Shown: positions 1 to 64,000 of the stretch, one piece after another
Layout of the letters: the number at the start of each line of letters is the position of its first letter
How positions within the stretch are numbered: the stretch's first letter is position 1
Source of the DNA: Mariniblastus fucicola
GTDB taxonomy: Bacteria; Planctomycetota; Planctomycetia; Pirellulales; Pirellulaceae
Length of the DNA: 64,000 nt
Assembly: GCF_008087665.1 (NCBI RefSeq)
Contig: NZ_CP042912.1
Coordinates: forward strand, 3,782,001 to 3,846,000
Direction of reading: 5' to 3'
The notes under the pieces: generated by a model
Databases searched by the model: none
The model's input: only the letters and a program-made list of their open reading frames with translations
What the model was told of the DNA's origin: nothing
Made by a program: the position numbers and the translations under genes

Positions 1-50
1 TGGCTGAACTCGAGGAGGAAATGCGACGGAATCAACCTGCGGCTCCCTAA
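1..50 (+). CDS. 3' end of an unidentified CDS
   Basis: Frame 3 is open from the window edge and stops with TAA at 48-50, giving a short acidic/basic tail (AELEEEMRRNQPAAP). Only about 16 residues are visible, so no family can be named. It lies 117 bases before the next gene on the same strand. Confidence 0.45.
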   Translation, partial: AELEEEMRRNQPAAP

Positions 51-167
51 CGGTCATTGCCGACGCCGCTTTCGTAGCTGCTGCGTTTAATCGCACAGCG
101 TGTTGGCGGTAACAGACTTGTGTTGCTAGACTGTTGATGAGTTTCCGCCCAGTTATTGCTTAAGATT

Positions 168-2033
168 ATGGTTTTCAACCGAAACGAAGACGGGTTTAAC
201 AACCGCTCATTTTTCTCTCTCCTGATGGCTCCCTTTCGCGCTATTCAGGACTGGCTTAAGGACGCCATTTCCGGCGACGACTCGTTCCGCTCGGATCAGG
301 GAAACGTCATCGTCAGATTCATCACGCTGCCGTTTCGGTTGCTGTGGGGATTCTTGGTCTTCATGGTTCAGGCTTGGACGACGTCCCGAAACGGGATTGC
401 GTTTTTGCGTGGGCTTCCCGCGTTCGGGATTATCGCCTTTACGCCATTCCTCTTGTGGTTGGTCAATAACTACTCGCGTCAGATCTCGGTTGGGCCGACG
501 ATTGGATATCACAAGATGCATCTTCGGAACGGAGCCGATGAATACGCTCAGCTGTTTTCGAAGAAACTGGTCGAGCTGGAACCGGAATCCAAAGAATACA
601 AGTACATGATGGCCGAAGATTACGCACGTAACGGCGATATCGGCAAAGCAACGCGGATCATGGAATTTCTGGCCGGAAGTACTGACATCACGCCAACGGC
701 ACTGGTTTCCAGCCCGGAGCCAACGGATACGGGCAATCCCCTGGATCCACCAACCACCGACGATTCGAGCGATCCAGACGTCGATGCTGCAGCAGAAAGC
801 GCGGAGCCGGAGAAGTACGCCCAGGCTCATGTCTGGCTGTCCCAACAGCTCATTCGCAAACAGCGGATGGAGGGAATGGATGAAGCGGGAAACACGAAAG
901 CCATGGCTCACCTTCGTGCGGCGATCGCTGCCGATCCAGAAAATATTCGAGCGAAAGTCAACCTGGTCGATCTATACCTGACCCGCGCCCGATCTATGGG
1001 CCCTGACTCTGGCGAATACAAAGAAGAAGAATACATCGAGAACCTGAAGCTCGCGCGTGAATCACTCGAGGCCCTGACACGGTTTCAAAACTTCAATCGT
1101 ATGGAGCAGGTTCTGGCCATGCCGCAGTTGGTTGACGTTTGCGTAAAACTTGGCGATGACGCTGCGGCAAAACGCGCTCTCAATGATGCGGCGTCGAAGG
1201 TCACCAGGATCGCGCGGCTTAATCCGGAAATTTACGAGATCTGGTTTTCGCTGGTTCAGTGTGCCGTAGCACTCAAGGACTACAAACGTGCCGATGAGTT
1301 TATCAAGACCGGATACCAGAACGTCAAGACTCAGGAAACACGACGTAAAATTATGCAGCTTTCGTCGCTGGTGTTTATTCAAAACGCGGACGATTTTAAA
1401 GACATCACGATCGAAAGAAATTTTCGGCTTAGGCTGTTTGCGCTTTGCAAGGCGATTGCAACGAACCCCAGAGACGTGAAAATTTACGATCGTTTGGAAG
1501 ACTACATTGATGTCGATGTGGATGAAGCCCAGCGAGAAGTTTGGTTGCGGAACTCGATTCTGGATTGCCCGATTCCGGGCGTGGTTCACATCCTGATCGG
1601 AACTCGTGAGCTTATTCGCGGTGATGTGGTCGCGGGTAAAACCAGCTGGGACATTGCACAGCACCAATTCGGGACGACCGAGTTCGTGATCCATCGTCTG
1701 CTTTCGATCGCGATTCGCAAGGAACCGAAGTACGGCGAAGGCGATTTGCTCAATACGGCATTACTGTTGTTCCCGGACCAGTACATGCTGTACGAAACCC
1801 GGGGTGCGATCAAAAAAGGCAGAGGTGAATTCACGGAGGCTATCAAGGACTTTGAATTCGTCATTGATAAAGTTCCGGATTTGATCACCGTTCAAAAACA
1901 CCTTGCGGACTGCTACGAAGCCATTGGCAATGCAGAGAAAGCGTCGTTCCATGAGAGTCGTGTCGAAGAATTGCTCGATCAGGTCGACCAGAAACAGCGT
2001 GACCTGTACGAACGTGAACTGAACAAACTGTAG
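168..2033 (+). CDS. Membrane-anchored TPR-repeat protein
   Basis: A 621-residue protein when started at ATG 168; an in-frame TTG lies at 156. Residues 1-50 are amphipathic. Two hydrophobic stretches follow, at about 53-70 (FRLLWGFLVFMVQAW) and 83-100 (FGIIAFTPFLLWLV), consistent with membrane anchoring. The rest is alpha-helical with TPR-like units near residues 140-170, 245-275, and a clear C-terminal block at about 545-600 (YETRGAIKKGRGEFTEAIKDF, then QKHLADCYEAIGNAEKA). Residues 185-225 form an acidic, Pro/Thr/Asp-rich linker. TPR proteins usually scaffold complexes. No catalytic motif is visible and the specific partner is unknown. Confidence 0.85.
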   Translation: MVFNRNEDGFNNRSFFSLLMAPFRAIQDWLKDAISGDDSFRSDQGNVIVRFITLPFRLLWGFLVFMVQAWTTSRNGIAFLRGLPAFGIIAFTPFLLWLVNNYSRQISVGPTIGYHKMHLRNGADEYAQLFSKKLVELEPESKEYKYMMAEDYARNGDIGKATRIMEFLAGSTDITPTALVSSPEPTDTGNPLDPPTTDDSSDPDVDAAAESAEPEKYAQAHVWLSQQLIRKQRMEGMDEAGNTKAMAHLRAAIAADPENIRAKVNLVDLYLTRARSMGPDSGEYKEEEYIENLKLARESLEALTRFQNFNRMEQVLAMPQLVDVCVKLGDDAAAKRALNDAASKVTRIARLNPEIYEIWFSLVQCAVALKDYKRADEFIKTGYQNVKTQETRRKIMQLSSLVFIQNADDFKDITIERNFRLRLFALCKAIATNPRDVKIYDRLEDYIDVDVDEAQREVWLRNSILDCPIPGVVHILIGTRELIRGDVVAGKTSWDIAQHQFGTTEFVIHRLLSIAIRKEPKYGEGDLLNTALLLFPDQYMLYETRGAIKKGRGEFTEAIKDFEFVIDKVPDLITVQKHLADCYEAIGNAEKASFHESRVEELLDQVDQKQRDLYERELNKL

Positions 2034-2193
2034 ATCGCGTTTGTTCGCTTACCGTCCAACTGCTGCCCGCCAGTACGAACTGCAAAGCTTCACCTTCGTG
2101 ATATCCCAGAGTGAAGAAGCAAGTCGGCACGTACCGACGACGCCAAGCACTTCTTGCGAAGTTGATACGTGCTTTCTCAATCTGGATTCTCGG

Positions 2194-2511
2194 CTACGCG
2201 TCGGCGAGCTTGACCAAAATGTCATCGCCGTCAACTTTGACTTCGTGAGAACCGGTGTTCTGCGTTGCCGGCATGCACAAGGCTTTCCCACAGCGGACAT
2301 CGAATTTGGCGCCGTGCCGAGGGCAGGCAATTGCAAACCCTTCGAACTCGCCATCACTAAGTGTGCCGCCGTCATGCGTGCACACGTCATCAAGACAAAA
2401 GTAATCGTCGCCGACCTGAAACAGGATCACCAGCTGATCGTCGACTTCGACCAGCAGTTTGTCGCCCGAGCTAAGTTCTGATCGGGTTGCTGCTTTGATA
2501 AATTCGCTCAT
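2194..2511 (-). CDS. Rieske-type [2Fe-2S] ferredoxin
   Basis: A 105-residue, single-domain Rieske protein. The cluster ligands are clear: CTH (residues 41-43) and CPRHGAKFD about 16 residues later, the C-x-H...C-x2-H pattern that binds a 2Fe-2S cluster with two Cys and two His. Size and lack of a signal peptide match soluble Rieske ferredoxins of the nitrite reductase small-subunit / dioxygenase ferredoxin group. These carry electrons to an oxygenase or act near Fe-S assembly. No oxygenase or suf gene adjoins it here, so the electron partner is unknown. It is transcribed away from the TPR gene and sits 27 bases downstream of the kinase gene, so the two may form an operon. Confidence 0.9.
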   Translation of the reverse strand: MSEFIKAATRSELSSGDKLLVEVDDQLVILFQVGDDYFCLDDVCTHDGGTLSDGEFEGFAIACPRHGAKFDVRCGKALCMPATQNTGSHEVKVDGDDILVKLADA

Positions 2512-2538
2512 GTTGTCATTCTTGAGAGTTTAAACTCT

Positions 2539-3294
2539 TCATGCGTCCGGGTTGGGAGCGATCGGAACACGAGGTTCTTTCGCCAGAGAAAAAGAAAGCT
2601 CTTCGTACCACGTGCTGTCCGAATCAACCAGCTTCTGGATTCGTTTCCAGATTTCAACCGGAGGACCGAATCCGCTCCAGTCAACGGTCAGCACGCGAAC
2701 GCCACGGCGACGCATTTCAGATAGAAGCTTTTGATAGTTACCGTAAAGTTGCTGCAAATAATCCAGTGGCACGCCTTCTTCTTCGCTGCGACCGCGGGAA
2801 TGCATTCGATCGTAGCATTCTTCTGGTGAAACATCGAGATAGACGAACACATCCGGCGGCATCACGTCACGGCTCATGTTGCGATACACATCAACGTACA
2901 AATCGTACTCTTCTGCCGTCATAAAACCACGCTCCATCGCGGTGGTTGCGAAAACAGTGTCGCCGTAGATCGGACGGTCCTGAATCACGATCGTTCCGTT
3001 GGATCCCCAAGCCTGCTCGACCGCCAGACGGTGTTGCTCATAACGCTGGCAGAGCATGAACATTTGCATGGCGAATCCGCCACCCGTGTTCTTTTCGGTC
3101 TGTAAATCGTCGTAGTATCGCTGCAGAAAGTGATTGAATTTTGGATGGTGTGTTGGTTCTTCCATCACACGCGTTGGGTGTCCGGCCGCCATCGCAGCAG
3201 AGGCGATCGCATGGCAGGCGTTGGTTTTGCCAGCACCAATGTTTGCGTCAATCGCGATGAATAGTCCATTTCTTTCGTTACCGGCAAAACCCAC
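2539..3294 (-). CDS. Deoxynucleoside kinase (dNK/dGK-dCK family)
   Basis: About 251 residues. The N-terminal P-loop is IDANIGAGKTN, followed by EEPTHHP (residues about 45-51) and the DRPIYGDTVFA motif (about 105-115), which corresponds to the DRS/ERS region of deoxynucleoside kinases. Further on, DVFVYLDVSPEECYDRM and RGRSEEE look like the LID segment with phosphate-binding arginines. The family phosphorylates deoxynucleosides with ATP in the salvage pathway; base preference cannot be read from sequence. Two GTG starts exist, at 3300 and 3294. AGGAG lies directly against the first but five bases before the second, so 3294 is preferred. The second Gly of a classical GxxGxGK loop is Ala here (ANIGAGK). 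Confidence 0.88.
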   Translation of the reverse strand: MGFAGNERNGLFIAIDANIGAGKTNACHAIASAAMAAGHPTRVMEEPTHHPKFNHFLQRYYDDLQTEKNTGGGFAMQMFMLCQRYEQHRLAVEQAWGSNGTIVIQDRPIYGDTVFATTAMERGFMTAEEYDLYVDVYRNMSRDVMPPDVFVYLDVSPEECYDRMHSRGRSEEEGVPLDYLQQLYGNYQKLLSEMRRRGVRVLTVDWSGFGPPVEIWKRIQKLVDSDSTWYEELSFSLAKEPRVPIAPNPDA

Positions 3295-3693
3295 GGTCAC
3301 TCCTCCATTTGTGTTTAGTTTGAGGACGTGAATCTATCGCCTGATGACAGCATTCGCAATCTAGCAACAATGCGTAAGCGACAGAACATCGACATTGAAG
3401 ACCTGCGATCGGCGACTTCGACAAACGTTACCCAATGCGGAAATCCTGGCGGGTGACGGGACATTTATATGACTGGGAAAGAATATTCGCCTGTTCATTC
3501 CCAGCTATATAAATTAGCTCTCGCCAAAGCGATCACCAGACGCACCAATCGCAGCGAGCCAGTCCTGTGCAGCCATTGTTAATACCCAAGCTCGTCAAAC
3601 CCCATCCTCGCATAACGGTTCAGCAGCAAGGCATGCAATATGGGTTGAAGGCGATACTACAACAGATCGCCTGAGCTTAGTCTTGGGTTCTAG
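3295..3693. other. Intergenic region without a supported gene
   Basis: About 400 bases between the kinase start and the 3' end of the next minus-strand gene. Apart from the long hairpin at 3463-3514, no convincing coding frame, RNA gene or repeat is visible. The minus-strand promoter of the kinase presumably lies at its left edge. Confidence 0.6.
3463..3514. repeat. Long imperfect hairpin (17-bp arms)
   Basis: The left arm 3463-3479 (ATTTATATGACTGGGAA) and the right arm 3498-3514 (TTCCCAGCTATATAAAT) are reverse complements except for a central two-base GA/AG swap. An 18-base loop separates them. There is no U-tract, so it is not a classical terminator. It could be a protein-binding palindrome or an intergenic repeat unit. 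Confidence 0.6.
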
Positions 3694-4251
3694 CTAGTGA
3701 AACGCTGCTGCAAGATCGGCGATCGCTTTCTTTTCCTTATCCGACACAGTTCCCGCACCGAAGAATCCACCTGCAGCTTCGGCAACATTTTCAGCGCGGT
3801 TGATCACAGACGACTTCAGCTGCGAATAGGAAGTTTCATCAAGACTGCCTTTCAGCACGCCGACGTAGCCCTTCCAGGACTCGAGCAAATCAGGCTTCGG
3901 CCGATGTGCCAGCCAGCTGCCAAGCAACTTCGATGCGGCAGAATCTTTCTCAATGCCAGCCGAAGTCGCAGCCTGGAGAATCGCCTCTTTCTCGGTGGCT
4001 TCCATCAGGTCATCACACCACGCGACTGACACCAGTGGAATCAGTGAAATCGCCGCGAGGCTTTCAGGAGTTACGCCGGCGTCGATCAGTTTGTCGAGGA
4101 CTTCATCGTTGTCGATCCCGCTAACCGCGTGCAGGGCTTCTCGAGCTTCCTTGTCCGCGAGTTCCGCTTTCAGATTCTGCAGCAGCACCTGATCGCGCTC
4201 TCCAAAAAACTTCGTTTCAAGTGCTTTGCCGCGGCCCTGAAGGTCATCCAT
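3694..4251 (-). CDS. Conserved-looking alpha-helical protein, unknown function
   Basis: A 185-residue soluble protein when started at ATG 4251; a GTG lies one codon upstream. It is helical and Ala/Lys/Glu-rich throughout, with no signal peptide and no membrane segment. Motifs such as VSVAWCDDLMEATEKEA (about 76-92) and EAAGGFFGAGTVSDKEKKA (about 160-178) look like structured helix-turn regions but match no family I can name. It is divergent from the next gene with a gap of about 280 bases. Its coding character is supported by uniform codon use and by the absence of a better frame. Confidence 0.7.
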   Translation of the reverse strand: MDDLQGRGKALETKFFGERDQVLLQNLKAELADKEAREALHAVSGIDNDEVLDKLIDAGVTPESLAAISLIPLVSVAWCDDLMEATEKEAILQAATSAGIEKDSAASKLLGSWLAHRPKPDLLESWKGYVGVLKGSLDETSYSQLKSSVINRAENVAEAAGGFFGAGTVSDKEKKAIADLAAAFH

Positions 4252-4533
4252 CACAATACCCTGATCGTATCGGTTTCAATCAAAACGACGCAAACAACCG
4301 GCCTGTCCGGGGGCCGCGTCACCAGAATGCTATTCGAGAGCGACAGCGACGGCTAGGGGTACCAAATATCACCGAAAAACCTGTCGCAAAACCGGATTTT
4401 TCATCTGTCGCAAATGAGAAAAACTAGGCTTTCGTTGGTAGCCACCGGAAGGTGTATCAATCAGAATGACCGGAAACCTCAAGGTTCGTTGAAAATCAAC
4501 CTGAACCACAGACTTGCATCGATTGCCGACACC

Positions 4534-7224
4534 ATGCTTCACACGAATCAAATCGTAAAATCCAACGCCTCTCACAAGGCAAATTTCATCGGCCGCGTGA
4601 CCGCGCTGCTGGTGTTGCTACTGGCTTCTCAGATTGCCGAAACCGCTCACGCCGACGACACGACTCAACGGCTCAGGACCTGCGTCGCACGCATGAATCA
4701 TTGGCTGGGCTCCGGCGACAAGGCCCAGACCTGGCGGATGTTGCTGGACCTCAACGTGCTTGATTCTCAAACTGCCAAGGGCGAACAAGCGGATCCGCAA
4801 ACCCTGTCACGACTGCTAGGCCGATTCGATCAAAAGAAGGCTGCGGAAGCGCATCCGGTATTCCTGGAAGTTCGAAACGCGATCTCCGCCCAGATCGACC
4901 AGATCAATCGCACTCGAACGCAGGAGTTGGCGGACCTTCAATTTGCAGCCTATCAGGCAATCTCTCAATTCGAAAAACCGTCCGTCTTGCAGTTGGAGTT
5001 CGACCGCGATTTGGCGAAGTACGAACTTCAGGTGCTAAAGAAGGTCTACCGTCGCGATCTCGACAGTCGCTCGCGAGCCATCATCTTTCACAAATTGAAG
5101 CTTGACCAAACGATCGAGTTCCTTGAAGGAATTCAGTTCGAAATGCCGCCTGAAGTCTCGGTCGGAAAAATGAAGTCGATGATTGCTGACGAACGATCAA
5201 GGCTCGAAGAGGTCGTTGACGCAATCGACGCTCTTCCAATTCAGCTTCCGGAAGAAGACAGCGATGAAGGAGATCTGGAACTGGAGCAGGACACTCCTGG
5301 CCCGGACAGCGACAGCGGTGACGATCTGAAGTCACTGGAAGCGCGAAAGGAAGCGATCGAGGAACGTATCAGCGAGTTGCGAAAGAAGTATTCCGAAGTC
5401 TTTGAGGCCGATAGGCCAAGGCTGATTCGACGTCGCGACATTGGACGCGAACTCCGCAGAATTCAACGGCGATTCGTGGTGATGGCGAAAGAGCAAACCG
5501 ATCCTGCGTTCGCTTCGGCCCGGGAAGCGATCGACATCATCGCGGACGAGTTCGAATTTGCGACCGGCGACAATATTCAGCAGGAGTACCTTGAACAGGT
5601 GACTGAACTTGCGGAACTGCTGCCAGAACTGAACGATCCCAATGCAAGGCTGTCGCACGCCCGGATTGGATCGATTTTGCTTTGGCTTGAAAACAGACAA
5701 CAACTCCAGGACTTGTGCGTCGCAATTCGTCGCCGTTACTCGAACCCGAATGCTTACGTTTCGGTTTCGTCGCGGATGCTGCAAAGCCTGACGTCTCGAT
5801 CGTCGTCGGAGAACGACCGGATCGCGGAAGACTTTCTTGGCAGATTCGCCCGGGGACTTTCAACGACCAGCACGACGGTGAATGTTGTCCCGATCGACAA
5901 CCCGGACCAGGTCCACGTCAGCATTTTGCTCAACGGAACCGCGACGACGGATACTTACGTTCGCGAAAGAATCTTTCGCATCAACTCTTCTTCATCCGGC
6001 TACCTTTCTGCCCGCCGCGACCTGTTTGCGAACCTGAACGGCCTTTGGGCAACACAAAGCAGTGTCGATGCTTCGATGTCTTCGCAGTACGGCGGCATTA
6101 GCACCAACTGCGGTTTGATTCAACGGTTGGCAGAAAAGAGCTTTACGAAAGAGCAGGGCAGAACGGACGAGGAATCCTCTCGCCGAGTCCGTGAGCGATT
6201 GCGGGACCGGTTCGAATCGGAAACTTCTAACGCGATCGGCGACGGCGTTGGTCAGGTGGAGTCGTTTGCGAAACAGGCCAGAGACATCGCTGCTTTCCTG
6301 CCACAAATTTTCCTGCGTTCGTTCTCGAATCGTGTGGAAGTCGTTGCCAAGAAGGATGCTCGCATCGCAATCAGTGCTCCTGCCAATCCGACTTTTCAAA
6401 CGGCTGGCTCCGACGTACAGATCAAGCTCCACGATTCGTTGCCGAGCATTTATCTGGATCCGATTTTTGCCGGCAAGACGTTCACGCAATCCGAGCTTGA
6501 GGCCGAAGTGAAATCCTTTGTCGGCGACGCAGACGTTTTTGCCGCTGCGAAGTCCGCGGCGGAAGATGCTGTCGAGGAAGACGTTGAAGAGTTCAAAATC
6601 AGTTTTCAGGACATCCGCCCGATTCAGTTCGAGTTTTCGGATAACCGCTTGGGTGTGGTGATCAATGGAAGTCGCTTCGAGCAGGGCGAAAATGCGATTC
6701 GAACCAACTTGTCGATCAAATTGGCGTTTAAGGTTGTTAGTCGAAACGGAAAACTGTTTATCAAAGCCGATGGCACGCCAGAGATCGACCTTTCGGAAGG
6801 CGAAGAACCGGATGCGGAGTCGATTGCGTTTGCCAAGATCCTGGAGAAACGAATCGCCGAAGCAGCTGAAGCTTCAGGTGGCGAAGGTTTCGAGCTTCCT
6901 TCCAACCTGCTGCCGTCCTTGCCACAGCTTTCTGGCCTTGAGTTCATCAACGCGTTGCAACTGGGACTGTTGGAGCTTCGTGACGGATGGCTGTATTTGG
7001 GTTGGAACTATCAGGGTGGCTCGGTCAACACGCCGGCCATTTGGAACGAGTATGTTGTCCAGGAATTCGACCCGCTTTACCTTCCGGATGGAGCACCGAT
7101 TCTGGAGCAGCCACAGGACGATTCCGTTTTGATCGATCCACCGCCTCCGGCCGACGACGTTTCGTCACAGACGATCATTCTCGATTCCGGCGCCGCGACA
7201 ATCGAAACGGGACTTGGACAATAG
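4534..7224 (+). CDS. Large secreted/periplasmic protein, unknown function
   Basis: An 896-residue protein. The open frame extends upstream to 4414, but ATG 4534 gives a good signal peptide (basic n-region, then VTALLVLLLASQ, with cleavage after AHA before DDT), so that start is chosen. The mature part begins with a helical region including a coiled-coil-like, acidic segment (about residues 230-290, ending SLEARKEAIEERISELRKKY). A middle beta-rich part of about 400-600 contains TSTTVNVVPIDNPDQVHVSI. The C-terminal part ends in a Pro-rich tail. It is probably an envelope protein of planctomycete-specific distribution. No enzymatic motif is seen. The dockerin-tagged gene starts 166 bases downstream on the same strand. 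Confidence 0.8.
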   Translation: MLHTNQIVKSNASHKANFIGRVTALLVLLLASQIAETAHADDTTQRLRTCVARMNHWLGSGDKAQTWRMLLDLNVLDSQTAKGEQADPQTLSRLLGRFDQKKAAEAHPVFLEVRNAISAQIDQINRTRTQELADLQFAAYQAISQFEKPSVLQLEFDRDLAKYELQVLKKVYRRDLDSRSRAIIFHKLKLDQTIEFLEGIQFEMPPEVSVGKMKSMIADERSRLEEVVDAIDALPIQLPEEDSDEGDLELEQDTPGPDSDSGDDLKSLEARKEAIEERISELRKKYSEVFEADRPRLIRRRDIGRELRRIQRRFVVMAKEQTDPAFASAREAIDIIADEFEFATGDNIQQEYLEQVTELAELLPELNDPNARLSHARIGSILLWLENRQQLQDLCVAIRRRYSNPNAYVSVSSRMLQSLTSRSSSENDRIAEDFLGRFARGLSTTSTTVNVVPIDNPDQVHVSILLNGTATTDTYVRERIFRINSSSSGYLSARRDLFANLNGLWATQSSVDASMSSQYGGISTNCGLIQRLAEKSFTKEQGRTDEESSRRVRERLRDRFESETSNAIGDGVGQVESFAKQARDIAAFLPQIFLRSFSNRVEVVAKKDARIAISAPANPTFQTAGSDVQIKLHDSLPSIYLDPIFAGKTFTQSELEAEVKSFVGDADVFAAAKSAAEDAVEEDVEEFKISFQDIRPIQFEFSDNRLGVVINGSRFEQGENAIRTNLSIKLAFKVVSRNGKLFIKADGTPEIDLSEGEEPDAESIAFAKILEKRIAEAAEASGGEGFELPSNLLPSLPQLSGLEFINALQLGLLELRDGWLYLGWNYQGGSVNTPAIWNEYVVQEFDPLYLPDGAPILEQPQDDSVLIDPPPPADDVSSQTIILDSGAATIETGLGQ

Positions 7225-7389
7225 CCGCCTGCCGATGCATGCATTGCATCGCGTTCTACTTGAATGTCGTTCGAACGATGGCCGCCGATTGACCGTTATC
7301 GGTTTGCCCCTATAGTTGCTTGTTCGCTCGAAAATTTACGATCTGCCGCCCACGTTGCGGCGCTCGCCCGCCTTCAAAAGAATCTTTCC

Positions 7390-10065
7390 ATGAATTACTT
7401 TTTCTCGCTGCTCTCGAGTCGCCGTTCGCAAAAACGTCGTCGGCTGAAACCTGCCAGAGCCACGTTTCAGGTGCTCGAAGGGCGACGTTTACTGGTCGCG
7501 GTCGATTTGCGATTCGCGACCTACAACGTGCTGAATTTTGATTCGGCGTCGGGAAACCGACAGGACGAGATGGAGATCGTTTTCGAGGAACTTGACGCGG
7601 ACGTTTTGGTCGTCCAAGAAGTCAACACTTCGGCCGGAGCCGGCATCCTCCTTGATGCACTCAACGTCAATGGAACGGAGTACGCACAAGCAACCTTCGT
7701 CGATGGCCCGGACACCGATCAACTGCTTTACTACCGGACGGCGAAAGTCAGCCTTGTTGCCCAGGAATATATCTCGACGTCCCTCCGCTCGATCGGTGAG
7801 TACACGCTGAGCGTCGCGGACACGCTTCTGAACGTTTACAGTTTGCACTTGAAAGCAAGTTCCGGAGCTTCCAACGAACAGCAACGACTCAATGAAGTCA
7901 CCACACTGCGTGACCACCTTGAAACTCTGCCCGCCGACCGCGAGTTTATCGTGGCCGGTGACATGAACATCCAGTCCAGCTCCGAAGCGGCCTATCACAA
8001 GTTCGTGCAGAGCGAGTCCAACAACGATGGTCGACTTGAGGATCTGCTACCGGCCAGTTTGATTGGAAACTGGTCAGCGAATTCGACTTACGCCAGCGTA
8101 CATACGCAAAGTCCGCGGACGACTCAGTTTGGAGGCGGATCGAACGGCGGCCTCGATGACCGCTTTGACATGATCTTCACCAGCTTTGGCTTGAATAATG
8201 GTGCCGGCCTGGAATACGTCGCTGACAGCCAGTACGTTCCAGGCAACGACGGCAACCACTTCAACCAGGCAATTACCTCTGGTTCCAACAGTTCTGCAAG
8301 TCCGGCAGTGATCCAGGCGTTGCACGATGCCAGTGACCATTTGCCTGTCGTTGCGGAGTTCGAGGTCATCAGTCCGATCGGAGTTAGCATCACCGAAACC
8401 GGTGGAAGCACATCGGTGTCGGAAGACGGAACGACTGACTCCTACCAGTTGGTCCTCGATTCCGTTCCAACGTCAAACGTCACCGTTGTGGTGACTCCTG
8501 ACAGTCAGATCGACATCGGCAACGGAGCCGGCGTCGCTGTTTCGCTGACCTTCACGCCCGCCAACGCGCAGTCACCGCAGACGATCAACATCTCTGCGAT
8601 CGATGACGCAATCGTTGAAGGCGTACACACCTCGACGATCACGCATTCGGCCACCAGTGGCGATCCTGACTACGACGGTATCTTTGTGGAATCGCTGGAT
8701 GTTTCGATTTCGGACAACGACGGCACGACGGCTTCGGGTGCTTTGTTGAACGAAGTCTATGTCAACAATCCTGGCACGGACTCCAATCTTGAGTTCGTGG
8801 AATTGCTCGCAGAGCCTTTCTCTACCTTTGACGATATTTGGTTGCTGGAGATCGAAGGCGATGGCTCGGCTGCCGGCACCGTCGACAATGCTCAGGACTT
8901 GAGTTCGATCGTCGCCGGAGCCAATGGCCTCGTTTTGCTTGGCGATGGATATGAAACTTCGCATCCCTGGACCGATGAAGTGAGTGCTTCGACTACGATC
9001 GCCAACCTTGAAGGCGGATCGATGGAAAACGGCACGATCAACTTCCTGTTGGTAAGCGGATTCTCCGGTAGCGTTGCAATGGATCTCGACGCGAACAACG
9101 ACGGAACACTGGACTCGACTCCATGGACCGTGATTCTGGATGGAATCGGTTGGACGGACGGAGGTTCTTCAGATCACGTGTACGCCTCGGTTCTGTTGAC
9201 TCAGCCGGGAACTCCTGATGCAGCGACCAGAGTATTTGGTGACGACTTGACCGGTTCGACAGCCAGTTGGTTTAACGGCGACATAACCAGTGACGTTGCC
9301 TACGACGGCACGAATTCCAGTTCGAACCTGCCGAGCGGAGCGATCATCACCCCGGGCAACTACAACTTCGGAGCGACCGCTCCTGGCCTGACGTCTGTCA
9401 GCGTCAACAAAGAAGGCGACACACAGCGTTCGACGGTCGACCAGTTGGTGCTGGTGTTTGACGGCGACGTCGAATTCGATTCCGGTGCGTTCAATGTGAT
9501 TCAACGAACCGACGTTGACGGCACGACGACCGGAACATCGGTTGCAACCAGCTACACGACCGCAGCAGTCGGTGGCAACACGCAAGTCACGATCACCTTC
9601 GATTCGATGACTCGCAACGCGTTTGGTGCACTCGTCGACGGCAACTATCAGCTGACGGTGAACGGTTCCAATGTCAGGCGAACGGGCACCGACCTGACGC
9701 TGGGCTCGAACTACGTCTATGGCGACACTGCCGGAGAAGATTTCTATTCGCTCTACGGAGACAGCAACGGCGACAGAACGGTGAACGTGTTCGATCTCCT
9801 GGCGCTTCGCCAGACTTATCTGGCACAGGCCGGGGACGCGAACTACAACGCCAGCCTCGACTTCGACAACAACGGGATCGTCAACGTGGTGGATCTGCTC
9901 AGGTTCCGTCAGAACTACAACAGGTCGTTGAACTTTGGCAAGTCATTCAAGTCCGGCGATTCGGGGAAATCCGACGCACCGGAGACAGTCATCAAGCCGC
10001 CGTCAACGGCGGCTATTGCTGAACCTTACCGCCGACCAGGTGGATCACGTGGTCAGAAGATTTAG
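7390..10065 (+). CDS. Secreted endonuclease/exonuclease/phosphatase-fold protein with Calx-beta, lamin-tail-like and dockerin modules
   Basis: 891 residues from ATG 7390 (the frame is open from 7264, but the basic head RRSQKRRRLKPARATF plus LEGRRLL is the usual planctomycete N-terminal tag of exported giants). Module order: EEP nuclease/phosphatase fold at about 40-330 (FATYNVLNF, VVQEVN, VAGDMNIQ, DHLPVVAEFEV, i.e. the metal-binding N/E/D-N/D-H set); a Calx-beta-like repeat at about 335-450; a lamin-tail-type beta domain at about 455-640 (LLNEVYVNNPGTDSNLEFVEL); an Ig-like part; and a type I dockerin pair at about 790-850 (GDSNGDRTVNVFDLLALRQ and DFDNNGIVNVVDLLRFRQ). It probably cleaves nucleic acid or phosphoesters outside the cell while docked on a surface scaffold. 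The last 53 bases overlap the convergent ABC gene. Confidence 0.88.
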   Translation: MNYFFSLLSSRRSQKRRRLKPARATFQVLEGRRLLVAVDLRFATYNVLNFDSASGNRQDEMEIVFEELDADVLVVQEVNTSAGAGILLDALNVNGTEYAQATFVDGPDTDQLLYYRTAKVSLVAQEYISTSLRSIGEYTLSVADTLLNVYSLHLKASSGASNEQQRLNEVTTLRDHLETLPADREFIVAGDMNIQSSSEAAYHKFVQSESNNDGRLEDLLPASLIGNWSANSTYASVHTQSPRTTQFGGGSNGGLDDRFDMIFTSFGLNNGAGLEYVADSQYVPGNDGNHFNQAITSGSNSSASPAVIQALHDASDHLPVVAEFEVISPIGVSITETGGSTSVSEDGTTDSYQLVLDSVPTSNVTVVVTPDSQIDIGNGAGVAVSLTFTPANAQSPQTINISAIDDAIVEGVHTSTITHSATSGDPDYDGIFVESLDVSISDNDGTTASGALLNEVYVNNPGTDSNLEFVELLAEPFSTFDDIWLLEIEGDGSAAGTVDNAQDLSSIVAGANGLVLLGDGYETSHPWTDEVSASTTIANLEGGSMENGTINFLLVSGFSGSVAMDLDANNDGTLDSTPWTVILDGIGWTDGGSSDHVYASVLLTQPGTPDAATRVFGDDLTGSTASWFNGDITSDVAYDGTNSSSNLPSGAIITPGNYNFGATAPGLTSVSVNKEGDTQRSTVDQLVLVFDGDVEFDSGAFNVIQRTDVDGTTTGTSVATSYTTAAVGGNTQVTITFDSMTRNAFGALVDGNYQLTVNGSNVRRTGTDLTLGSNYVYGDTAGEDFYSLYGDSNGDRTVNVFDLLALRQTYLAQAGDANYNASLDFDNNGIVNVVDLLRFRQNYNRSLNFGKSFKSGDSGKSDAPETVIKPPSTAAIAEPYRRPGGSRGQKI

Positions 10066-10789
10066 CCATCTCTGCGTCGTGTGTCACCATCACGATGGTC
10101 AGGTTTTTGCGGCTGCGAAGTTCGTGCAGAGTCTTCATAACCTCGCCACCGTTTTCTTCGTCCAGGTTACCTGTTGGTTCGTCGGCCAACAGAACTTTCG
10201 GGTTTGAAATCAACGATCGCGCAATCGCAGTCCGCTGCATCTCGCCTCCGGAAAGCTCGGATGGCTTGTGCGTCAAACGATGCCCCAAACCGACCATGTC
10301 CAGCAACTCTTTGGCTTCCTGTTTGTACTTTTTCTTGTTGGCGAGGTAGCGAAAAAAGCCATCCTGAACCATTCGCGGAATCAACACGTTCTCCAGCGTC
10401 GTTAGCTCGGGCAGTAGATGATAGAACTGAAAGATCAGCCCGAATTCCTGATTGCGAATCGCCTCGCGTTTCTTCGACGGCAAATTGTCGATCCGCGTAT
10501 CGCCGTAAACGATTTCGCCACGATCAGGAGCATCCAGCGTCGCCAACAGATGCAGCAACGTACTCTTGCCAGAGCCGCTTTGGCCGATGATCGTCGTGAA
10601 TCCACCTTCGGCAATTTCGATGTCCACACCTTTCAGCACCGGAACTTCGAGCTTGCCTTTGCGATAACTTTTATGCAAATCGTTGGTGGCCAGAATTGTC
10701 TTGTGCACCACACTCAGCGGCGGGCGAACCGGCTGGTACTTCTTCGTCCGGGCAACATTCGGCTTGGTAGCTGTGACTGGTTTACTCAT
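10013..10789 (-). CDS. lolD: ABC transporter ATP-binding protein, LolD type
   Basis: 258 residues. Walker A is GQSGSGKST, the Q-loop region is FQFYHLLPELTTLENV, the signature is LSGGEMQRTAIARSL, Walker B is VLLADEPTGNLD, and the H-loop is MVTHDAEMA. The EPTGNLD sequence and the pairing with a LolC/E-type permease place it in the LolD/MacB branch, which powers extraction of lipoproteins or other envelope substrates from the inner membrane. An N-terminal basic extension of about 30 residues precedes the ABC domain. Its ATG overlaps the permease stop by 8 bases, indicating translational coupling. The gene end overlaps the convergent dockerin gene by 53 bases. Confidence 0.92.
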   Translation of the reverse strand: MSKPVTATKPNVARTKKYQPVRPPLSVVHKTILATNDLHKSYRKGKLEVPVLKGVDIEIAEGGFTTIIGQSGSGKSTLLHLLATLDAPDRGEIVYGDTRIDNLPSKKREAIRNQEFGLIFQFYHLLPELTTLENVLIPRMVQDGFFRYLANKKKYKQEAKELLDMVGLGHRLTHKPSELSGGEMQRTAIARSLISNPKVLLADEPTGNLDEENGGEVMKTLHELRSRKNLTIVMVTHDAEMAKSSDHVIHLVGGKVQQ

Positions 10790-12479
10790 AGCGAAGCGCC
10801 TCTACAGGGTGAAGTCGAGCGGCCCTGAGCGACGGCAAAACCGCTGCCATGACCGCAATTGCGATCGCTCCAACGGCGACACCGATAACCATCCACGGAC
10901 TGACGATGGTTGGGATCTCTGAAAAATAGTAGATCGTGGGGTCAAAGATTTCCTGGCCTGTGATCTTCTGAACCAAATCGGCGATCTGATTGATGTAGCG
11001 TACAAACAACAGACCCAAAATGATTCCGGCCCCTGTCCCGACGGCTCCGAGTGACACACCATAGCCCAGAAAGATTGACATCACGCCGCCACTGGGAGCG
11101 CCAAGTGCTTTCAGGATTCCGATGTCGCGAGTTTTTTCGACGACGATCATGTAGAACGTCGCGAGGATGCCGAAACCTGCGACGGCAATGATCAGGAACA
11201 GCAAAATGTTCAGGATCGTGAGCTCCATGTTGACCGCGCTAAGGAGTGGACGCTGGCGATCCTGCCATGTTTCGATACCACAGAAGTATTCCTCCATGGG
11301 AAACCGCTGCAACATCGCGAGCTTGGCTTCGTTCAAATCGACGCCTGGCTTAAGCTTGATCTGAATCGTCGAAACGGAACCTTTGCCGGTCATCGGATTG
11401 ATCATGCCACGCATTTTTTGCAGCTCGGAAATCGGCATGAACGCAAACTGCGAATCGTACTCGTGCATGTTTGAGCTGTAAAAATCAACGACAGTGCACA
11501 TGTCGCTAACCGGCTTTGGGCTGCGACCGACCGTGGTGACCATCAGCTGAACATCGTCACCCGGACGTAGCAGGAAAAAGTCTGACACCTCACCGGTTTC
11601 ATCGTCGACGGAGAGCTTCTTGGCGATCGCCTGACCAATAATAATCCCGGTGTAGTGGTCCTTCGCAGGATCGAATATGTCTTCTGCGGCGACTTGCTGG
11701 CGAAGATGCGCGTGTGGATCGGCGAATGACAATTGAGAAGCGGAGTCGGAACTTGACTGCTCTTTCTCCGCCAATATTTCGTCGATCGGTCGGATCTTCG
11801 TGGGCAGCGGCGCGAAAGTTCGCTCAACAGGTTCAAACGTTCCTTCAGCCGACGGCTCGTCGACGGTTTGCTGGAATGAAGCCTGCGCGACGCCTGACTG
11901 AGGCTGCACGCCCCATTTACTCTGCTCTTGCTCGGCTCGCAAAGTCTGCTGACGATACAACTCCTCCATCATCCGTTCGTGTTCGGCTCTTTGCCGACGC
12001 AACTCCCAACCGCAGACTCCGTAGTCCGGGGAGTAGCCGTCGGATTCCAGGTCAAAGCTGAAATTCGTTTTCTTCCTCGCGTGCTGCAAATAGGGCTCGA
12101 AGTCCGTGACGTTGCCAAACGTTTGGTCGTCGATACCAATCAGAATGACTTGCTGTTGCACCGACATTCCGTTGGGCCCCTGAAACGCCATCAGGGCTGG
12201 AGTCCTGACAACGCAGGTGACTTCTTCAAGGTCGTCGCCAAGCAATTCGCGAATTTGCTCAACGGTGTACTCGGAGTGATGAATTTCGGACAGCAGCGGC
12301 GCTGACATTTCAATGTCCGAGAGGACCCCGTGCAGTCGATGCTTCATCTGGTCGACGAAGCCCGACATGACACTGTTGACGACAATCAGTGTCGCAACGC
12401 CAAGCGTGACGCTGACGATGGACGCCAACGCAATGAATCGTGTGCGGAGATACCGCCACGACAGAAGAAGTTTGTACAT
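10782..12479 (-). CDS. LolC/LolE-type ABC permease with a long periplasmic insertion
   Basis: 565 residues, FtsX superfamily. One membrane segment lies at about 14-38 (FIALASIVSVTLGVATLIVV) and three at the C-terminus (about 425-450, 470-495, 525-550), the usual LolC/E topology. The C-terminal GILKALGAPSGGVM coupling-helix region fits. Usual LolE length is about 410; the surplus is a hydrophilic stretch of about 110 residues at about 160-275, rich in Glu/Gln/Arg then Pro/Ser (RQRAEHERMMEELYRQQTLR, then FAPLPTKIRPIDEIL), inserted in the periplasmic domain. Together with the overlapping ATPase it likely forms a lipoprotein-release or related envelope transporter; substrate unknown. Confidence 0.88.
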   Translation of the reverse strand: MYKLLLSWRYLRTRFIALASIVSVTLGVATLIVVNSVMSGFVDQMKHRLHGVLSDIEMSAPLLSEIHHSEYTVEQIRELLGDDLEEVTCVVRTPALMAFQGPNGMSVQQQVILIGIDDQTFGNVTDFEPYLQHARKKTNFSFDLESDGYSPDYGVCGWELRRQRAEHERMMEELYRQQTLRAEQEQSKWGVQPQSGVAQASFQQTVDEPSAEGTFEPVERTFAPLPTKIRPIDEILAEKEQSSSDSASQLSFADPHAHLRQQVAAEDIFDPAKDHYTGIIIGQAIAKKLSVDDETGEVSDFFLLRPGDDVQLMVTTVGRSPKPVSDMCTVVDFYSSNMHEYDSQFAFMPISELQKMRGMINPMTGKGSVSTIQIKLKPGVDLNEAKLAMLQRFPMEEYFCGIETWQDRQRPLLSAVNMELTILNILLFLIIAVAGFGILATFYMIVVEKTRDIGILKALGAPSGGVMSIFLGYGVSLGAVGTGAGIILGLLFVRYINQIADLVQKITGQEIFDPTIYYFSEIPTIVSPWMVIGVAVGAIAIAVMAAVLPSLRAARLHPVEALRYE

Positions 12480-12687
12480 TCGCCGATCCCTGGCTGTGAT
12501 GTGTGAGCCGTGATATTAGCGAATTGTGTCGGATTCCCCAAGAGAGTTAAAGCTGTTGGCTGGTTAGCCCGAAAGCGGCGAACGTTCACTGCTGGTTCGT
12601 CGCCCTTCTGTTGCGGCAAGAGTCGCTTTTCACCCTGAATCGGACATTCTCGATCCGCAGCGAAATCGCCAACTCGGCCAGAACACG

Positions 12688-14259
12688 CTAGCTCTCTTGC
12701 TGCTCGCGCAACAGCGGGAACAGGATGATGTCGCGGATCGAAGAACTATTGGTCAGCAACATCACGAGGCGATCGATGCCGATCCCCAAACCGCCCGCGG
12801 GAGGCATTCCGTTGCGGAGTGCTTTCACGAAATCCGTGTCCATCCGAGCCATCGAATCCTCTTCCGCCATGCCTTCAAGCTGCGTTTCAAACAGCTGCTG
12901 CTGCAAATCGGGATCGTTGAGCTCCGTGTAGGCGTTGGCCAACTCCATCCCGTGGATGAACAATTCGAACCGTTCTGCGACAACAGGATTGTCTCGCTTT
13001 CGTTTGGTAAGCGGACAGATGCTGGCCGGATAATCGGTGACGAAAACGGGACCAATCAACGCATCTTCGACCTTGGCTTCAAATACTTCGCTCTTGATCA
13101 CGTCCGAGTGCTTGCCGTCGGTATTCAGACCAATCGATTCAGCATAAGTCTTGATCGCGTCCGCGTCGGTCGGATCGACACTGGTGTGCTGTTCGAACAA
13201 CGAGTCGTAAGTTTCGCGAGCAAATGGTGTCGAAAAGTCAATTTCTTTGTCGCCCCACGGCAAGACATTGCCACAACCAATGGCCTCGATGGCATTCGCG
13301 ATCACGGCTTCGGTCAAATCCATCATCGAGTTGTAATCGCCGAAAGCCTGGTAGACCTCCAACATCGTGAACTCGGGATTGTGCTTCGGACTGATCCCTT
13401 CGTTGCGATACACGCGTCCAAGTTCGAACACACGTTCCATTCCGCCGACCATCAGACGTTTCAGGTGCAGTTCCAACGCGATTCGCATCACCAACGGCAT
13501 GTCGAGCGCGTTGTGATGAGTTTTGAAGGGACGTGCCGCCGCACCACCGGCGATTGTGTGCAACGTTGGGCCTTCGATTTCAACAAAGTGTTGATCGGAA
13601 AGCGTTTTACGGATCGAGGCCACGATTTTTGAGCGATCCAAAAACCGGTCGCGTACTCCTTCGTTCCACGCGAGGTCGACATAGCGCTGCCGCTGTCGAA
13701 TTTCAGGATCGACCAACCCTTGATGTTTGGCCGGAGGCGGATCGAGCGTCTTGGTCAGAAACGTAATCTTGGTGGCAAAGATTGAGAGTTCGCCCGTCTT
13801 GGTTCGGCGCAGTTCGCCATCAACTCCGATCAAATCGCCCAGATCGAGGCACTTAACCAGCTCCCAGTTCTCTTCTCCGACTTTTTTGATGTTCACAAAC
13901 AGCTGAATGCGGCCGGTCCAGTCTTCCAGGTCAATGAACTGGGTTTTGCCAGATTTGCGGTGCAGCATGATCCGGCCAGCAGCCCGAACGGTCGGCCCGG
14001 ACTGAGCACCTTTGCCTTGTTCCTTCATCCAATCCGCAAGCGTGCCGGCTTCGACGTGTTCGGCAGGCAAATCGAGCTCTGTACCGTCTTCGAGTTTAAA
14101 TTTGATTTCGCTGGCGCGCTGTCGGATGTCGCCAGCCATCTGGCGGTCATCGAAACGATGGCCCCAAGGATCGTGTCCGAGGGTTTCGATTTGCTGCATT
14201 TTGGTGCGGCGAGCTTCCTGAGGATTCTGGCCGCCACCGGTGTTTTCACCGTCTGTCAT
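12688..14259 (-). CDS. lysS: Lysyl-tRNA synthetase, class II
   Basis: 523 residues. The N-terminal OB-fold anticodon-binding domain (about 70-180) contains VRAAGRIMLHRKSGKTQFIDL. The catalytic core carries motif 2 (ELGRVYRNEGISPKHNPEFT), TMLEVYQAFGDY and motif 3 (GLGIGIDRLVMLLTNSSSIR). It joins lysine to tRNA-Lys in the cytoplasm. The ATG at 14259 is preceded by a weak purine-rich stretch. The short N-terminal extension (TDGENTGGGQNPQE) is typical of bacterial LysRS variability. A rho-independent terminator for the upstream gap gene lies about 90 bases before its start, so lysS must have its own promoter in the narrow space 14260-14349. Confidence 0.96.
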   Translation of the reverse strand: MTDGENTGGGQNPQEARRTKMQQIETLGHDPWGHRFDDRQMAGDIRQRASEIKFKLEDGTELDLPAEHVEAGTLADWMKEQGKGAQSGPTVRAAGRIMLHRKSGKTQFIDLEDWTGRIQLFVNIKKVGEENWELVKCLDLGDLIGVDGELRRTKTGELSIFATKITFLTKTLDPPPAKHQGLVDPEIRQRQRYVDLAWNEGVRDRFLDRSKIVASIRKTLSDQHFVEIEGPTLHTIAGGAAARPFKTHHNALDMPLVMRIALELHLKRLMVGGMERVFELGRVYRNEGISPKHNPEFTMLEVYQAFGDYNSMMDLTEAVIANAIEAIGCGNVLPWGDKEIDFSTPFARETYDSLFEQHTSVDPTDADAIKTYAESIGLNTDGKHSDVIKSEVFEAKVEDALIGPVFVTDYPASICPLTKRKRDNPVVAERFELFIHGMELANAYTELNDPDLQQQLFETQLEGMAEEDSMARMDTDFVKALRNGMPPAGGLGIGIDRLVMLLTNSSSIRDIILFPLLREQQES

Positions 14260-14349
14260 CGTCGTGCGTTTCTTTCGCGGGATGCTAATTTTTAACGAAG
14301 AGAGTTTCCGTCAAAAACAGGTTCGCGACAAGTGTAAGGGGGTTGGACA

Positions 14350-14385
14350 ATAAAAAAAGCTCCGTTTGGGATGACCAAACGGAGC
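14350..14385 (-). terminator. Rho-independent terminator downstream of gap
   Basis: A perfect 11-bp stem (14359-14369 GCTCCGTTTGG with 14375-14385 CCAAACGGAGC) and a 5-base loop. On the minus strand it is followed by a run of seven Ts (14352-14358 reads A on the plus strand). It ends the transcript coming from gap through the repeat cluster. Confidence 0.85.
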
Positions 14386-14400
14386 ATGAAATGTTCGCTC

Positions 14401-14507
14401 TGTCTCGAACTCGGCTGAGCAGGCGAGCCTGTCTCGGACTCGGTTGAGTAGGCGAGTCTGTCTCAGACTCGGTTGAGTAGGCGAGTTTGTCTCAGACTCG
14501 CAAAGCC
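14401..14507. repeat. 29-bp tandem repeat, about 3.7 copies
   Basis: Copies start at 14401, 14430, 14459 and 14488 (last one partial, 20 bases). Each unit begins TGTCTCRRACTCGG and ends in a GAGYAGGCGAGYY-like stretch; copies 2 and 3 differ at only two positions, copy 1 at several. Copies abut with no spacers. The block lies in the 3' untranslated part of gap, before the terminator. Confidence 0.9.
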
Positions 14508-14511
14508 TCAT

Positions 14512-14591
14512 CTCAGTCTGGGACAGACTGAGCTACTGAAAAACAAGCTGAGCTACTGAAAACAGACCGTGGCTCTCAGCTACTGAGCCAC
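14512..14591. repeat. Cluster of short hairpins and a 20-bp direct repeat
   Basis: 14512-14532 is a hairpin (CTCAGTCTG, loop GGA, CAGACTGAG). A 15-base unit, CTGAGCTACTGAAAA, occurs at 14528 and again at 14548. 14569-14591 is a hairpin with a 7-bp stem (GTGGCTC / GAGCCAC) whose loop contains the reverse complement-like TCAGCTACT. Together with the tandem repeat it fills the whole gap-lysS interval. Confidence 0.75.
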
Positions 14592-14601
14592 CGAATTCAA
14601 C

Positions 14602-16116
<1,515 letters not shown>

Positions 16117-16146
16117 TTGACAATCAAGCAGTCGATGGATTAACAT
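16117..16146 (+). promoter_or_regulatory. Probable promoter of tRNA-Phe
   Basis: A perfect -35 TTGACA (16117-16122), an 18-base spacer and a -10-like TAACAT (16141-16146, four of six matches to TATAAT). It ends 39 bases before the tRNA. Confidence 0.6.
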
Positions 16147-16185
16147 TCTCCCTTCGCAGAAAGAACACATGTTCATTCTGGCGAT

Positions 16186-16258
16186 GGTCAGGTAGCTCAG
16201 TTGGTAGAGCACGGCCCTGAAAAGGCCGGTGTCGGCGGTTCGAGCCCGCCCCTGACCA
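16186..16258 (+). tRNA. tRNA-Phe (GAA)
   Basis: 73 nucleotides with a full cloverleaf: acceptor GGTCAGG/CCTGACC, D-arm GCTCAGTTGGTAGAGC, anticodon stem CGGCC/GGCCG around loop CTGAAAA (anticodon GAA), and T-arm GGCGGTTCGAGCCCGCC. The discriminator base is A. No CCA is encoded. A strong terminator follows. Confidence 0.97.
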
Positions 16259-16270
16259 CTGGTAACGCTA

Positions 16271-16312
16271 TAAAAAAACCGCGAACTGGAATTTCCAGCT
16301 CGCGGTTTTTTT
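16271..16312 (+). terminator. Terminator of tRNA-Phe (possibly bidirectional)
   Basis: A 14-bp stem with one mismatch (AACCGCGAACTGGA against TCCAGCTCGCGGTT), followed by seven Ts and preceded by a run of As. It can therefore also stop minus-strand transcripts from the gene at 16412-18406. Confidence 0.88.
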
Positions 16313-16411
16313 GTTGATCACTGTCTCGGCGAAAAAGCAAATCTTCGTGAAATAGCCCACTCACGTTGAGCAGGCTATTGGCCCAAAGTCATCGCGTCCC
16401 AGCGAGAGCCA

Positions 16412-18406
16412 TCATTCCTGCTTTTGAATGATGCGATCCAGATCGCCAACTCCCGACTCACTGTCGATCAATTTGCCTTCTTTGTCCCAGACAATCATGG
16501 TCGGCTCACTGACGATCCCAAGCTGGGCCGCCAGCGGACTGCTTTCCATGCCTCCGGGTGCGTGCATTTCGAAAATGCCTTTCAATTCTCCGTCGAATTC
16601 TTTGTAGGCATCTGCGTTGGCCTCGATGTTGGCACTGACGATCACAACCTCGTCCTTGTACTTGCTTTTGATGTCCTGGAAGACTTCGAAAGCCGTATCG
16701 CCTTTGGCGTTTACTTTCTGGTCAGCACACCACATTTCCCAGAAGTAAACAACGACGATCCGATCGCGAAGCGTACGGTTTGAGATGTCGAACACTTTGC
16801 CGTCGACAGTTTTGCCACTGAAAGGAACCGCTTTGCCGCGTCCGTCAATTCGGCGGACCGCACCGGCAGCACGTTTCCCAAAATCGGTACCTTCGTAGCG
16901 TTGCTCACAAGCCTGATACCAACGAGAGGCCTTCTCAGGATCCGCGTTGCGACTGACTTCGAAATTCTGACCGATCATGAACAGGGCTTCCGGAGCAAAC
17001 TTGCTTTTAGGAAATTCCGAACCGAAGGCTTCCAGCTTTTTGTAATACTCTTCAGCGACATCTTCCTTCTCACGCCGATCGGATCTCTCAAGCTTCTTGT
17101 AGTATTCGGCATGAATCATTCGCCAGCGAATGTAATCGAGGCTTTGCGGCTTTTTGGCTTCACGAAGCGTCTTGATGACCGATTCGAGGAAACGAAGTCC
17201 TTCCGGGTAAGCTTCCATTTGGTAAGCGTTGGAAACCGTGTCGCCAATGTTTTCCAGCCAGTTTGATTTTTCCTTTTCCGGAATCTTCTGGTAGATCTTC
17301 CACTGCATCATGGCACGGTCTTTTTGCAGCTTGGCCATCTCGACGCCAGGTTCAGCTTCTTTGGCGATCGCCGTTTCCATTTTGGTCAGCTCTTCATAGA
17401 GCCCCGCCAGTTCTTCGTCGACGCGTTCGGTCGGATTGACCGGGTCAAACTGAGGAATAATCTGAGCCACCGGGAACAGCAGACCACCGTTTTCGATGGC
17501 TTTTCCACGTGGGACAACCTGAGGAAGCTCCATCAAACGCCACACGTCGCCAACTTTGACCAACGTGCCCAAAGCCAGCGTGTCGGTACCGCCAGCACCG
17601 GACTCAAAGACGCTCGACGCGTGATCGTGGCAGATCAAGTCTTTGCTCAAACCGCGACCTGCCGCTGCGAGACTTGGCTTGCCGTTGCCAGAGTTAATCC
17701 ACTTTGCCGAACCGTCGATCGCTTTTTGACCGCGGACCATGTTGGCGAAACCTTTGCGAGCGTTATCCAAGCGTGCCGCCGCGTCTTTGGCGAGATCGCC
17801 AGACAGACCCAGCGAAGCAAGTTCTTCTTTGCTCAACAACAGCCGCTGGTATCGTGCATCGTCACGGTTCTTGATTGCCATAAACACTTCATAGGCCACT
17901 TCTTCGGCAGAGATAACTTTCCACTGATCGATTTCGCCATCCTGATTGCGATCGATTCCCCAGCGGGTTCCAGCCGAACCAAGCCAACGATATTCGTTGG
18001 GCTCGGAGTCGTAGTCCGTGTCGACTTCGCGATAGACTTCGATTCCGTCCTTGTAGTAGGAAAAGTAGTCGAGCTTGCGATCCGAATTTGTGTCGAGCAG
18101 AACCCGGACGACGCGATTGGTTGCATCGGCAATCACATAGCCAGTTTTCTTGAACAGTTCGCTACTGCTCTGCATCTGAGCTTTTTTGACCATTTCTTCG
18201 GTCGGTCGCCCGCTGACTTTGAAATCGTAGTCAACGTCCTGTTTTGCTTTATAAGTCAACGCAGTCGAGATCTCGGATTCTGAGAACTGCTTTTTCTTTT
18301 GAGCTGCCGCATCGGGCGAGTTCAGCGACAACATCGCGACAGCAAGAAAAGCAGTCGTAGCGAGTTTCTTGATTGTGATTTGGAAAGATTGGTCAAACGG
18401 CATCAT
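16412..18406 (-). CDS. Secreted protein with C-terminal thioredoxin-like (redoxin) domain
   Basis: 664 residues from ATG 18406, which gives a signal peptide (TIKKLATTAFLAVAMLSL, cleavage near DAAAQ); the frame is open to 18733 but that extension looks non-coding. The middle part (about 300-520) is helical with TPR-like units (EAYPEGLRFLESVIKTLREA, FAPEALFMIGQNFEVSR). The last 140 residues form an AhpC/TSA-thioredoxin fold: VPFSGKTVDGKVFDISN, then VVVYFWEMWCADQKV. The active-site position reads CADQ, lacking the second Cys of CxxC, so classical disulfide exchange is unlikely. Near residues 95-160 are Asp-rich segments (LDTNSDRKLDYFSYY, DRNQDGEIDQWKV) that resemble EF-hand-like calcium loops. 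Role unknown; envelope location inferred. Confidence 0.85.
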   Translation of the reverse strand: MMPFDQSFQITIKKLATTAFLAVAMLSLNSPDAAAQKKKQFSESEISTALTYKAKQDVDYDFKVSGRPTEEMVKKAQMQSSSELFKKTGYVIADATNRVVRVLLDTNSDRKLDYFSYYKDGIEVYREVDTDYDSEPNEYRWLGSAGTRWGIDRNQDGEIDQWKVISAEEVAYEVFMAIKNRDDARYQRLLLSKEELASLGLSGDLAKDAAARLDNARKGFANMVRGQKAIDGSAKWINSGNGKPSLAAAGRGLSKDLICHDHASSVFESGAGGTDTLALGTLVKVGDVWRLMELPQVVPRGKAIENGGLLFPVAQIIPQFDPVNPTERVDEELAGLYEELTKMETAIAKEAEPGVEMAKLQKDRAMMQWKIYQKIPEKEKSNWLENIGDTVSNAYQMEAYPEGLRFLESVIKTLREAKKPQSLDYIRWRMIHAEYYKKLERSDRREKEDVAEEYYKKLEAFGSEFPKSKFAPEALFMIGQNFEVSRNADPEKASRWYQACEQRYEGTDFGKRAAGAVRRIDGRGKAVPFSGKTVDGKVFDISNRTLRDRIVVVYFWEMWCADQKVNAKGDTAFEVFQDIKSKYKDEVVIVSANIEANADAYKEFDGELKGIFEMHAPGGMESSPLAAQLGIVSEPTMIVWDKEGKLIDSESGVGDLDRIIQKQE

Positions 18407-18741
18407 GGTTAAACCTGTTACTTTGAAATGGCCTGCAGGCCTATGGTTCTTGTTCAGCGCTTTTATATCGCAAATCCGGTTTCCGTTACCACCTCCAATT
18501 CCGGCGATTTGACACTCCTCGACCAAACGACCGTCTGTTCTGGGAAGGCTATGAGGATTAGCGAAGATACATATTGTGGCCCAACAAATCCCAATCGCAA
18601 AAATTGACCAAAATTCGAAACCAGATTTCAGATTTGAGGACGTAACCTCGATGATGGAGTGATAGCTTTCGGAACGCGTAGGCCGCCCCAGGCGGTTCAT
18701 GTGGAATAAAAAATGCTTCAAAAATTTGGTCATTCCACGGT
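18407..18741. other. Intergenic region without a supported gene
   Basis: The minus frame of the neighbour stays open here, but residue composition and the position of the signal peptide argue that this is 5' untranslated or promoter DNA. No RNA gene or repeat is visible. Confidence 0.55.
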
Positions 18742-18769
18742 TTGACAGGCTTTGAGGTTTCCATAGAAT
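18742..18769 (+). promoter_or_regulatory. Strong promoter of the tRNA-Ile/tRNA-Ala unit
   Basis: Perfect -35 TTGACA (18742-18747), 16-base spacer, -10 TAGAAT (18764-18769, five of six matches). The first tRNA begins 50 bases downstream. Confidence 0.72.
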
Positions 18770-18819
18770 AGCGAACCTTGCTGGAGGAGCAGCGTCTTGC
18801 TTCTCGGATGAAACACGAT

Positions 18820-18893
18820 GGTCGTGTAGCTCAGTTGGTTAGAGCGCGTCGCTGATAACGACGAGGTCGCAAGTTCGAATCTTGCCACGACCA
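18820..18893 (+). tRNA. tRNA-Ile (GAT)
   Basis: 74 nucleotides: acceptor GGTCGTG/CACGACC, D-arm GCTCAGTTGGTTAGAGC, anticodon loop CTGATAA (anticodon GAT), T-arm with GTTCGAAT. Discriminator A. It is the first of a two-tRNA transcript. Confidence 0.97.
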
Positions 18894-18950
18894 CTGCCAA
18901 CGGCCAGACAGGCCAGCGGTACATGCATCTCCCGAAGATGCCTAAAACTC

Positions 18951-19023
18951 GGGGACGTAGCTCAACTGGGAGAGCGCCTGCCTTGCACGCAGGAGGTTGT
19001 CGGTTCGATCCCGGTCGTCTCCA
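18951..19023 (+). tRNA. tRNA-Ala (TGC)
   Basis: 73 nucleotides: acceptor GGGGACG/CGTCTCC (one G-U pair), D-arm GCTCAACTGGGAGAGC, anticodon loop CTTGCAC (anticodon TGC), T-arm CGGTTCGATCCCG. It lies 57 bases after tRNA-Ile. In many bacteria this Ile-Ala pair sits in the 16S-23S spacer; no rRNA is present here. Confidence 0.97.
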
Positions 19024-19026
19024 CTT

Positions 19027-19062
19027 AAACGCCGTTGAAATTATTTCAGCGGCGTTTTTTTT
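19027..19062 (+). terminator. Terminator of the tRNA-Ile/tRNA-Ala unit
   Basis: A 14-bp stem with one wobble (AAACGCCGTTGAAA with TTTCAGCGGCGTTT), a TTA loop and eight Ts in all at the end, starting four bases after tRNA-Ala. Confidence 0.88.
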
Positions 19063-19235
19063 ACGCGCCTGCAGAATCTGGCGCACCGAATCGCGGAACC
19101 TGCCGCCTATCTGGGGCAACGCCAAATATCATCACAGCTTATCGACCTGGTTAGCCAGGGCATCCGTTCGAGCCGCATTTCGGGAACTTTGAAGTGGACT
19201 CAATCCCGATAACTCAGGTAGGCTAAACGCTTGAC

Positions 19236-19252
19236 GCGGCAAAAATTGCCGC
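19236..19252. promoter_or_regulatory. Perfect short hairpin in the leader of the RND gene
   Basis: GCGGCAA, loop AAA, TTGCCGC: a 7-bp perfect stem with a triloop, 27 bases before the ATG of the exporter and overlapping a TTGACG sequence (19231-19236). It could be an operator or an mRNA structure; function inferred only from position. Confidence 0.4.
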
Positions 19253-19278
19253 AGCCTTAGGCAAGAATCGACGGTGTC

Positions 19279-22200
19279 ATGGTTAAACCATTCTTCTCGC
19301 GAAAATTTCCTCTCGGTGGTAACGTTGCCGTCGCGATTCTCGTTGTTGTGGCCTTCGTTGTGCCGCTATTGGCTCGAAGTGCCAAATTGGGGATGGAGAA
19401 CATCACCAACAACGTGGCTGACTGGCTGCCCGACGACTACGCCGAAACGATCGATCTGAAAGAGTTTCGTCAGTACTTCTACGGTGACCAATTCGTGGTC
19501 GTCAGCGGACCGTGGTGTCACGAAGGCAACCCTCAATTCAATTTGCTGCGCCAGAAACTTCGCGAAGAATCGCTGGAGTACGAAAAGATCCTGATCGAAT
19601 CGGGACGCGACGAGGAACTCCGCGCTCACAAAACGGGTGACGAACTTGGCTTGATGAAGCGTAACGGCACCTACCACGAGGACTGGGGGCAGCGTCAGGA
19701 AAAGTGGCTGCAGGGAAAAGACAAACAGTGGTACTTCGTCGATCGTCAGGGCCAGCTGTTCCGATGGAAAGGCCAAAACAATGTCGTGGAAGGCGTGCAG
19801 CGCTGGATGGAGCGATCTTCCAACGGGCGAAACGAAGCTGACGGGATCTTTATCGATCAGTTTGGTCCGCCTCCAAACCTTAACGAAGGCAAAGAGAACC
19901 CGTTCTACGAAGATCCGCGAAAACTGTGCTGTCGCCCGTTCAAGTCGGTGGTTTCCGGGCTGGAAGTTTTTGAGCAGATCGGCGGAGAGAACGGAACGCT
20001 GCGAATCAGCACGAATGAAGGAGACGAAAAGTCAGCCTTCGAAGCCGAAATTGAAGCCCACCAAAGGCTGACCGGAGCGCTCTTCGGTACGACGCCGCCA
20101 AAGACGTTTACCTGGTCGTGGACTTCGCTGCTGAAGCACGTTGATCAGGAACGCTGGAAAGTCTTGCAGTCGAATCCGATTCACCGCGAGCGATTTGATG
20201 CGTTCGTTAGCGAGATTGTGGAACAGGAATACGACGGCAGCCGGTCGAAGCTGGCCGAAGCCAACCAAAAGGAACGTTTGGAGCTCTGGTATCGCCTGTG
20301 GTATCAGCTGGAGCTTGACGCTCCGCCGCGCCAAACTTGCTTGGTGGTGACGTTGAACGATCCGATCATCACAGAACTCGATCGTGCTGTCGGTCGTCCG
20401 GTCCCTGGTAAACCTCGTCGCGGGCGAATTTTGGAACTCGCGATTAGCAAGTGCGGAATTAGCGAAGACAACATCCACATTGGCGGTCCGCCTGCTGACA
20501 ACGTCGCGATCGATGAAGAGGGAACTTCGACGCTGGTCAAACTGATCAAGTACTCGGCCATCATCGGAATTCTGATTGCGTGGCTGTGCTTTCGCAACGT
20601 TCGAGTCACCTCGATGATCTTCTTTGTCGGCGGCGTCGCGGCGATGGGCAGCCTCGCGATCGTGTGGCTGGCCGGCGATTCGATGGATGCAATTTTGATG
20701 TCCATGCCTTCCCTGGTTTACGTGTTGGGACTCTCCGGCGCGGTGCACCTGGTGAACTATTATCGCGACGCGTGCCGCGAAAACGGGCCCAAGCTGGCTG
20801 CGGAAATTGCCGTCCGCCATTGCATTGGCCCCTGCACGCTGGCCGCGTTCACGACGGCTCTGGGTTTATACTCGCTGACCGCCAGTACGCTCAGCCCGAT
20901 CTACAAATTCGGACTTTATTCAGCGATCGCGACAATGGCGACGGTGGTGTTGCTGTTCACCTATCTGCCGGCGGCGCTGACGCTGTTCCGACCTGGATAC
21001 GAAAAAGTTGACGAGGACGACAAAGAGCCCGAGCAGTCGGTGATGGCGAAGGTTGGCCGATTCTGGGATCAGGTTGGCGACCTTGTGATCAAAAACTGGC
21101 GTCCTGTTTTGGCGGCGGGCTTGATCGTGATGGTGGTCGGTTGCTACGGCATTTCCAAAGTCCAAACGCAGGTGCACTTGCTGAAGCTTTTTGATCCGAA
21201 TGCGAAAATCCTGCAGGACTATCGCTGGATGGAAGAGAACCTTGGCGAGCTTGTACCGGCAGAGATCGTGGTCAATGTTGATGCTTCGGCACAGCTAGAG
21301 CTTTATGAAGAGCAGATAAAGGCGGAAGCCCTGGAGGCTCATCAGCGTGCCATCGCTGCGGCTGAAACGGATGAAGAACGAGAACGACTCGAAGCGATCG
21401 AGCCGGCAGCTGATCCGGACGCCCAGACCTACGCAATGCGTTTGTCGATGCTGGAGCGAATCGAATTGTCCGGCCGTGTGCGGCATTATCTGGAGACGTT
21501 TTTTGGACCCGAAGGCACCGGTGATATTGGCTCGGGTATGTCGACAGACGTTTTCACCCCGTCCACCGACGACACCCAGGAACGGGAAGTTGTAATACGT
21601 AGTGTGATCAGCAAACGGCTCTATGAGAGCCGTGACGACATGGCGGCTCAGGACTATTACGCGGTCGCAGGTCACTCCAAAGTCGGTGCGGCACGCTTCA
21701 AGAAACAGGCCGTGGATCCGTCGGTCATCGGGCGTGAGTTCTGGAGGATTAGCATTCGCTTGGCGGCTTTGAATGATGTTGACTATGGTGAATTCATCGG
21801 CGACCTGAAAGCTGTGATCGAGCCCGTGATGTCGGCGTATCGATTCCGCAAGGACATACTTGCGGCAATTTACGATGCGAACGATGGAGGCGTCGTGACG
21901 GACACGAAGGTGCTGGTGCTCGGGCCCGATCCGGATCGCTACAACACGGACATCAAAGCAGAACTGGCTCGCGGCAAATCGATTTCGAACCTGATCGATC
22001 AGACCTACATTTTCGGTGACACGCTTCAGGACCTGTTTGAAAATCGTGGGATCCTGACCAAGAAACGAAATCCGCGAAAGTATTACACCTGGAACGATCC
22101 GTCTCGTTTGAGCCTGGACAATCCAAAACTTAGCGAGAAACAAAAGGAAGGCGTTCGCAAGCTTCGCAAGGCATTGAAGTCTGACCCGGATTATATCGGG

Positions 22201-23055
22201 CTGTATGACTGTGTTGTGTTGATCAAAGACGACGAGATGTTCGACGCTGAGTTCCTGAAGAAGCACGCCAAGAACTTCATTGACTGCCGGGATCACGTTT
22301 ACCTGATCGATCCGGTTACCAAGGCTCCACTTCGCGGCATGAAAACCGCCAAAGAGATGCGCGACTCGGGCGAACCGGTCGAAGTCGCGGCAATGTATAC
22401 GGGCATCGTCCCGATCGTCTACAAAGCCCAACGGTCTCTTTTGTGGAGCCTGATCCAGAGTATCGGTTTGGCATTTGTCATGATTTCGGTCGTGATGATG
22501 CTGTTGCTTCGCGATTGGAGATCCGGTTTTCGCAAGGACAATTTGCTGAACTTCCGCGGTGGGATGACTGCGATGATTCCAAACATTTTCCCGGTCGTTG
22601 TCGTGTTCGGCATCATGGGACTGTACGGGATCAAGGTCGACATTGGATCGATGATGACGGCCAGCGTTGCGATGGGCATCGCGGTCGATGATACGATTCA
22701 CTACCTGACGTGGTACCGTGATGCACTCGGCAGAGGCGAGACACGGAAGTCTGCGATCAAGTACGCGTACGAAAAAGTCGCCACGGCGATGACGCAAACG
22801 ACGCTAATCGGTGGACTTGGTCTGGCCGCGTTCGCGATGAGCACGTTTACTCCGACACAACGTTTTGGTTCGTTGATGCTGTTCCTTCTCGCTGCCGCTT
22901 TGATCGGTGACTTGATCGTATTGCCAGCCGTGCTGGCCAGTCCGCTTGGCAAATACTTCGGACGTGAACTTACCGATGCAGAGCGTGCGGAACTGAAAGA
23001 GCCACTTCGCGTCGTTGGGGATCTCGACGAACCGGCTTTGGGGACGGGCACTTAG
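19279..23055 (+). CDS. Giant RND/MMPL superfamily exporter
   Basis: 1258 residues. One membrane segment lies near the N-terminus (about 14-33, VAVAILVVVAFVVPLLA), followed by a periplasmic domain of about 380 residues. A first cluster of membrane helices lies at about 415-570, including the SSD-like VYVLGLSGAVHLVNYYRDA. Another helix is at about 610-630, then a second large periplasmic domain (about 640-1050), and a second helix cluster at about 1055-1215 containing MGIAVDDTIHYLTWYRDAL, the conserved MMPL/HpnN-type Asp-Asp motif. These exporters use the proton gradient to move hydrophobic or lipid substrates (MmpL, HpnN for hopanoids). The substrate here is unknown. An acidic, coiled-coil-like insert (EALEAHQRAIAAAETDEERE) sits at about 683-702 in the second periplasmic domain. 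No adaptor or outer-membrane partner adjoins. Confidence 0.9.
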   Translation: MVKPFFSRKFPLGGNVAVAILVVVAFVVPLLARSAKLGMENITNNVADWLPDDYAETIDLKEFRQYFYGDQFVVVSGPWCHEGNPQFNLLRQKLREESLEYEKILIESGRDEELRAHKTGDELGLMKRNGTYHEDWGQRQEKWLQGKDKQWYFVDRQGQLFRWKGQNNVVEGVQRWMERSSNGRNEADGIFIDQFGPPPNLNEGKENPFYEDPRKLCCRPFKSVVSGLEVFEQIGGENGTLRISTNEGDEKSAFEAEIEAHQRLTGALFGTTPPKTFTWSWTSLLKHVDQERWKVLQSNPIHRERFDAFVSEIVEQEYDGSRSKLAEANQKERLELWYRLWYQLELDAPPRQTCLVVTLNDPIITELDRAVGRPVPGKPRRGRILELAISKCGISEDNIHIGGPPADNVAIDEEGTSTLVKLIKYSAIIGILIAWLCFRNVRVTSMIFFVGGVAAMGSLAIVWLAGDSMDAILMSMPSLVYVLGLSGAVHLVNYYRDACRENGPKLAAEIAVRHCIGPCTLAAFTTALGLYSLTASTLSPIYKFGLYSAIATMATVVLLFTYLPAALTLFRPGYEKVDEDDKEPEQSVMAKVGRFWDQVGDLVIKNWRPVLAAGLIVMVVGCYGISKVQTQVHLLKLFDPNAKILQDYRWMEENLGELVPAEIVVNVDASAQLELYEEQIKAEALEAHQRAIAAAETDEERERLEAIEPAADPDAQTYAMRLSMLERIELSGRVRHYLETFFGPEGTGDIGSGMSTDVFTPSTDDTQEREVVIRSVISKRLYESRDDMAAQDYYAVAGHSKVGAARFKKQAVDPSVIGREFWRISIRLAALNDVDYGEFIGDLKAVIEPVMSAYRFRKDILAAIYDANDGGVVTDTKVLVLGPDPDRYNTDIKAELARGKSISNLIDQTYIFGDTLQDLFENRGILTKKRNPRKYYTWNDPSRLSLDNPKLSEKQKEGVRKLRKALKSDPDYIGLYDCVVLIKDDEMFDAEFLKKHAKNFIDCRDHVYLIDPVTKAPLRGMKTAKEMRDSGEPVEVAAMYTGIVPIVYKAQRSLLWSLIQSIGLAFVMISVVMMLLLRDWRSGFRKDNLLNFRGGMTAMIPNIFPVVVVFGIMGLYGIKVDIGSMMTASVAMGIAVDDTIHYLTWYRDALGRGETRKSAIKYAYEKVATAMTQTTLIGGLGLAAFAMSTFTPTQRFGSLMLFLLAAALIGDLIVLPAVLASPLGKYFGRELTDAERAELKEPLRVVGDLDEPALGTGT

Positions 23056-23215
23056 GCCGCGATTTAAGGCTCGAATCCGATCCTGGATGACCATATTGCC
23101 ATTGAAAATGCTGGCTTAGAGCTATAGATTGCCGCATTGGTATCGGCCGGATCTGCCCGACTTTCGGGACCGCTCCGCGCTCTAACGCAACTTTTTTAGA
23201 CCAACAGGTTTTTCG

Positions 23216-25612
23216 ATGAGTCCTCTTCGCTGGTTTAGACGGCACGCAACTTGGATGTTGATCATTTTTGGCGTTGTGCTGATGGCGATTTTTGGCCTTG
23301 GTCCGGTATTTGACCAAATGACCCAGGGCTTCCAAAGCACCGGCGGTTTGGCCGACGATCCGGTCATCATCAAATATCGTGACGGTGACATTACTCGTTC
23401 AAAGCTCGACGAGCTTCAACGAAACCACTATGCGACACGCCGTTTCCTCGGTGCATTGGTCGAACAGGCTGCCAAACAATGCGAAGCGAAAGACGTGCAA
23501 TATTCGCCGCTGGCCGCCATGGTTCAGCCGCTGTCCCGAGCAGACAATCAGGACGTCATCGACGAGCAAATGTTGGTTCGCAAGTTGCTGGCTGATCGTG
23601 CTGAGGACGAGGGCGTCGTGGTGAGCGATGGCATGATCGACGATTACCTTTCGTTGATGGCTGGACAAGCCGAGTTCGCTCCACGCGACTGGAAACAGAT
23701 TAACAAACTGGTCAACCAACGCATCCCGATGACGGTTATCCGCAAGCACCTCGGTTTGGAACTCAAGACGATGCAGATGCAGCAGTATGCATCTGTCGGC
23801 ATTCCACTTAACCCGATTCCCACCGAAGCGGTTGAGCTATACGCTCGAGCGAACAATCGCATCGAATGCGAAGTCGTTCCTGTTTCTGTCGAAGAGTACG
23901 TTTCGAAAGTCACTGAACAACCTGGTGATGCGGAACTTCGGGCATTGTACGAAGAAGGCAAATACGAGTACGCCGACGTCGGGATGCAGACTCCCGGTTT
24001 CAAAGTTCCACGCAAAGTAAACGTTCAATATTTCGTTGGCGAAATGGGCACTTTCCTCGACAACGAAATGGCAAAACTGACGGATGCTCAAGTTGCCGCC
24101 GAATACGAAAAACTCGTCGCTGCAGAAGATCCGATGGTTGTGGAGATCGTTCCTCAAGCTGAGCCGGAAGGGTTCGATCTTGATCTCAGCGATGACGAAC
24201 CTGCGAAGGAAGAATCATCAGAAGCAAAAACCGAGCCATCGGACGCCGATGCAAACGTGGACGTCAAAGCGGACGTTCCCGTTTTGAGCATGCCCGAGGC
24301 GGAGACGACGGAGCCCGCTGTTCCCGATCCTGAAAAGCTGCTGAAAGATGTGCCTGCCGAAACCAAACCTGCTGACGGCTTGAAAGTGACTCCGGCGGAA
24401 GAAGGCGCTGGTTCCGGTTCAGACCAATCTGTTTTGGTTCGCGGCACCAAAAGCCAGTTTGCTTCGTTTGTCCAGGAAGAAGAACCAGCGTCCGAAGAAT
24501 CATCAGCGACAGAAACGACCGCTGCGGAAACGACAACTCCTGGAACGACCCAGGAAGGCGGAAGCGATGTCGGAGGGATTGGCGACATGCAGCTTTCTGA
24601 TGAAACGGCGGGGCCATCGACTGGAGAGGCGACAAAGAAAACTCAGATTAAGCCTTTGGCAGATGTGGCTGACGATATTCGTCGTCGACTGGCGATCGCT
24701 ACCGCGTTTTCGAAAAAGAACGAAGCAATCAAACGTGCGATGATTTCGATGCAGACGTACCAAAATCAGGTGCTGCGTTGGGAAACATCTCGCGAATCAG
24801 AAAAAACAGAATCATCAAAGCCCGAAATGCCGGACTTCGATGCAATCGCCAAGGACAACGGGCTCGTTTTCCGTGAATCGGGGATGATGCTCAATAGCGA
24901 GTTGGCTGAAACGGACATCGGACGCGTGTTCATCGACGTCGAAACGATCACACCTCAAGGCCCTGTCCGAACGGGAATTCAGTTGTCAGCCAATAAGATT
25001 TTCCTCGACTTTGATCGAGTCGAAGTTCTGATTCCTCAAGTTCTCGATGATAATTTGACACGTAACTCTTACGTTTACTGGTTGGCCGAAAAAGAAGACG
25101 TTCGAATCCCCGAGTTCGATGAAGCCAAACCGGAGATCATCAAGTACTGGAAACATCAACAAGCAGTTGAGCTGGCCCGGAAAGCTGCCGAGCAGATCGC
25201 CGCGAAGGCAAAATCTGAGGGTAAGAAGCTGACTGAGCTCTATCCTGACACAGCCGCTCCAACCGGCGAGTTCACCTGGTTTCGCCCCGGTCGTAACGCA
25301 ACGGCAACTTACGGCATGCCGTTCGGCATCGACAATCCTGGCGAGGAATTCATGTCGACTGCTTTTTCACTTGAGGAAAACGGGACGGGGGTCGCAGCGA
25401 ATCAAGCACGCAGCAAGGTCTACGCGATCCAGCGGACAACGCCTGCGGCTTCGGTTTCGGAACTCGGCCAAGAATACCTTGAGCAACAGTTCTTCCGTTT
25501 CAAACGAGTCCCCACCGACGTGATGGGTGCGGCTCAGTACTATGCTCAGGAACTTGAGTACGACTGGCGCGACGAGTTCGTGAAGTCGATGGAACTCAAG
25601 CGAATGAAGTAG
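23216..25612 (+). CDS. PpiD/SurA-like membrane-anchored periplasmic protein
   Basis: 798 residues, 160 bases after the RND gene. A single N-terminal signal-anchor (WMLIIFGVVLMAIFGLG, about 13-29) is followed by a SurA_N-like helical region (about 45-210: VIDEQMLVRKLLADRAEDEGVVVSDGMIDDYL) as in PpiD chaperones and parvulin-type isomerases. A low-complexity acidic stretch rich in Glu/Thr/Ala/Ser (about 310-480) interrupts the chain, with C-terminal helices after it (about 640-790). No clear intact parvulin catalytic domain is recognised, so chaperone function without isomerase activity is possible. It probably assists folding of exported proteins. Confidence 0.75.
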   Translation: MSPLRWFRRHATWMLIIFGVVLMAIFGLGPVFDQMTQGFQSTGGLADDPVIIKYRDGDITRSKLDELQRNHYATRRFLGALVEQAAKQCEAKDVQYSPLAAMVQPLSRADNQDVIDEQMLVRKLLADRAEDEGVVVSDGMIDDYLSLMAGQAEFAPRDWKQINKLVNQRIPMTVIRKHLGLELKTMQMQQYASVGIPLNPIPTEAVELYARANNRIECEVVPVSVEEYVSKVTEQPGDAELRALYEEGKYEYADVGMQTPGFKVPRKVNVQYFVGEMGTFLDNEMAKLTDAQVAAEYEKLVAAEDPMVVEIVPQAEPEGFDLDLSDDEPAKEESSEAKTEPSDADANVDVKADVPVLSMPEAETTEPAVPDPEKLLKDVPAETKPADGLKVTPAEEGAGSGSDQSVLVRGTKSQFASFVQEEEPASEESSATETTAAETTTPGTTQEGGSDVGGIGDMQLSDETAGPSTGEATKKTQIKPLADVADDIRRRLAIATAFSKKNEAIKRAMISMQTYQNQVLRWETSRESEKTESSKPEMPDFDAIAKDNGLVFRESGMMLNSELAETDIGRVFIDVETITPQGPVRTGIQLSANKIFLDFDRVEVLIPQVLDDNLTRNSYVYWLAEKEDVRIPEFDEAKPEIIKYWKHQQAVELARKAAEQIAAKAKSEGKKLTELYPDTAAPTGEFTWFRPGRNATATYGMPFGIDNPGEEFMSTAFSLEENGTGVAANQARSKVYAIQRTTPAASVSELGQEYLEQQFFRFKRVPTDVMGAAQYYAQELEYDWRDEFVKSMELKRMK

Positions 25613-25640
25613 TTGGCGACCAGAGTCTGGTTATCAAAAC

Positions 25641-25678
25641 AAAAGCGGCAGTGTGATTGACCACACTGCCGCTTTTTT
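25641..25678. terminator. Bidirectional terminator between convergent genes
   Basis: A perfect 15-bp stem (25641-25655 with 25662-25676), a 6-base loop, with T-tracts on both strands (TTTTTT on plus, TTTTG on minus). It separates the PpiD-like gene from the aldehyde dehydrogenase. Confidence 0.92.
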
Positions 25679-25698
25679 ATTTGTCGTACTCGAACCGG

Positions 25699-27072
25699 TT
25701 ACGCCATCGCTGGGGCGTGGACCAATTTTTTGTTCACGAACTCCAGGATGCCGAGCTTCGACAACTCTCGACCGTATCCTGACTTTTTGATGCCGCCAAA
25801 AGGAAGCTCTTCCTGACTATTGGTCGGCTGGTTGATGAACATCATTCCAGTCTGCACCTGTTCTGCGACGCGCCGGCCGCGATCAATGTCTTGCGTGTAA
25901 ACCGAACCGCCAAGTCCATAGCTGGAGTCGTTCGCCAGCTCGATTGCCGCCTGCTCATCTTTCACGACGTACACACTCGCAACCGGGCCGAAAAGTTCCT
26001 GATCATACGTCGGCATGTCCGAGGTGATCTCAGTAAGAATCGTCGGATTGAAGAATGCACCTTTCGAGTCGGGCCTGTCACCGCCGAGAACGACTTTGGC
26101 GCCGGCGTTAATGGTGCTCTGAACTTTCTCCAACAGGTCAGCTGCTGCCGATTCCGTCGAAAGCGGCCCCATATCGGTTTCCGGATCCATCGGATCGCCC
26201 ATCTTCAGTTCAGACATTGCTTTCTTGAAGCCGTTCATGAATTCATCAGCCACCGATTCGAGGACGATAAATCGTTTACTGGCCACACACGATTGCCCAG
26301 TATTCTGCATCCGGCCTTTGACCGCCGATTCGATCGTTGACTCCAAATCAGCGTCGTCCAAGACGATAAACGCGTCATTACCACCAAGCTCCAACACAGA
26401 TTTTTTGATCTGCTTGCCCGCTCGCTCAGCAACAGCACTTCCCGCCGCGTCGCTACCGGTCAAGGAAACGCCCTGAACGGCATCATGGTCAATGATCGAG
26501 TTTACGAACTCGGTCGGAATGAAAAGGTTGGTGTAGGCATTGTCGGGAAGCCCAACTTTCTTGAACAAATCCTCAATGGCTTTGGCACACTGCGGCACGT
26601 TGCTGGCGTGTTTCACCATAACGACATTGCCCGCCATCAAGTTTGGACTGGCGAACCTGACGACCTGATAGAACGGGAAATTCCAGGGCATGACGCCAAG
26701 CAATACGCCCAGCGGCTGGTATTGGATATACGCATCCCCCGTGTCGGTTTCCATCTCGTGATCAGCAAGAAACTCTTCTGCTCCATCCGCGTAGAAATCC
26801 ACGATGTCGGCACAAAAGTCGATCTCGCTGCGACTCTCTTCAATCCGCTTGCCCATCTCGAGCGTGATGAGTTTTGCAAATTCGTCTTTGCGACTGCGAA
26901 GCTCTTCGGCGAAGGCTTTCAAGATCTGTTTACGGTCGTCGAAAGTTGTCGTTCGCCAGCTTTGGAACACTTCATGTGCAGACTCGACGGCCGCAACCGT
27001 TTCGTCTGCATTGAGCTCCTTGTAGCTGGTCATTTTTTCGCCGTTGTACGGATTGATTGAGTCAAAACTCAT
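25699..27072 (-). CDS. NAD(P)-dependent aldehyde dehydrogenase (succinate-semialdehyde dehydrogenase-like)
   Basis: 457 residues, the length of the short Sad/YneI-type enzymes. Motifs: MPWNFPFYQVVRF at the cofactor pocket; VKHASNVPQCA; VSLTGSDAAGSAVA (Rossmann turn); LELGGNDAFIVLDDADL with the general-base Glu; NTGQSCVASKRFIV with the catalytic Cys; ELFGPVASVY; and the C-terminal PFGGIKKSGYGRELSKLG. The family oxidises aldehydes to acids. The succinate-semialdehyde preference is only by overall resemblance. DUF1328 lies 38 bases upstream on the same strand and may share the transcript, which would suggest a stress setting. Confidence 0.93.
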   Translation of the reverse strand: MSFDSINPYNGEKMTSYKELNADETVAAVESAHEVFQSWRTTTFDDRKQILKAFAEELRSRKDEFAKLITLEMGKRIEESRSEIDFCADIVDFYADGAEEFLADHEMETDTGDAYIQYQPLGVLLGVMPWNFPFYQVVRFASPNLMAGNVVMVKHASNVPQCAKAIEDLFKKVGLPDNAYTNLFIPTEFVNSIIDHDAVQGVSLTGSDAAGSAVAERAGKQIKKSVLELGGNDAFIVLDDADLESTIESAVKGRMQNTGQSCVASKRFIVLESVADEFMNGFKKAMSELKMGDPMDPETDMGPLSTESAAADLLEKVQSTINAGAKVVLGGDRPDSKGAFFNPTILTEITSDMPTYDQELFGPVASVYVVKDEQAAIELANDSSYGLGGSVYTQDIDRGRRVAEQVQTGMMFINQPTNSQEELPFGGIKKSGYGRELSKLGILEFVNKKLVHAPAMA

Positions 27073-27110
27073 CAGATTCTCCTTGTCGGATTGTGTTGAT
27101 CAAAGATTGT

Positions 27111-27284
27111 TTAGACAGGGTTCCGACCTTGAAGGGCAGAACTGACGGCGCTGATCAAAAACAACACGATGAAGATGAAGAAACAGATTTGGGCGATGCT
27201 GGCGAGTCCGCCTGCCATGCCGCCAAATCCAAGAACAGCTGCAATGATCGCAAGAATGAAAAGAGTGATGGTTGCACGTAACAT
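27111..27284 (-). CDS. DUF1328 small membrane protein
   Basis: 57 residues from ATG 27284, selected because AAAGGA lies six bases upstream. Two hydrophobic helices with Gly-rich turns ([20 protein letters not shown] and [19 protein letters not shown]) are the DUF1328 (YtjA-like) pattern; the length is also right. Members are small inner-membrane proteins of unknown function, often seen near stress genes. It lies 38 bases before the aldehyde dehydrogenase. Confidence 0.88.
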
Positions 27285-27493
27285 TTGATTTCCTTTGAGT
27301 AGGGTTGATTCATTACGATCCAATTACGCAACGCTCGTGCCAGACCCTGGAATGTTTTTAAACACGTGCTCCTTTCCCAATATTGGTCGGGAAAACGCAA
27401 GTTGTTTTGAACGCCATGGACGCACAGACACCAGACTGCACGCAAGGCACTCATCGCCGATCGCTTTTTGCCGCGATCGGCCGCAACGCATCG

Positions 27494-28627
27494 CTACGGC
27501 TGGTTCAGGGCTTTCACAATCGGCACGGTAGCCGCCTGAATTGCGGGGGCTATTCCGGAGACCAAACCAACGACCAGCGAAACGACCACACCGGCAGCTA
27601 ACAACTCAAACGAGGGCCGAAATGCGATCGTGGCTCCTTCGGCTCCGATGGCAAATCCGCCCAACTGTAGCGCCAGCAACGCCAACAGCGTTCCGCCCAA
27701 TCCACCCACCAGGCACAGGATCGTACTTTCGGCCAACACCAATCGCATGGCTCGCAGTGGCCGAACGCCGATCGTTTGCAGCACCGCGTACTCTTTGATT
27801 CGATCCTGCACCGACATGATTGTCGTCGTGGCGACCAGAGACAACACGAGCCCAACGCAGGCATAGCCCAGCCAGTGAGCGAAGCCAATCAAATCGGTCA
27901 GGTCCGACAGAGTGCTGGCCTGAAAGGCGCCTTTTCGGCGCGTCGTCGTGGCGACCGGTCCGGCACGAAGGTCCAGGTCAATCGCCCGAGCCACCTGGTC
28001 CGGATCGGCGCTGCTGGTGAGCACGACTTCATGCTGAGTCACCACGCCGGCGGCGTCGAGCCCTCGCGTGTACTGCAGGAAATCGAGACTGGTGTAAATC
28101 AAATTCTCTTCCGACGGAACGCTGGACTGAAACACACCAGCGACGTTGACCGAGATGTCTCCGATGGAAAACTGGTCGCCTCGTTTGATGCCGCGTCGCT
28201 GCGCAAAGTTGCGCCCAACGATCGCGGCGTCACGACGAGACTGAAACTCTTCCCAGCTTCCATCAATCAGCTCCACGGGACGATTGTCTTTGATTTTTTG
28301 CGGGTCGGCGCCATTGAACACAACGATATCCAAACTCGCACGGCAGTTGTTGGTCCAAACTTGAACCGGCACGACGTCAGCGACGCCTTCGATTTTGCGA
28401 ATTTGCGATGCGTAGTCCTGTGGCAATCGACTGCTGGTGGGACAAAAACGATTTTCCTGAAATACGATCAGACTTCGGTTGGCGTCCGCACCGGAGGTCA
28501 ACCGATCGAGTCCCTGTTGCACCGAACCGACAAAGCAGAACACGAACATTGCCACCGCCGCACCGGAAACGGTCAGCAGCGTGCGTGCCCGGTGTCGATA
28601 GAGTGTTTTTAAAACGTAGCGTAACAT
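27494..28627 (-). CDS. FtsX/MacB-type ABC permease (second permease of the exporter)
   Basis: 377 residues from ATG 28627 (AGGAA seven bases upstream); the frame is open to 28717 but runs into the repeat. One N-terminal membrane segment ([20 protein letters not shown]), a periplasmic MacB-PCD-like domain (about 45-240), and three C-terminal segments (about 260-285, 308-335, 345-368). It forms the last gene of the operon permease - lipoprotein - adaptor - ATPase - permease. The 28657-28738 repeat lies between it and the ATPase. Confidence 0.9.
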
Positions 28628-28656
28628 TTGGATTCCTGAAATTCGTGTTTTGCAAA

Positions 28657-28738
28657 GGTGGGATAGGCTTCCAGCCTGTCGTCTCATTTCAAAGACGGAA
28701 GCAACCAGCGCGATCACAGGCTGGAAGCCTATGCCACC
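28657..28738. repeat. Bipartite 82-bp inverted repeat (planctomycete REP-like element)
   Basis: The arms 28657-28679 and 28716-28738 are 23 bases each and match as reverse complements at 22 of 23 positions (core TAGGCTTCCAGCCTGT). The 36-base centre contains a smaller CGTCT/AGACG hairpin. The right arm overlaps the last codons of the upstream ATPase gene and provides its TAG stop. Confidence 0.9.
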
Positions 28739-29421
28739 CCGCCTGGCAACTGTTCGTGAAACTTCCCCTCGTCCAAACGCAACTGGCGGCTTGCGATTTT
28801 TGCCACATCGGAATCGTGCGTCACCAACAGCATTGTGATGTTCAGCTCGCGATTGAGCCGCTGCAACAACGATTGAATCTGCTCACTGGTTTTCGTGTCC
28901 AAACTTCCCGTCGGTTCGTCCGCCACGACGACTTTCGGATGAGCCACGATCGCACGAGCAATTCCGACGCGTTGTTCCTGACCACCGGAAAGCTGTCGCG
29001 GATAATGCCTGGCTCGATCGCTCAAGCCCACGGCCTGCAGCGCCAGTTGCACGCGTTGGCGACGTTCGGCAGCGGTCAGCTTCAACAACAAGGTCGGCAG
29101 TTCGACATTCTCATACGTTGTCAGCACCGGAATCAGGTTGTGCGTTTGAAAAATGTATCCGAGGTTGATCGCTCGCCAATCCGCCAGCTTACTACGCGAA
29201 AGCTTCGTGATCTCGACGCCGTCCACGGTAATCGTCCCTTCGTCGGGTTGGTCGATTCCACTGATCACGTTCAACAACGTGCTCTTCCCGGTTCCGCTCG
29301 GCCCCATCAGCGACACAAAATCGCCTTCCTCGATGTCGAGATTGACACCATCGAGAGGTTGGATTGTGTCGTCCCCTTTTGTGAAACTCTTGCTGACGTT
29401 TCTAAGTTCAACCAATGCCAT
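28729..29421 (-). CDS. ABC transporter ATP-binding protein, MacB/LolD type
   Basis: 230 residues. Walker [11 protein letters not shown]-loop [18 protein letters not shown], signature [15 protein letters not shown], Walker [14 protein letters not shown]-loop LVTHDSDVA. It energises the neighbouring FtsX-type permeases. It starts four bases after the adaptor's stop (29425), so the two are translationally linked. The C-terminus ends LPGGVA followed by TAG, with the final codons lying inside the repeat element at 28657-28738. Confidence 0.94.
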
Positions 29422-29424
29422 TTT

Positions 29425-30987
29425 CTATCTCCCAATGGAACGATCTTCGCCAGAGACAACAACGAGCGTGCCGTCCGAAAGGTCGTTGGTGTTTGATGAA
29501 ACAAGTTTGTCAGTCGGTTGCAGCCCGGACTCGACCAGTACGAGATCGCCATTGGCCTCGCGGACCGAAATTGTTCTTTCGCGAGCCCGGTTGTTAGCGT
29601 CTACGACCCAAACCACGTTGCCGTTCTCGCCTTCGCGAACCAGTTGTTTCGGCACGAACAATCGTGCTGTTTCCTGTGCCACATCTGTCAAGCCAACGAT
29701 TTCCGGAGCCAGAAATGTTGTTCTCACAAGCATTTCCGGGCTGACCGTGGTCGGCGGATCGAGCAATTCGACTTTGACTTCCAGCGTATTTTTTTGAATG
29801 TTGGCCGTGCTGTTCGATTGCAGGACTCGGCCTTTGATTGTCTGGTTCGACGACGCCGTTTCGATCTCAACTGGCTGTCCCGGCTGAACCCGTGGCACAT
29901 CTTCCAGACGAACGTCGGCGCGAACCTGCAGTCGTTTCGGATCGTACATTTCGACAACTGCGCCGGAGCCTTCACCTGCTACCGAATGTTGGCCTGAGAC
30001 ACGCGTGCCGGGCGGAGCGATCAGTCGTAGAATTCGTCCGTCGATCGGCGATCGAATCGTGTTTCGATCGAACTCAAGTTTTGCTTTCTGCAGTTTCAGC
30101 CGCGCCGACTCACGCTTCGCTTCCGCCGAAAGCACCTTGGCTTCCGCTTCTCCAAGCTGTCGATTCTCTTCGACCAGCAGCTCCAGCTGTGAATCGAGAG
30201 CTGAAACTTTTTGCTTGAGCGCGGCAATCTCTTTTTGCAGACTTGGCTGCCGCTGCAGCAACTCTCGCAAGTTTGCATCCGTGGCCACGAGTTCAGATTC
30301 GGCTTTCTGCAGCAAGACTCCGGCGATCGCATTGCCGGCCGCCCGCTTTCCATTGACGCTCTGAGCCGCGTATTCGGTTTGGGCACGAGCCGATTCGATC
30401 TGAAACGGCAAGTTTGCCATCGTCGTCTCCGCTGCCGCCAATCGACTTTTGGCATCCGCCACCTGAACTTGCAGATGCACAGGTTTCTCGACGCGAATCT
30501 TTGCTGCACGAAATTCTGACATCGCCTTTCGCAAGTCTCCTTCGGCGTTGGCAAGCTCGGCTTTCGCCTGTTGCACCCTGATTTCGGCATCGATCGTGAT
30601 CAGCCGAGCAATGGGTTCGCCTTTGCTAACCGATTGGCCTTCGACGACCATTAGCTCTTCAACAACTCCGGGAGCGAGCGCAGGAACACTGATCGCCGTC
30701 GGACGCGGTTCAATCCAGCCAGCCGCCTGAAAAAGCGGCTGACCAGATTGCTGAACCGTTGCACGTTTGACGATCACCGGAACGACTTCGACGGTCGGTT
30801 TCGGCCACAGCGAATTCCCAGCCGCGCCGAAAACCAACAACGCGAACCCGGCGATCAAGCCGCCAGGAATCACGTATCGTGTCAGCCATTTTCGATTCGT
30901 TGGATTGTCTCTGTCACCGTCACTGCGCGGAGTCGCGGGTTGCCGCTGCAATGCCAGTTGAGAAAGATCCAGTTCCGAGTCGCTCAT
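29425..30987 (-). CDS. HlyD/MacA-type periplasmic adaptor subunit
   Basis: 520 residues from ATG 30987 (GGAG eight bases upstream). A cytoplasmic head of about 45 residues precedes a membrane segment (VIPGGLIAGFALLVFGAAGNS). Then come a lipoyl-like half (GVVEELMVVEGQSVSKGEPIARL), a long coiled coil (about 130-300, with LKQKVSALDSQLELLVEENR), the second lipoyl half (TIRSPIDGRILRLIAPPGTRV), and beta-barrel and membrane-proximal domains. This is the adaptor that links an ABC permease to an outer-membrane channel. No TolC-like gene lies nearby. Length exceeds MacA (about 370) because of the long coiled coil. Confidence 0.92.
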   Translation of the reverse strand: MSDSELDLSQLALQRQPATPRSDGDRDNPTNRKWLTRYVIPGGLIAGFALLVFGAAGNSLWPKPTVEVVPVIVKRATVQQSGQPLFQAAGWIEPRPTAISVPALAPGVVEELMVVEGQSVSKGEPIARLITIDAEIRVQQAKAELANAEGDLRKAMSEFRAAKIRVEKPVHLQVQVADAKSRLAAAETTMANLPFQIESARAQTEYAAQSVNGKRAAGNAIAGVLLQKAESELVATDANLRELLQRQPSLQKEIAALKQKVSALDSQLELLVEENRQLGEAEAKVLSAEAKRESARLKLQKAKLEFDRNTIRSPIDGRILRLIAPPGTRVSGQHSVAGEGSGAVVEMYDPKRLQVRADVRLEDVPRVQPGQPVEIETASSNQTIKGRVLQSNSTANIQKNTLEVKVELLDPPTTVSPEMLVRTTFLAPEIVGLTDVAQETARLFVPKQLVREGENGNVVWVVDANNRARERTISVREANGDLVLVESGLQPTDKLVSSNTNDLSDGTLVVVSGEDRSIGR

Positions 30988-31020
30988 GAGTTGCTCCAGG
31001 TTTGCCACCAAAACGGCAGA

Positions 31021-31533
31021 CTACTTTTTCAGGTAGACTTTGTTGGCCAGTAGCGAAAGGTTGCCTTGATCGTCACGCTTGGCCGTGCCTTCGACGACGA
31101 CCAACGACAATTCTTTGACGCCCAGAAGTTTGCGAGCGTCTTCGGTTACAGGCTTGCCTGCTTCGTCGACGATTTTTACCGTCGCAATATTTTCTTTGAC
31201 ATCATTCTGCGTGCAGCAGTAGTCCCAAGGCGTTTTGCAACCTTCCTCAGGAGCACAGTAGGGGACTTTCGGATCAACGATCGTGAATGCAGCGACACCT
31301 TCGACGAAAGGATCCGTTGATCCGCCGATGTGACCGACCAGCGTGATTTTGTCGCCGTCACTGGAGTCTTTGCGCGCATCACCGACGGGCGTCGCGTTGG
31401 CAGGTTCGGCGTCGACAAGGTACTGACCTCCCGTTGTGCCAACGACGCTTGACTGCTCAACCGGCGTGGAAGAAGCCTCGCATCCGACAAGGAAAACGGC
31501 GGCCAAAAGGATCGTGTAAAAAATAGCTTTCAT
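31021..31533 (-). CDS. Cys-rich lipoprotein of the ABC exporter operon
   Basis: 170 residues. Lipobox LVGC at residues 15-18, so a mature lipid-anchored Cys. The mature part has a flexible Ser/Gly/Asp stretch, then a beta-rich domain with four cysteines (YCAPEEGCKTPWDYCCTQND, about 92-111) and a C-terminal ELSLVVVEGTAKRDDQGNLS resembling an OB-fold strand pair. The Cys cluster suggests metal or heme binding or a disulfide-stabilised fold; this is inference. It sits between the two halves of a tripartite exporter, 33 bases before the adaptor. Confidence 0.8.
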   Translation of the reverse strand: MKAIFYTILLAAVFLVGCEASSTPVEQSSVVGTTGGQYLVDAEPANATPVGDARKDSSDGDKITLVGHIGGSTDPFVEGVAAFTIVDPKVPYCAPEEGCKTPWDYCCTQNDVKENIATVKIVDEAGKPVTEDARKLLGVKELSLVVVEGTAKRDDQGNLSLLANKVYLKK

Positions 31534-31585
31534 GGTTTTCTCCGTAAAAAGAGTTCGTGTAGAAACGTGTTTTAAATAAGTTCAA

Positions 31586-32782
31586 TCAAACGGCTTTGAG
31601 ACTGGTCGCGATCGCGGAACGCAATGCTTTCAGTGCCGGTGGCAACGCCCCCAGCACACCCAACATCAATCCAACGCCGCATCCGAGGAGCACGGCGATG
31701 CCATCAATGTTCAAAACGAAGGCACCCATCGTGAATCGAATCGCAAGGCCGTTGAGCATCAACAAAGCGATGACGCCGGCGATGAGTGATGCTGCGGCGG
31801 CAAGCAGAACGCCTTCCTGGAGGATGCTCAGCAAGATCGCTCGGCGTCGATATCCGATGGCTTGTAAGGTGGCGATCTCGCGAATGCGTCCGGCGATCGC
31901 GCCGTACATCATGTTCAGCCCGGCGAAAACTCCCGCACCGGAAACGAGCAGGACAACCAACCAGGCCAAAACTCGAACCGGTTTGTAATGTTGTTGCAGT
32001 GATTGGTAGTATTCAGTTTCGCCGATCGCTCGCAGTTCCAGATCCGTTCGCTCTTTACAGAACAATTGGACTTCGGCGTGGGACGCACCGGGCTCAAGCT
32101 TCAGTGCGACCAGCGTCAGATCCTGGCGTTTCGTGGCGGATTGCAATTCGGTGAGGTTGCACCAAAGTTCGGATTCGAAAGAAGCACCACCTGCTGCAAA
32201 ATGCCCAACGACTTTCCAGGATTGGCCTTCAAAATTCAACATGCTGCCGTTTGCTAACGCTGCATTACCCAAGCCCATTTTCGCAGAAGCCAGTTTGCCG
32301 ACGATGACTTCTCCTTTGCCGGGCCAATGACCGTCGGTTAGCTTCACCTCACCCCGCACCAATGGCGCGGAGATCGTGACGCCGCGGACGAGTCCCAAAC
32401 CGCCTTCGTCAACGTTCTGGTTTTTGTTTTCGCTATCACCGCTGCCACGGGCGCCGCCTTCACTGACCCGGGTGCCCAAATACAACTCTGGCGAAACGTG
32501 GTCGGTTCCAAAACGCTTCAATGTGCCGCCTACGCTGGCGGTCAGCAGGTTCGGAATCTGTGCGGCGATGGCTGAGTTCTCGATGTTTTCTTCGGAGCTA
32601 ATCGAGTAGACCAACACCACGTCGGGGTCTCCGCTTATGGTGAGGCTGCGTTCGAGACCGCGGATGAATCCAACGACCACGAACACCAACAGGATGACTG
32701 TCGACAGTGCGACAAGCGTCAAGGCTGTGCGCAGCGGTCGCCGGGCAAGGTTGCGAACGCCATATTCCCAGGGCAGTAGCAT
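31586..32782 (-). CDS. FtsX/MacB-type ABC permease (first permease of the exporter)
   Basis: 398 residues. N-terminal membrane helix ([26 protein letters not shown], about 17-42), periplasmic domain (about 43-260), and three C-terminal helices (about 270-295, 325-350, 360-385) with the cytoplasmic coupling sequence [17 protein letters not shown]. First gene of the five-gene minus-strand unit. With the second permease at 27494-28627 it could form a heterodimeric channel. Confidence 0.9.
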
Positions 32783-32905
32783 TTGAGCGAGTCGCTCCAG
32801 TGGCCATTATGCTGGCCATCATTGGACGTAACGAAAAAGAAACCGGACGCGCGAAATCAGATTTGAGCCGTATTTCTACGGCGAAACTGATTCAGATCCG
32901 AATTG

Positions 32906-33397
32906 CTACAGCGTCCAACTGGAAAGCGACGCGCGCGCAGCGGCACCCGAAGCATCAACGGAGTAGCTGGTTGAAAAACGTAGCGAGTGGTTCGCGGACT
33001 GGCTCTTGGCGACAACCGTCGGGCGATCAAAATCGGTCAGAACAAGAAGGAAACCGTGAACAAAGAAGTCGTTTTGACTTTCTGGCAATATCAGCGCGCC
33101 GCAACACAGACAGTGTGGGCACTCGCAACCGGTAGAGGACTCAGGAACCTGATCGGCCAACTGCTGAACCGCATCCAGATGTGAACAGCAACTACATGCC
33201 GAGCTTTGCATCACGGTTTCGGCAGCATATTCGCATCCACTAACAGCACAGCGCAGCGGACAAATGATGACCACCGCGGCGAGAAGGAATGCTGTAAATC
33301 TTGGACCGAGCAAAGGGCGCCTCAAATTGATAAACGACTCTATTACACTACGTTTGGCAAACGGCAGAGTCAAGACAGCTGGCTCGGTTGCTTTCAT
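32906..33397 (-). CDS. Cys-rich exported protein, unknown function
   Basis: 163 residues if started at ATG 33397 (a GTG six codons upstream is possible; neither has a strong ribosome binding site). A hydrophobic segment (FTAFLLAAVVIICPLRC) looks like a signal peptide or anchor. After it come two Cys clusters: SACSCCSHLDA and STGCECPHCLCCGALI. The C-terminal third is Ser/Ala-rich. I do not recognise a family. The CxCxxCxCC pattern strongly suggests metal binding. It precedes the tripartite ABC operon by 123 bases on the same strand and may be its first gene. Confidence 0.6.
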   Translation of the reverse strand: MKATEPAVLTLPFAKRSVIESFINLRRPLLGPRFTAFLLAAVVIICPLRCAVSGCEYAAETVMQSSACSCCSHLDAVQQLADQVPESSTGCECPHCLCCGALILPESQNDFFVHGFLLVLTDFDRPTVVAKSQSANHSLRFSTSYSVDASGAAARASLSSWTL

Positions 33398-33454
33398 AAA
33401 ATCGGGGATACGCACCCGAATGTACCGTGCTGAGAGTGAACAAAGGATTTCAAA

Positions 33455-34864
33455 TCAGCTAACCGGTAGACGAAGGAACTCCTTGGCATTCCCGTAGCAA
33501 ATTCGCTCAACCAACCCGCCGATCATTCCAAAATCACTCGGCAGCAATCCACTTTCGATCTCCGATCCGAGCAGGTTGCACAGGATTCGGCGGAAGTATT
33601 CGTGCCGGGTGAACGACATGAAACTGCGAGAATCGGTCAGCATGCCGACGAATCGAGACAGCAGTCCCGTGTTTGAAAGCGTGTTCAATTGCCAGAGCAT
33701 GCCTTCCATTTGATCGAGATACCACCAGCCGGAACCAAATTGCATCTTGCCGGCGATCCGCCCGTCCTGGAAGTTTCCGATCATGGTGCTGACCAGATAG
33801 TTGTCGCCCGGGTTGAGGTTGTAGACGATCGTCCGTGGCAAACGATCCTTTCGGTCAAGGGCGTCAAAAAATCTGCCCATCGTTCCAGCTTGCGGCAAAT
33901 CGCCGATCGAGTCACAGCCCAGATCCCGCCCAACTTGTTCGAACAGTCGCGTGTTGTTGTTGCGGAAAACTCCGACGTGAAACTGATTGGTCCACTCCTT
34001 TTCGTAATCGAGTTCTGCCAGATAGAGCAGCATGAACGTCGAGAAAGCATCGTGTTGTGATTTGTCGGCGGCCTGACCGCTCATGGCCGCATCGAAAATG
34101 GACTCCGCTTCCGACGCGTCGCAAAACGATGACGGTATGTACTGGCAACCGTGATCCGACAGACGTGCTCCCATCGAATGAAAGAAGTCGTGACGGTTGC
34201 GAATCGCATCTAGGAACTCCTGAAAACTGCCAACCGGCTGGCCACTTGATGCAGCAAGTTTCTTGACCCAGTCCTGAAATTCTGCGGGCAAGTGCACGAA
34301 CAGCGACCAGTCGGGACGAAACGCAGGAAACACACCGACTTCAAATTTTGAGTCCCGGGCGATCGCTTCGTGGTGCTCCAGAGCGTCCGTAGGATCATCG
34401 GTGGTACAAAGAGCAGTCACTTTGAACTTTTCAAGAATGCCACGCGTACGAAGCTCATCACGGCCAGCGATCTGCTCGTTGCAGCGATCCCAAACCGATT
34501 CGGCATTGTCCTCGTTCAGCAATTCATCGATTCCGAAAAACCGCTTCAGTTCCAAATGCGTCCAGTGAAAGATCGGATTTCGCAATGTGTGCGGCACTGT
34601 TTTCGCGAACGCCAGAAATTTCTCTTTCGGCGATGCGTCGCCCGTGCAGTGCGATTCCGGAATTCCGTTGGCTCGCATTGCGCGCCATTTGTAATGATCG
34701 TGATCGATCCACATATCGAACAGGTTGTCGAAGCGCCGATTGGTCGCAATATCTGCCGGTGACAAGTGGTTGTGGTAATCGATAATCGGCTGGTCTGCCG
34801 CGTGGTCGTGGTACAGCCGTTTTGAAGATTCGTTTTGCAGCAGGAAATCGTCGTCAATGAACAT
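33455..34864 (-). CDS. uxaC: Glucuronate isomerase
   Basis: 469 residues, the usual UxaC length. Begins MFIDDDFLLQNESSKRLYHD; the metal-site motif DYHNHLSP, then NPIFHWTHLELKRFFGI and ALCTTDDPTD, are family signatures, and the end carries GMLTDSRSFMSFTRHEYFRR. It converts D-glucuronate to D-fructuronate (and galacturonate to tagaturonate) in hexuronate breakdown, with an amidohydrolase-like TIM barrel in the cytoplasm. No other uronate genes adjoin it; planctomycetes often degrade algal polysaccharides rich in uronates. Confidence 0.96.
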   Translation of the reverse strand: MFIDDDFLLQNESSKRLYHDHAADQPIIDYHNHLSPADIATNRRFDNLFDMWIDHDHYKWRAMRANGIPESHCTGDASPKEKFLAFAKTVPHTLRNPIFHWTHLELKRFFGIDELLNEDNAESVWDRCNEQIAGRDELRTRGILEKFKVTALCTTDDPTDALEHHEAIARDSKFEVGVFPAFRPDWSLFVHLPAEFQDWVKKLAASSGQPVGSFQEFLDAIRNRHDFFHSMGARLSDHGCQYIPSSFCDASEAESIFDAAMSGQAADKSQHDAFSTFMLLYLAELDYEKEWTNQFHVGVFRNNNTRLFEQVGRDLGCDSIGDLPQAGTMGRFFDALDRKDRLPRTIVYNLNPGDNYLVSTMIGNFQDGRIAGKMQFGSGWWYLDQMEGMLWQLNTLSNTGLLSRFVGMLTDSRSFMSFTRHEYFRRILCNLLGSEIESGLLPSDFGMIGGLVERICYGNAKEFLRLPVS

Positions 34865-35159
34865 ATCGAAGCAGAATTTTGGGAAAGATTGTCGTGCACG
34901 GGCGAAGAACTTACGCAGCCAGTGCCTGAATCAGAATCTTAACCTGAAGCGGAAGCCGGATGGTTCGATTGAACACAATTTGCAGACCGGTATTCGAAAA
35001 AGTGGCGACTGGCTGAAACGTCGTAGCCAAGGTTTCGGCTTTCGGCTGTGCGGACCCATCAGGCAGCCATTGGCACGACGCGCGACTTAAAGTCAAATAC
35101 AAACGCGGCCCAACACTTGCTGTGCCTCGCCAACCGACCTAACTTTTGCCGACCAACCC

Positions 35160-36173
35160 ATGCTCAAACAATCGATCCTGATGCTTGCTCTCGCCGCTCT
35201 GTTTTTCGCAGGCTGCGATGAACCTGACAAAGCCGATGCGCCGGAAACGCCGACGGCGCAGGTGGCTCCTTCGGCTCCTGACACAAGCGACTCCGCACCC
35301 GTTCCGCCGATCGAAGAACCGGGTGCGAAGCATGTCAACGTTACGCCGCCTTCAGTCACGGAAAAGAACCCGGCTGCTTCTTCGGTTGCGTCGAAAGACG
35401 TTCCCATGTCGACAGGCGACGTGCAGTTCAGTCTGAAATTCCTTTCGTGGAACGTCGAATCGGAAGGCTCGGATCCGGACACGATCGTCAAAGAACTGGG
35501 TGAGCTCGGGCGTTACGATGTGATCGCGCTGACGGAAGTCCTCCCCACGGCCGCGACAGATTTTTGCTCAGCTTTCGGTGACGACTACAACTACCTGATG
35601 TCGGAAACCGGCCGCAGTGATCGCTTGATGTTGATCTACAACAAACAGACGCTCAGCTTTGTTCGCCAATTCGAACTTCACGATATCAATTACAAAAGCC
35701 GTTACCGCAGTCCGCTGGTGGGTCACTTCAAGGATTTGCTGAGCGGCAAAGAAATTCTTGTGATGGTGAACCATCTCGCCCGAGGCAAGGCAGAAATGCG
35801 ACAAATGCAAGCCACGAAGCTTGTCGAATGGGCCCGCGATCAAACGATGCCGGTCGTGGCACTCGGCGACTACAACTTCGATTACGAGTTCGCCACGCGA
35901 AAGGGCAACGAAGCATTTCGACTGTTCATGAAAGATAGCATTTGGAAGTGGATCGAGCCGATCGAGTTGATCGACACCAACTGGTATGACGACCCGCGGC
36001 AACCTGACGGGAAAGACGACTATCCTGGCAGTATGCTCGATTTTGGCTTCGTTGCCGGGCCAGCCAAAGACTGGACCACCAGTTGCAAAGTCATCGTTCG
36101 CGAAGGCGACTTTCCGGACGACGAGAAAACCAGCGACCACCGTCCGTTCGAAGTGATTGTGTCTGGCAAATAG
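35160..36173 (+). CDS. Endonuclease/exonuclease/phosphatase-fold lipoprotein
   Basis: 337 residues. Lipobox FAGC at 16-19. A Pro/Ala/Thr-rich spacer (about 20-85) is followed by the EEP fold: KFLSWNVESEG (about 97-107), DVIALTEVLP (metal-binding Glu), VNHLARG, VVALGDYNFDY (Asp/Asn) and KTSDHRPFEVIV (catalytic Asp-His). It probably hydrolyses phosphodiesters or phosphates at the cell envelope. It is distinct from the dockerin-tagged EEP protein at 7390-10065. Its start has no strong Shine-Dalgarno site. Confidence 0.88.
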   Translation: MLKQSILMLALAALFFAGCDEPDKADAPETPTAQVAPSAPDTSDSAPVPPIEEPGAKHVNVTPPSVTEKNPAASSVASKDVPMSTGDVQFSLKFLSWNVESEGSDPDTIVKELGELGRYDVIALTEVLPTAATDFCSAFGDDYNYLMSETGRSDRLMLIYNKQTLSFVRQFELHDINYKSRYRSPLVGHFKDLLSGKEILVMVNHLARGKAEMRQMQATKLVEWARDQTMPVVALGDYNFDYEFATRKGNEAFRLFMKDSIWKWIEPIELIDTNWYDDPRQPDGKDDYPGSMLDFGFVAGPAKDWTTSCKVIVREGDFPDDEKTSDHRPFEVIVSGK

Positions 36174-36271
36174 GCCTGAGACGATTCCGCGTTGAACCAA
36201 CGGTCGAGACAGCCGCACGGTTGCCTGACCAGCAAATTGATTTTGATTCTGATACGATTTCCCCCGCCGTC

Positions 36272-37252
36272 ATGGTTCGCAGCTCGGACTCCTCAAACAC
36301 TTTTCATACGATCCTGTTGATCTTCGCGATGGCAGTCCTGGCTGGATTCGTTGGCTTGGTGCTGGGCGGAAAAATGGGACTGATCGGCGCCGTGTTGCTG
36401 ACCATATTCGGACTGGCGTTCGGATCAAGAGCGTCCGCCGCGCTGATTTTGCGAATGTACAAAGCTCAGCCGATTCATCCGCATCAGGCACCACAGCTGT
36501 TTGAGATTTACGACGAGCTTTGCCGACGAGCTCAGCTTTCGCCAAAACCGAAACTGTTTTACATACCGTCCAAGATGCCCAACGCATTTGCCGTTGGCGT
36601 TGGCAACAACTCATCGGTGGCACTGACCGATGGAATCATCCGGATGATGAATCCGAGAGAGCTGGAGGGAATTCTGGCTCACGAGCTAACGCACGTGCAG
36701 TGCCGCGACACGTCGGTTCTGGGCGTGGCCGACATCATTTCCAGAACGATTTCGGCTTTGTCGCGCGTCGGATTGCTGATGCTGTTTTTCTCGATGGGCA
36801 GCATGTTCGGCAAAACAGCGGTTCCGTTTTGGACCACCGGAGCGATTCTCTTTTTCTCGCCATCGATTGCGATCATGCTGCAACTGGCACTTTCTCGCAC
36901 ACGCGAATTCAATGCTGACCGTGGCGCAGCGGAACTGACTGGCGACGCGATGGGACTGGCGTCGGCCTTGAAGAAGCTTGAGCACGTGATCGAGCGCGGC
37001 GTCTTTGAGAAAATTTTGCGTCCGGGCATGCGGCGGCAACAACCCGCGATGCTGCGAACGCATCCGCCGACCGAAGATCGCTTGGCCGCACTGATGGAAA
37101 TCGCAAAGGAACTCGAATCTTCCAAGTCTGGCGACGCAGACCGATCGCTGCCGGCTGAATTCGATTCGGGAGCACCTTATGCTCCGCCTGCCGAGGTGAC
37201 TCGGAAGATTAAAAACCCTCGCTACCATTTCTTCAGCGGACTCTGGCGATAG
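36272..37252 (+). CDS. M48 family metalloprotease (HtpX-like)
   Basis: 326 residues from ATG 36272 (the frame is open upstream into the preceding gene). Two N-terminal membrane segments (about 10-50: LLIFAMAVLAGFVGLVLGG and IGAVLLTIFGLAFGS). The zinc motif is HELTH (137-141), with the third ligand in SRTREFNADRGAAEL. Two more hydrophobic segments lie between (about 165-205). This is the HtpX/Ste24-like membrane protease architecture used for quality control of membrane proteins. The C-terminal tail is Pro-rich. It follows the EEP lipoprotein by 98 bases on the same strand. Confidence 0.92.
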   Translation: MVRSSDSSNTFHTILLIFAMAVLAGFVGLVLGGKMGLIGAVLLTIFGLAFGSRASAALILRMYKAQPIHPHQAPQLFEIYDELCRRAQLSPKPKLFYIPSKMPNAFAVGVGNNSSVALTDGIIRMMNPRELEGILAHELTHVQCRDTSVLGVADIISRTISALSRVGLLMLFFSMGSMFGKTAVPFWTTGAILFFSPSIAIMLQLALSRTREFNADRGAAELTGDAMGLASALKKLEHVIERGVFEKILRPGMRRQQPAMLRTHPPTEDRLAALMEIAKELESSKSGDADRSLPAEFDSGAPYAPPAEVTRKIKNPRYHFFSGLWR

Positions 37253-37737
37253 CGGTCTTGATTCCCGGACGAATAGCGGTCAAGATCCCCCCAAATTGAG
37301 CCACTGGTGGTGATCCGGCGAGGCCTGCGAATACACTTACTTTCTCGGGGAAACGGGCACGTTGGTGACCCTTGGCCTCGATCTGGGAACGTTCGAATGA
37401 CCAATTTGCTGGCAAACCAGGCGTAATCTCTGCCGGTTGGGCAATTGAAGCATTTTTCGAACCCCTTTCGCAACTCAGGCTGGTTCAAGGGATAGGCGAG
37501 TTATCAATCGATCGCTTCGAATAACAGCGAGGTTGACTGTCCAGCAGGACATAGGCCGCAAGGGAGCCGATTGTTCCCCAAAACACACTCGGTTGGGTTC
37601 CGATAAATCAGCTAGCGACTAATAAATCGGTAATTTAGGCGAAACTCAGCTGGCTATACAATCTGTCACGCGAAGTCGATTCAGGATGAAGGAACTTTCG
37701 CTTTTCGCCCCAGGATCCACACCTTTGTTTTTTGAAA
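37253..37737. other. Intergenic region upstream of the secretion/pilus operon
   Basis: Nearly 500 bases with no supported gene. It presumably carries the promoter of the secretion operon. A TATACAAT sequence at about 37655-37662 is a possible -10, without a good -35. Confidence 0.5.
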
Positions 37738-38547
37738 ATGAAGAACGAATTCCTCCAACTTGAATTCCGAAATAGCCTCCGATCAGCAGATCGACGCGGC
37801 CTTTCGTTGCTGGAGTTGTTGGTCGTTCTCACTATCCTGATCGCCCTTGGCGGGATCGTTGTTTCGACGCTGCCAGGCATGCTTAAGCGAACTCAAGTCG
37901 CCACCGCAGCGGCCAATGTTCCAGAAATCGAATCTACCATTCGAAGGATGGCGGTTCTGTCTCAGGGACAAATCGGCAACCGATTCGACGCTCTCATTAC
38001 GGGATCGTCATCCATCGACGGCAACATTCCGGGCTACCTCGGTGGCGCCGAAGTGTTTGAAACGACGTCGCTTTCTCCAGCCGAGATTGAAGCGCTTCGC
38101 CTGATCGGAATCACCGAGCTGGTGCCAGCGCTCGATGGCGCCGACAACGCGACCTTTGGCTCTCACGATCAGCTTCCGGTCGCGATTGGCACGGATTCGC
38201 GAGTCTGTGCACTTTCACAGGAACCTGCTCTGGTTTTGCTGCGAGAAGGTTGGAATCTGGAAGTCGATGCGTCCAGTCGATTTTTCGTTTTCGGTTTGGG
38301 CGAACAGTGTTCGCTGGTCGGCGGTGGTCCGAAAGCCGCATTCTCGGAAGCACCCGTACATTTTTCTGACGAACGGGATCAAAGCCCGGAGGACATGTAT
38401 TCTCGATACCTGATATTGGTCGAGTTGAAGCCCTCTGGCGATTCCGAATTCGTTGCTCGTTACGCTGGAACCGGAATCCCCGGAAAGTACGGCATCTCCA
38501 GCATGTCGAACGAACTCGAGTCTTACTACTCTGATACGGAAAACTAG
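37738..38547 (+). CDS. Pseudopilin 1 (prepilin-like)
   Basis: 269 residues from ATG 37738. A 20-residue basic leader ends in RRG, followed by LSLLELLVVLTILIALGG with the Glu at +5: the type IV prepilin cleavage/methylation site. The rest resembles pseudopilins of type II systems but is longer than GspG (about 145). First gene of an eleven-gene plus-strand block. It probably forms part of the periplasmic pseudopilus. Confidence 0.88.
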   Translation: MKNEFLQLEFRNSLRSADRRGLSLLELLVVLTILIALGGIVVSTLPGMLKRTQVATAAANVPEIESTIRRMAVLSQGQIGNRFDALITGSSSIDGNIPGYLGGAEVFETTSLSPAEIEALRLIGITELVPALDGADNATFGSHDQLPVAIGTDSRVCALSQEPALVLLREGWNLEVDASSRFFVFGLGEQCSLVGGGPKAAFSEAPVHFSDERDQSPEDMYSRYLILVELKPSGDSEFVARYAGTGIPGKYGISSMSNELESYYSDTEN

Positions 38548-38560
38548 TTCTGTAACCACC

Positions 38561-39235
38561 ATGAAACTTGCTTCATTGAATCAACCTTGCACTCAACGCC
38601 TGCGACGCCATGGATTGCGCACCGGTGTTACGTTACTGGAACTGATGATCGTGATGTTGATCCTGACTGCGATCGCATTGATTGCGATTCCGTCGTTCAG
38701 CAACCTCGTTGTCGTCACTCCTGGCGGGAACACCGAATGCCCGGTCACGATCACGACTCAGGCGACGATGCACACCGTGCGAAATGCGATCTCTGGTAAA
38801 GACGGCGTGTTGGAATCATTGTCGCACAAGCCCAACGCGATTCCGCGAGAGGTATGCGAACTGGTTCAGGAAGAAGCCCCGGAATTGATTGAGGAAACGG
38901 CCCCGGAACTGAAACATTACGACCCCGTCAACCGAATCGGCTGGAACGGTCCATACGTGCTTCCGACAGGGCAGAAGGAAACGGGTGAGCCGACGGTCGT
39001 CGATGGATGGGGCAATGAGCTGCAAATCCAGGTCGATTTCGACGAAGACGGAACAGTGAATCCGACCGAGTGCAAATTCATTCGGCTTGTATCCGCCGGC
39101 CCGAACGGGCAAATCGAAACGCCGGCCGACGTGTCGAACATGAAGCCAGGAAAAGACGAAACGAGAGAGCTTACGTTGGCGGAATGCGGTGATGACCTCG
39201 TGATGTTCCTGAGGTTCCCGGACAATCGCCAGTAG
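38561..39235 (+). CDS. Pseudopilin 2 (GspG-like)
   Basis: 224 residues from ATG 38561, 13 bases after pseudopilin 1 (the frame is open into it). Prepilin site: TG then VTLLELMIVMLILTAIALIA, with the +5 Glu. The downstream VDGWGNELQIQVDFDEDG resembles the GspG calcium-loop region (D-x-W-G-N). It is thus a candidate major pseudopilin. Confidence 0.88.
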   Translation: MKLASLNQPCTQRLRRHGLRTGVTLLELMIVMLILTAIALIAIPSFSNLVVVTPGGNTECPVTITTQATMHTVRNAISGKDGVLESLSHKPNAIPREVCELVQEEAPELIEETAPELKHYDPVNRIGWNGPYVLPTGQKETGEPTVVDGWGNELQIQVDFDEDGTVNPTECKFIRLVSAGPNGQIETPADVSNMKPGKDETRELTLAECGDDLVMFLRFPDNRQ

Positions 39236-39237
39236 GA

Positions 39238-39399
39238 ATGAACAACGAGTACGATTACTCAACCAAATCGTTTGCGTTGAACAACGTCGACGCAGATACG
39301 AATTTCGAAAGTGCCTCCGGCGCGAAACTGATCGGAACCGGAGGGCTTGCAACCGACCGCTCAGGGGTGACCAATGCACAGCGAGTTTTCCGAATCTGA
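39238..39399 (+). CDS. Possible 53-residue coupled small ORF
   Basis: An ATG two bases after the stop of pseudopilin 2 opens a 53-codon frame (MNNEYDYSTKSFALNNV...) that ends at 39399, overlapping the next pseudopilin start (39374) in another frame. Position would allow reinitiation coupling across the 138-base gap. No homology is recognised and it may be non-coding. Confidence 0.3.
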   Translation: MNNEYDYSTKSFALNNVDADTNFESASGAKLIGTGGLATDRSGVTNAQRVFRI

Positions 39400-40390
39400 A
39401 AGTTCGCGATGCGTCGATCGTCGGCAAGCTTGGACGAGTGCTCGATTTCGATTGCGAGCTCAGCCTCGTTTGGCTTCCCAGCCTCGTTGGGTCACCAAGA
39501 CTCGCGCAGGCTTGACGTTATTGGAACTGATGGTCGTTCTGGTCATTCTATCGATCGTCGCCACGGTGGCACTTCAATCGCTGCAGCCCCAAGTCGACAG
39601 CCAGCGATTCACGTCTGCTTCAAGGTTGCTGGACGAAATCAAAATCGCCTCGATTGGTCCGCAACAGAAGTATCAGGTGGACGGAACTCCGTTGATCAGC
39701 GGATTCATCTCAGACGTAGGGCGGCTACCGGAAGCGTTCACAGACGTATTGACCAACAATACGAATCCGCTTGATTCGCCAGAGATCCTTTCCGAGCTTT
39801 GGAATGCCGAATCCGAATTGGCGACTCGATTCCCATACGGTTTTCGAGCCGGTCCAAATCAGCCGGTCGACTATTCCCGCGTCAGGATCCCATGCGGTTG
39901 GCGTGGCCCGTACATGCAGCTTGCCATCGGTGCGAACGCGTTGAAAGATCCGTGGGGACAGTCTCCAACGGTTCTGTCTGATGCAAAAGGGTACGCGAAC
40001 ACCGTGCAAATTTCGCTGCCGGCGTCTGACAACGACAACACGCCAGAAGAACTGTCGATCGATCTTGAATCTGGCAAAGTTGAGGTAACCGGAAAAGTCC
40101 TGCTCGACAATCCAGACAACTCGACCGTCAGAGTGGCTTTACTAACACCGCAACCTGAAACGTCCTTGACGACATTGGTGGTGCTGGACGATGAAGATCC
40201 AATGCCCGATTCGTTTCGGTTTCGCGACGTTCCCGTTGGCTTGCGAGCAATCGTCTGCGAGGTCGATGGCGAGAAACAGACGAAGTACCTGCAAGTTCCA
40301 CATTCGGGTCTGACGGTCTGTTTCGATTTCCAGAATGACAATCAGGCCCCGACAGCGGCAACCAGCGCCTCCCTCGAATCGAACGACTAA
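39374..40390 (+). CDS. Pseudopilin 3 (prepilin-like, with C-terminal extension)
   Basis: 338 residues. An unusually long basic leader (about 46 residues) precedes the site AG then LTLLELMVVLVILSIVATVA. A GspG-like NALKDPWGQSPTVL follows at about 194-207. After residue 235 there is a beta-rich extension (VEVTGKVLLDNPDNSTVRVAL), which resembles a small Ig-like or carboxypeptidase-regulatory-type domain. A shorter start cannot be excluded. Confidence 0.82.
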   Translation: MHSEFSESESSRCVDRRQAWTSARFRLRAQPRLASQPRWVTKTRAGLTLLELMVVLVILSIVATVALQSLQPQVDSQRFTSASRLLDEIKIASIGPQQKYQVDGTPLISGFISDVGRLPEAFTDVLTNNTNPLDSPEILSELWNAESELATRFPYGFRAGPNQPVDYSRVRIPCGWRGPYMQLAIGANALKDPWGQSPTVLSDAKGYANTVQISLPASDNDNTPEELSIDLESGKVEVTGKVLLDNPDNSTVRVALLTPQPETSLTTLVVLDDEDPMPDSFRFRDVPVGLRAIVCEVDGEKQTKYLQVPHSGLTVCFDFQNDNQAPTAATSASLESND

Positions 40391-40426
40391 ACGCCGAAAT
40401 GCGTGAACTTCAGAGTGTGACCAACC

Positions 40427-41785
40427 ATGGCAAAGCGTCCCGACATCTCAGTGATTCTCGTCACGAACGATGGCGTGGTCCGCGCTGACTTTGGCAAGAA
40501 GTCCGACCTCGTGTTCCACGTCCGGGACCTGGTCGATGTCGAATCGTCGTTCACCGACGCGGTGAATCATGTAGTCAAAGGGAAACCACCGCTGGCTTAC
40601 AAGACGATCGTGGCGTCAACAGAAGTCTGGTCGCAAATCGTGCTGCTTCCTCGAATGAGCATCGGCGGAATCGATTCCACGGAGCTTGAAGAGGCTTTGA
40701 AATTCGAAGCCGAAACGCTTTCGGGCATTGAGATCGACGAGATCGTTGTCGCGTCGAGCGCCGTCGGCAGACAGGAGGACTTCGAACAGTATTGGGTCAG
40801 CGCGATTCGGAAAACGGATCTGGACGCCGTTAACTTGATGCTCGAATCGCAGGGCTGTCGAGACATCGTGGTCGCCAACCCGGCAGGACTTTCGGGAGGT
40901 TCCAGAACCGGCGAAGCGGACCGATCTCTCGAAGTGTGGGACGGACTGGGCTATCTGCTTGGTCAGGATTCAAATCGACTGATCAAGGTCCGACAGTTTC
41001 CCAATTCCGCTGCCGAAACAAAAGGCAATACTCCTGCGATCAAACGATTCCTGGGCACGAATCTCGAAGAGGTAGACACAGATCAATTTTCGACGGTCGA
41101 AGACCTTGCACAGGAAACTGATTTTGAGCAGTGGGCGTTACGAGTCGCGAATAACTTCGCAACGCGTCTTGATCAGATCACCGCGCCGCTGATTCGGCTG
41201 ACCAAAGGCACAACCGGGACTCCGATCAGGCACCTCGCTTCTGTAGCCATTGCCGCAGCGGTTCTGGGTTTCTGTTTTTGGCACTGGAGCTACGTGAACG
41301 CTTCGAACCAGGCGTTGCTAGCCGAGATCGCGACGCTGAAACAGCCGGCAGAGAAGAAGAAGCTGTACGATTCGCAATTGATTTCCGTGTTGGAGCAGCA
41401 ATCCGAGATTCAACAGCTCGACTACTCGCTTGGCGACGATCTGATTCGCGTCCAGTTTTTTCTAGACAATCAAAGTAACCGCGTTGCAGAGCTGCTGAAG
41501 CTATTGGTGGAGCGGCGGACGCCGAACCTGGTGGTAGAGAAAATTGCGGGAACCGAAGAAGGCATCATGATTTCCGGCATCTCGCTCAACGGTGAAGCGG
41601 CCCAGGCGTTTGCCAAAGGGTTGCGAGAAGAAGTCGCCCCGATGGGCTGGGCAGTCAATCCGGCCAAACAGGAAGGCCAACAAAAACTGATCACGGGAGG
41701 TCCATGGACCTACGAGATCACGCTGACGGATACTGGTCCATTCGATTCAGTCGCGCTGCTAAGAAAAGCGGGAACCGTCGAGTAA
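40427..41785 (+). CDS. PilM/PilN-like (GspL-like) inner-membrane assembly protein
   Basis: 452 residues. The N-terminal 255 residues resemble the actin-like PilM/GspL cytoplasmic domain (LLPRMSIGGIDSTELEEALK, like the PilM helix that reads LPxxExxxAI). A single membrane segment at about 268-288 (LASVAIAAAVLGFCFWHWSY) is followed by a short coiled coil and a ferredoxin-like periplasmic domain as in PilN/GspL. It thus fuses what are PilM and PilN in type IV pili, as GspL does. It should connect the ATPases to the periplasmic pseudopilus. Confidence 0.78.
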   Translation: MAKRPDISVILVTNDGVVRADFGKKSDLVFHVRDLVDVESSFTDAVNHVVKGKPPLAYKTIVASTEVWSQIVLLPRMSIGGIDSTELEEALKFEAETLSGIEIDEIVVASSAVGRQEDFEQYWVSAIRKTDLDAVNLMLESQGCRDIVVANPAGLSGGSRTGEADRSLEVWDGLGYLLGQDSNRLIKVRQFPNSAAETKGNTPAIKRFLGTNLEEVDTDQFSTVEDLAQETDFEQWALRVANNFATRLDQITAPLIRLTKGTTGTPIRHLASVAIAAAVLGFCFWHWSYVNASNQALLAEIATLKQPAEKKKLYDSQLISVLEQQSEIQQLDYSLGDDLIRVQFFLDNQSNRVAELLKLLVERRTPNLVVEKIAGTEEGIMISGISLNGEAAQAFAKGLREEVAPMGWAVNPAKQEGQQKLITGGPWTYEITLTDTGPFDSVALLRKAGTVE

Positions 41786-41812
41786 GGCACAACCTCAACT
41801 CCAAATTTAATC

Positions 41813-42424
41813 ATGATCGCACCACTGAAACACGACTCCAAACGGGAACAGTTCTTACTGATGCTGTTTCCTGCTGCCTTGATTTTGGCGATCTACTCCG
41901 TGCTGTTCGCCGTTCCGCTGAGAAGCCAAAGAACCAAAATTGAGGCCAACTATCAGCAGCAGAAACTTTCTGCCGTGTCTGAGGAAACAGCCAGGTTCTC
42001 CGAAGAAAGTTTGCTGAGCGAAAAAGAAAGCTTGGAGCGGACTCGCAAACGGGTATCTCAATCAAAACAGCGAATCCGCGAACTGAGCATCGGTTGGCGA
42101 AGCGGAAAATCGAGAATCGACACGCTTGAGAAGATCACCGAACTGATGCGAGATTACAACCTGTCGATCGTTTCGCAGGGCGGCGAAGACAGTGTGGTGG
42201 TGTCGACTTACCTTAAAGACATGTTCGCAAAGATGAACGAGCAGTCCGTCGGCGACCCGGTCGAGTTTTGGCCTGTGGAAATTAAAGGAGCCTATTTCGA
42301 TGTGCTCGAATTTCTATCCGACGTCAACATCTTGGCCAAAAGTATCATTCCCGTCGCCATTACGATGCAGCCGGAATCAGCCGGAGGCTCGCAACGCACC
42401 TGGACGATCGTTTTCGTCATCTAG
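41813..42424 (+). CDS. PilO/GspM-like inner-membrane protein
   Basis: 203 residues. Short cytoplasmic head, one membrane segment (FLLMLFPAALILAIYSVLFAV, about 14-34), a coiled coil (about 40-95) and a C-terminal alpha/beta domain ending in a strand (TWTIVFVI). This is the PilO/GspM layout. It lies 27 bases after the PilM/N-like gene, its expected partner. Confidence 0.75.
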   Translation: MIAPLKHDSKREQFLLMLFPAALILAIYSVLFAVPLRSQRTKIEANYQQQKLSAVSEETARFSEESLLSEKESLERTRKRVSQSKQRIRELSIGWRSGKSRIDTLEKITELMRDYNLSIVSQGGEDSVVVSTYLKDMFAKMNEQSVGDPVEFWPVEIKGAYFDVLEFLSDVNILAKSIIPVAITMQPESAGGSQRTWTIVFVI

Positions 42425-42457
42425 CGAATCAGCAACAAGCACCCATCGCAATTTATC

Positions 42458-43588
42458 ATGAATCTCGAGGACCACGAAATCGCTCCGTTGCTGCAAACGG
42501 TTCTGGAACAATCCGTTTTGCGAGGGGCGTCCGACGTTCATGTCAGCCCTGGCGAACCGATTCACTTTCGCATCGATGGCCAGCTTTCTTCAGAAACGTT
42601 CGACGGATTCGCCGACAACAAAGTCTCGGACGAACAGACGATTTCGTTTGCAAGCTCGTTGCTGACCAGCGCTCAGCACGATTCTCTTGAGCAACGTGGT
42701 TCTTTCGATGGAGCATTTTCCATCGGTGCGTCGAATCGTTTTCGCTTCAACGCCTACAAGAAAAATGGCTCAATCTGCTTTGCGTTTCGCTTTCTCGCAA
42801 ACACAATTCCGGAATTGGACCAGCTCGGATTGGATTCGCAGCTCTACGAACTCTGCAACCTTAAAGATGGCTTAATACTCGTCGCTGGGCCGACAGGGTC
42901 TGGCAAGAGCACGACGATCGCTTCCCTGATTGATCGCATCAACCGCAATCGTCGCTGCCACATCATCACGATCGAAGATCCTGTCGAATTCGTTCATCCG
43001 TCGAAGATGGCACTGGTCAATCAACGTCAAATCGGGCCCGATGTGGAGACTTTCAGCCAGGCACTTCACGACGCCGTCCGTCAAGATCCCGACGTCATTC
43101 TCGTGGGTGAACTTCGTGACCTCGATACCATGCGGACCGCCATTTCTGCGGCGGAAACAGGCCATCTCGTGTTCGCTTCGGTCCACGCCGGTGACTGTAA
43201 AACTGCGATCGAGCGATTGGTCGGTGCGTTCGCTGCAGAAGAGCAAAATCTCGCTCAACGGTTGGTCGCGACGGTCCTTCGCACGGTCATCGTGCAGCAC
43301 TTGCTTCCTCGGATGCAGAATCCGAACCTTGAGACGGAGCAGTCTTCGAGGCGCGTGCTTGCCAGCGAAGTCATGCACGCGAATTCAGCGATATCAAACC
43401 TGATTGCGACCGGTCGGTTAAACCAAATCAACTCCATCATCCAAACCAGCGGGGAAGAAGGTATGTGGACGATCGATGACAGCCTTGCGTCGCTGTGGCG
43501 GTCGCGTCTGATCACCGAACGCACGGCCCGTTCGCTCGCTCGTGACCCGGACACGATGGTGCAAACCAAACGGCGGAGCAGGGCATAG
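42458..43588 (+). CDS. PilT-like secretion/retraction ATPase
   Basis: 376 residues. N-terminal PAS-like part begins ASDVHVSPGEPIHFRIDGQL. Walker A GPTGSGKST, Asp box IITIEDPVEFVH, Walker B DPDVILVGELRD, His box TGHLVFASVHAGD. The C-terminus has the PilT-type ANSAISNLIATGRLNQINSI and a following hydrophobic helix motif, so it is closer to PilT retraction ATPases than to GspE. It ends directly before the GspE gene (TAG then ATG with no gap). Confidence 0.9.
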   Translation: MNLEDHEIAPLLQTVLEQSVLRGASDVHVSPGEPIHFRIDGQLSSETFDGFADNKVSDEQTISFASSLLTSAQHDSLEQRGSFDGAFSIGASNRFRFNAYKKNGSICFAFRFLANTIPELDQLGLDSQLYELCNLKDGLILVAGPTGSGKSTTIASLIDRINRNRRCHIITIEDPVEFVHPSKMALVNQRQIGPDVETFSQALHDAVRQDPDVILVGELRDLDTMRTAISAAETGHLVFASVHAGDCKTAIERLVGAFAAEEQNLAQRLVATVLRTVIVQHLLPRMQNPNLETEQSSRRVLASEVMHANSAISNLIATGRLNQINSIIQTSGEEGMWTIDDSLASLWRSRLITERTARSLARDPDTMVQTKRRSRA

Positions 43589-45091
43589 ATGACGGCCGTA
43601 CCAGAAACCGAACTGTTGGATATGGATCAAGTCAAAATTGATCCGGCTTGGGCGCTGCGCATCCCGGCTAACCTTGCGACGCGCCGCCAAGTCCTGCCTT
43701 TCACCGAAGATGATGGATCGGTCTTGTTGGCGTGCAAGGATCCGGAAGACGATCAGAGCATTCAGGCCGTTCGTCGCTACATTTCGAATCCGATTGAAGT
43801 CGTTCCAACCGAACCGGGTTCGCTGTTTCGAGCCATTCAACGGATCTTTCAGGACACGGTCCGTTGGAATGGCAACCAAAGCGAACCAGTTCGCATTCAG
43901 TTTACGGGAACTCAGGCTGAGCCCGATTCGGACAACATCGTTGCCCTTGGCGACGAAATTTTCCACGCGGCATTGATTCGTCAAGCGACCGACATTCACA
44001 TCGAACCGACTTCCAATGACGTTCGCGTACGTCTTCGAGTCGACGGCGTTCTGGAAAACTACCGGCAGCTTCCGGTTGCGGTCCATAACCCGTTGTTGTC
44101 GCGATTGAAGATCATGTCCGGCATGGACATCGCCGAACGACGGGCTCCGCAGGATGGACGATTTACGCTCAGTTCGGAACACAGCAACGAGATCGACATT
44201 CGAACCGCGACCATACCGACCAAGCACGGCGAGAGGATCACACTGCGATTGTTGGCAACGCAGACTCAGGATTTGACGCTGGACAAATTGGGAATGGAAG
44301 ATCGTGACCTCAAACGATTTGAGCACACGATTCATCGTCCCAACGGTTTAATTCTGGTCACGGGACCAACGGGCTGCGGCAAAAGCACAACGCTTTACGC
44401 GGCGATACGAAGCCTTATCAATCAGAAGTCGCTCAACGTGATCACGATCGAAGATCCGGTTGAGTACGTGATCGATGGCGTGTCGCAAGTCGAGGTCGAC
44501 ACAAATGACAAAGTCAGTTTTTACAAAGCGCTTAGAAGCGTACTCAGGCACGATCCCGACGTATTGATGATCGGTGAAATCCGGGACGAGGAAACTGCAG
44601 AAACGGCGATTCGTGCGGCACTCACCGGCCACCTCGTTTTCACGACGATCCACGCCAACTCGGCCAGCGGAGCGATCACCAGGCTGTCGGACATGGGCAT
44701 CAAGCCGTTTTTAATCGGCGCGGTTTCGAGATTGTATGCAGCTCAGCGTCTGGTTCGCAAGCTTTGTGCGAAATGTCGATCGCCTTACGAGATGAGCGAA
44801 GACGAAGCAATTTTGCTGGGTCGAGAGGAACTGGTTGGGACCACGATCTATCGCCCGAAAGGCTGCCGACATTGTGCCGGTTCGGGCTTCATGGGCCGAG
44901 TCGGAATTTTTGAATTCATTCCGTTTGATCGTGAGCTGGCGAGGATTGTTTCCACGCGGCCCGATGAGACTGAAATCCAAAAGCTGCTTTCGGATCGCAA
45001 CTTTCCCGATCTGCTCGACGACAGTATCGGCAAATTGATTCTGGGAGAAACTTCTTTGGACGAAATCGCTTCGGTGATCAGTCCGTATTAA
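43589..45091 (+). CDS. gspE: GspE/PilB-like assembly ATPase
   Basis: 500 residues. An N-terminal domain of about 110 residues with T2SSE_N character precedes HAALIRQATDIHIEPTSNDV. Walker A GPTGCGKST, Asp box VITIEDPVEYVIDG, Walker B DPDVLMIGEIRDEETAETAI, His box TGHLVFTTIHANSASGAI. The tetracysteine zinc motif is CAKC...CRHC (about 393-432, KGCRHCAGSGFMGRVGIFEF), specific for GspE/PilB and absent from PilT. It powers pseudopilus assembly. Starts at the base after the PilT-like stop. Confidence 0.95.
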   Translation: MTAVPETELLDMDQVKIDPAWALRIPANLATRRQVLPFTEDDGSVLLACKDPEDDQSIQAVRRYISNPIEVVPTEPGSLFRAIQRIFQDTVRWNGNQSEPVRIQFTGTQAEPDSDNIVALGDEIFHAALIRQATDIHIEPTSNDVRVRLRVDGVLENYRQLPVAVHNPLLSRLKIMSGMDIAERRAPQDGRFTLSSEHSNEIDIRTATIPTKHGERITLRLLATQTQDLTLDKLGMEDRDLKRFEHTIHRPNGLILVTGPTGCGKSTTLYAAIRSLINQKSLNVITIEDPVEYVIDGVSQVEVDTNDKVSFYKALRSVLRHDPDVLMIGEIRDEETAETAIRAALTGHLVFTTIHANSASGAITRLSDMGIKPFLIGAVSRLYAAQRLVRKLCAKCRSPYEMSEDEAILLGREELVGTTIYRPKGCRHCAGSGFMGRVGIFEFIPFDRELARIVSTRPDETEIQKLLSDRNFPDLLDDSIGKLILGETSLDEIASVISPY

Positions 45092-45221
45092 AGCGGAACA
45101 GATGTGAAGTACGAACAGGACACGGCATTACGGACCTACTCGCTTACGTTTCGCGCATGTGCTGCTCGTAAGCAAACAGACTGACACACAAAAACTTTAG
45201 AATCCACCTACGACTCCAGCC

Positions 45222-46427
45222 ATGGCTGAATTTCGATACAAAGCACGCGACACAAGCGGCGGAATCCGCTCCGGCGTTATCGATGCGCCGAATCGGTCGA
45301 GTGCTGCTTCGCAGATTCGAAGCCGTGGTTTGATCGTGACCGGCGTCGACCCCGTTTACCAACAGTCAACGTCCAGAAAGCAATGGGATTGGACCAAGTG
45401 GTTGCCTGTTCGTTCGATCGATGTCGAGCTAAGCCTTCAACAACTTGCGATGATGGTTCGCGGCGGCATGTCTTTGTTGGGAGCTTTGGACTCGTTGCAA
45501 GTCCAGGCTCCCAGGAAGTCACTGGGGAACATTTGGAAAACCGTCGTCAACCAAATCCAAAGCGGGGACAGCCTTTCCAATGCGATGTCAAAGCACAATT
45601 GCTTTCCCGAGTTTACGATTCAGCTGATTCGAGTCGGCGAACGGACGGGTGAATTGCCTCCGGTGCTCGAAAGAGCCGTCGACACGATGCGCAACCGCAG
45701 GCGTAGCCTTCAGGAAGTATCGTCAGCCCTGATTTATCCATTGATGGTGATCTGTGTAGCGATCGGCGTGACGGTTTACATGGTGACCTATCTGATCCCG
45801 CAGCTGGAAACCTACCTACAGAGTCTCGGCAAAAACATGCCACCCATGACACAGAACCTTGTGAATATTTCGAACTGGATGCGTCAGTACTATAGTGCCG
45901 TGATCATCCTGTTTTGCGGCCTGTTGGTCGTGCTTGTCGTCGCGTATCGGTCTCAGGAGTGGAAAATGACTTTTCACAGATTCCTATTGCGAACACCCGT
46001 CGTAGGACGGCTGCTCAAGCTGAACGAAACTTCAACGTTTGCGCGTAGCTTAAGCGTTATGCTTGGTAGTGGCATTACACTGATTGACGGTTTGGGAACG
46101 GTTCAGAAACTGCTCTACAACCAGTTTACCGCCAAGACCGTTAACAATGCGCGCGACAAGATCATTCAAGGCGGCAATTTTGCGGATGCCATCGGCGAAG
46201 GCAATGCATTTTCGCCGATGTTGGAAAAGATGATTGCGGTTGGTCAGCAGTCGGGTGACCTCAAAGGCGTGCTTTCAGAAGTCGCTGACTTCCACGAAGA
46301 CCAGCTTCAATCAGCCATTCGAAAGCTGAACGCATTCCTGACTCCGGCGTTAACCATCGGCGTCGGAGCAGTTGTGGGCTACGTTTACATTGCCTTCTTT
46401 GTCGCTCTGCTGGCAGCGGGGAACTAA
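45222..46427 (+). CDS. gspF: GspF/PilC-like inner-membrane platform protein
   Basis: 401 residues. N-terminal MAEFRYKARDTSGGIRSGVI, then two T2SSF domains (about 68-190 and 270-395). LQQLAMMVRGGMSLLGALDSL and FARSLSVMLGSGITLIDGLG are the duplicated motifs, VRVGERTGELPPVL and IAVGQQSGDLKGVL the family's signature pair. Membrane helices lie at about 170-195, 222-245 and 372-398. It is the pseudopilus assembly platform. Confidence 0.95.
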   Translation: MAEFRYKARDTSGGIRSGVIDAPNRSSAASQIRSRGLIVTGVDPVYQQSTSRKQWDWTKWLPVRSIDVELSLQQLAMMVRGGMSLLGALDSLQVQAPRKSLGNIWKTVVNQIQSGDSLSNAMSKHNCFPEFTIQLIRVGERTGELPPVLERAVDTMRNRRRSLQEVSSALIYPLMVICVAIGVTVYMVTYLIPQLETYLQSLGKNMPPMTQNLVNISNWMRQYYSAVIILFCGLLVVLVVAYRSQEWKMTFHRFLLRTPVVGRLLKLNETSTFARSLSVMLGSGITLIDGLGTVQKLLYNQFTAKTVNNARDKIIQGGNFADAIGEGNAFSPMLEKMIAVGQQSGDLKGVLSEVADFHEDQLQSAIRKLNAFLTPALTIGVGAVVGYVYIAFFVALLAAGN

Positions 46428-46666
46428 AGCAGTTGCAAAGTCGTGTTTCTGGTAGCGGCCGCGACTGGCAGGCATACAATTTACGACTGAATTCGGCATC
46501 ACTAACGCCTTGGCTCCGGTCCGTTTCAAAGACGAAGTGAGGTCACACGTTCAGCGCGGCATTAAAAATGCCAAGCCTCGACAACCCACACGACCTCGCG
46601 ACGAAAAATGAACCGAACGAACGATTGCTTCAAACCTCCACCAACTGCTAGCAGGCAGCAAGCGAC

Positions 46667-47188
46667 ATGAACAGAAATCAAATCTCTCACATCGTTTTTG
46701 CTTTCATCGTATCTGCGTTTCTTGTCGATGGAACGGCTCTTCAAGCGCAGGAGAAGCAGGACCCGACCGCAGCTTCGGACGTCATCAAGGCAACGCTTTC
46801 AAAGATCCGCGACGTCGAACGCCTTGACGCATTCGTCGAGCAAAATAATCAATTAAAGGCTGAGAATGCGACACTGAAGAAGAACATTGCGGATATTCAG
46901 AAACAATTGGCAAAACTCACCCGGGATCTGGCTGATCAAACCGTAAAGCTGCGCCGGCAATTGCTTCAGATGCCGATATTTCAAGTGCAGTCCAAGGTGA
47001 TCGCCAACGGCAATAGCATGGCGATTCTCAAATCCAAGGACACAATCATTCGTATCCGCACGAACACTGAGATGTCAGTTCCAGTCGCGGACGGGGTATG
47101 GATCTTGATGGAAGTCAAGAAAATATCTAAAGATATGATCGAACTGAACTTCCCGGAACTGGGTCGTACGGTCTATCTTTACGATTAA
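46667..47188 (+). CDS. Exported coiled-coil protein of the secretion operon
   Basis: 173 residues. Signal peptide (SHIVFAFIVSAFLVDGTALQA). Coiled coil at about 55-105 (EQNNQLKAENATLKKNIADI), then a compact beta domain (about 108-173, ending LGRTVYLYD). It lies between gspF and the secretin, where PilP or GspC would be expected. The small beta domain may serve that linking role; this is inferred from position, not homology. Confidence 0.72.
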   Translation: MNRNQISHIVFAFIVSAFLVDGTALQAQEKQDPTAASDVIKATLSKIRDVERLDAFVEQNNQLKAENATLKKNIADIQKQLAKLTRDLADQTVKLRRQLLQMPIFQVQSKVIANGNSMAILKSKDTIIRIRTNTEMSVPVADGVWILMEVKKISKDMIELNFPELGRTVYLYD

Positions 47189-47259
47189 AGCCCCTCATTT
47201 GAACAAGTCTGATTGCGAACTCACCTGCCACGGCACGGTGTCGGTCGCGCGGGACAATT

Positions 47260-49350
47260 ATGACACGGATGTCACGTTACCCAATGGCGGCCGGTATTTA
47301 TCTGGTCATCTCCAGCATGTTTACTTTGGCAGCACCTTGCAGCTATGCGGCTGTCGCTGCGCCTCAGGATAATGCTTCGCCAACTCCCAATGCACCCACG
47401 CCGATCAAACAAAAATCGGACAAGTCGAGCGCTGTCGAAGCAACGGGCATTCCGATTCTGGATCCGACTGATCTCCAGCCGTTGATAGCTCCGGGCGATC
47501 CGGTGCTCCAACCAGGCTACGCTGATTTTCTTCCGCCAGAGACAAACATTGAACTGGTTGACTTTCGCGACCAGGAACTTGGCGACGCGATGCGTTTGTT
47601 TTCAGAACAGAGCGGCATCAACATCGTTCCTTCGACGCAAGCGAACGAGATGAAGATCAATTTGTTTCTCCGCAACGTTCGCCCAATGGACGTGCTGGAG
47701 AACCTGACCAAGACTCACGATTTGTACTTTCGTGTTGACGAAAAATCCGGCGTCATTCGAATCTTTACCACGAAAGAATACGAACAGAACCTTGCAAGTT
47801 TCCGAGAGGAGCAGACCAAGGTATTCACGTTGCTATATCCGAACCCTGTCGACGCCGCGGTTGCAATTCAAAGCCTGTTTGGAGATCGCGTCGAACTGAA
47901 TTTCGGCGTTGGCGACCAGGATTCGATTCTGGACATCATTTATCGGCTCAATCGATTCGACCTTGTCGACAGTCGCAGCCTCGGACTCGGTTCGTATCAA
48001 GGCGACTATGCCTATGGCGGACGATCGTTCAGTCGTCTGGACGGGCTGGGCGGATTCACTTCGAATCAATCCAACAAGAGCAGCAGTAACAACCGTGCCA
48101 GCAACGAATCCGAACCGCTTTCCGATCTTTCTTCGGAACAGATCCAGCAGCTGATCGAGGCACTGAACGAACGCACACAGCGACGTCCCTCTGGATCAAA
48201 TGACGGAAACGATCCCATTTCGCGACTGCTGAAAGAACGTCAGGCGACGATCTATGTGACCGTCGTAAGACGCAACAATCAGGTCGTGGTTCGCACCGGT
48301 GATGACGCGACGATGAAGCAAATCGAACAGCTGATTCAAAATCTGGACGTGCCCACACCCTTGGTTCTATTGGAAGTAAAAGTCATGTCGGTATTGCTTG
48401 ACGACGACTTCCGCAGCGTCTTCGACTATCAGTTTTCCAACGGCAGTTCCGTCGCGGGCGGTTTCACGACAGGTGACATCCTTCCGCCGCCTTCCGATTT
48501 AGCCGTTGGCGACGACAAACGACTTGAATCGATGACTCCCGGTGGAAGCTTGCTCAACCAGGGCGATTTTACGTTTCAGTTCGTGAACAACAGCTTCCGG
48601 GCTCGCATGCAACTGCTCGAAGACGACAATCGCGTCACGATCCTCAACACTCCGTTGCTTTTAACAGCCAACAATGAAGTCAGTCGGATCTTCATCGGCG
48701 ACACCATTCCATTTACCGTCGGGTTTAATTCTCCCCAAGTCATTTCTGGCGGCAACAACAACACGACAATCGCAGGCACGCCAATCACGGAACTGCGTGA
48801 CGTCGGGCAATCTTTATTAATCACTCCCAGCATCAATGCTGACCGAACGGTCACGTTGCGGATTGTTCAGGAGAACGCCAGACGCGTCATCAACGGTGGA
48901 CGAATCCCGATTCTTAGCACGACTGGTGTGATCACGAACCAGGAAGTCGACACAGTAAATCGCAGCACAGTCAGCGGAACGGTTGTCGCCAAAGACGGAT
49001 TGGCGGTTGCTCTCGGAGGATTGATCGAAGACGAAGTTTCTGACAGTCGCAGCCAGGTTCCCGGCATCGGGAAGCTTCCGGTGCTGGGCTTCTTTTTTCG
49101 CAAGCAGACTACGGGACGATTGCGACGCGAGCTAATTGTGATGGTTCGCCCTTACGTCTTTAATACGCCAGCTGAATCGGCTTCGATCAGTCAGGACTTA
49201 CTGCAACAGCTTAGCGTTCACCCGTCCGCCATGACTGGTCAGTCGTCACTACATACATTTGGCCCTCATGAGGCGGCTCAGGTTCAACTGGACGAATGCG
49301 GTTTGCACAGTTCGTTTCGATTCCATAACGTTACGCCAAGGAACTATTGA
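47260..49350 (+). CDS. gspD: GspD/PilQ-type secretin
   Basis: 696 residues. Signal peptide (AAGIYLVISSMFTLAAPCSYA). N0/STN-like domain at about 85-165 (NIELVDFRDQELGDAMRLF). N1-type repeat (TKVFTLLYPNPVDAAVAIQ). A Ser/Asn-rich linker (about 265-305), then a second N-type repeat with VVVRTGDDATMKQIEQLIQN. Secretin beta-barrel at about 370-650, with VPGIGKLPVLGFFFRKQ, the secretin signature, and RRELIVMVRPYVF. It forms the outer-membrane gate of the system. The C-terminal 90 bases overlap the upstream open frame of the next gene. Confidence 0.94.
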   Translation: MTRMSRYPMAAGIYLVISSMFTLAAPCSYAAVAAPQDNASPTPNAPTPIKQKSDKSSAVEATGIPILDPTDLQPLIAPGDPVLQPGYADFLPPETNIELVDFRDQELGDAMRLFSEQSGINIVPSTQANEMKINLFLRNVRPMDVLENLTKTHDLYFRVDEKSGVIRIFTTKEYEQNLASFREEQTKVFTLLYPNPVDAAVAIQSLFGDRVELNFGVGDQDSILDIIYRLNRFDLVDSRSLGLGSYQGDYAYGGRSFSRLDGLGGFTSNQSNKSSSNNRASNESEPLSDLSSEQIQQLIEALNERTQRRPSGSNDGNDPISRLLKERQATIYVTVVRRNNQVVVRTGDDATMKQIEQLIQNLDVPTPLVLLEVKVMSVLLDDDFRSVFDYQFSNGSSVAGGFTTGDILPPPSDLAVGDDKRLESMTPGGSLLNQGDFTFQFVNNSFRARMQLLEDDNRVTILNTPLLLTANNEVSRIFIGDTIPFTVGFNSPQVISGGNNNTTIAGTPITELRDVGQSLLITPSINADRTVTLRIVQENARRVINGGRIPILSTTGVITNQEVDTVNRSTVSGTVVAKDGLAVALGGLIEDEVSDSRSQVPGIGKLPVLGFFFRKQTTGRLRRELIVMVRPYVFNTPAESASISQDLLQQLSVHPSAMTGQSSLHTFGPHEAAQVQLDECGLHSSFRFHNVTPRNY

Positions 49351-49411
49351 TTTGAACGGTCGCCGGACAATTCGAAACGAGGTTTCCCACACGAACTTCA
49401 ACGGACATTTT

Positions 49412-50959
49412 GTGTACACGACCTCCTTGCGCTCATTGTTACTGGCCACGGTTGCACTCGGGGTTCTTAGCGGATGTTCCCTGTTCGAGGCTAACGTCAA
49501 GGAATCAGAAAAAACGCCGTTGCAACAGCTTGTGTCCGGAAAGTCTTCGGAAACGAAAATCGCGACCAGAACCGAGACTGCGATTTCACCAGAGAAAAAA
49601 ACTCGCTTTGACGGCGGACTGCTGCTGGGCAACACAGACACCGTGGCCTATCAACCTCATGAGCTGGCATCAACACTCGACGGAATGATCGCGGCAGACA
49701 AATGGAACTCGGCTCGCAACCTGATCGGCCTGTACCCTGACGTCGTCAGCAAGATTTTACTGGGACAGGATGGAGCATCGATCTCGCGACAACGCCTGCG
49801 GGATGTCGCCAAACTGTTCGACGAAAAATGGACCCGCGACGGTTCAGGCGAATGGCAAGCCCTGGTGCGACTGTCTGGACGCACAGAATCGATCAACGAT
49901 TTTTTGACGTCACGGTCTTTGTTTCTCGAACTGATAGGCAATAACGAACCCAAAGATGCGTTGGCGATGAATCTGTCCAAGAACCTCGACAAAACTGCCA
50001 GTTCCGTCGACCTCGTTGCGGCAGAAGCTTTGCGACTTGAGGGCATCGCATATTTGATGATGGAGAAGTACAGCGACTCGATTAAGCGTTTTGATCAAGC
50101 ATTTTCCCTTCTCAAGCCCAACCATCCCTATCAAGCCAGCAAGATTGGATTGCTGTTGGGTGAGACACAGCGGCATGCCAAGAATCATGACCAGTGGAAA
50201 TCGACTTGGCAAGCATCCACCGACATTCAGAGCCGCTGGTTGCATGAACGCAACCTGGTTGATCCCGCGTTCTGGGAGAAAGCTGCCTTTTTGCGTCCTG
50301 TTTCCAGTGAGTGGTCGGAACGAACGATCAGTCGATTGGAGAACTCGCTTCGCAACGAGAGTCTTGATTTCGGGTCAGACCAGTCAGGAAACAATGAGGC
50401 CGTTATTTGGGCGACCATCGGAATTCAACGCCTGAAACGACACGAAGCACAAAACGCGATTCTGGCTTTCAAGAAATCGGAAGCTCTTATCTCCGACAAG
50501 GTTCTGAAATCTGAACTGCAGATGCAGCAGGCGTTGGCGATGATTGACGCTGGCCAACCCGGTCCTGCGTCGGCGATTCTGCTGCGACTGAGCTCCACTA
50601 ATTCGGCGTCGCACATTGGCGATCGTGCCAAAGCAATTCTGGCGACGTTAAAGCTCCAGAACGGAAGCCTCGCTCAAGGCATGAATTTACTGCAATCCGC
50701 AATGCCGACGTGCCAACAATGGCCGGAGTCGGAACGGCTCAGGGCTCAAGCGGATTATGGACTTTCCTATCTGATGCTGGGCAAGGAATCGGAAGGGATT
50801 TCCTTGCTGGATCATGTCTACGAACAATTTATGAAACGTGATGAGTACGATCAGGCCAGCCAGTGCCTGTGGAACATCGCGACATACTACGAAAAAACAC
50901 AGCAGCCTCGAAAACTGCGGGTTGCGAAGGCAAAGCTGAAACAGATGGAATCGCTGTAA
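49412..50959 (+). CDS. TPR lipoprotein of the secretion operon
   Basis: 515 residues from GTG 49412; the frame is open to 49259, but this start gives a clean lipoprotein signal (SLRSLLLATVALGVLSGCS, lipobox LSGC). The mature part is helical with TPR-like units (EALRLEGIAYLMMEKYSDSI, AILAFKKSEALISDKVLKS and a C-terminal AKAKLKQ). It could act as a secretin-assisting lipoprotein (pilotin/PilF-like role) by analogy; location directly after the secretin supports this but does not prove it. Confidence 0.75.
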   Translation: MYTTSLRSLLLATVALGVLSGCSLFEANVKESEKTPLQQLVSGKSSETKIATRTETAISPEKKTRFDGGLLLGNTDTVAYQPHELASTLDGMIAADKWNSARNLIGLYPDVVSKILLGQDGASISRQRLRDVAKLFDEKWTRDGSGEWQALVRLSGRTESINDFLTSRSLFLELIGNNEPKDALAMNLSKNLDKTASSVDLVAAEALRLEGIAYLMMEKYSDSIKRFDQAFSLLKPNHPYQASKIGLLLGETQRHAKNHDQWKSTWQASTDIQSRWLHERNLVDPAFWEKAAFLRPVSSEWSERTISRLENSLRNESLDFGSDQSGNNEAVIWATIGIQRLKRHEAQNAILAFKKSEALISDKVLKSELQMQQALAMIDAGQPGPASAILLRLSSTNSASHIGDRAKAILATLKLQNGSLAQGMNLLQSAMPTCQQWPESERLRAQADYGLSYLMLGKESEGISLLDHVYEQFMKRDEYDQASQCLWNIATYYEKTQQPRKLRVAKAKLKQMESL

Positions 50960-50982
50960 CGCGGACGGCATTGCCCTATCGA

Positions 50983-51426
50983 CTACCAAAAATTGCCCCA
51001 AGTGCACGGCGGCTCTTCGGGAAGCTTGTTCGGAGAATCGGACATTCGCGATTCAAGAATGCGAATCTCCTGATTAATTGACTCCATCAATTTCCGATAC
51101 GACGGATCACTTTGCAGCTCAGGCTCCGCTCGCATCTTTTTTTCGAACAGTTGTTTTACTGATCCCAGTCGACGCGCTGCGAGACCAACCAGACGATCCA
51201 TCTCGTGGAGAATTTCTTCGTCTTCGCGCCCCGCAGGCGACCACAGGTTCTTTCTGGCCAGCATAATTACCGTGGCAGCCGCAGCCCGAATCTCATGCGG
51301 GCGTGAATCGACCTCCAGCCGCAACGTGCCCTCGACCAGCCGACACAATTGTCGCATCGAATCGGAACTGTGGACCCAACGAGCCGCTTCGGGATTGTTC
51401 CACGGCTTTACGTTTTTTGCTTTCAT
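50983..51426 (-). CDS. Unknown protein, PW/WGxFW paralog B
   Basis: 147 residues. Start ATG 51426 overlaps the stop of paralog A by four bases (ATGA). Soluble and helical; no signal peptide. It begins KPWNNPEAARW and ends PPCTWGNFW, with HEIRAAAATVIMLARKNLW in the middle. These positions align with paralog A (PW..P.A.RW, E.R...A....R...W, PP..WG.FW). I recognise no family. The fixed aromatic ends suggest a small interaction module. It is convergent with the secretion operon, ending 23 bases from it. Confidence 0.72.
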   Translation of the reverse strand: MKAKNVKPWNNPEAARWVHSSDSMRQLCRLVEGTLRLEVDSRPHEIRAAAATVIMLARKNLWSPAGREDEEILHEMDRLVGLAARRLGSVKQLFEKKMRAEPELQSDPSYRKLMESINQEIRILESRMSDSPNKLPEEPPCTWGNFW

Positions 51427-51863
51427 GACCAGAACTTCCCCCATGCAGGAGGTGGCATCGGAGTCTTGCGGTTCGACATGCCGATTCGGCGCCGCAATAT
51501 CTCAACCTCATCGACAAGGTGGTCATGCTGTTTCGCCTGCTCCTTGTGCTGGGCCAAAGACATCGGTCCGTCCTTGGGTGTTGCGGCGCGATTTGCGACC
51601 ACGTTTCCCTTGCGGACGATGGTTCGCAAAATCGAATCTCTCTGCGCCGGCCAGACACCATCGCGTCCGAACAGGATTGCCAACGCGACCATCAAACGGG
51701 TCTCGCCTTCGTCCAAAGAATCGTCAGGCTTGTCGACCGCGTGTTCCATCATCAGCGGCAGATGGGTCTCCTCAAGCAGCTCCTCAAACCAACGCTTGGC
51801 CTTCGGGTGTTTCCACGGAGACCAGTCGATCAATCTGTTTTGCGATTCGTCCGGCAGAGGCAT
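51423..51863 (-). CDS. Unknown protein, PW/WGxFW paralog A
   Basis: 146 residues from ATG 51863, chosen over an upstream start because AAGGA lies seven bases before it and because it then matches the length of paralog B. It carries WSPWKHPKAKRW near the N-terminus, GETRLMVALAILFGRDGVW in the middle, a helix ending VEILRRRIG, and the tail PPPAWGKFWS. Paralog B is its translationally coupled partner. Function unknown. Confidence 0.72.
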   Translation of the reverse strand: MPLPDESQNRLIDWSPWKHPKAKRWFEELLEETHLPLMMEHAVDKPDDSLDEGETRLMVALAILFGRDGVWPAQRDSILRTIVRKGNVVANRAATPKDGPMSLAQHKEQAKQHDHLVDEVEILRRRIGMSNRKTPMPPPAWGKFWS

Positions 51864-51929
51864 GGCATGTCCTTGACCCGATCTCAAAACTTCGCCGGTA
51901 CGTAACGCCCCGGTTCAAAATGGCAAACA

Positions 51930-51962
51930 CTGGGGCGAAACGCCCCAGCCACAATGATTGTG
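51930..51962 (-). terminator. Hairpins downstream of the isomerase-like gene (probable terminator)
   Basis: A perfect 8-bp GC-rich stem with an AAA triloop (51930-51948, CTGGGGCG/CGCCCCAG) next to a 13-base palindrome (51950-51962, CACAATGATTGTG). They lie 15-47 bases after the minus-strand stop at 51977. The U-tract is weak, so termination is likely but not certain. Confidence 0.5.
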
Positions 51963-51976
51963 TGTTCGATTGGCAG

Positions 51977-52888
<912 letters not shown>

Positions 52889-52990
52889 CAATGGCTCGTT
52901 ATGTTTGAAAAGTCATCCTGAAGATGCTTGCATTTTAGCCAAATTGGCCGCCGAATGCACGCATTCATTTTCTTCCCAGAGTTAACCAAT

Positions 52991-53098
52991 ATGTTCGGAA
53001 TTGGAATCATGGAACTGCTGCTTCTTGCCGCATTTCCCACACTGCTGGTAATTATCGGCTTCATCGCGTACGTCTTTGTACGTGGTTCGAAAAAGTAA
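52991..53098 (+). CDS. Tiny membrane protein (35 residues)
   Basis: MFGIGIMELLLLAAFPTLLV then IIGFIAYVFVRGSKK. One hydrophobic helix with a basic C-terminal end, the typical shape of a bacterial small membrane protein. It stands alone, divergent from the isomerase-like gene. No clear Shine-Dalgarno site (AGAG only), so support is composition and length of the hydrophobic run. Confidence 0.5.
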   Translation: MFGIGIMELLLLAAFPTLLVIIGFIAYVFVRGSKK

Positions 53099-53262
53099 TC
53101 CTCGCCCCTGACGACGCCGAGAAGTTGATCATCCCTCGATTGTCGCAGCACGAAAAGTTCGCCACGACCGGCCACTGCACGACGCTAGCACTCAAGCTTC
53201 GTCTTAGCATGATTCAGACAGCCTGGTAAACTTCGACAGTTCGAATATCTGGAGGAGTACTC

Positions 53263-53559
53263 ATGCTGATGGCCATTCTTTATCGCGACGACATGGTTCT
53301 CGCTGCTGCCTACGCTTGCGACCAGCACGCGTATGGCAACGAGTATTGGAGTGACGTTCATTCGGTCGCGCTTCCTCCGGGAGCGTTTGAGTTCGATATC
53401 GATGGCGTCCATGAAACGGCCTACGTTTCAGTCGCGAATTTGCAACTGAAGGAACGGTTGCTGAAGGCTTCGATCGACGACTCCATTGATCTCGTAGAAC
53501 TAACTCAGGATTTGGAAGACTCGCTCAAGCCAGCCTATCTGCCGAAACGCGCTGCGTAG
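53263..53559 (+). CDS. Small protein upstream of the radical SAM operon
   Basis: 98 residues. Strong ribosome binding site (GGAGGAG, with AGGAG five bases before ATG). Soluble, with alpha/beta-like composition: LYRDDMVLAAAYACDQHAYG at the N-terminus, then AFEFDIDGVHETAYVSVANL and a helical acidic end (VELTQDLEDSLKPAY). Six Tyr and one Cys. It precedes the first radical SAM gene by 57 bases on the same strand. No family recognised. It could be a partner protein or substrate of the operon; this is inference from context. Confidence 0.72.
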   Translation: MLMAILYRDDMVLAAAYACDQHAYGNEYWSDVHSVALPPGAFEFDIDGVHETAYVSVANLQLKERLLKASIDDSIDLVELTQDLEDSLKPAYLPKRAA

Positions 53560-53616
53560 TTGCCGCGACGACAATTCGATTTTGACAGCCATTCTCTCGA
53601 AAGGAATCGAGACCCT

Positions 53617-55335
53617 ATGGACAATGTAGCTTCGCAGACTTCCCCGGTCGTTCCGCTAGTACAGATCGGCTCGCCGCAGCAAAAACCGCCGTCGCCTGCA
53701 CCGGTTCAGTCGAAACCGCCCGGCGATCCTCCTGCCAATTTCGCTGACTCCATTCCTATCGACATTTCGATGGAGCAGAAGCACGCGATCGAGAAAAGGA
53801 ACAAGGTCGTTCTGGAGAGCGAACTCTGGGAAAAGAAACTCTCGCTCACGCCGCGACCGTATCTGGCCCACGTGCAGTTCAGCAACTTTTGCAACATGTC
53901 GTGCATCATGTGCTGGAACGGAGCCAATCCGCGAACGAAAAAACTGACTCCGGAACTGGTCGAGAAACTGGCCACCGAACTCGGACCTGAACTCTCAGTT
54001 ATCGAACCGTACAGCGGCAGCGAACCTCTCGCACTCACCTGGAAAGAAACGCTACGGATCGCCAAACAGTATGGAGTGCTGCTGTTGATGACGACGAACG
54101 CCCAGTTTCTAACCGAGGCGCGGTTCCACGAACTGAAAGAGTTCACCGAAACGCTGTACCTTTCGATCGACTCTCACATCCCATACGTCTACGAGAAAAT
54201 TCGACTGCGGGCCAAGACGGACGATGTGTTCCGAAACATCGGACCCGCGATCAAACTGGCCAAAGAGCATGGTCTCGAATGCACCGTGAATATCGTGTTG
54301 ATGACCTACAACGCGGCTTTCATCGCTGATTCAGCCGCCTGGTTCAACGATCTTGGCATCGAATCGGTGAATGTGATTCAGATGATGGACGTGAATCACC
54401 AAAGCCATTACTACGACGCGCTGGCACATTGCTCGCCGGAGTACGTGAACCACGTCAAGGAGCAAACGATTCAGGTTTGTCGTGATCGAAAGATGCGTTT
54501 GATGTGGAACGTTGGTTACACGCAGACGTTTGATTTCCGCGAAGACGGCGTGCCCACGAATCAGCGTAAAGTGATGAACGATCACTGGAGTTGGCGGATG
54601 CGATACATGCATCCTGGCTTCTGTCGACAGGCCTACAACAGGGTGCGGATCGAAGTCGACGGAAACGTGACCCCGTGCTGCTACGCGACAGAGGATCAAC
54701 TGAAGCTTGGCAACCTGGGCGACGAAAACTTCTACTATGAAGTCTGGAACGGCGTCCAGGCTCAGGATTTGCGACGAGGCATGTACACCGGAGACGTGCC
54801 GAGCCTGTGCGTGAACTGCAACGTCCGCACGGTCCCCGATCCGAGGCCCAACATGCCATTTGTCGAACACGTTGAAACGGATCCGAAGTGGAAACGCTTC
54901 TTCCGCAAGGCGGTCGTTCGCGACGTTTCGATGAATGCGACCGGGCCAGATCACGCGATCCGACTGGAACAGGCCCCGTTGATGCAGTTGGAGACTCCGT
55001 ATAAATCCCGCAAACTGATTGTGGCGTTGGCTGCTGGCGGAGAGACAGGCCACGTCGTGACGGTGAAAGTTCGAGCGAAAATCAGGGACGGTGTTGCCCG
55101 TTTTGTGTTCCCGAAAAAAGCATGGGCGCAGCTTCGCACCAATGTTGGTTATTGGTGGGCGGCGTGGCAGCAATCGGACGATGGAAATTCGATCATTCGC
55201 GTCGACAGGATGCCTTGCGTGATTCGCCACGAGTCAATTCCGCGACTCGAGGGCAGCAAGCTGGGCTATGACGATGAAGGGCATCACGCGTTGGTCAACC
55301 TGGGCGCGGACAAAGCTCAAAGGTTGGGTTCCTGA
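53617..55335 (+). CDS. Radical SAM/SPASM enzyme 1
   Basis: 572 residues from ATG 53617 (AAGGAAT upstream). A Pro/Gln-rich head of about 45 residues precedes a helix and the radical SAM core: Cys92, Cys96 and Cys99 in FCNMSCIMCWNG bind the 4Fe-4S cluster. YSGSEPL replaces the usual GGEP motif. A SPASM-like auxiliary cluster domain follows (about 345-415: GFCRQAYNRVRIEVDGNVTP, then CCYA and SLCVNCNV). After residue 450 comes a domain of about 115 residues shared with enzyme 2 (GGE..., TN.G.W.A.WQ, LGY.DEG). SPASM enzymes usually modify peptides or proteins, some act on sugars. Its stop overlaps the sulfotransferase ATG by one base. Confidence 0.92.
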   Translation: MDNVASQTSPVVPLVQIGSPQQKPPSPAPVQSKPPGDPPANFADSIPIDISMEQKHAIEKRNKVVLESELWEKKLSLTPRPYLAHVQFSNFCNMSCIMCWNGANPRTKKLTPELVEKLATELGPELSVIEPYSGSEPLALTWKETLRIAKQYGVLLLMTTNAQFLTEARFHELKEFTETLYLSIDSHIPYVYEKIRLRAKTDDVFRNIGPAIKLAKEHGLECTVNIVLMTYNAAFIADSAAWFNDLGIESVNVIQMMDVNHQSHYYDALAHCSPEYVNHVKEQTIQVCRDRKMRLMWNVGYTQTFDFREDGVPTNQRKVMNDHWSWRMRYMHPGFCRQAYNRVRIEVDGNVTPCCYATEDQLKLGNLGDENFYYEVWNGVQAQDLRRGMYTGDVPSLCVNCNVRTVPDPRPNMPFVEHVETDPKWKRFFRKAVVRDVSMNATGPDHAIRLEQAPLMQLETPYKSRKLIVALAAGGETGHVVTVKVRAKIRDGVARFVFPKKAWAQLRTNVGYWWAAWQQSDDGNSIIRVDRMPCVIRHESIPRLEGSKLGYDDEGHHALVNLGADKAQRLGS

Positions 55336-56819
55336 TGTCTGCTACAACCTCCACGTCGCGAAACCGAATCGGAAACTGGCTGCTGAAGCTGAAGGGAAAC
55401 GGTCGCGCGATCGACAAAGCCAAATGGTTGATCGACAAAGGCAATCGAGACGAAGCTCTGCAGTTTCTGGATCATTCCGCCGAAGTCTTTGCTGGTTGCA
55501 GCAAACTCAAATCGGAGGCCGCCAACTTTTTGTTTCGGCTTGGTGAATTCGAGGCTGCCGTGGAATGGCTGCGTCGAGGTGGAATCTCGAACATGGACGA
55601 AGCCACGGTTTTTCGCTGGAGCCGAAAGCTCGAACGAATCGGCGACTTGCAGTTGGCTATCGAACTTTTGCATTTGCACGTCGAAAACAACGACCATCCA
55701 CCGGAACACGATCCTTCAGAGGCACACTTTCGACTGGCGAGACTGTATCGAATTCTGGGCGATGTCGACAGAAACATCGAACACGTTTCGCAGTGTTTGG
55801 AAACCGGAAACTATCCGAACGTGCTGTCGATGATATGTTCGCTGCGAAGCGATCGGGAAAAAAGTTTGCTGCTGGATCGCGTTGAAAATTTCAAACGCGT
55901 TGCCGAGCTTCCCGGGCACTACGCGATACGAATCAATTTTGCGATCTCGGACATCTACAAGCACAACGGCAACTATGAGCAATCGGCGATCCATCTTGGG
56001 AAAGCCCGTGACGAGTTTGAATGGAAGGGTCAGAAACTCACCGAAGGCAAACCGATCAAGCCTAGCTTCCTCATCATCGGAACGATGAAAAGCGGGACCA
56101 CGGGCTTCTATCACACGCTTTGCCAACACCCTCACGTGTACGAATCGGTACGAAAAGAGGCTCGCTTTTTCGGCAACTTGGAGGCTTCCAAAGACTGGTA
56201 CTTCGCGCATTTCCCGCGGCTTCCCGAGGGGCAATCGGGGATCACGGGCGAAGCCACGCCGAACTATTACACGTTAGATATCCACGAGCAAATTCAACAT
56301 ACGTTGCCCGACGCAAAACTGATTTGCCTGATGCGTGATCCGGCAACACGCGCGATCTCACAGTACTACCACGGTCTGCGTCACGGCGCGATCAAGCGGC
56401 CGATTGAGAAGTTCTTTAGCGAGAATGTTTTTGAAGAGCTCTCCGGAAAATCAGATGCCGAGTTGGAAACGATCGCCTATCAGGTCGGAGCAGGCAACCT
56501 GTCGTTCAATACGTCTCTGGTGTTCGGGCTCTACGTGCACTACTTGAGAAAATGGTTTCGCAAGTTCGACCCGAATCGAATCCTGTTGTTGACGCTTGAA
56601 GAGTTCAGCTCAAACCAGAATGCAACGATCACCAAAGCCTGCGATTTCCTTGGGCTTGATCGCCCCGAACCGCTGGAGCTAACGAAACCGCACAAAGGCA
56701 TCTACGATGCGGACGACGAAGCCGTGCAAAGGCTGTTGCCGCGATTGCAAGAGTTTTACGAACGGCCCAATCGGCTGCTGTTCGAGGAATTTGGAATTCA
56801 GTTCGACACAAATCACTAA
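55335..56819 (+). CDS. TPR-sulfotransferase
   Basis: 494 residues. Residues 1-235 are TPR-like helical repeats (RGNRDEAL-type and LFRLGEFEAAVEWLRRG, IYKHNGNYEQSAIHLGKA). The sulfotransferase domain follows: 5'-PSB loop FLIIGTMKSGTTGFYHTL (245-262), GEATPNYY with the likely catalytic Glu306, and the 3'-phosphate motif LMRDPATRAISQYYH (332-346). It would transfer sulfate from PAPS to a sugar, peptide tyrosine or other hydroxyl; the closest look is to heparan-sulfate/TPST-like enzymes. Both ends overlap the radical SAM genes by one base (TGATG and TAATG). Confidence 0.93.
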   Translation: MSATTSTSRNRIGNWLLKLKGNGRAIDKAKWLIDKGNRDEALQFLDHSAEVFAGCSKLKSEAANFLFRLGEFEAAVEWLRRGGISNMDEATVFRWSRKLERIGDLQLAIELLHLHVENNDHPPEHDPSEAHFRLARLYRILGDVDRNIEHVSQCLETGNYPNVLSMICSLRSDREKSLLLDRVENFKRVAELPGHYAIRINFAISDIYKHNGNYEQSAIHLGKARDEFEWKGQKLTEGKPIKPSFLIIGTMKSGTTGFYHTLCQHPHVYESVRKEARFFGNLEASKDWYFAHFPRLPEGQSGITGEATPNYYTLDIHEQIQHTLPDAKLICLMRDPATRAISQYYHGLRHGAIKRPIEKFFSENVFEELSGKSDAELETIAYQVGAGNLSFNTSLVFGLYVHYLRKWFRKFDPNRILLLTLEEFSSNQNATITKACDFLGLDRPEPLELTKPHKGIYDADDEAVQRLLPRLQEFYERPNRLLFEEFGIQFDTNH

Positions 56820-58453
56820 TGGAAACTGACTTTGTCAGAGCGATTATGCACGACTCAAAAACAACCAGCCGTATCGAACTGCCGCTATTCACGACTGAAC
56901 AGAAACGTGACGTCGAGAAACTAAATCGGGAAATCCTCGAAATTGAACTTAACGAAAATCGCTACGAGTTTGCGTCGCGGCCTCACGAGGCGCACATCCA
57001 GTTCAGCAACTTTTGCAACATGTCATGTGTCATGTGCTGGAATGGAAACAATCCAAAAACACAAAAGCTGACCGAAGAGCTGGTCGCCAAAGTTGCTGAC
57101 CAACTGGGGCCTCACCTGTCGCTGATCCAGCCCTACGACGGTAGTGAACCGTTGATCCTTACCTGGGAAGAAACAAGAGATCTGGCCCGGAAGTACGGCG
57201 TTCAGCTGAAAATCACGACCAATGTTCAATTCCTTGACGAAGAAAAATTCAACGAACTGAAGGACATCACGCAGACACTGTGTCTTTCGATTGACACGCA
57301 CGTTCCGGAAATCTTTGAAAAGATTCGATTGCGTTCGAACTCGGGAAAGGTATTCAAGAACTTCGCGGAAACCGCCCAGCGATGTCGCGAAGCGAATCTG
57401 GAGTGCACGGTCAATGTGGTTTTGATGATGGAGAACCTGCCATTCATGCCCGACACGCTGAGGTATTTTGCAGAGATGGGTTACGACGATGTCAATCTGA
57501 TGCAAATGATCGACATTAACAGCGACAGTAACTTTCACGATCCGCTGGCTCATTTTTCAGACGAGTTTCTGGAGTGGGTCAAGCAGGACTGCATTGCGGC
57601 GTGCAAGGAATCCAAAATCCGAATGCTGTGGAATGTTGGCCAGATGGAGATCTTTGACTATCGCGAGAATCCGACGCCACTCGATCCACGTAGAAAAGAA
57701 GAGAACCATTTCGACTGGCGCATGCGACTGCACTTTCCGGGCTTCTGCCGCAACGTGATGAACAAGATCCGCATTGAGGCCGACGGAAACGTTGCACCTT
57801 GCTGTTACGCGACGCAAGGACAGCTTTCGCTCGGCAACCTGAATCAGCAAAATTTTGAGGAGATCTGGAACGGCACCGAAGCCAAAGATTTGCGTCGGGC
57901 AATGTACTGCAGAGACCTGCCGTCGCTGTGTACCGAATGTCGCATCAACGAGCCTATGGCTCCCCGAGACAACCTGCCGTTTGTGGCCAAGGTGATGCAG
58001 GAACAGCCGGAGTTTTTCGCCGGAAGTTGCGAATCAGATCTGAAAATCATCTCACCAGAGCACGTTGCTCGCATGGCAGAGGCCCCAATCTTTCGTTTCG
58101 AAAGCCCGTCGCGAACCCCGGAAATTCTGGTAGCGGTCGCGCGTGGCGGCGAAGCGGATTGCGTGGATACGTTTCGAACGAGAGCGAGCTTTGACGAAAA
58201 CGGGATTGGCTCGTTCGCGATTCCGGCTGAGCTGTTTGCACGGCTGAAAACGAATCACGGTCAATGGATTGCTGTTTGGCAAGCCGGTGAGAACGGAACG
58301 GCATTGCATCGCTGTGAGAAGTTACAGTGCTTTATCTCGCACCAATCAATGCAGCGTCTCGACGGCAGTACGTTGGGCTACACCGACGAGGGATACCAAC
58401 CGCTTTATGAATTGGGGGCCGCGAAACCCGTCGGGTTTGCAAAAGCTTCGTAG
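56819..58453 (+). CDS. Radical SAM/SPASM enzyme 2
   Basis: 544 residues. A paralog of enzyme 1, about half identical over the core. Cys66, Cys70 and Cys73 in FCNMSCVMCWNGN bind the cluster; PYDGSEPLILTWEET follows. SPASM region at about 320-385 (GFCRNVMNKIRIEADGNVAP, CCYA, SLCTECRIN). C-terminal domain at about 420-535 shared with enzyme 1, with FRFESP, ARGGEA, LKTNHGQWIAVWQ and LGYTDEGY. It lacks the Pro-rich head of enzyme 1. The start is set by the TAATG overlap with the sulfotransferase. Confidence 0.92.
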   Translation: METDFVRAIMHDSKTTSRIELPLFTTEQKRDVEKLNREILEIELNENRYEFASRPHEAHIQFSNFCNMSCVMCWNGNNPKTQKLTEELVAKVADQLGPHLSLIQPYDGSEPLILTWEETRDLARKYGVQLKITTNVQFLDEEKFNELKDITQTLCLSIDTHVPEIFEKIRLRSNSGKVFKNFAETAQRCREANLECTVNVVLMMENLPFMPDTLRYFAEMGYDDVNLMQMIDINSDSNFHDPLAHFSDEFLEWVKQDCIAACKESKIRMLWNVGQMEIFDYRENPTPLDPRRKEENHFDWRMRLHFPGFCRNVMNKIRIEADGNVAPCCYATQGQLSLGNLNQQNFEEIWNGTEAKDLRRAMYCRDLPSLCTECRINEPMAPRDNLPFVAKVMQEQPEFFAGSCESDLKIISPEHVARMAEAPIFRFESPSRTPEILVAVARGGEADCVDTFRTRASFDENGIGSFAIPAELFARLKTNHGQWIAVWQAGENGTALHRCEKLQCFISHQSMQRLDGSTLGYTDEGYQPLYELGAAKPVGFAKAS

Positions 58454-58510
58454 CGATTCAGTGAAACCTGAACCAATCGATTGATTGTGACCTTTGACGG
58501 CAAAGCGAAT

Positions 58511-59659
<1,149 letters not shown>

Positions 59660-61153
59660 TCAACTCGTGAACAGTCCGTCCCCCTTGGAGCTGTCGAACT
59701 CGACACGCATCCCACGAACCTGAAACAATCGCGACCAACTATCGTCGAGGCACTTCTCCGCCTGGTCGATTGGAATCGCGGTCCAACGACCTGACGAATC
59801 AACATTAGCCAGCCCGAGCCTCGCAAGTTTTCCGAGTGAATCGAAGATTTCAAAGTCGATATCAACGCTCGTCAAGTCCGCAAGATAGGCTTCAACTTCG
59901 GCATCCATCTCGTCGCTGGTCATCCCTTTAAACGGCTGGCCTGTGGATTCACTTTGCCGCTGCGTCTGCCACAGAATTGCGTAGCCAAGAATCGCCTCTA
60001 AAAGTTCCTGCTCTTCGGCCTCATTAAGAATCCGATACAGCACTCCTGAATTGTTGCCGAGGTTTTTCAGGTAGAGACTTTTCGTCAGCCCGAATTGATA
60101 TTTCTGCTTGGTCCTGAAATAGCTCAACACCGACTTGATCACGTATCCACCGATTGCTCCAAGCACAAGCAGCACGGCGAGGACGTTGTCGTACGAAGCA
60201 ACTGCCAGAACGGCGAGAAACACAGCAGCTGTCCGGGATATCTTGTACAGCGCCATCGCTGTCGGCAACAAAATTTTGCCACGATCCAGCATCGAAAGCC
60301 GGACCTTGCTACCGGGCAGCAACATTTCAAGATCCGTTTCAGGAATGTTCTTGAAAGTCTTCAGGTAAACGTGGTCCGCGTCCATCGCATCGGCATCATT
60401 GCCTGCCAACAAACGTGAAATCCTTTCTGTCAGCACCTTTCGCCGATTCGGTTTGTCGGTCGCATCAAGAGGTTCACCCGGTTTTGGAGCCACCGATTCG
60501 GGTTTAAGGCGAAACGCCATAATCAGCCGCTCAAACTCAGGCAGCTCAATCGTTTCTGCACGAAAGAAGTTTCGCCATCGCCGACGCTGGACTTCTACGA
60601 CGTGGTAACCTCGAGCGAAAATTTCCAGCCGTGCGTACAGATCAAAGTTAACTTCCAAACGCACGCCCCACTGAGAGGCAACTTCGACTGCTCGCTCCAG
60701 ATCTTTCCGCTCCAGGCGTACGTAATGAGCGCTGAACAGCAAACCGGAAACACGATCGAACAGTTTTTCGGTCAGTTCATTGCGAATCTTCCCGTCTCGA
60801 TTGGTAAGTTCAACGGCTTGCGAATCGGGATCGAGCGGACCGTAGATTTCTTCCAGCTGCAACAATTGCGTGAGATGTTCCGCATGAAAGATCCGCTGCA
60901 GTCGGGCGCACATCGCCGTAAACAGAACGCCATGTTGGCCGCGGATTTGATATCTCTCGATGAGATCGAGCACCAAATCATGATGCCGCAGCGGAATAAA
61001 AGTCGTTCGCGAGTCGAGCGATCGCGCAATCGGATTGTCTTCGATCGATGCGACAAGCTGCTCTTGATCCGTTCCCATTTCAGGATGATCGTCCAAAGAG
61101 TGTTTCATCGAAACGGGATTCGACCCATTTCTGATGATCTTGGCTGAATTCAC
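59660..61153 (-). CDS. DUF3754 membrane protein
   Basis: 497 residues from GTG 61153, supported by GGAAG five bases upstream. The DUF3754 core VYLKTFKNIPETDLEMLLPG at about 265-284 is followed by two membrane segments (AAVFLAVLAVASYDNVLAVL and LLVLGAIGGYVI). N-terminal part soluble and helical. The family (TMEM143-like in eukaryotes) has no established function. The gene lies downstream of rpmF, but the rpmF terminator intervenes. Confidence 0.88.
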   Translation of the reverse strand: MNSAKIIRNGSNPVSMKHSLDDHPEMGTDQEQLVASIEDNPIARSLDSRTTFIPLRHHDLVLDLIERYQIRGQHGVLFTAMCARLQRIFHAEHLTQLLQLEEIYGPLDPDSQAVELTNRDGKIRNELTEKLFDRVSGLLFSAHYVRLERKDLERAVEVASQWGVRLEVNFDLYARLEIFARGYHVVEVQRRRWRNFFRAETIELPEFERLIMAFRLKPESVAPKPGEPLDATDKPNRRKVLTERISRLLAGNDADAMDADHVYLKTFKNIPETDLEMLLPGSKVRLSMLDRGKILLPTAMALYKISRTAAVFLAVLAVASYDNVLAVLLVLGAIGGYVIKSVLSYFRTKQKYQFGLTKSLYLKNLGNNSGVLYRILNEAEEQELLEAILGYAILWQTQRQSESTGQPFKGMTSDEMDAEVEAYLADLTSVDIDFEIFDSLGKLARLGLANVDSSGRWTAIPIDQAEKCLDDSWSRLFQVRGMRVEFDSSKGDGLFTS

Positions 61154-61164
61154 CAGTCTTCCAA

Positions 61165-61197
61165 CGAAAAAAGCGAGAGACCGGTGGGCCCTCGCTC
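61165..61197 (-). terminator. Terminator of rpmF
   Basis: AGCGAG (61172-61177) pairs with CTCGCT (61191-61196) around an inner GGCC-rich loop. On the minus strand it is followed by TTTTTTCG. It lies 31 bases after the rpmF stop. Confidence 0.7.
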
Positions 61198-61227
61198 ATT
61201 CTAATCGCATTCTGTAGCAACGTGTTA

Positions 61228-61422
61228 CTATGCAGTCGCTGCTTCGTCGTTCTTGTTATCAACGACGCGACCCATGTAAAATCCACAAGTCGGGCACATG
61301 ACGTGCGTTGGCAATCGAGTACTGCACTTGGGACAGACCGTCAGATTCTTTGCCTTCACCTGGTGATGGGAGCGACGCTTGCCGGTACGTGAGTTTGAAT
61401 GTTTGCGCTTTGGAACAGCCAT
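61228..61422 (-). CDS. rpmF: 50S ribosomal protein L32
   Basis: 64 residues. MAVPKRKHSNSRTGKRRSHH is the universal L32 start; a zinc ribbon follows (CPKC...CPTC, about 30-46). The ATG has GGAAAA five to ten bases upstream. A component of the large ribosomal subunit. It has its own promoter, a structured leader and a terminator, so it is probably monocistronic, unlike rpmF-plsX operons elsewhere. Confidence 0.97.
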   Translation of the reverse strand: MAVPKRKHSNSRTGKRRSHHQVKAKNLTVCPKCSTRLPTHVMCPTCGFYMGRVVDNKNDEAATA

Positions 61423-61458
61423 TTTTCCAGCGTATTGTTGAGTTTAAATGGTTAGATG

Positions 61459-61504
61459 GGCCAAACTTTGGCCGTGAGCTTAACGCTCGTTCTTCCGTCG
61501 GAAG
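61459..61504 (-). promoter_or_regulatory. Two perfect hairpins in the rpmF leader
   Basis: 61459-61473 is a perfect palindrome with a single-base centre (GGCCAAA C TTTGGCC). 61492-61504 is another (CTTCCG T CGGAAG). Both lie in the transcribed stretch between the -10 and the ATG, about 35 and 70 bases from the start codon. Confidence 0.5.
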
Positions 61505-61510
61505 CGGCGG

Positions 61511-61539
61511 ATAATAGCCAATATTCGACGTTTTTTCAA
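61511..61539 (-). promoter_or_regulatory. Promoter of rpmF
   Basis: Read on the minus strand: TTGAAA (61539-61534), a 17-base spacer, TATTAT (61516-61511). Each box has five of six matches to the sigma-70-type consensus. The -10 ends about 88 bases before the ATG. Confidence 0.72.
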
Positions 61540-61816
61540 TGGCTCGGCCCAAAAATCATTGCAGTTCATCAAGTTTTCGAGTTTTTCATGTCTTTCTCGA
61601 CAGGAATGCAACGACCAGCAAGTTTTTGACCGAGAAAAGTCAACAATACCAACGAATTCGCACGTTCGGCATGCAGGAATTATTTTCCAGGGGTTGACAG
61701 CATCCCCACCTGGCAATTAATCGTGTCCTCCCTGAGAGATGACTTTTAGCCATACGCATTATTAATAGGGCACCTCAATTGCCCGTACAGGAAAGACACC
61801 GGGGCACGGAGAAACG

Positions 61817-64000
61817 ATGTCGAAAATACTGATCATTGCCGAGAAACCAAGCGTTGCGACTGATTTGGCGCGGGTCCTTGGCAAAATGCCGGAGTTCGGC
61901 AAGTTCGAGAAAAAGAAAGATTACTTCGAGAACGACAAAGCCTACATCTCCTCCGCGATCGGCCACCTCGTTGAGCTGAAAATGCCGCTGACTCCAGAAG
62001 GCAAAAAATTGCCCTGGGGCATGAAGCACCTTCCGGTGTTGCCAAGCGAATTCGAACTGCAACCGATCGAACGTAGCGAATCGCGATACAAGCTACTGGT
62101 GCGGTTGATGAAAAAGAAGGACGTCGACACCGTCGTCAACGCTTGCGATGCCGGGCGTGAAGGTGAGCTAATTTTTCGGTACGTTCTGAAGCTTGCTGAC
62201 CTGAAGAAAGATTTCACGGTCAAGCGAATGTGGATGCAGTCGATGACCGACGATTCCATCAAAGACGCTTGGGCGAATCTCCGCAGCGACGATGAAATGT
62301 CCAATCTTGCCGACGCCGCAATGTGCCGCTCGGAGAGCGATTGGCTGATCGGACTCAACGGCACCCGCGCCCTGACCGCGTTCAACTCGCGCAACGGCGG
62401 ATTTAATGTAACGACTGCAGGTCGCGTGCAGACTCCGACGCTTTCGATCATCGCTGAGCGCGAACTTGAAATCCGCAGTTTCGTTCCGCGGACATACTGG
62501 GAAGTCCACAGTGATTTCGACGTCAAAGCTGGCCAATATCGCGGACGCTGGTTCCGTGAAGGATTCAAGAAGGATGAGAATGACGAGCACAAAAAAGCCG
62601 AACGACTGTGGGACCTTGCCGACGCAGAAGCGATCAAAGCGAGATGTCTTGGCAAAGAGGGTATCGTTGAGGAATCAAAAAAGCCTTCGAAATCAGCCCC
62701 GCCATTGCTGTACGATTTGACATCGTTGCAACGCGAAGGAAACTCGAAACACGGCTTTCCTGCTCGCAGAACTTTGCAATTGGCTCAGGCCTGCTACGAC
62801 CGCTACAAAATCCTGACCTATCCGCGTACCGATTCGAAGTATCTGCCAGAGGATTACATCGAAACGGTCAAGGAAACGATTGCCAAACTTGGAAGCGGGA
62901 AAGCCAACGCGCCGATCGACAGCACGATTCAAAACTGTGCGAAATGGATCCTGTCCAACGATCGCGTAAGTCCGACGAAACGAATCTTTAACTCGGCAAA
63001 AGTCACGGATCACTTCGCGATCATCCCGACTGGCAAAATGCCACCGGCATCGCTCGATGAAGGTGCTGCCAAGATCTACAACCTGGTGATGCGACGCTTC
63101 CTCGCGATTTTCTATCCGCACGCCGAATACGAAATCACCAAACGAATCACCCGTGTTGGCGAAGACTCGTTTAAAACAGACGGTAAAGTTCTGATCGTCC
63201 CCGGCTACCTGGAAGTTTACGGTCGCAAGGCCGGGGTTGCTGCCGAAGCCGACGAACTGGTCATCGCCGAAGACGGCGAAACTGCTCAGACGGCCGAAGT
63301 TGAAGTCACCGAAAAGGAAACACGGCCTCCAGCGAGATACACCGATGCCACGTTGCTTTCGGCGATGGAGTCAGCAGGAAAACGCGTTGAAGACGACGAA
63401 CTTCGTGACGCCATGAGCGAACGCGGACTCGGAACTCCCGCCACACGTGCGGCGATCATCGAAAACCTGATCCGTCAAAAGTATTTGTTCCGTAACGAGA
63501 TCCGTAAAAGCGAACTGGTCGCCAGCAATAAATCGCTGGCGTTGTTCGAGCTGCTTAAACAGATGGACATCGAAGTTCTGGCGTCGCCCGAGATGACTGG
63601 CGAGTGGGAGCACAAGCTCAAGGAGATGGAGCAGGGCAGGCTTGATCGCGAAACGTTCATGAACGAAATTCGTCAGGTCACCAACACGATCGTTGACCAA
63701 ACAAAGTCGTTCACCGAAGAAATCGTTAACCGCAAGTTCCCGGATCTGCATGCGAAGTGTCCGGAATGCGGAAAGATGGAACACCATCAAACGGACGGTC
63801 TTTTCAAGTGCAAGGATCCTGAATGCATTTTCAAGATCAAGAAGCACATTGCCAGTCACGAGCTTACCGAAGCAGAAGCCAAGACGTTACTCAATGAGGG
63901 CAAGGTTGGACCGATCGAAGACTTCAAGAACCGCTTTGGCCAGCCGTTTTCTGCCGAACTGGTTTTGGAGAAACCGAAGAAGGTCTGGAAGCTCAATTTC
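61817..64000 (+). CDS. topB: DNA topoisomerase III (5' part, runs off the window)
   Basis: 728 codons are present, with no stop. ATG 61817 has CGGAGA five bases upstream. Toprim motifs: IIAEKPSVA and [12 protein letters not shown]. The layout GHLVELKMP...W..KHLPVLP.EF is TopB-type. The catalytic Tyr335 is in [26 protein letters not shown] and [16 protein letters not shown] are further signatures. A four-Cys zinc ribbon starts at about residue 648 (CPEC...CKDPEC). It relaxes or decatenates DNA by single-strand passage. The C-terminus lies beyond the window. Confidence 0.95.

Follow-up and report, generated by a model that had tools for sequence, protein, structure and literature searches.

In the window (the whole 64,000-nucleotide stretch of Mariniblastus fucicola DNA that was analysed), two paralogous radical SAM enzymes and the TPR-sulfotransferase encoded between them form one tightly packed gene unit, which was probably acquired horizontally as a three-gene cassette. 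The reading that we favour, tentatively and with somewhat less than even confidence, is that this trio modifies a single carbohydrate-type acceptor, either a glycan of the cell surface, a glycolipid or a sugar or cyclitol precursor.

The three genes lie on the forward strand in the order radical SAM enzyme 1 (53617..55335, 572 residues; assigned from its ORF, domain profiles, model and alignment), TPR-sulfotransferase (55335..56819, 494 residues; ORF, Pfam and PDB matches) and radical SAM enzyme 2 (56819..58453, 544 residues; ORF, Pfam, paralogy and alignment). At each junction, stop and start codons overlap by one base on this strand: TGATG at 55333..55337 (CCTGATGTC at 55331-55339) and TAATG at 56817..56821 (ACTAATGGA at 56815-56823). 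ORF analysis indicates that the operon is real, and the three reading frames, their order, strand and one-base overlaps, as described in an earlier note on this DNA, are borne out by the sequence at both junctions. The three genes would be co-transcribed. Between bases 52900 and 58700, no sigma-70 promoter-like site was detected versus 2.7 expected by chance, and terminator-like sites were no commoner than chance (6 versus 7.2).

Upstream of the trio, on the same strand, a 98-residue ORF (53263..53559) was found whose product matches no family over cut-off. Its ATG is preceded by TGGAGGAG, and the ORF ends 57 bases (53560-53616) before the ATG of the first radical SAM gene, so that the position and the strong ribosome binding site given in the earlier note stand; the proposed partnership with the trio does not. 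In the close relative G016, the gene (69% identical over 98/98 residues) adjoins hemB without the trio, and the 98-residue protein was rejected as a substrate or partner of the trio on account of this conservation. It is a separate, older resident gene, and the trio block may share its transcript. When 392 genomes were searched, the 98-residue protein was matched in this genome alone; the set contained no other same-genus genome and, as the gene is present in G016 and same-genus genomes were unlisted, this result is no proof of its absence.

The trio is missing as one block from the matching site of G016. DNA homology to the G016 locus (L113) ends at 53558 and restarts at 58530, and the accessory block (53560..58529) has ~150 unrelated bases in its place. 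On the right, the locus is flanked by the convergent hemB gene (delta-aminolevulinic acid dehydratase; 58511..59521, reverse strand) and, on the left, by a gene for a xylose-isomerase-like TIM barrel protein (51977..52852, reverse strand) common to G016 (87%). With enzyme 1 as the only query, no full-length match was found in 59/59 other relatives, including 27 same-genus genomes, which are drafts of 71-97% completeness. One same-genus genome, G025, contains a ~190-base stretch similar to the C-terminal domain (38% identical to enzyme 2 over 63 residues) with a stop inside; it stands alone on a 14 kb contig, which gave no match to the sulfotransferase, the 98-residue protein or other parts of the enzymes, and is probably the broken remnant of a family member's C-terminal part. 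With no full-length match and one remnant in the 27 same-genus genomes, gain of the block appears likelier than its loss and is not proven; the G025 remnant weakens a history by gain only, and it bears on the history of the block, not on its mechanism. The base composition of the trio gave no sign of transfer (its GC and GC3 lie at z -1.1 to 1.7 relative to 41 window genes), and no flanking repeats typical of an insertion element were recognised. The long direct repeats at the locus are the two radical SAM paralogs. In a plasmid collection, matches occurred in 2/72,556 records, with ~24% identity over 58-60%.

The paralogy of the outer proteins claimed in the earlier note is supported by 47% identity and the same domains, the cluster cysteines being retained in enzyme 2. 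In enzyme 1, an unstructured N-terminus (residues 1-46 modelled with pLDDT under 50) and a single helix (52-71) precede the barrel with its CX3CX2C motif, a twitch-type auxiliary-cluster domain and a C-terminal beta-sandwich (~residues 442-551). Radical_SAM and SPASM were the only Pfam families above cut-off. Outside the C-terminal domain, eight cysteines are invariant in 9/9 alignment rows, namely C92, C96 and C99 of the SAM-cluster motif and C336, C354, C355, C398 and C401 in the auxiliary region; a further invariant cysteine, C534, is located in the beta-sandwich. SPASM enzymes are defined by two auxiliary clusters in the available part of PMC9012708. The invariant cysteines suffice for one such cluster, so that both enzymes fit the twitch type, as in BtrN, with one predicted auxiliary cluster. 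The SPASM type with two clusters was rejected for want of invariant cysteines in the nine-row alignment, and the term "SPASM" used in the earlier note applies as a Pfam name only.

BtrN (PDB 4m7s/4m7t) was the best PDB match of the family profile (6.5e-8) and has the same radical SAM barrel and twitch domain, although the match is weak and local. In the profile alignment, BtrN has cysteines, which we take to be the ligands of its cluster, at the positions of C336, C354, C398 and C401 of enzyme 1; these four enzyme 1 residues, invariant in 9/9 rows, would provide a complete ligand set for one auxiliary cluster. With chains of 269-270 residues, BtrN leaves no room for the C-terminal beta-sandwich. 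To our knowledge, the butirosin cluster has no sulfotransferase. BtrN, the butirosin 2-deoxy-scyllo-inosamine dehydrogenase, is described in the available part of PMC9012708 as a twitch enzyme oxidising a cyclitol, with a four-cysteine cluster.

The best NCBIfam match of both enzymes was NF033640 (N_Twi_rSAM, twitch-domain radical SAM proteins), with 77.1 and 89.3 bits, yet below the cut-off of 170; the best stretch aligns their twitch part to the start of the model. No model reached its cut-off among the best 25 of 36 and 47 matches for the two enzymes, many of which are peptide maturases. In a Foldseek search with the whole model, peptide maturases (5why, 6efn SkfB, then SuiB) and the sulfatase maturase anSME came first, followed by viperin. 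These structural matches speak for a peptide or protein encoded elsewhere, crosslinked or oxidised by the radical SAM pair and then sulfated, e.g. on tyrosine, as does the activity of the twitch enzyme SkfB on a peptide (PMC6231123, available part). We consider such a substrate unlikely. According to the same part of that source, CteB and anSME each have two auxiliary clusters, and the sactipeptide maturases CteB and SkfB carry an N-terminal RRE. These three rank at the top of the whole-model Foldseek search, whereas neither a second auxiliary cluster nor an RRE was found in the window enzymes (the latter in the enzyme 1 model and a Pfam scan, which gave no RRE-type family). Furthermore, the peptide-maturase NCBIfam models among the matches named above stay below cut-off, and the adjoining small gene is a resident that occurs without the trio.

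The middle protein is a TPR-sulfotransferase, as had been proposed: in addition to its TPRs, it contains a Sulfotransfer_1 domain (PF00685; 67.4 bits versus a cut-off of 22, 1.7e-18). The PAPS motifs, i.e. the PAPS loop IIGTMKSGTTGFY, the Glu of GEATPNYY and the 3'-phosphate motif RDPATRAISQYY, are intact and align with those of 3-OST-3. Among the matched sulfotransferase chains in the PDB, 13/14 are heparan-sulfate sulfotransferases (3-O- and N-sulfotransferases 1t8t and 1nst at 2e-16, the best value, and 1.8e-12, with the Glu aligned), whereas the window protein is bacterial, carries an N-terminal TPR domain and stands in no heparan context that could be seen. No tyrosylprotein sulfotransferase is present among the 15 PDB matches, which also argues against a peptide acceptor. 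Homologs at E 1e-20 were found in at least 14/294 genomes, this one included, the nearest being at most 38% identical.

The trio was found in no other genome searched. Of eight family loci, two have a sulfotransferase near the radical SAM family gene, both in one clade, and 6/8 have none. At the second linked locus (L039/L061, genome G075), the next gene after the family member, across a gap of ~24 bases, encodes a class-III aminotransferase, and the one after it, across ~31 bases, a Stf0 sulfotransferase. The Stf0 gene is the only sulfotransferase found in G075 (1 PF13469 match, 0 PF00685), and the crude chance that it would fall no more than 3 kb from one or other of the two family genes of that genome is ~0.0015; G075 was the one genome of its class in the search. 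At L038/L063, the family member overlaps a gene resembling dTDP-glucose 4,6-dehydratase/GalE, and a glycosyltransferase gene is located two genes off on the opposite side. These two loci and the two window enzymes belong to one clade (99/97). The five others (L058, L059, L060, L062 and L064) showed no sugar- or sulfate-transfer family among those of their neighbours that were scanned. Two of these five genomes (G449 and G450) have sulfotransferases elsewhere. No shared small gene was seen at the other loci among gene calls of 50-60 residues and up. The searches scored at most 3, 5 or 12 candidates per genome, and one began from two short peptide patterns, so that misses make these figures lower bounds on the family. 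The peptide lean of the earlier note is not retained in view of the twitch type, the failure to find an RRE or, among the small genes called, a precursor, the carbohydrate-type sulfotransferase and the sugar-enzyme neighbours at these sister loci.

Rare linkage in related genomes, which that note had named as evidence against its proposal, was observed in part: there is no second trio and most loci lack a sulfotransferase, but linkage recurs at L039. Since the two linked loci carry sulfotransferases from different families, the link may represent two separate recruitments. Both the rarity of the trio and two empty searches speak for a loose association, in which the radical SAM pair has one substrate, the sulfotransferase another, and no more than a transcript is shared: in 20 radical SAM loci, tblastn with the sulfotransferase as query gave no match at E 0.001, and phmmer with both enzymes against ORFs of at least 100 residues in 11 stretches around sulfotransferase homologs (covering 12/20 other matches) gave none at the same threshold. 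This genome is also sulfotransferase-rich (14 PF00685 and 15 PF13469 rows), so that one such gene beside radical SAM genes is by itself weak evidence. The two one-base overlaps, the embedding of the sulfotransferase gene between paralogs, the joint absence of the three genes at the G016 site and the recurrence at L039 nevertheless make a loose association distinctly improbable.

Radical chemistry and sulfation on one acceptor, as suggested in the earlier note, is still the best reading, given the block missing in G016 and the second sulfotransferase-linked family locus. We infer that the acceptor is common to the three proteins, that it is of sugar nature and that the reaction is an oxidation. 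In each of the two diverged twitch enzymes, the 5'-deoxyadenosyl radical would abstract hydrogen at a C-H position of the acceptor, and the four-cysteine auxiliary cluster would accept an electron, resulting in a two-electron alcohol oxidation as in BtrN or, less likely, the radical would lead to epimerisation. With PAPS as the donor, the sulfotransferase would sulfate a hydroxyl of this same acceptor, while the TPRs and the radical SAM beta-sandwiches may hold acceptor or partners.

The literature offers a partial precedent to the pairing, which the earlier note had regarded as new, in the swf operon of sponge symbionts; no other relevant one was found. In the available part of PMC3908369, this putative operon contains a radical SAM gene and a reductase-sulfotransferase gene. 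By analogy with the role proposed for swf, it speaks for a trio that tailors a secondary metabolite or acyl chain whose biosynthetic enzymes are encoded elsewhere in the genome; a natural product has also been described as the substrate of a bacterial sulfotransferase (PMC12135136, available part). However, from the same part of PMC3908369, SwfC is B12-binding and methyltransferase-like, SwfB has a reductase domain and a PKS/FAS supplies the acceptor, whereas the Pfam scan detected no B12-binding domain in either window enzyme and no PKS/NRPS-type gene is among the 10 neighbours scanned. Small-molecule or lipid tailoring is thus an improbable role. No glycan cluster was seen among those 10 neighbours either.

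If the favoured carbohydrate reading is true, the trio links C-H radical chemistry with sulfation in a small set of genes, and a planctomycete radical SAM subfamily without an NCBIfam model at cut-off among those shown gains a function. The empty site in G016 provides a natural with/without comparison for glycan mass spectrometry. A more specific proposal, which we regard as rather doubtful, is a transferable "oxidise-and-sulfate" cassette, in which two twitch dehydrogenases or epimerases dividing the labour and the TPR-sulfotransferase would furnish a bacterial surface glycan with sulfated sugars in keto or inverted form, the unclassified beta-sandwiches holding carbohydrate or partner. Such a cassette would be the first case of radical SAM oxidation coupled to glycan sulfation, for which no precedent was found in the literature as far as searched. 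The C-terminal domain model alone gave 0 Foldseek matches at E 0.001. In this search, TM values to Ig/FN3-like chains were at most ~0.55, and TEAD2 chains came first by E-value.

The host genome consists of one contig of 6.57 Mb, of which the window covers positions 3782001-3846000. ORF analysis found the three genes and the 98-residue gene (53263..53559) announced by the earlier note. Direct reading of the DNA also confirmed the overlaps claimed at the two junctions, TGATG between enzyme 1 (53617-55335) and the TPR-sulfotransferase (55335-56819) and TAATG between the latter and enzyme 2 (56819-58453), all on the + strand. Each outer protein matched the Pfam families Radical_SAM and SPASM, and the middle one matched TPRs and Sulfotransfer_1/3. 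The trio is almost certainly one gene unit. When enzyme 1 was searched against its own genome, the single further match was the adjoining enzyme 2. Type II secretion/pilus-type genes (T2SS F, secretin) lie upstream at 45222-49350, with no link to the trio seen.

The 98-residue protein, for which a Pfam search gave nothing above cut-off, had been proposed as a partner of the trio. The hemB gene was found in 33 of 36 genomes searched (host included), and its surroundings were taken from 19 of the 32 others, some ending early at contig ends, and compared with the window genes from 40 kb on. Among these 19 stretches, only L113 from the close relative G016 (hemB 92% identical) had a neighbourhood in common with the window, in the order xylose-isomerase-like gene, 98-residue gene, hemB and DUF3754 gene. 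The 98-residue protein matches its G016 counterpart at 69% over 98/98 residues, and none of the three trio genes is present at the matching L113 site. The DNA homology ends at window base 53558 and restarts at 58530, G016 carrying ~150 unrelated bases in place of the block. The proposed partnership was not borne out, since G016 keeps the 98-residue gene beside hemB without the trio. This gene is a resident, and the trio block may use its transcript.

The G016 genome (84% complete) gave no match to enzyme 1, and none of 59 other relatives, 27 of them of the same genus, gave one of full length; weak partial matches were detected in 5 of the 59 (best 3.4e-7). In G025, of the same genus, a stretch resembling the radical SAM C-terminal domain and broken by a stop (contig L132, 6203-6388) is probably a broken remnant of this domain; the rest of the trio was not found on this 14 kb contig. 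Loss of the block in G016, judged from a single empty site, is possible. The simplest reading is that the block was gained by the host lineage, the family being patchily present in the genus. The base composition of the trio is that of the host genome.

In the phylum, matches at 1e-15 were obtained in at least 31 of 392 sampled genomes, host included, and full-length relatives with the C-terminal region in at least three (host, G075 and G155). Scanning 84,980 species genomes by sequence pattern gave at least 12 loci, at least seven with the C-terminal region: six recorded as Planctomycetota and one, L062, as uncultured bacterium. The family comprises in all at least nine proteins from eight loci and seven genomes, and is supported at 100/99 in the tree. 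Enzymes 1 and 2 form a clade (99/97) with the G075 proteins L061 and L063 and are sisters (99/96), and, as both have long branches, their duplication is old. The placement of L061 is less sure owing to its long branch (1.55).

Eight cysteines outside the C-terminal domain are invariant in all nine rows of the family alignment, and four of them align by profile with cysteines of BtrN, the twitch enzyme of butirosin. In BtrN four cysteines ligate the cluster, while in MoaA one iron is open to substrate (PMC9012708, in excerpt). In the enzyme 1 model, built on the nine-row alignment with a mean pLDDT of 79.1, the N-terminus is unstructured and the barrel is not preceded by a winged helix. Foldseek placed peptide maturases and anSME best, viperin next and MoaA, DesII and BlsE lower, a ranking generic for the superfamily. 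Modelled alone, the C-terminal 110 residues gave a confident beta-sandwich (pLDDT 89.9) without significant Foldseek match in the PDB, Ig/FN3-like chains being among the nearest. The beta-sandwich profile matched at least 4 of 392 genomes: host, G075, G155 and, weakly, G287 (3.9e-4), where the match is also part of a radical SAM protein.

Of the 15 PDB sequences that matched the sulfotransferase at E 0.001, 13 are heparan-sulfate sulfotransferases; the other two are a sulfotransferase of unspecified kind and a TPR protein. Its PAPS loop, 3'-phosphate motif and the Glu of GEATPNYY, which we take to be catalytic, were aligned. The host genome holds 14 PF00685 and 15 PF13469 rows. In the sections consulted of a marker study, PF13469 serves as marker for sulfated exopolysaccharide synthesis and is absent from most planctomycete orders (PMC9723792).

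Outside the window, a family member with a sulfotransferase nearby was seen at one locus. At L039/L061 (G075) the radical SAM gene is followed on one strand by a class-III aminotransferase (GSA-aminomutase-like) and a Stf0 sulfotransferase (PF09037, 4.2e-37), with gaps of ~24 and ~31 bases by gene-caller coordinates. G075 has one PF13469 sulfotransferase, this gene, and no PF00685; the crude chance of a sulfotransferase within 3 kb of a family gene is ~0.0015. A window-type sulfotransferase profile run over ORFs of loci L038-L103 above 3.9 kb matched this sole other radical SAM locus (0.0057). A nearby sulfotransferase was thus found at 2/8 family loci, 2/3 in the clade of enzymes 1 and 2, and not at the other six. 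The sulfotransferase families differ between the window and L039/L061, which points either to a common requirement, namely that a radical-modified product be sulfated, or to coincidence. At L038/L063, also in G075, the radical SAM gene overlaps a dTDP-glucose 4,6-dehydratase/GalE-like gene, with a weak GH76-like gene and a glycosyltransferase gene on the opposite side. The neighbours scanned at L041/L062, L058, L059, L060 and L064 fell into other families: FG-GAP, thiolase, amino-acid permease, methionine sulfoxide reductase, WD40, DUF6807, class-V aminotransferase and ThiF. No PF00685/PF13469 sulfotransferase was found in G451 (L060, a 5.6 kb contig), G155 (L062) or G452 (L064); the L058 and L059 genomes hold sulfotransferases beyond the stretches fetched.

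The trio enzymes likely have one acceptor in common. It is proposed to be a sugar, from the kinship of the sulfotransferase and the neighbours at two sister loci. On this carbohydrate-type acceptor, the twitch enzymes would oxidise or epimerise C-H positions, two enzymes corresponding to two positions, and the sulfotransferase would put sulfate on a hydroxyl; the reaction type is proposed from the predicted four-cysteine cluster. SkfB, a twitch enzyme with a peptide substrate, is by analogy a caution against reading substrate type from the twitch domain, and subfamily function is said to be hard to predict (PMC6231123, in part). The sole relevant precedent found for radical SAM with sulfotransferase was swf, a sponge-symbiont operon (PMC3908369, in extract). 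The component families are already known; what is new is a variant, set apart by the way they are combined, by the C-terminal domain and by the patchy occurrence of the block.

Radical SAM genes encoding the beta-sandwich, or a weak form of this domain, at L064 (9893-13943) and L111 of G287 (1039-5169), have common opposite-strand neighbours: class-V aminotransferase (NifS-like), ThiF-like and ferredoxin-like genes (L111 and ferredoxin names by eye). A distant relative of 599 residues at L044 (4790-11141) lies amid genes resembling glycosyltransferases, judged by eye from sequence starts, a hint that the wider radical SAM group acts in glycan synthesis. Another distant radical SAM/SPASM paralog, ~26-29% to enzyme 1 and devoid of the beta-sandwich, sits after dnaJ, grpE and often groEL plus a small zinc-ribbon gene at 10 of 20 gene-called planctomycete loci (L046, L047, L049-L054, L056, L057; at L052 grpE alone of the chaperone genes was called). 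Pfam confirmed Cpn60, DnaJ, GrpE, Zn_ribbon_8 and radical SAM/SPASM at L053, and Zn_ribbon_8 and radical SAM/SPASM at L051; at the other eight, genes were named by eye from sequence starts. This paralog is a putative conserved chaperone-linked radical SAM enzyme.
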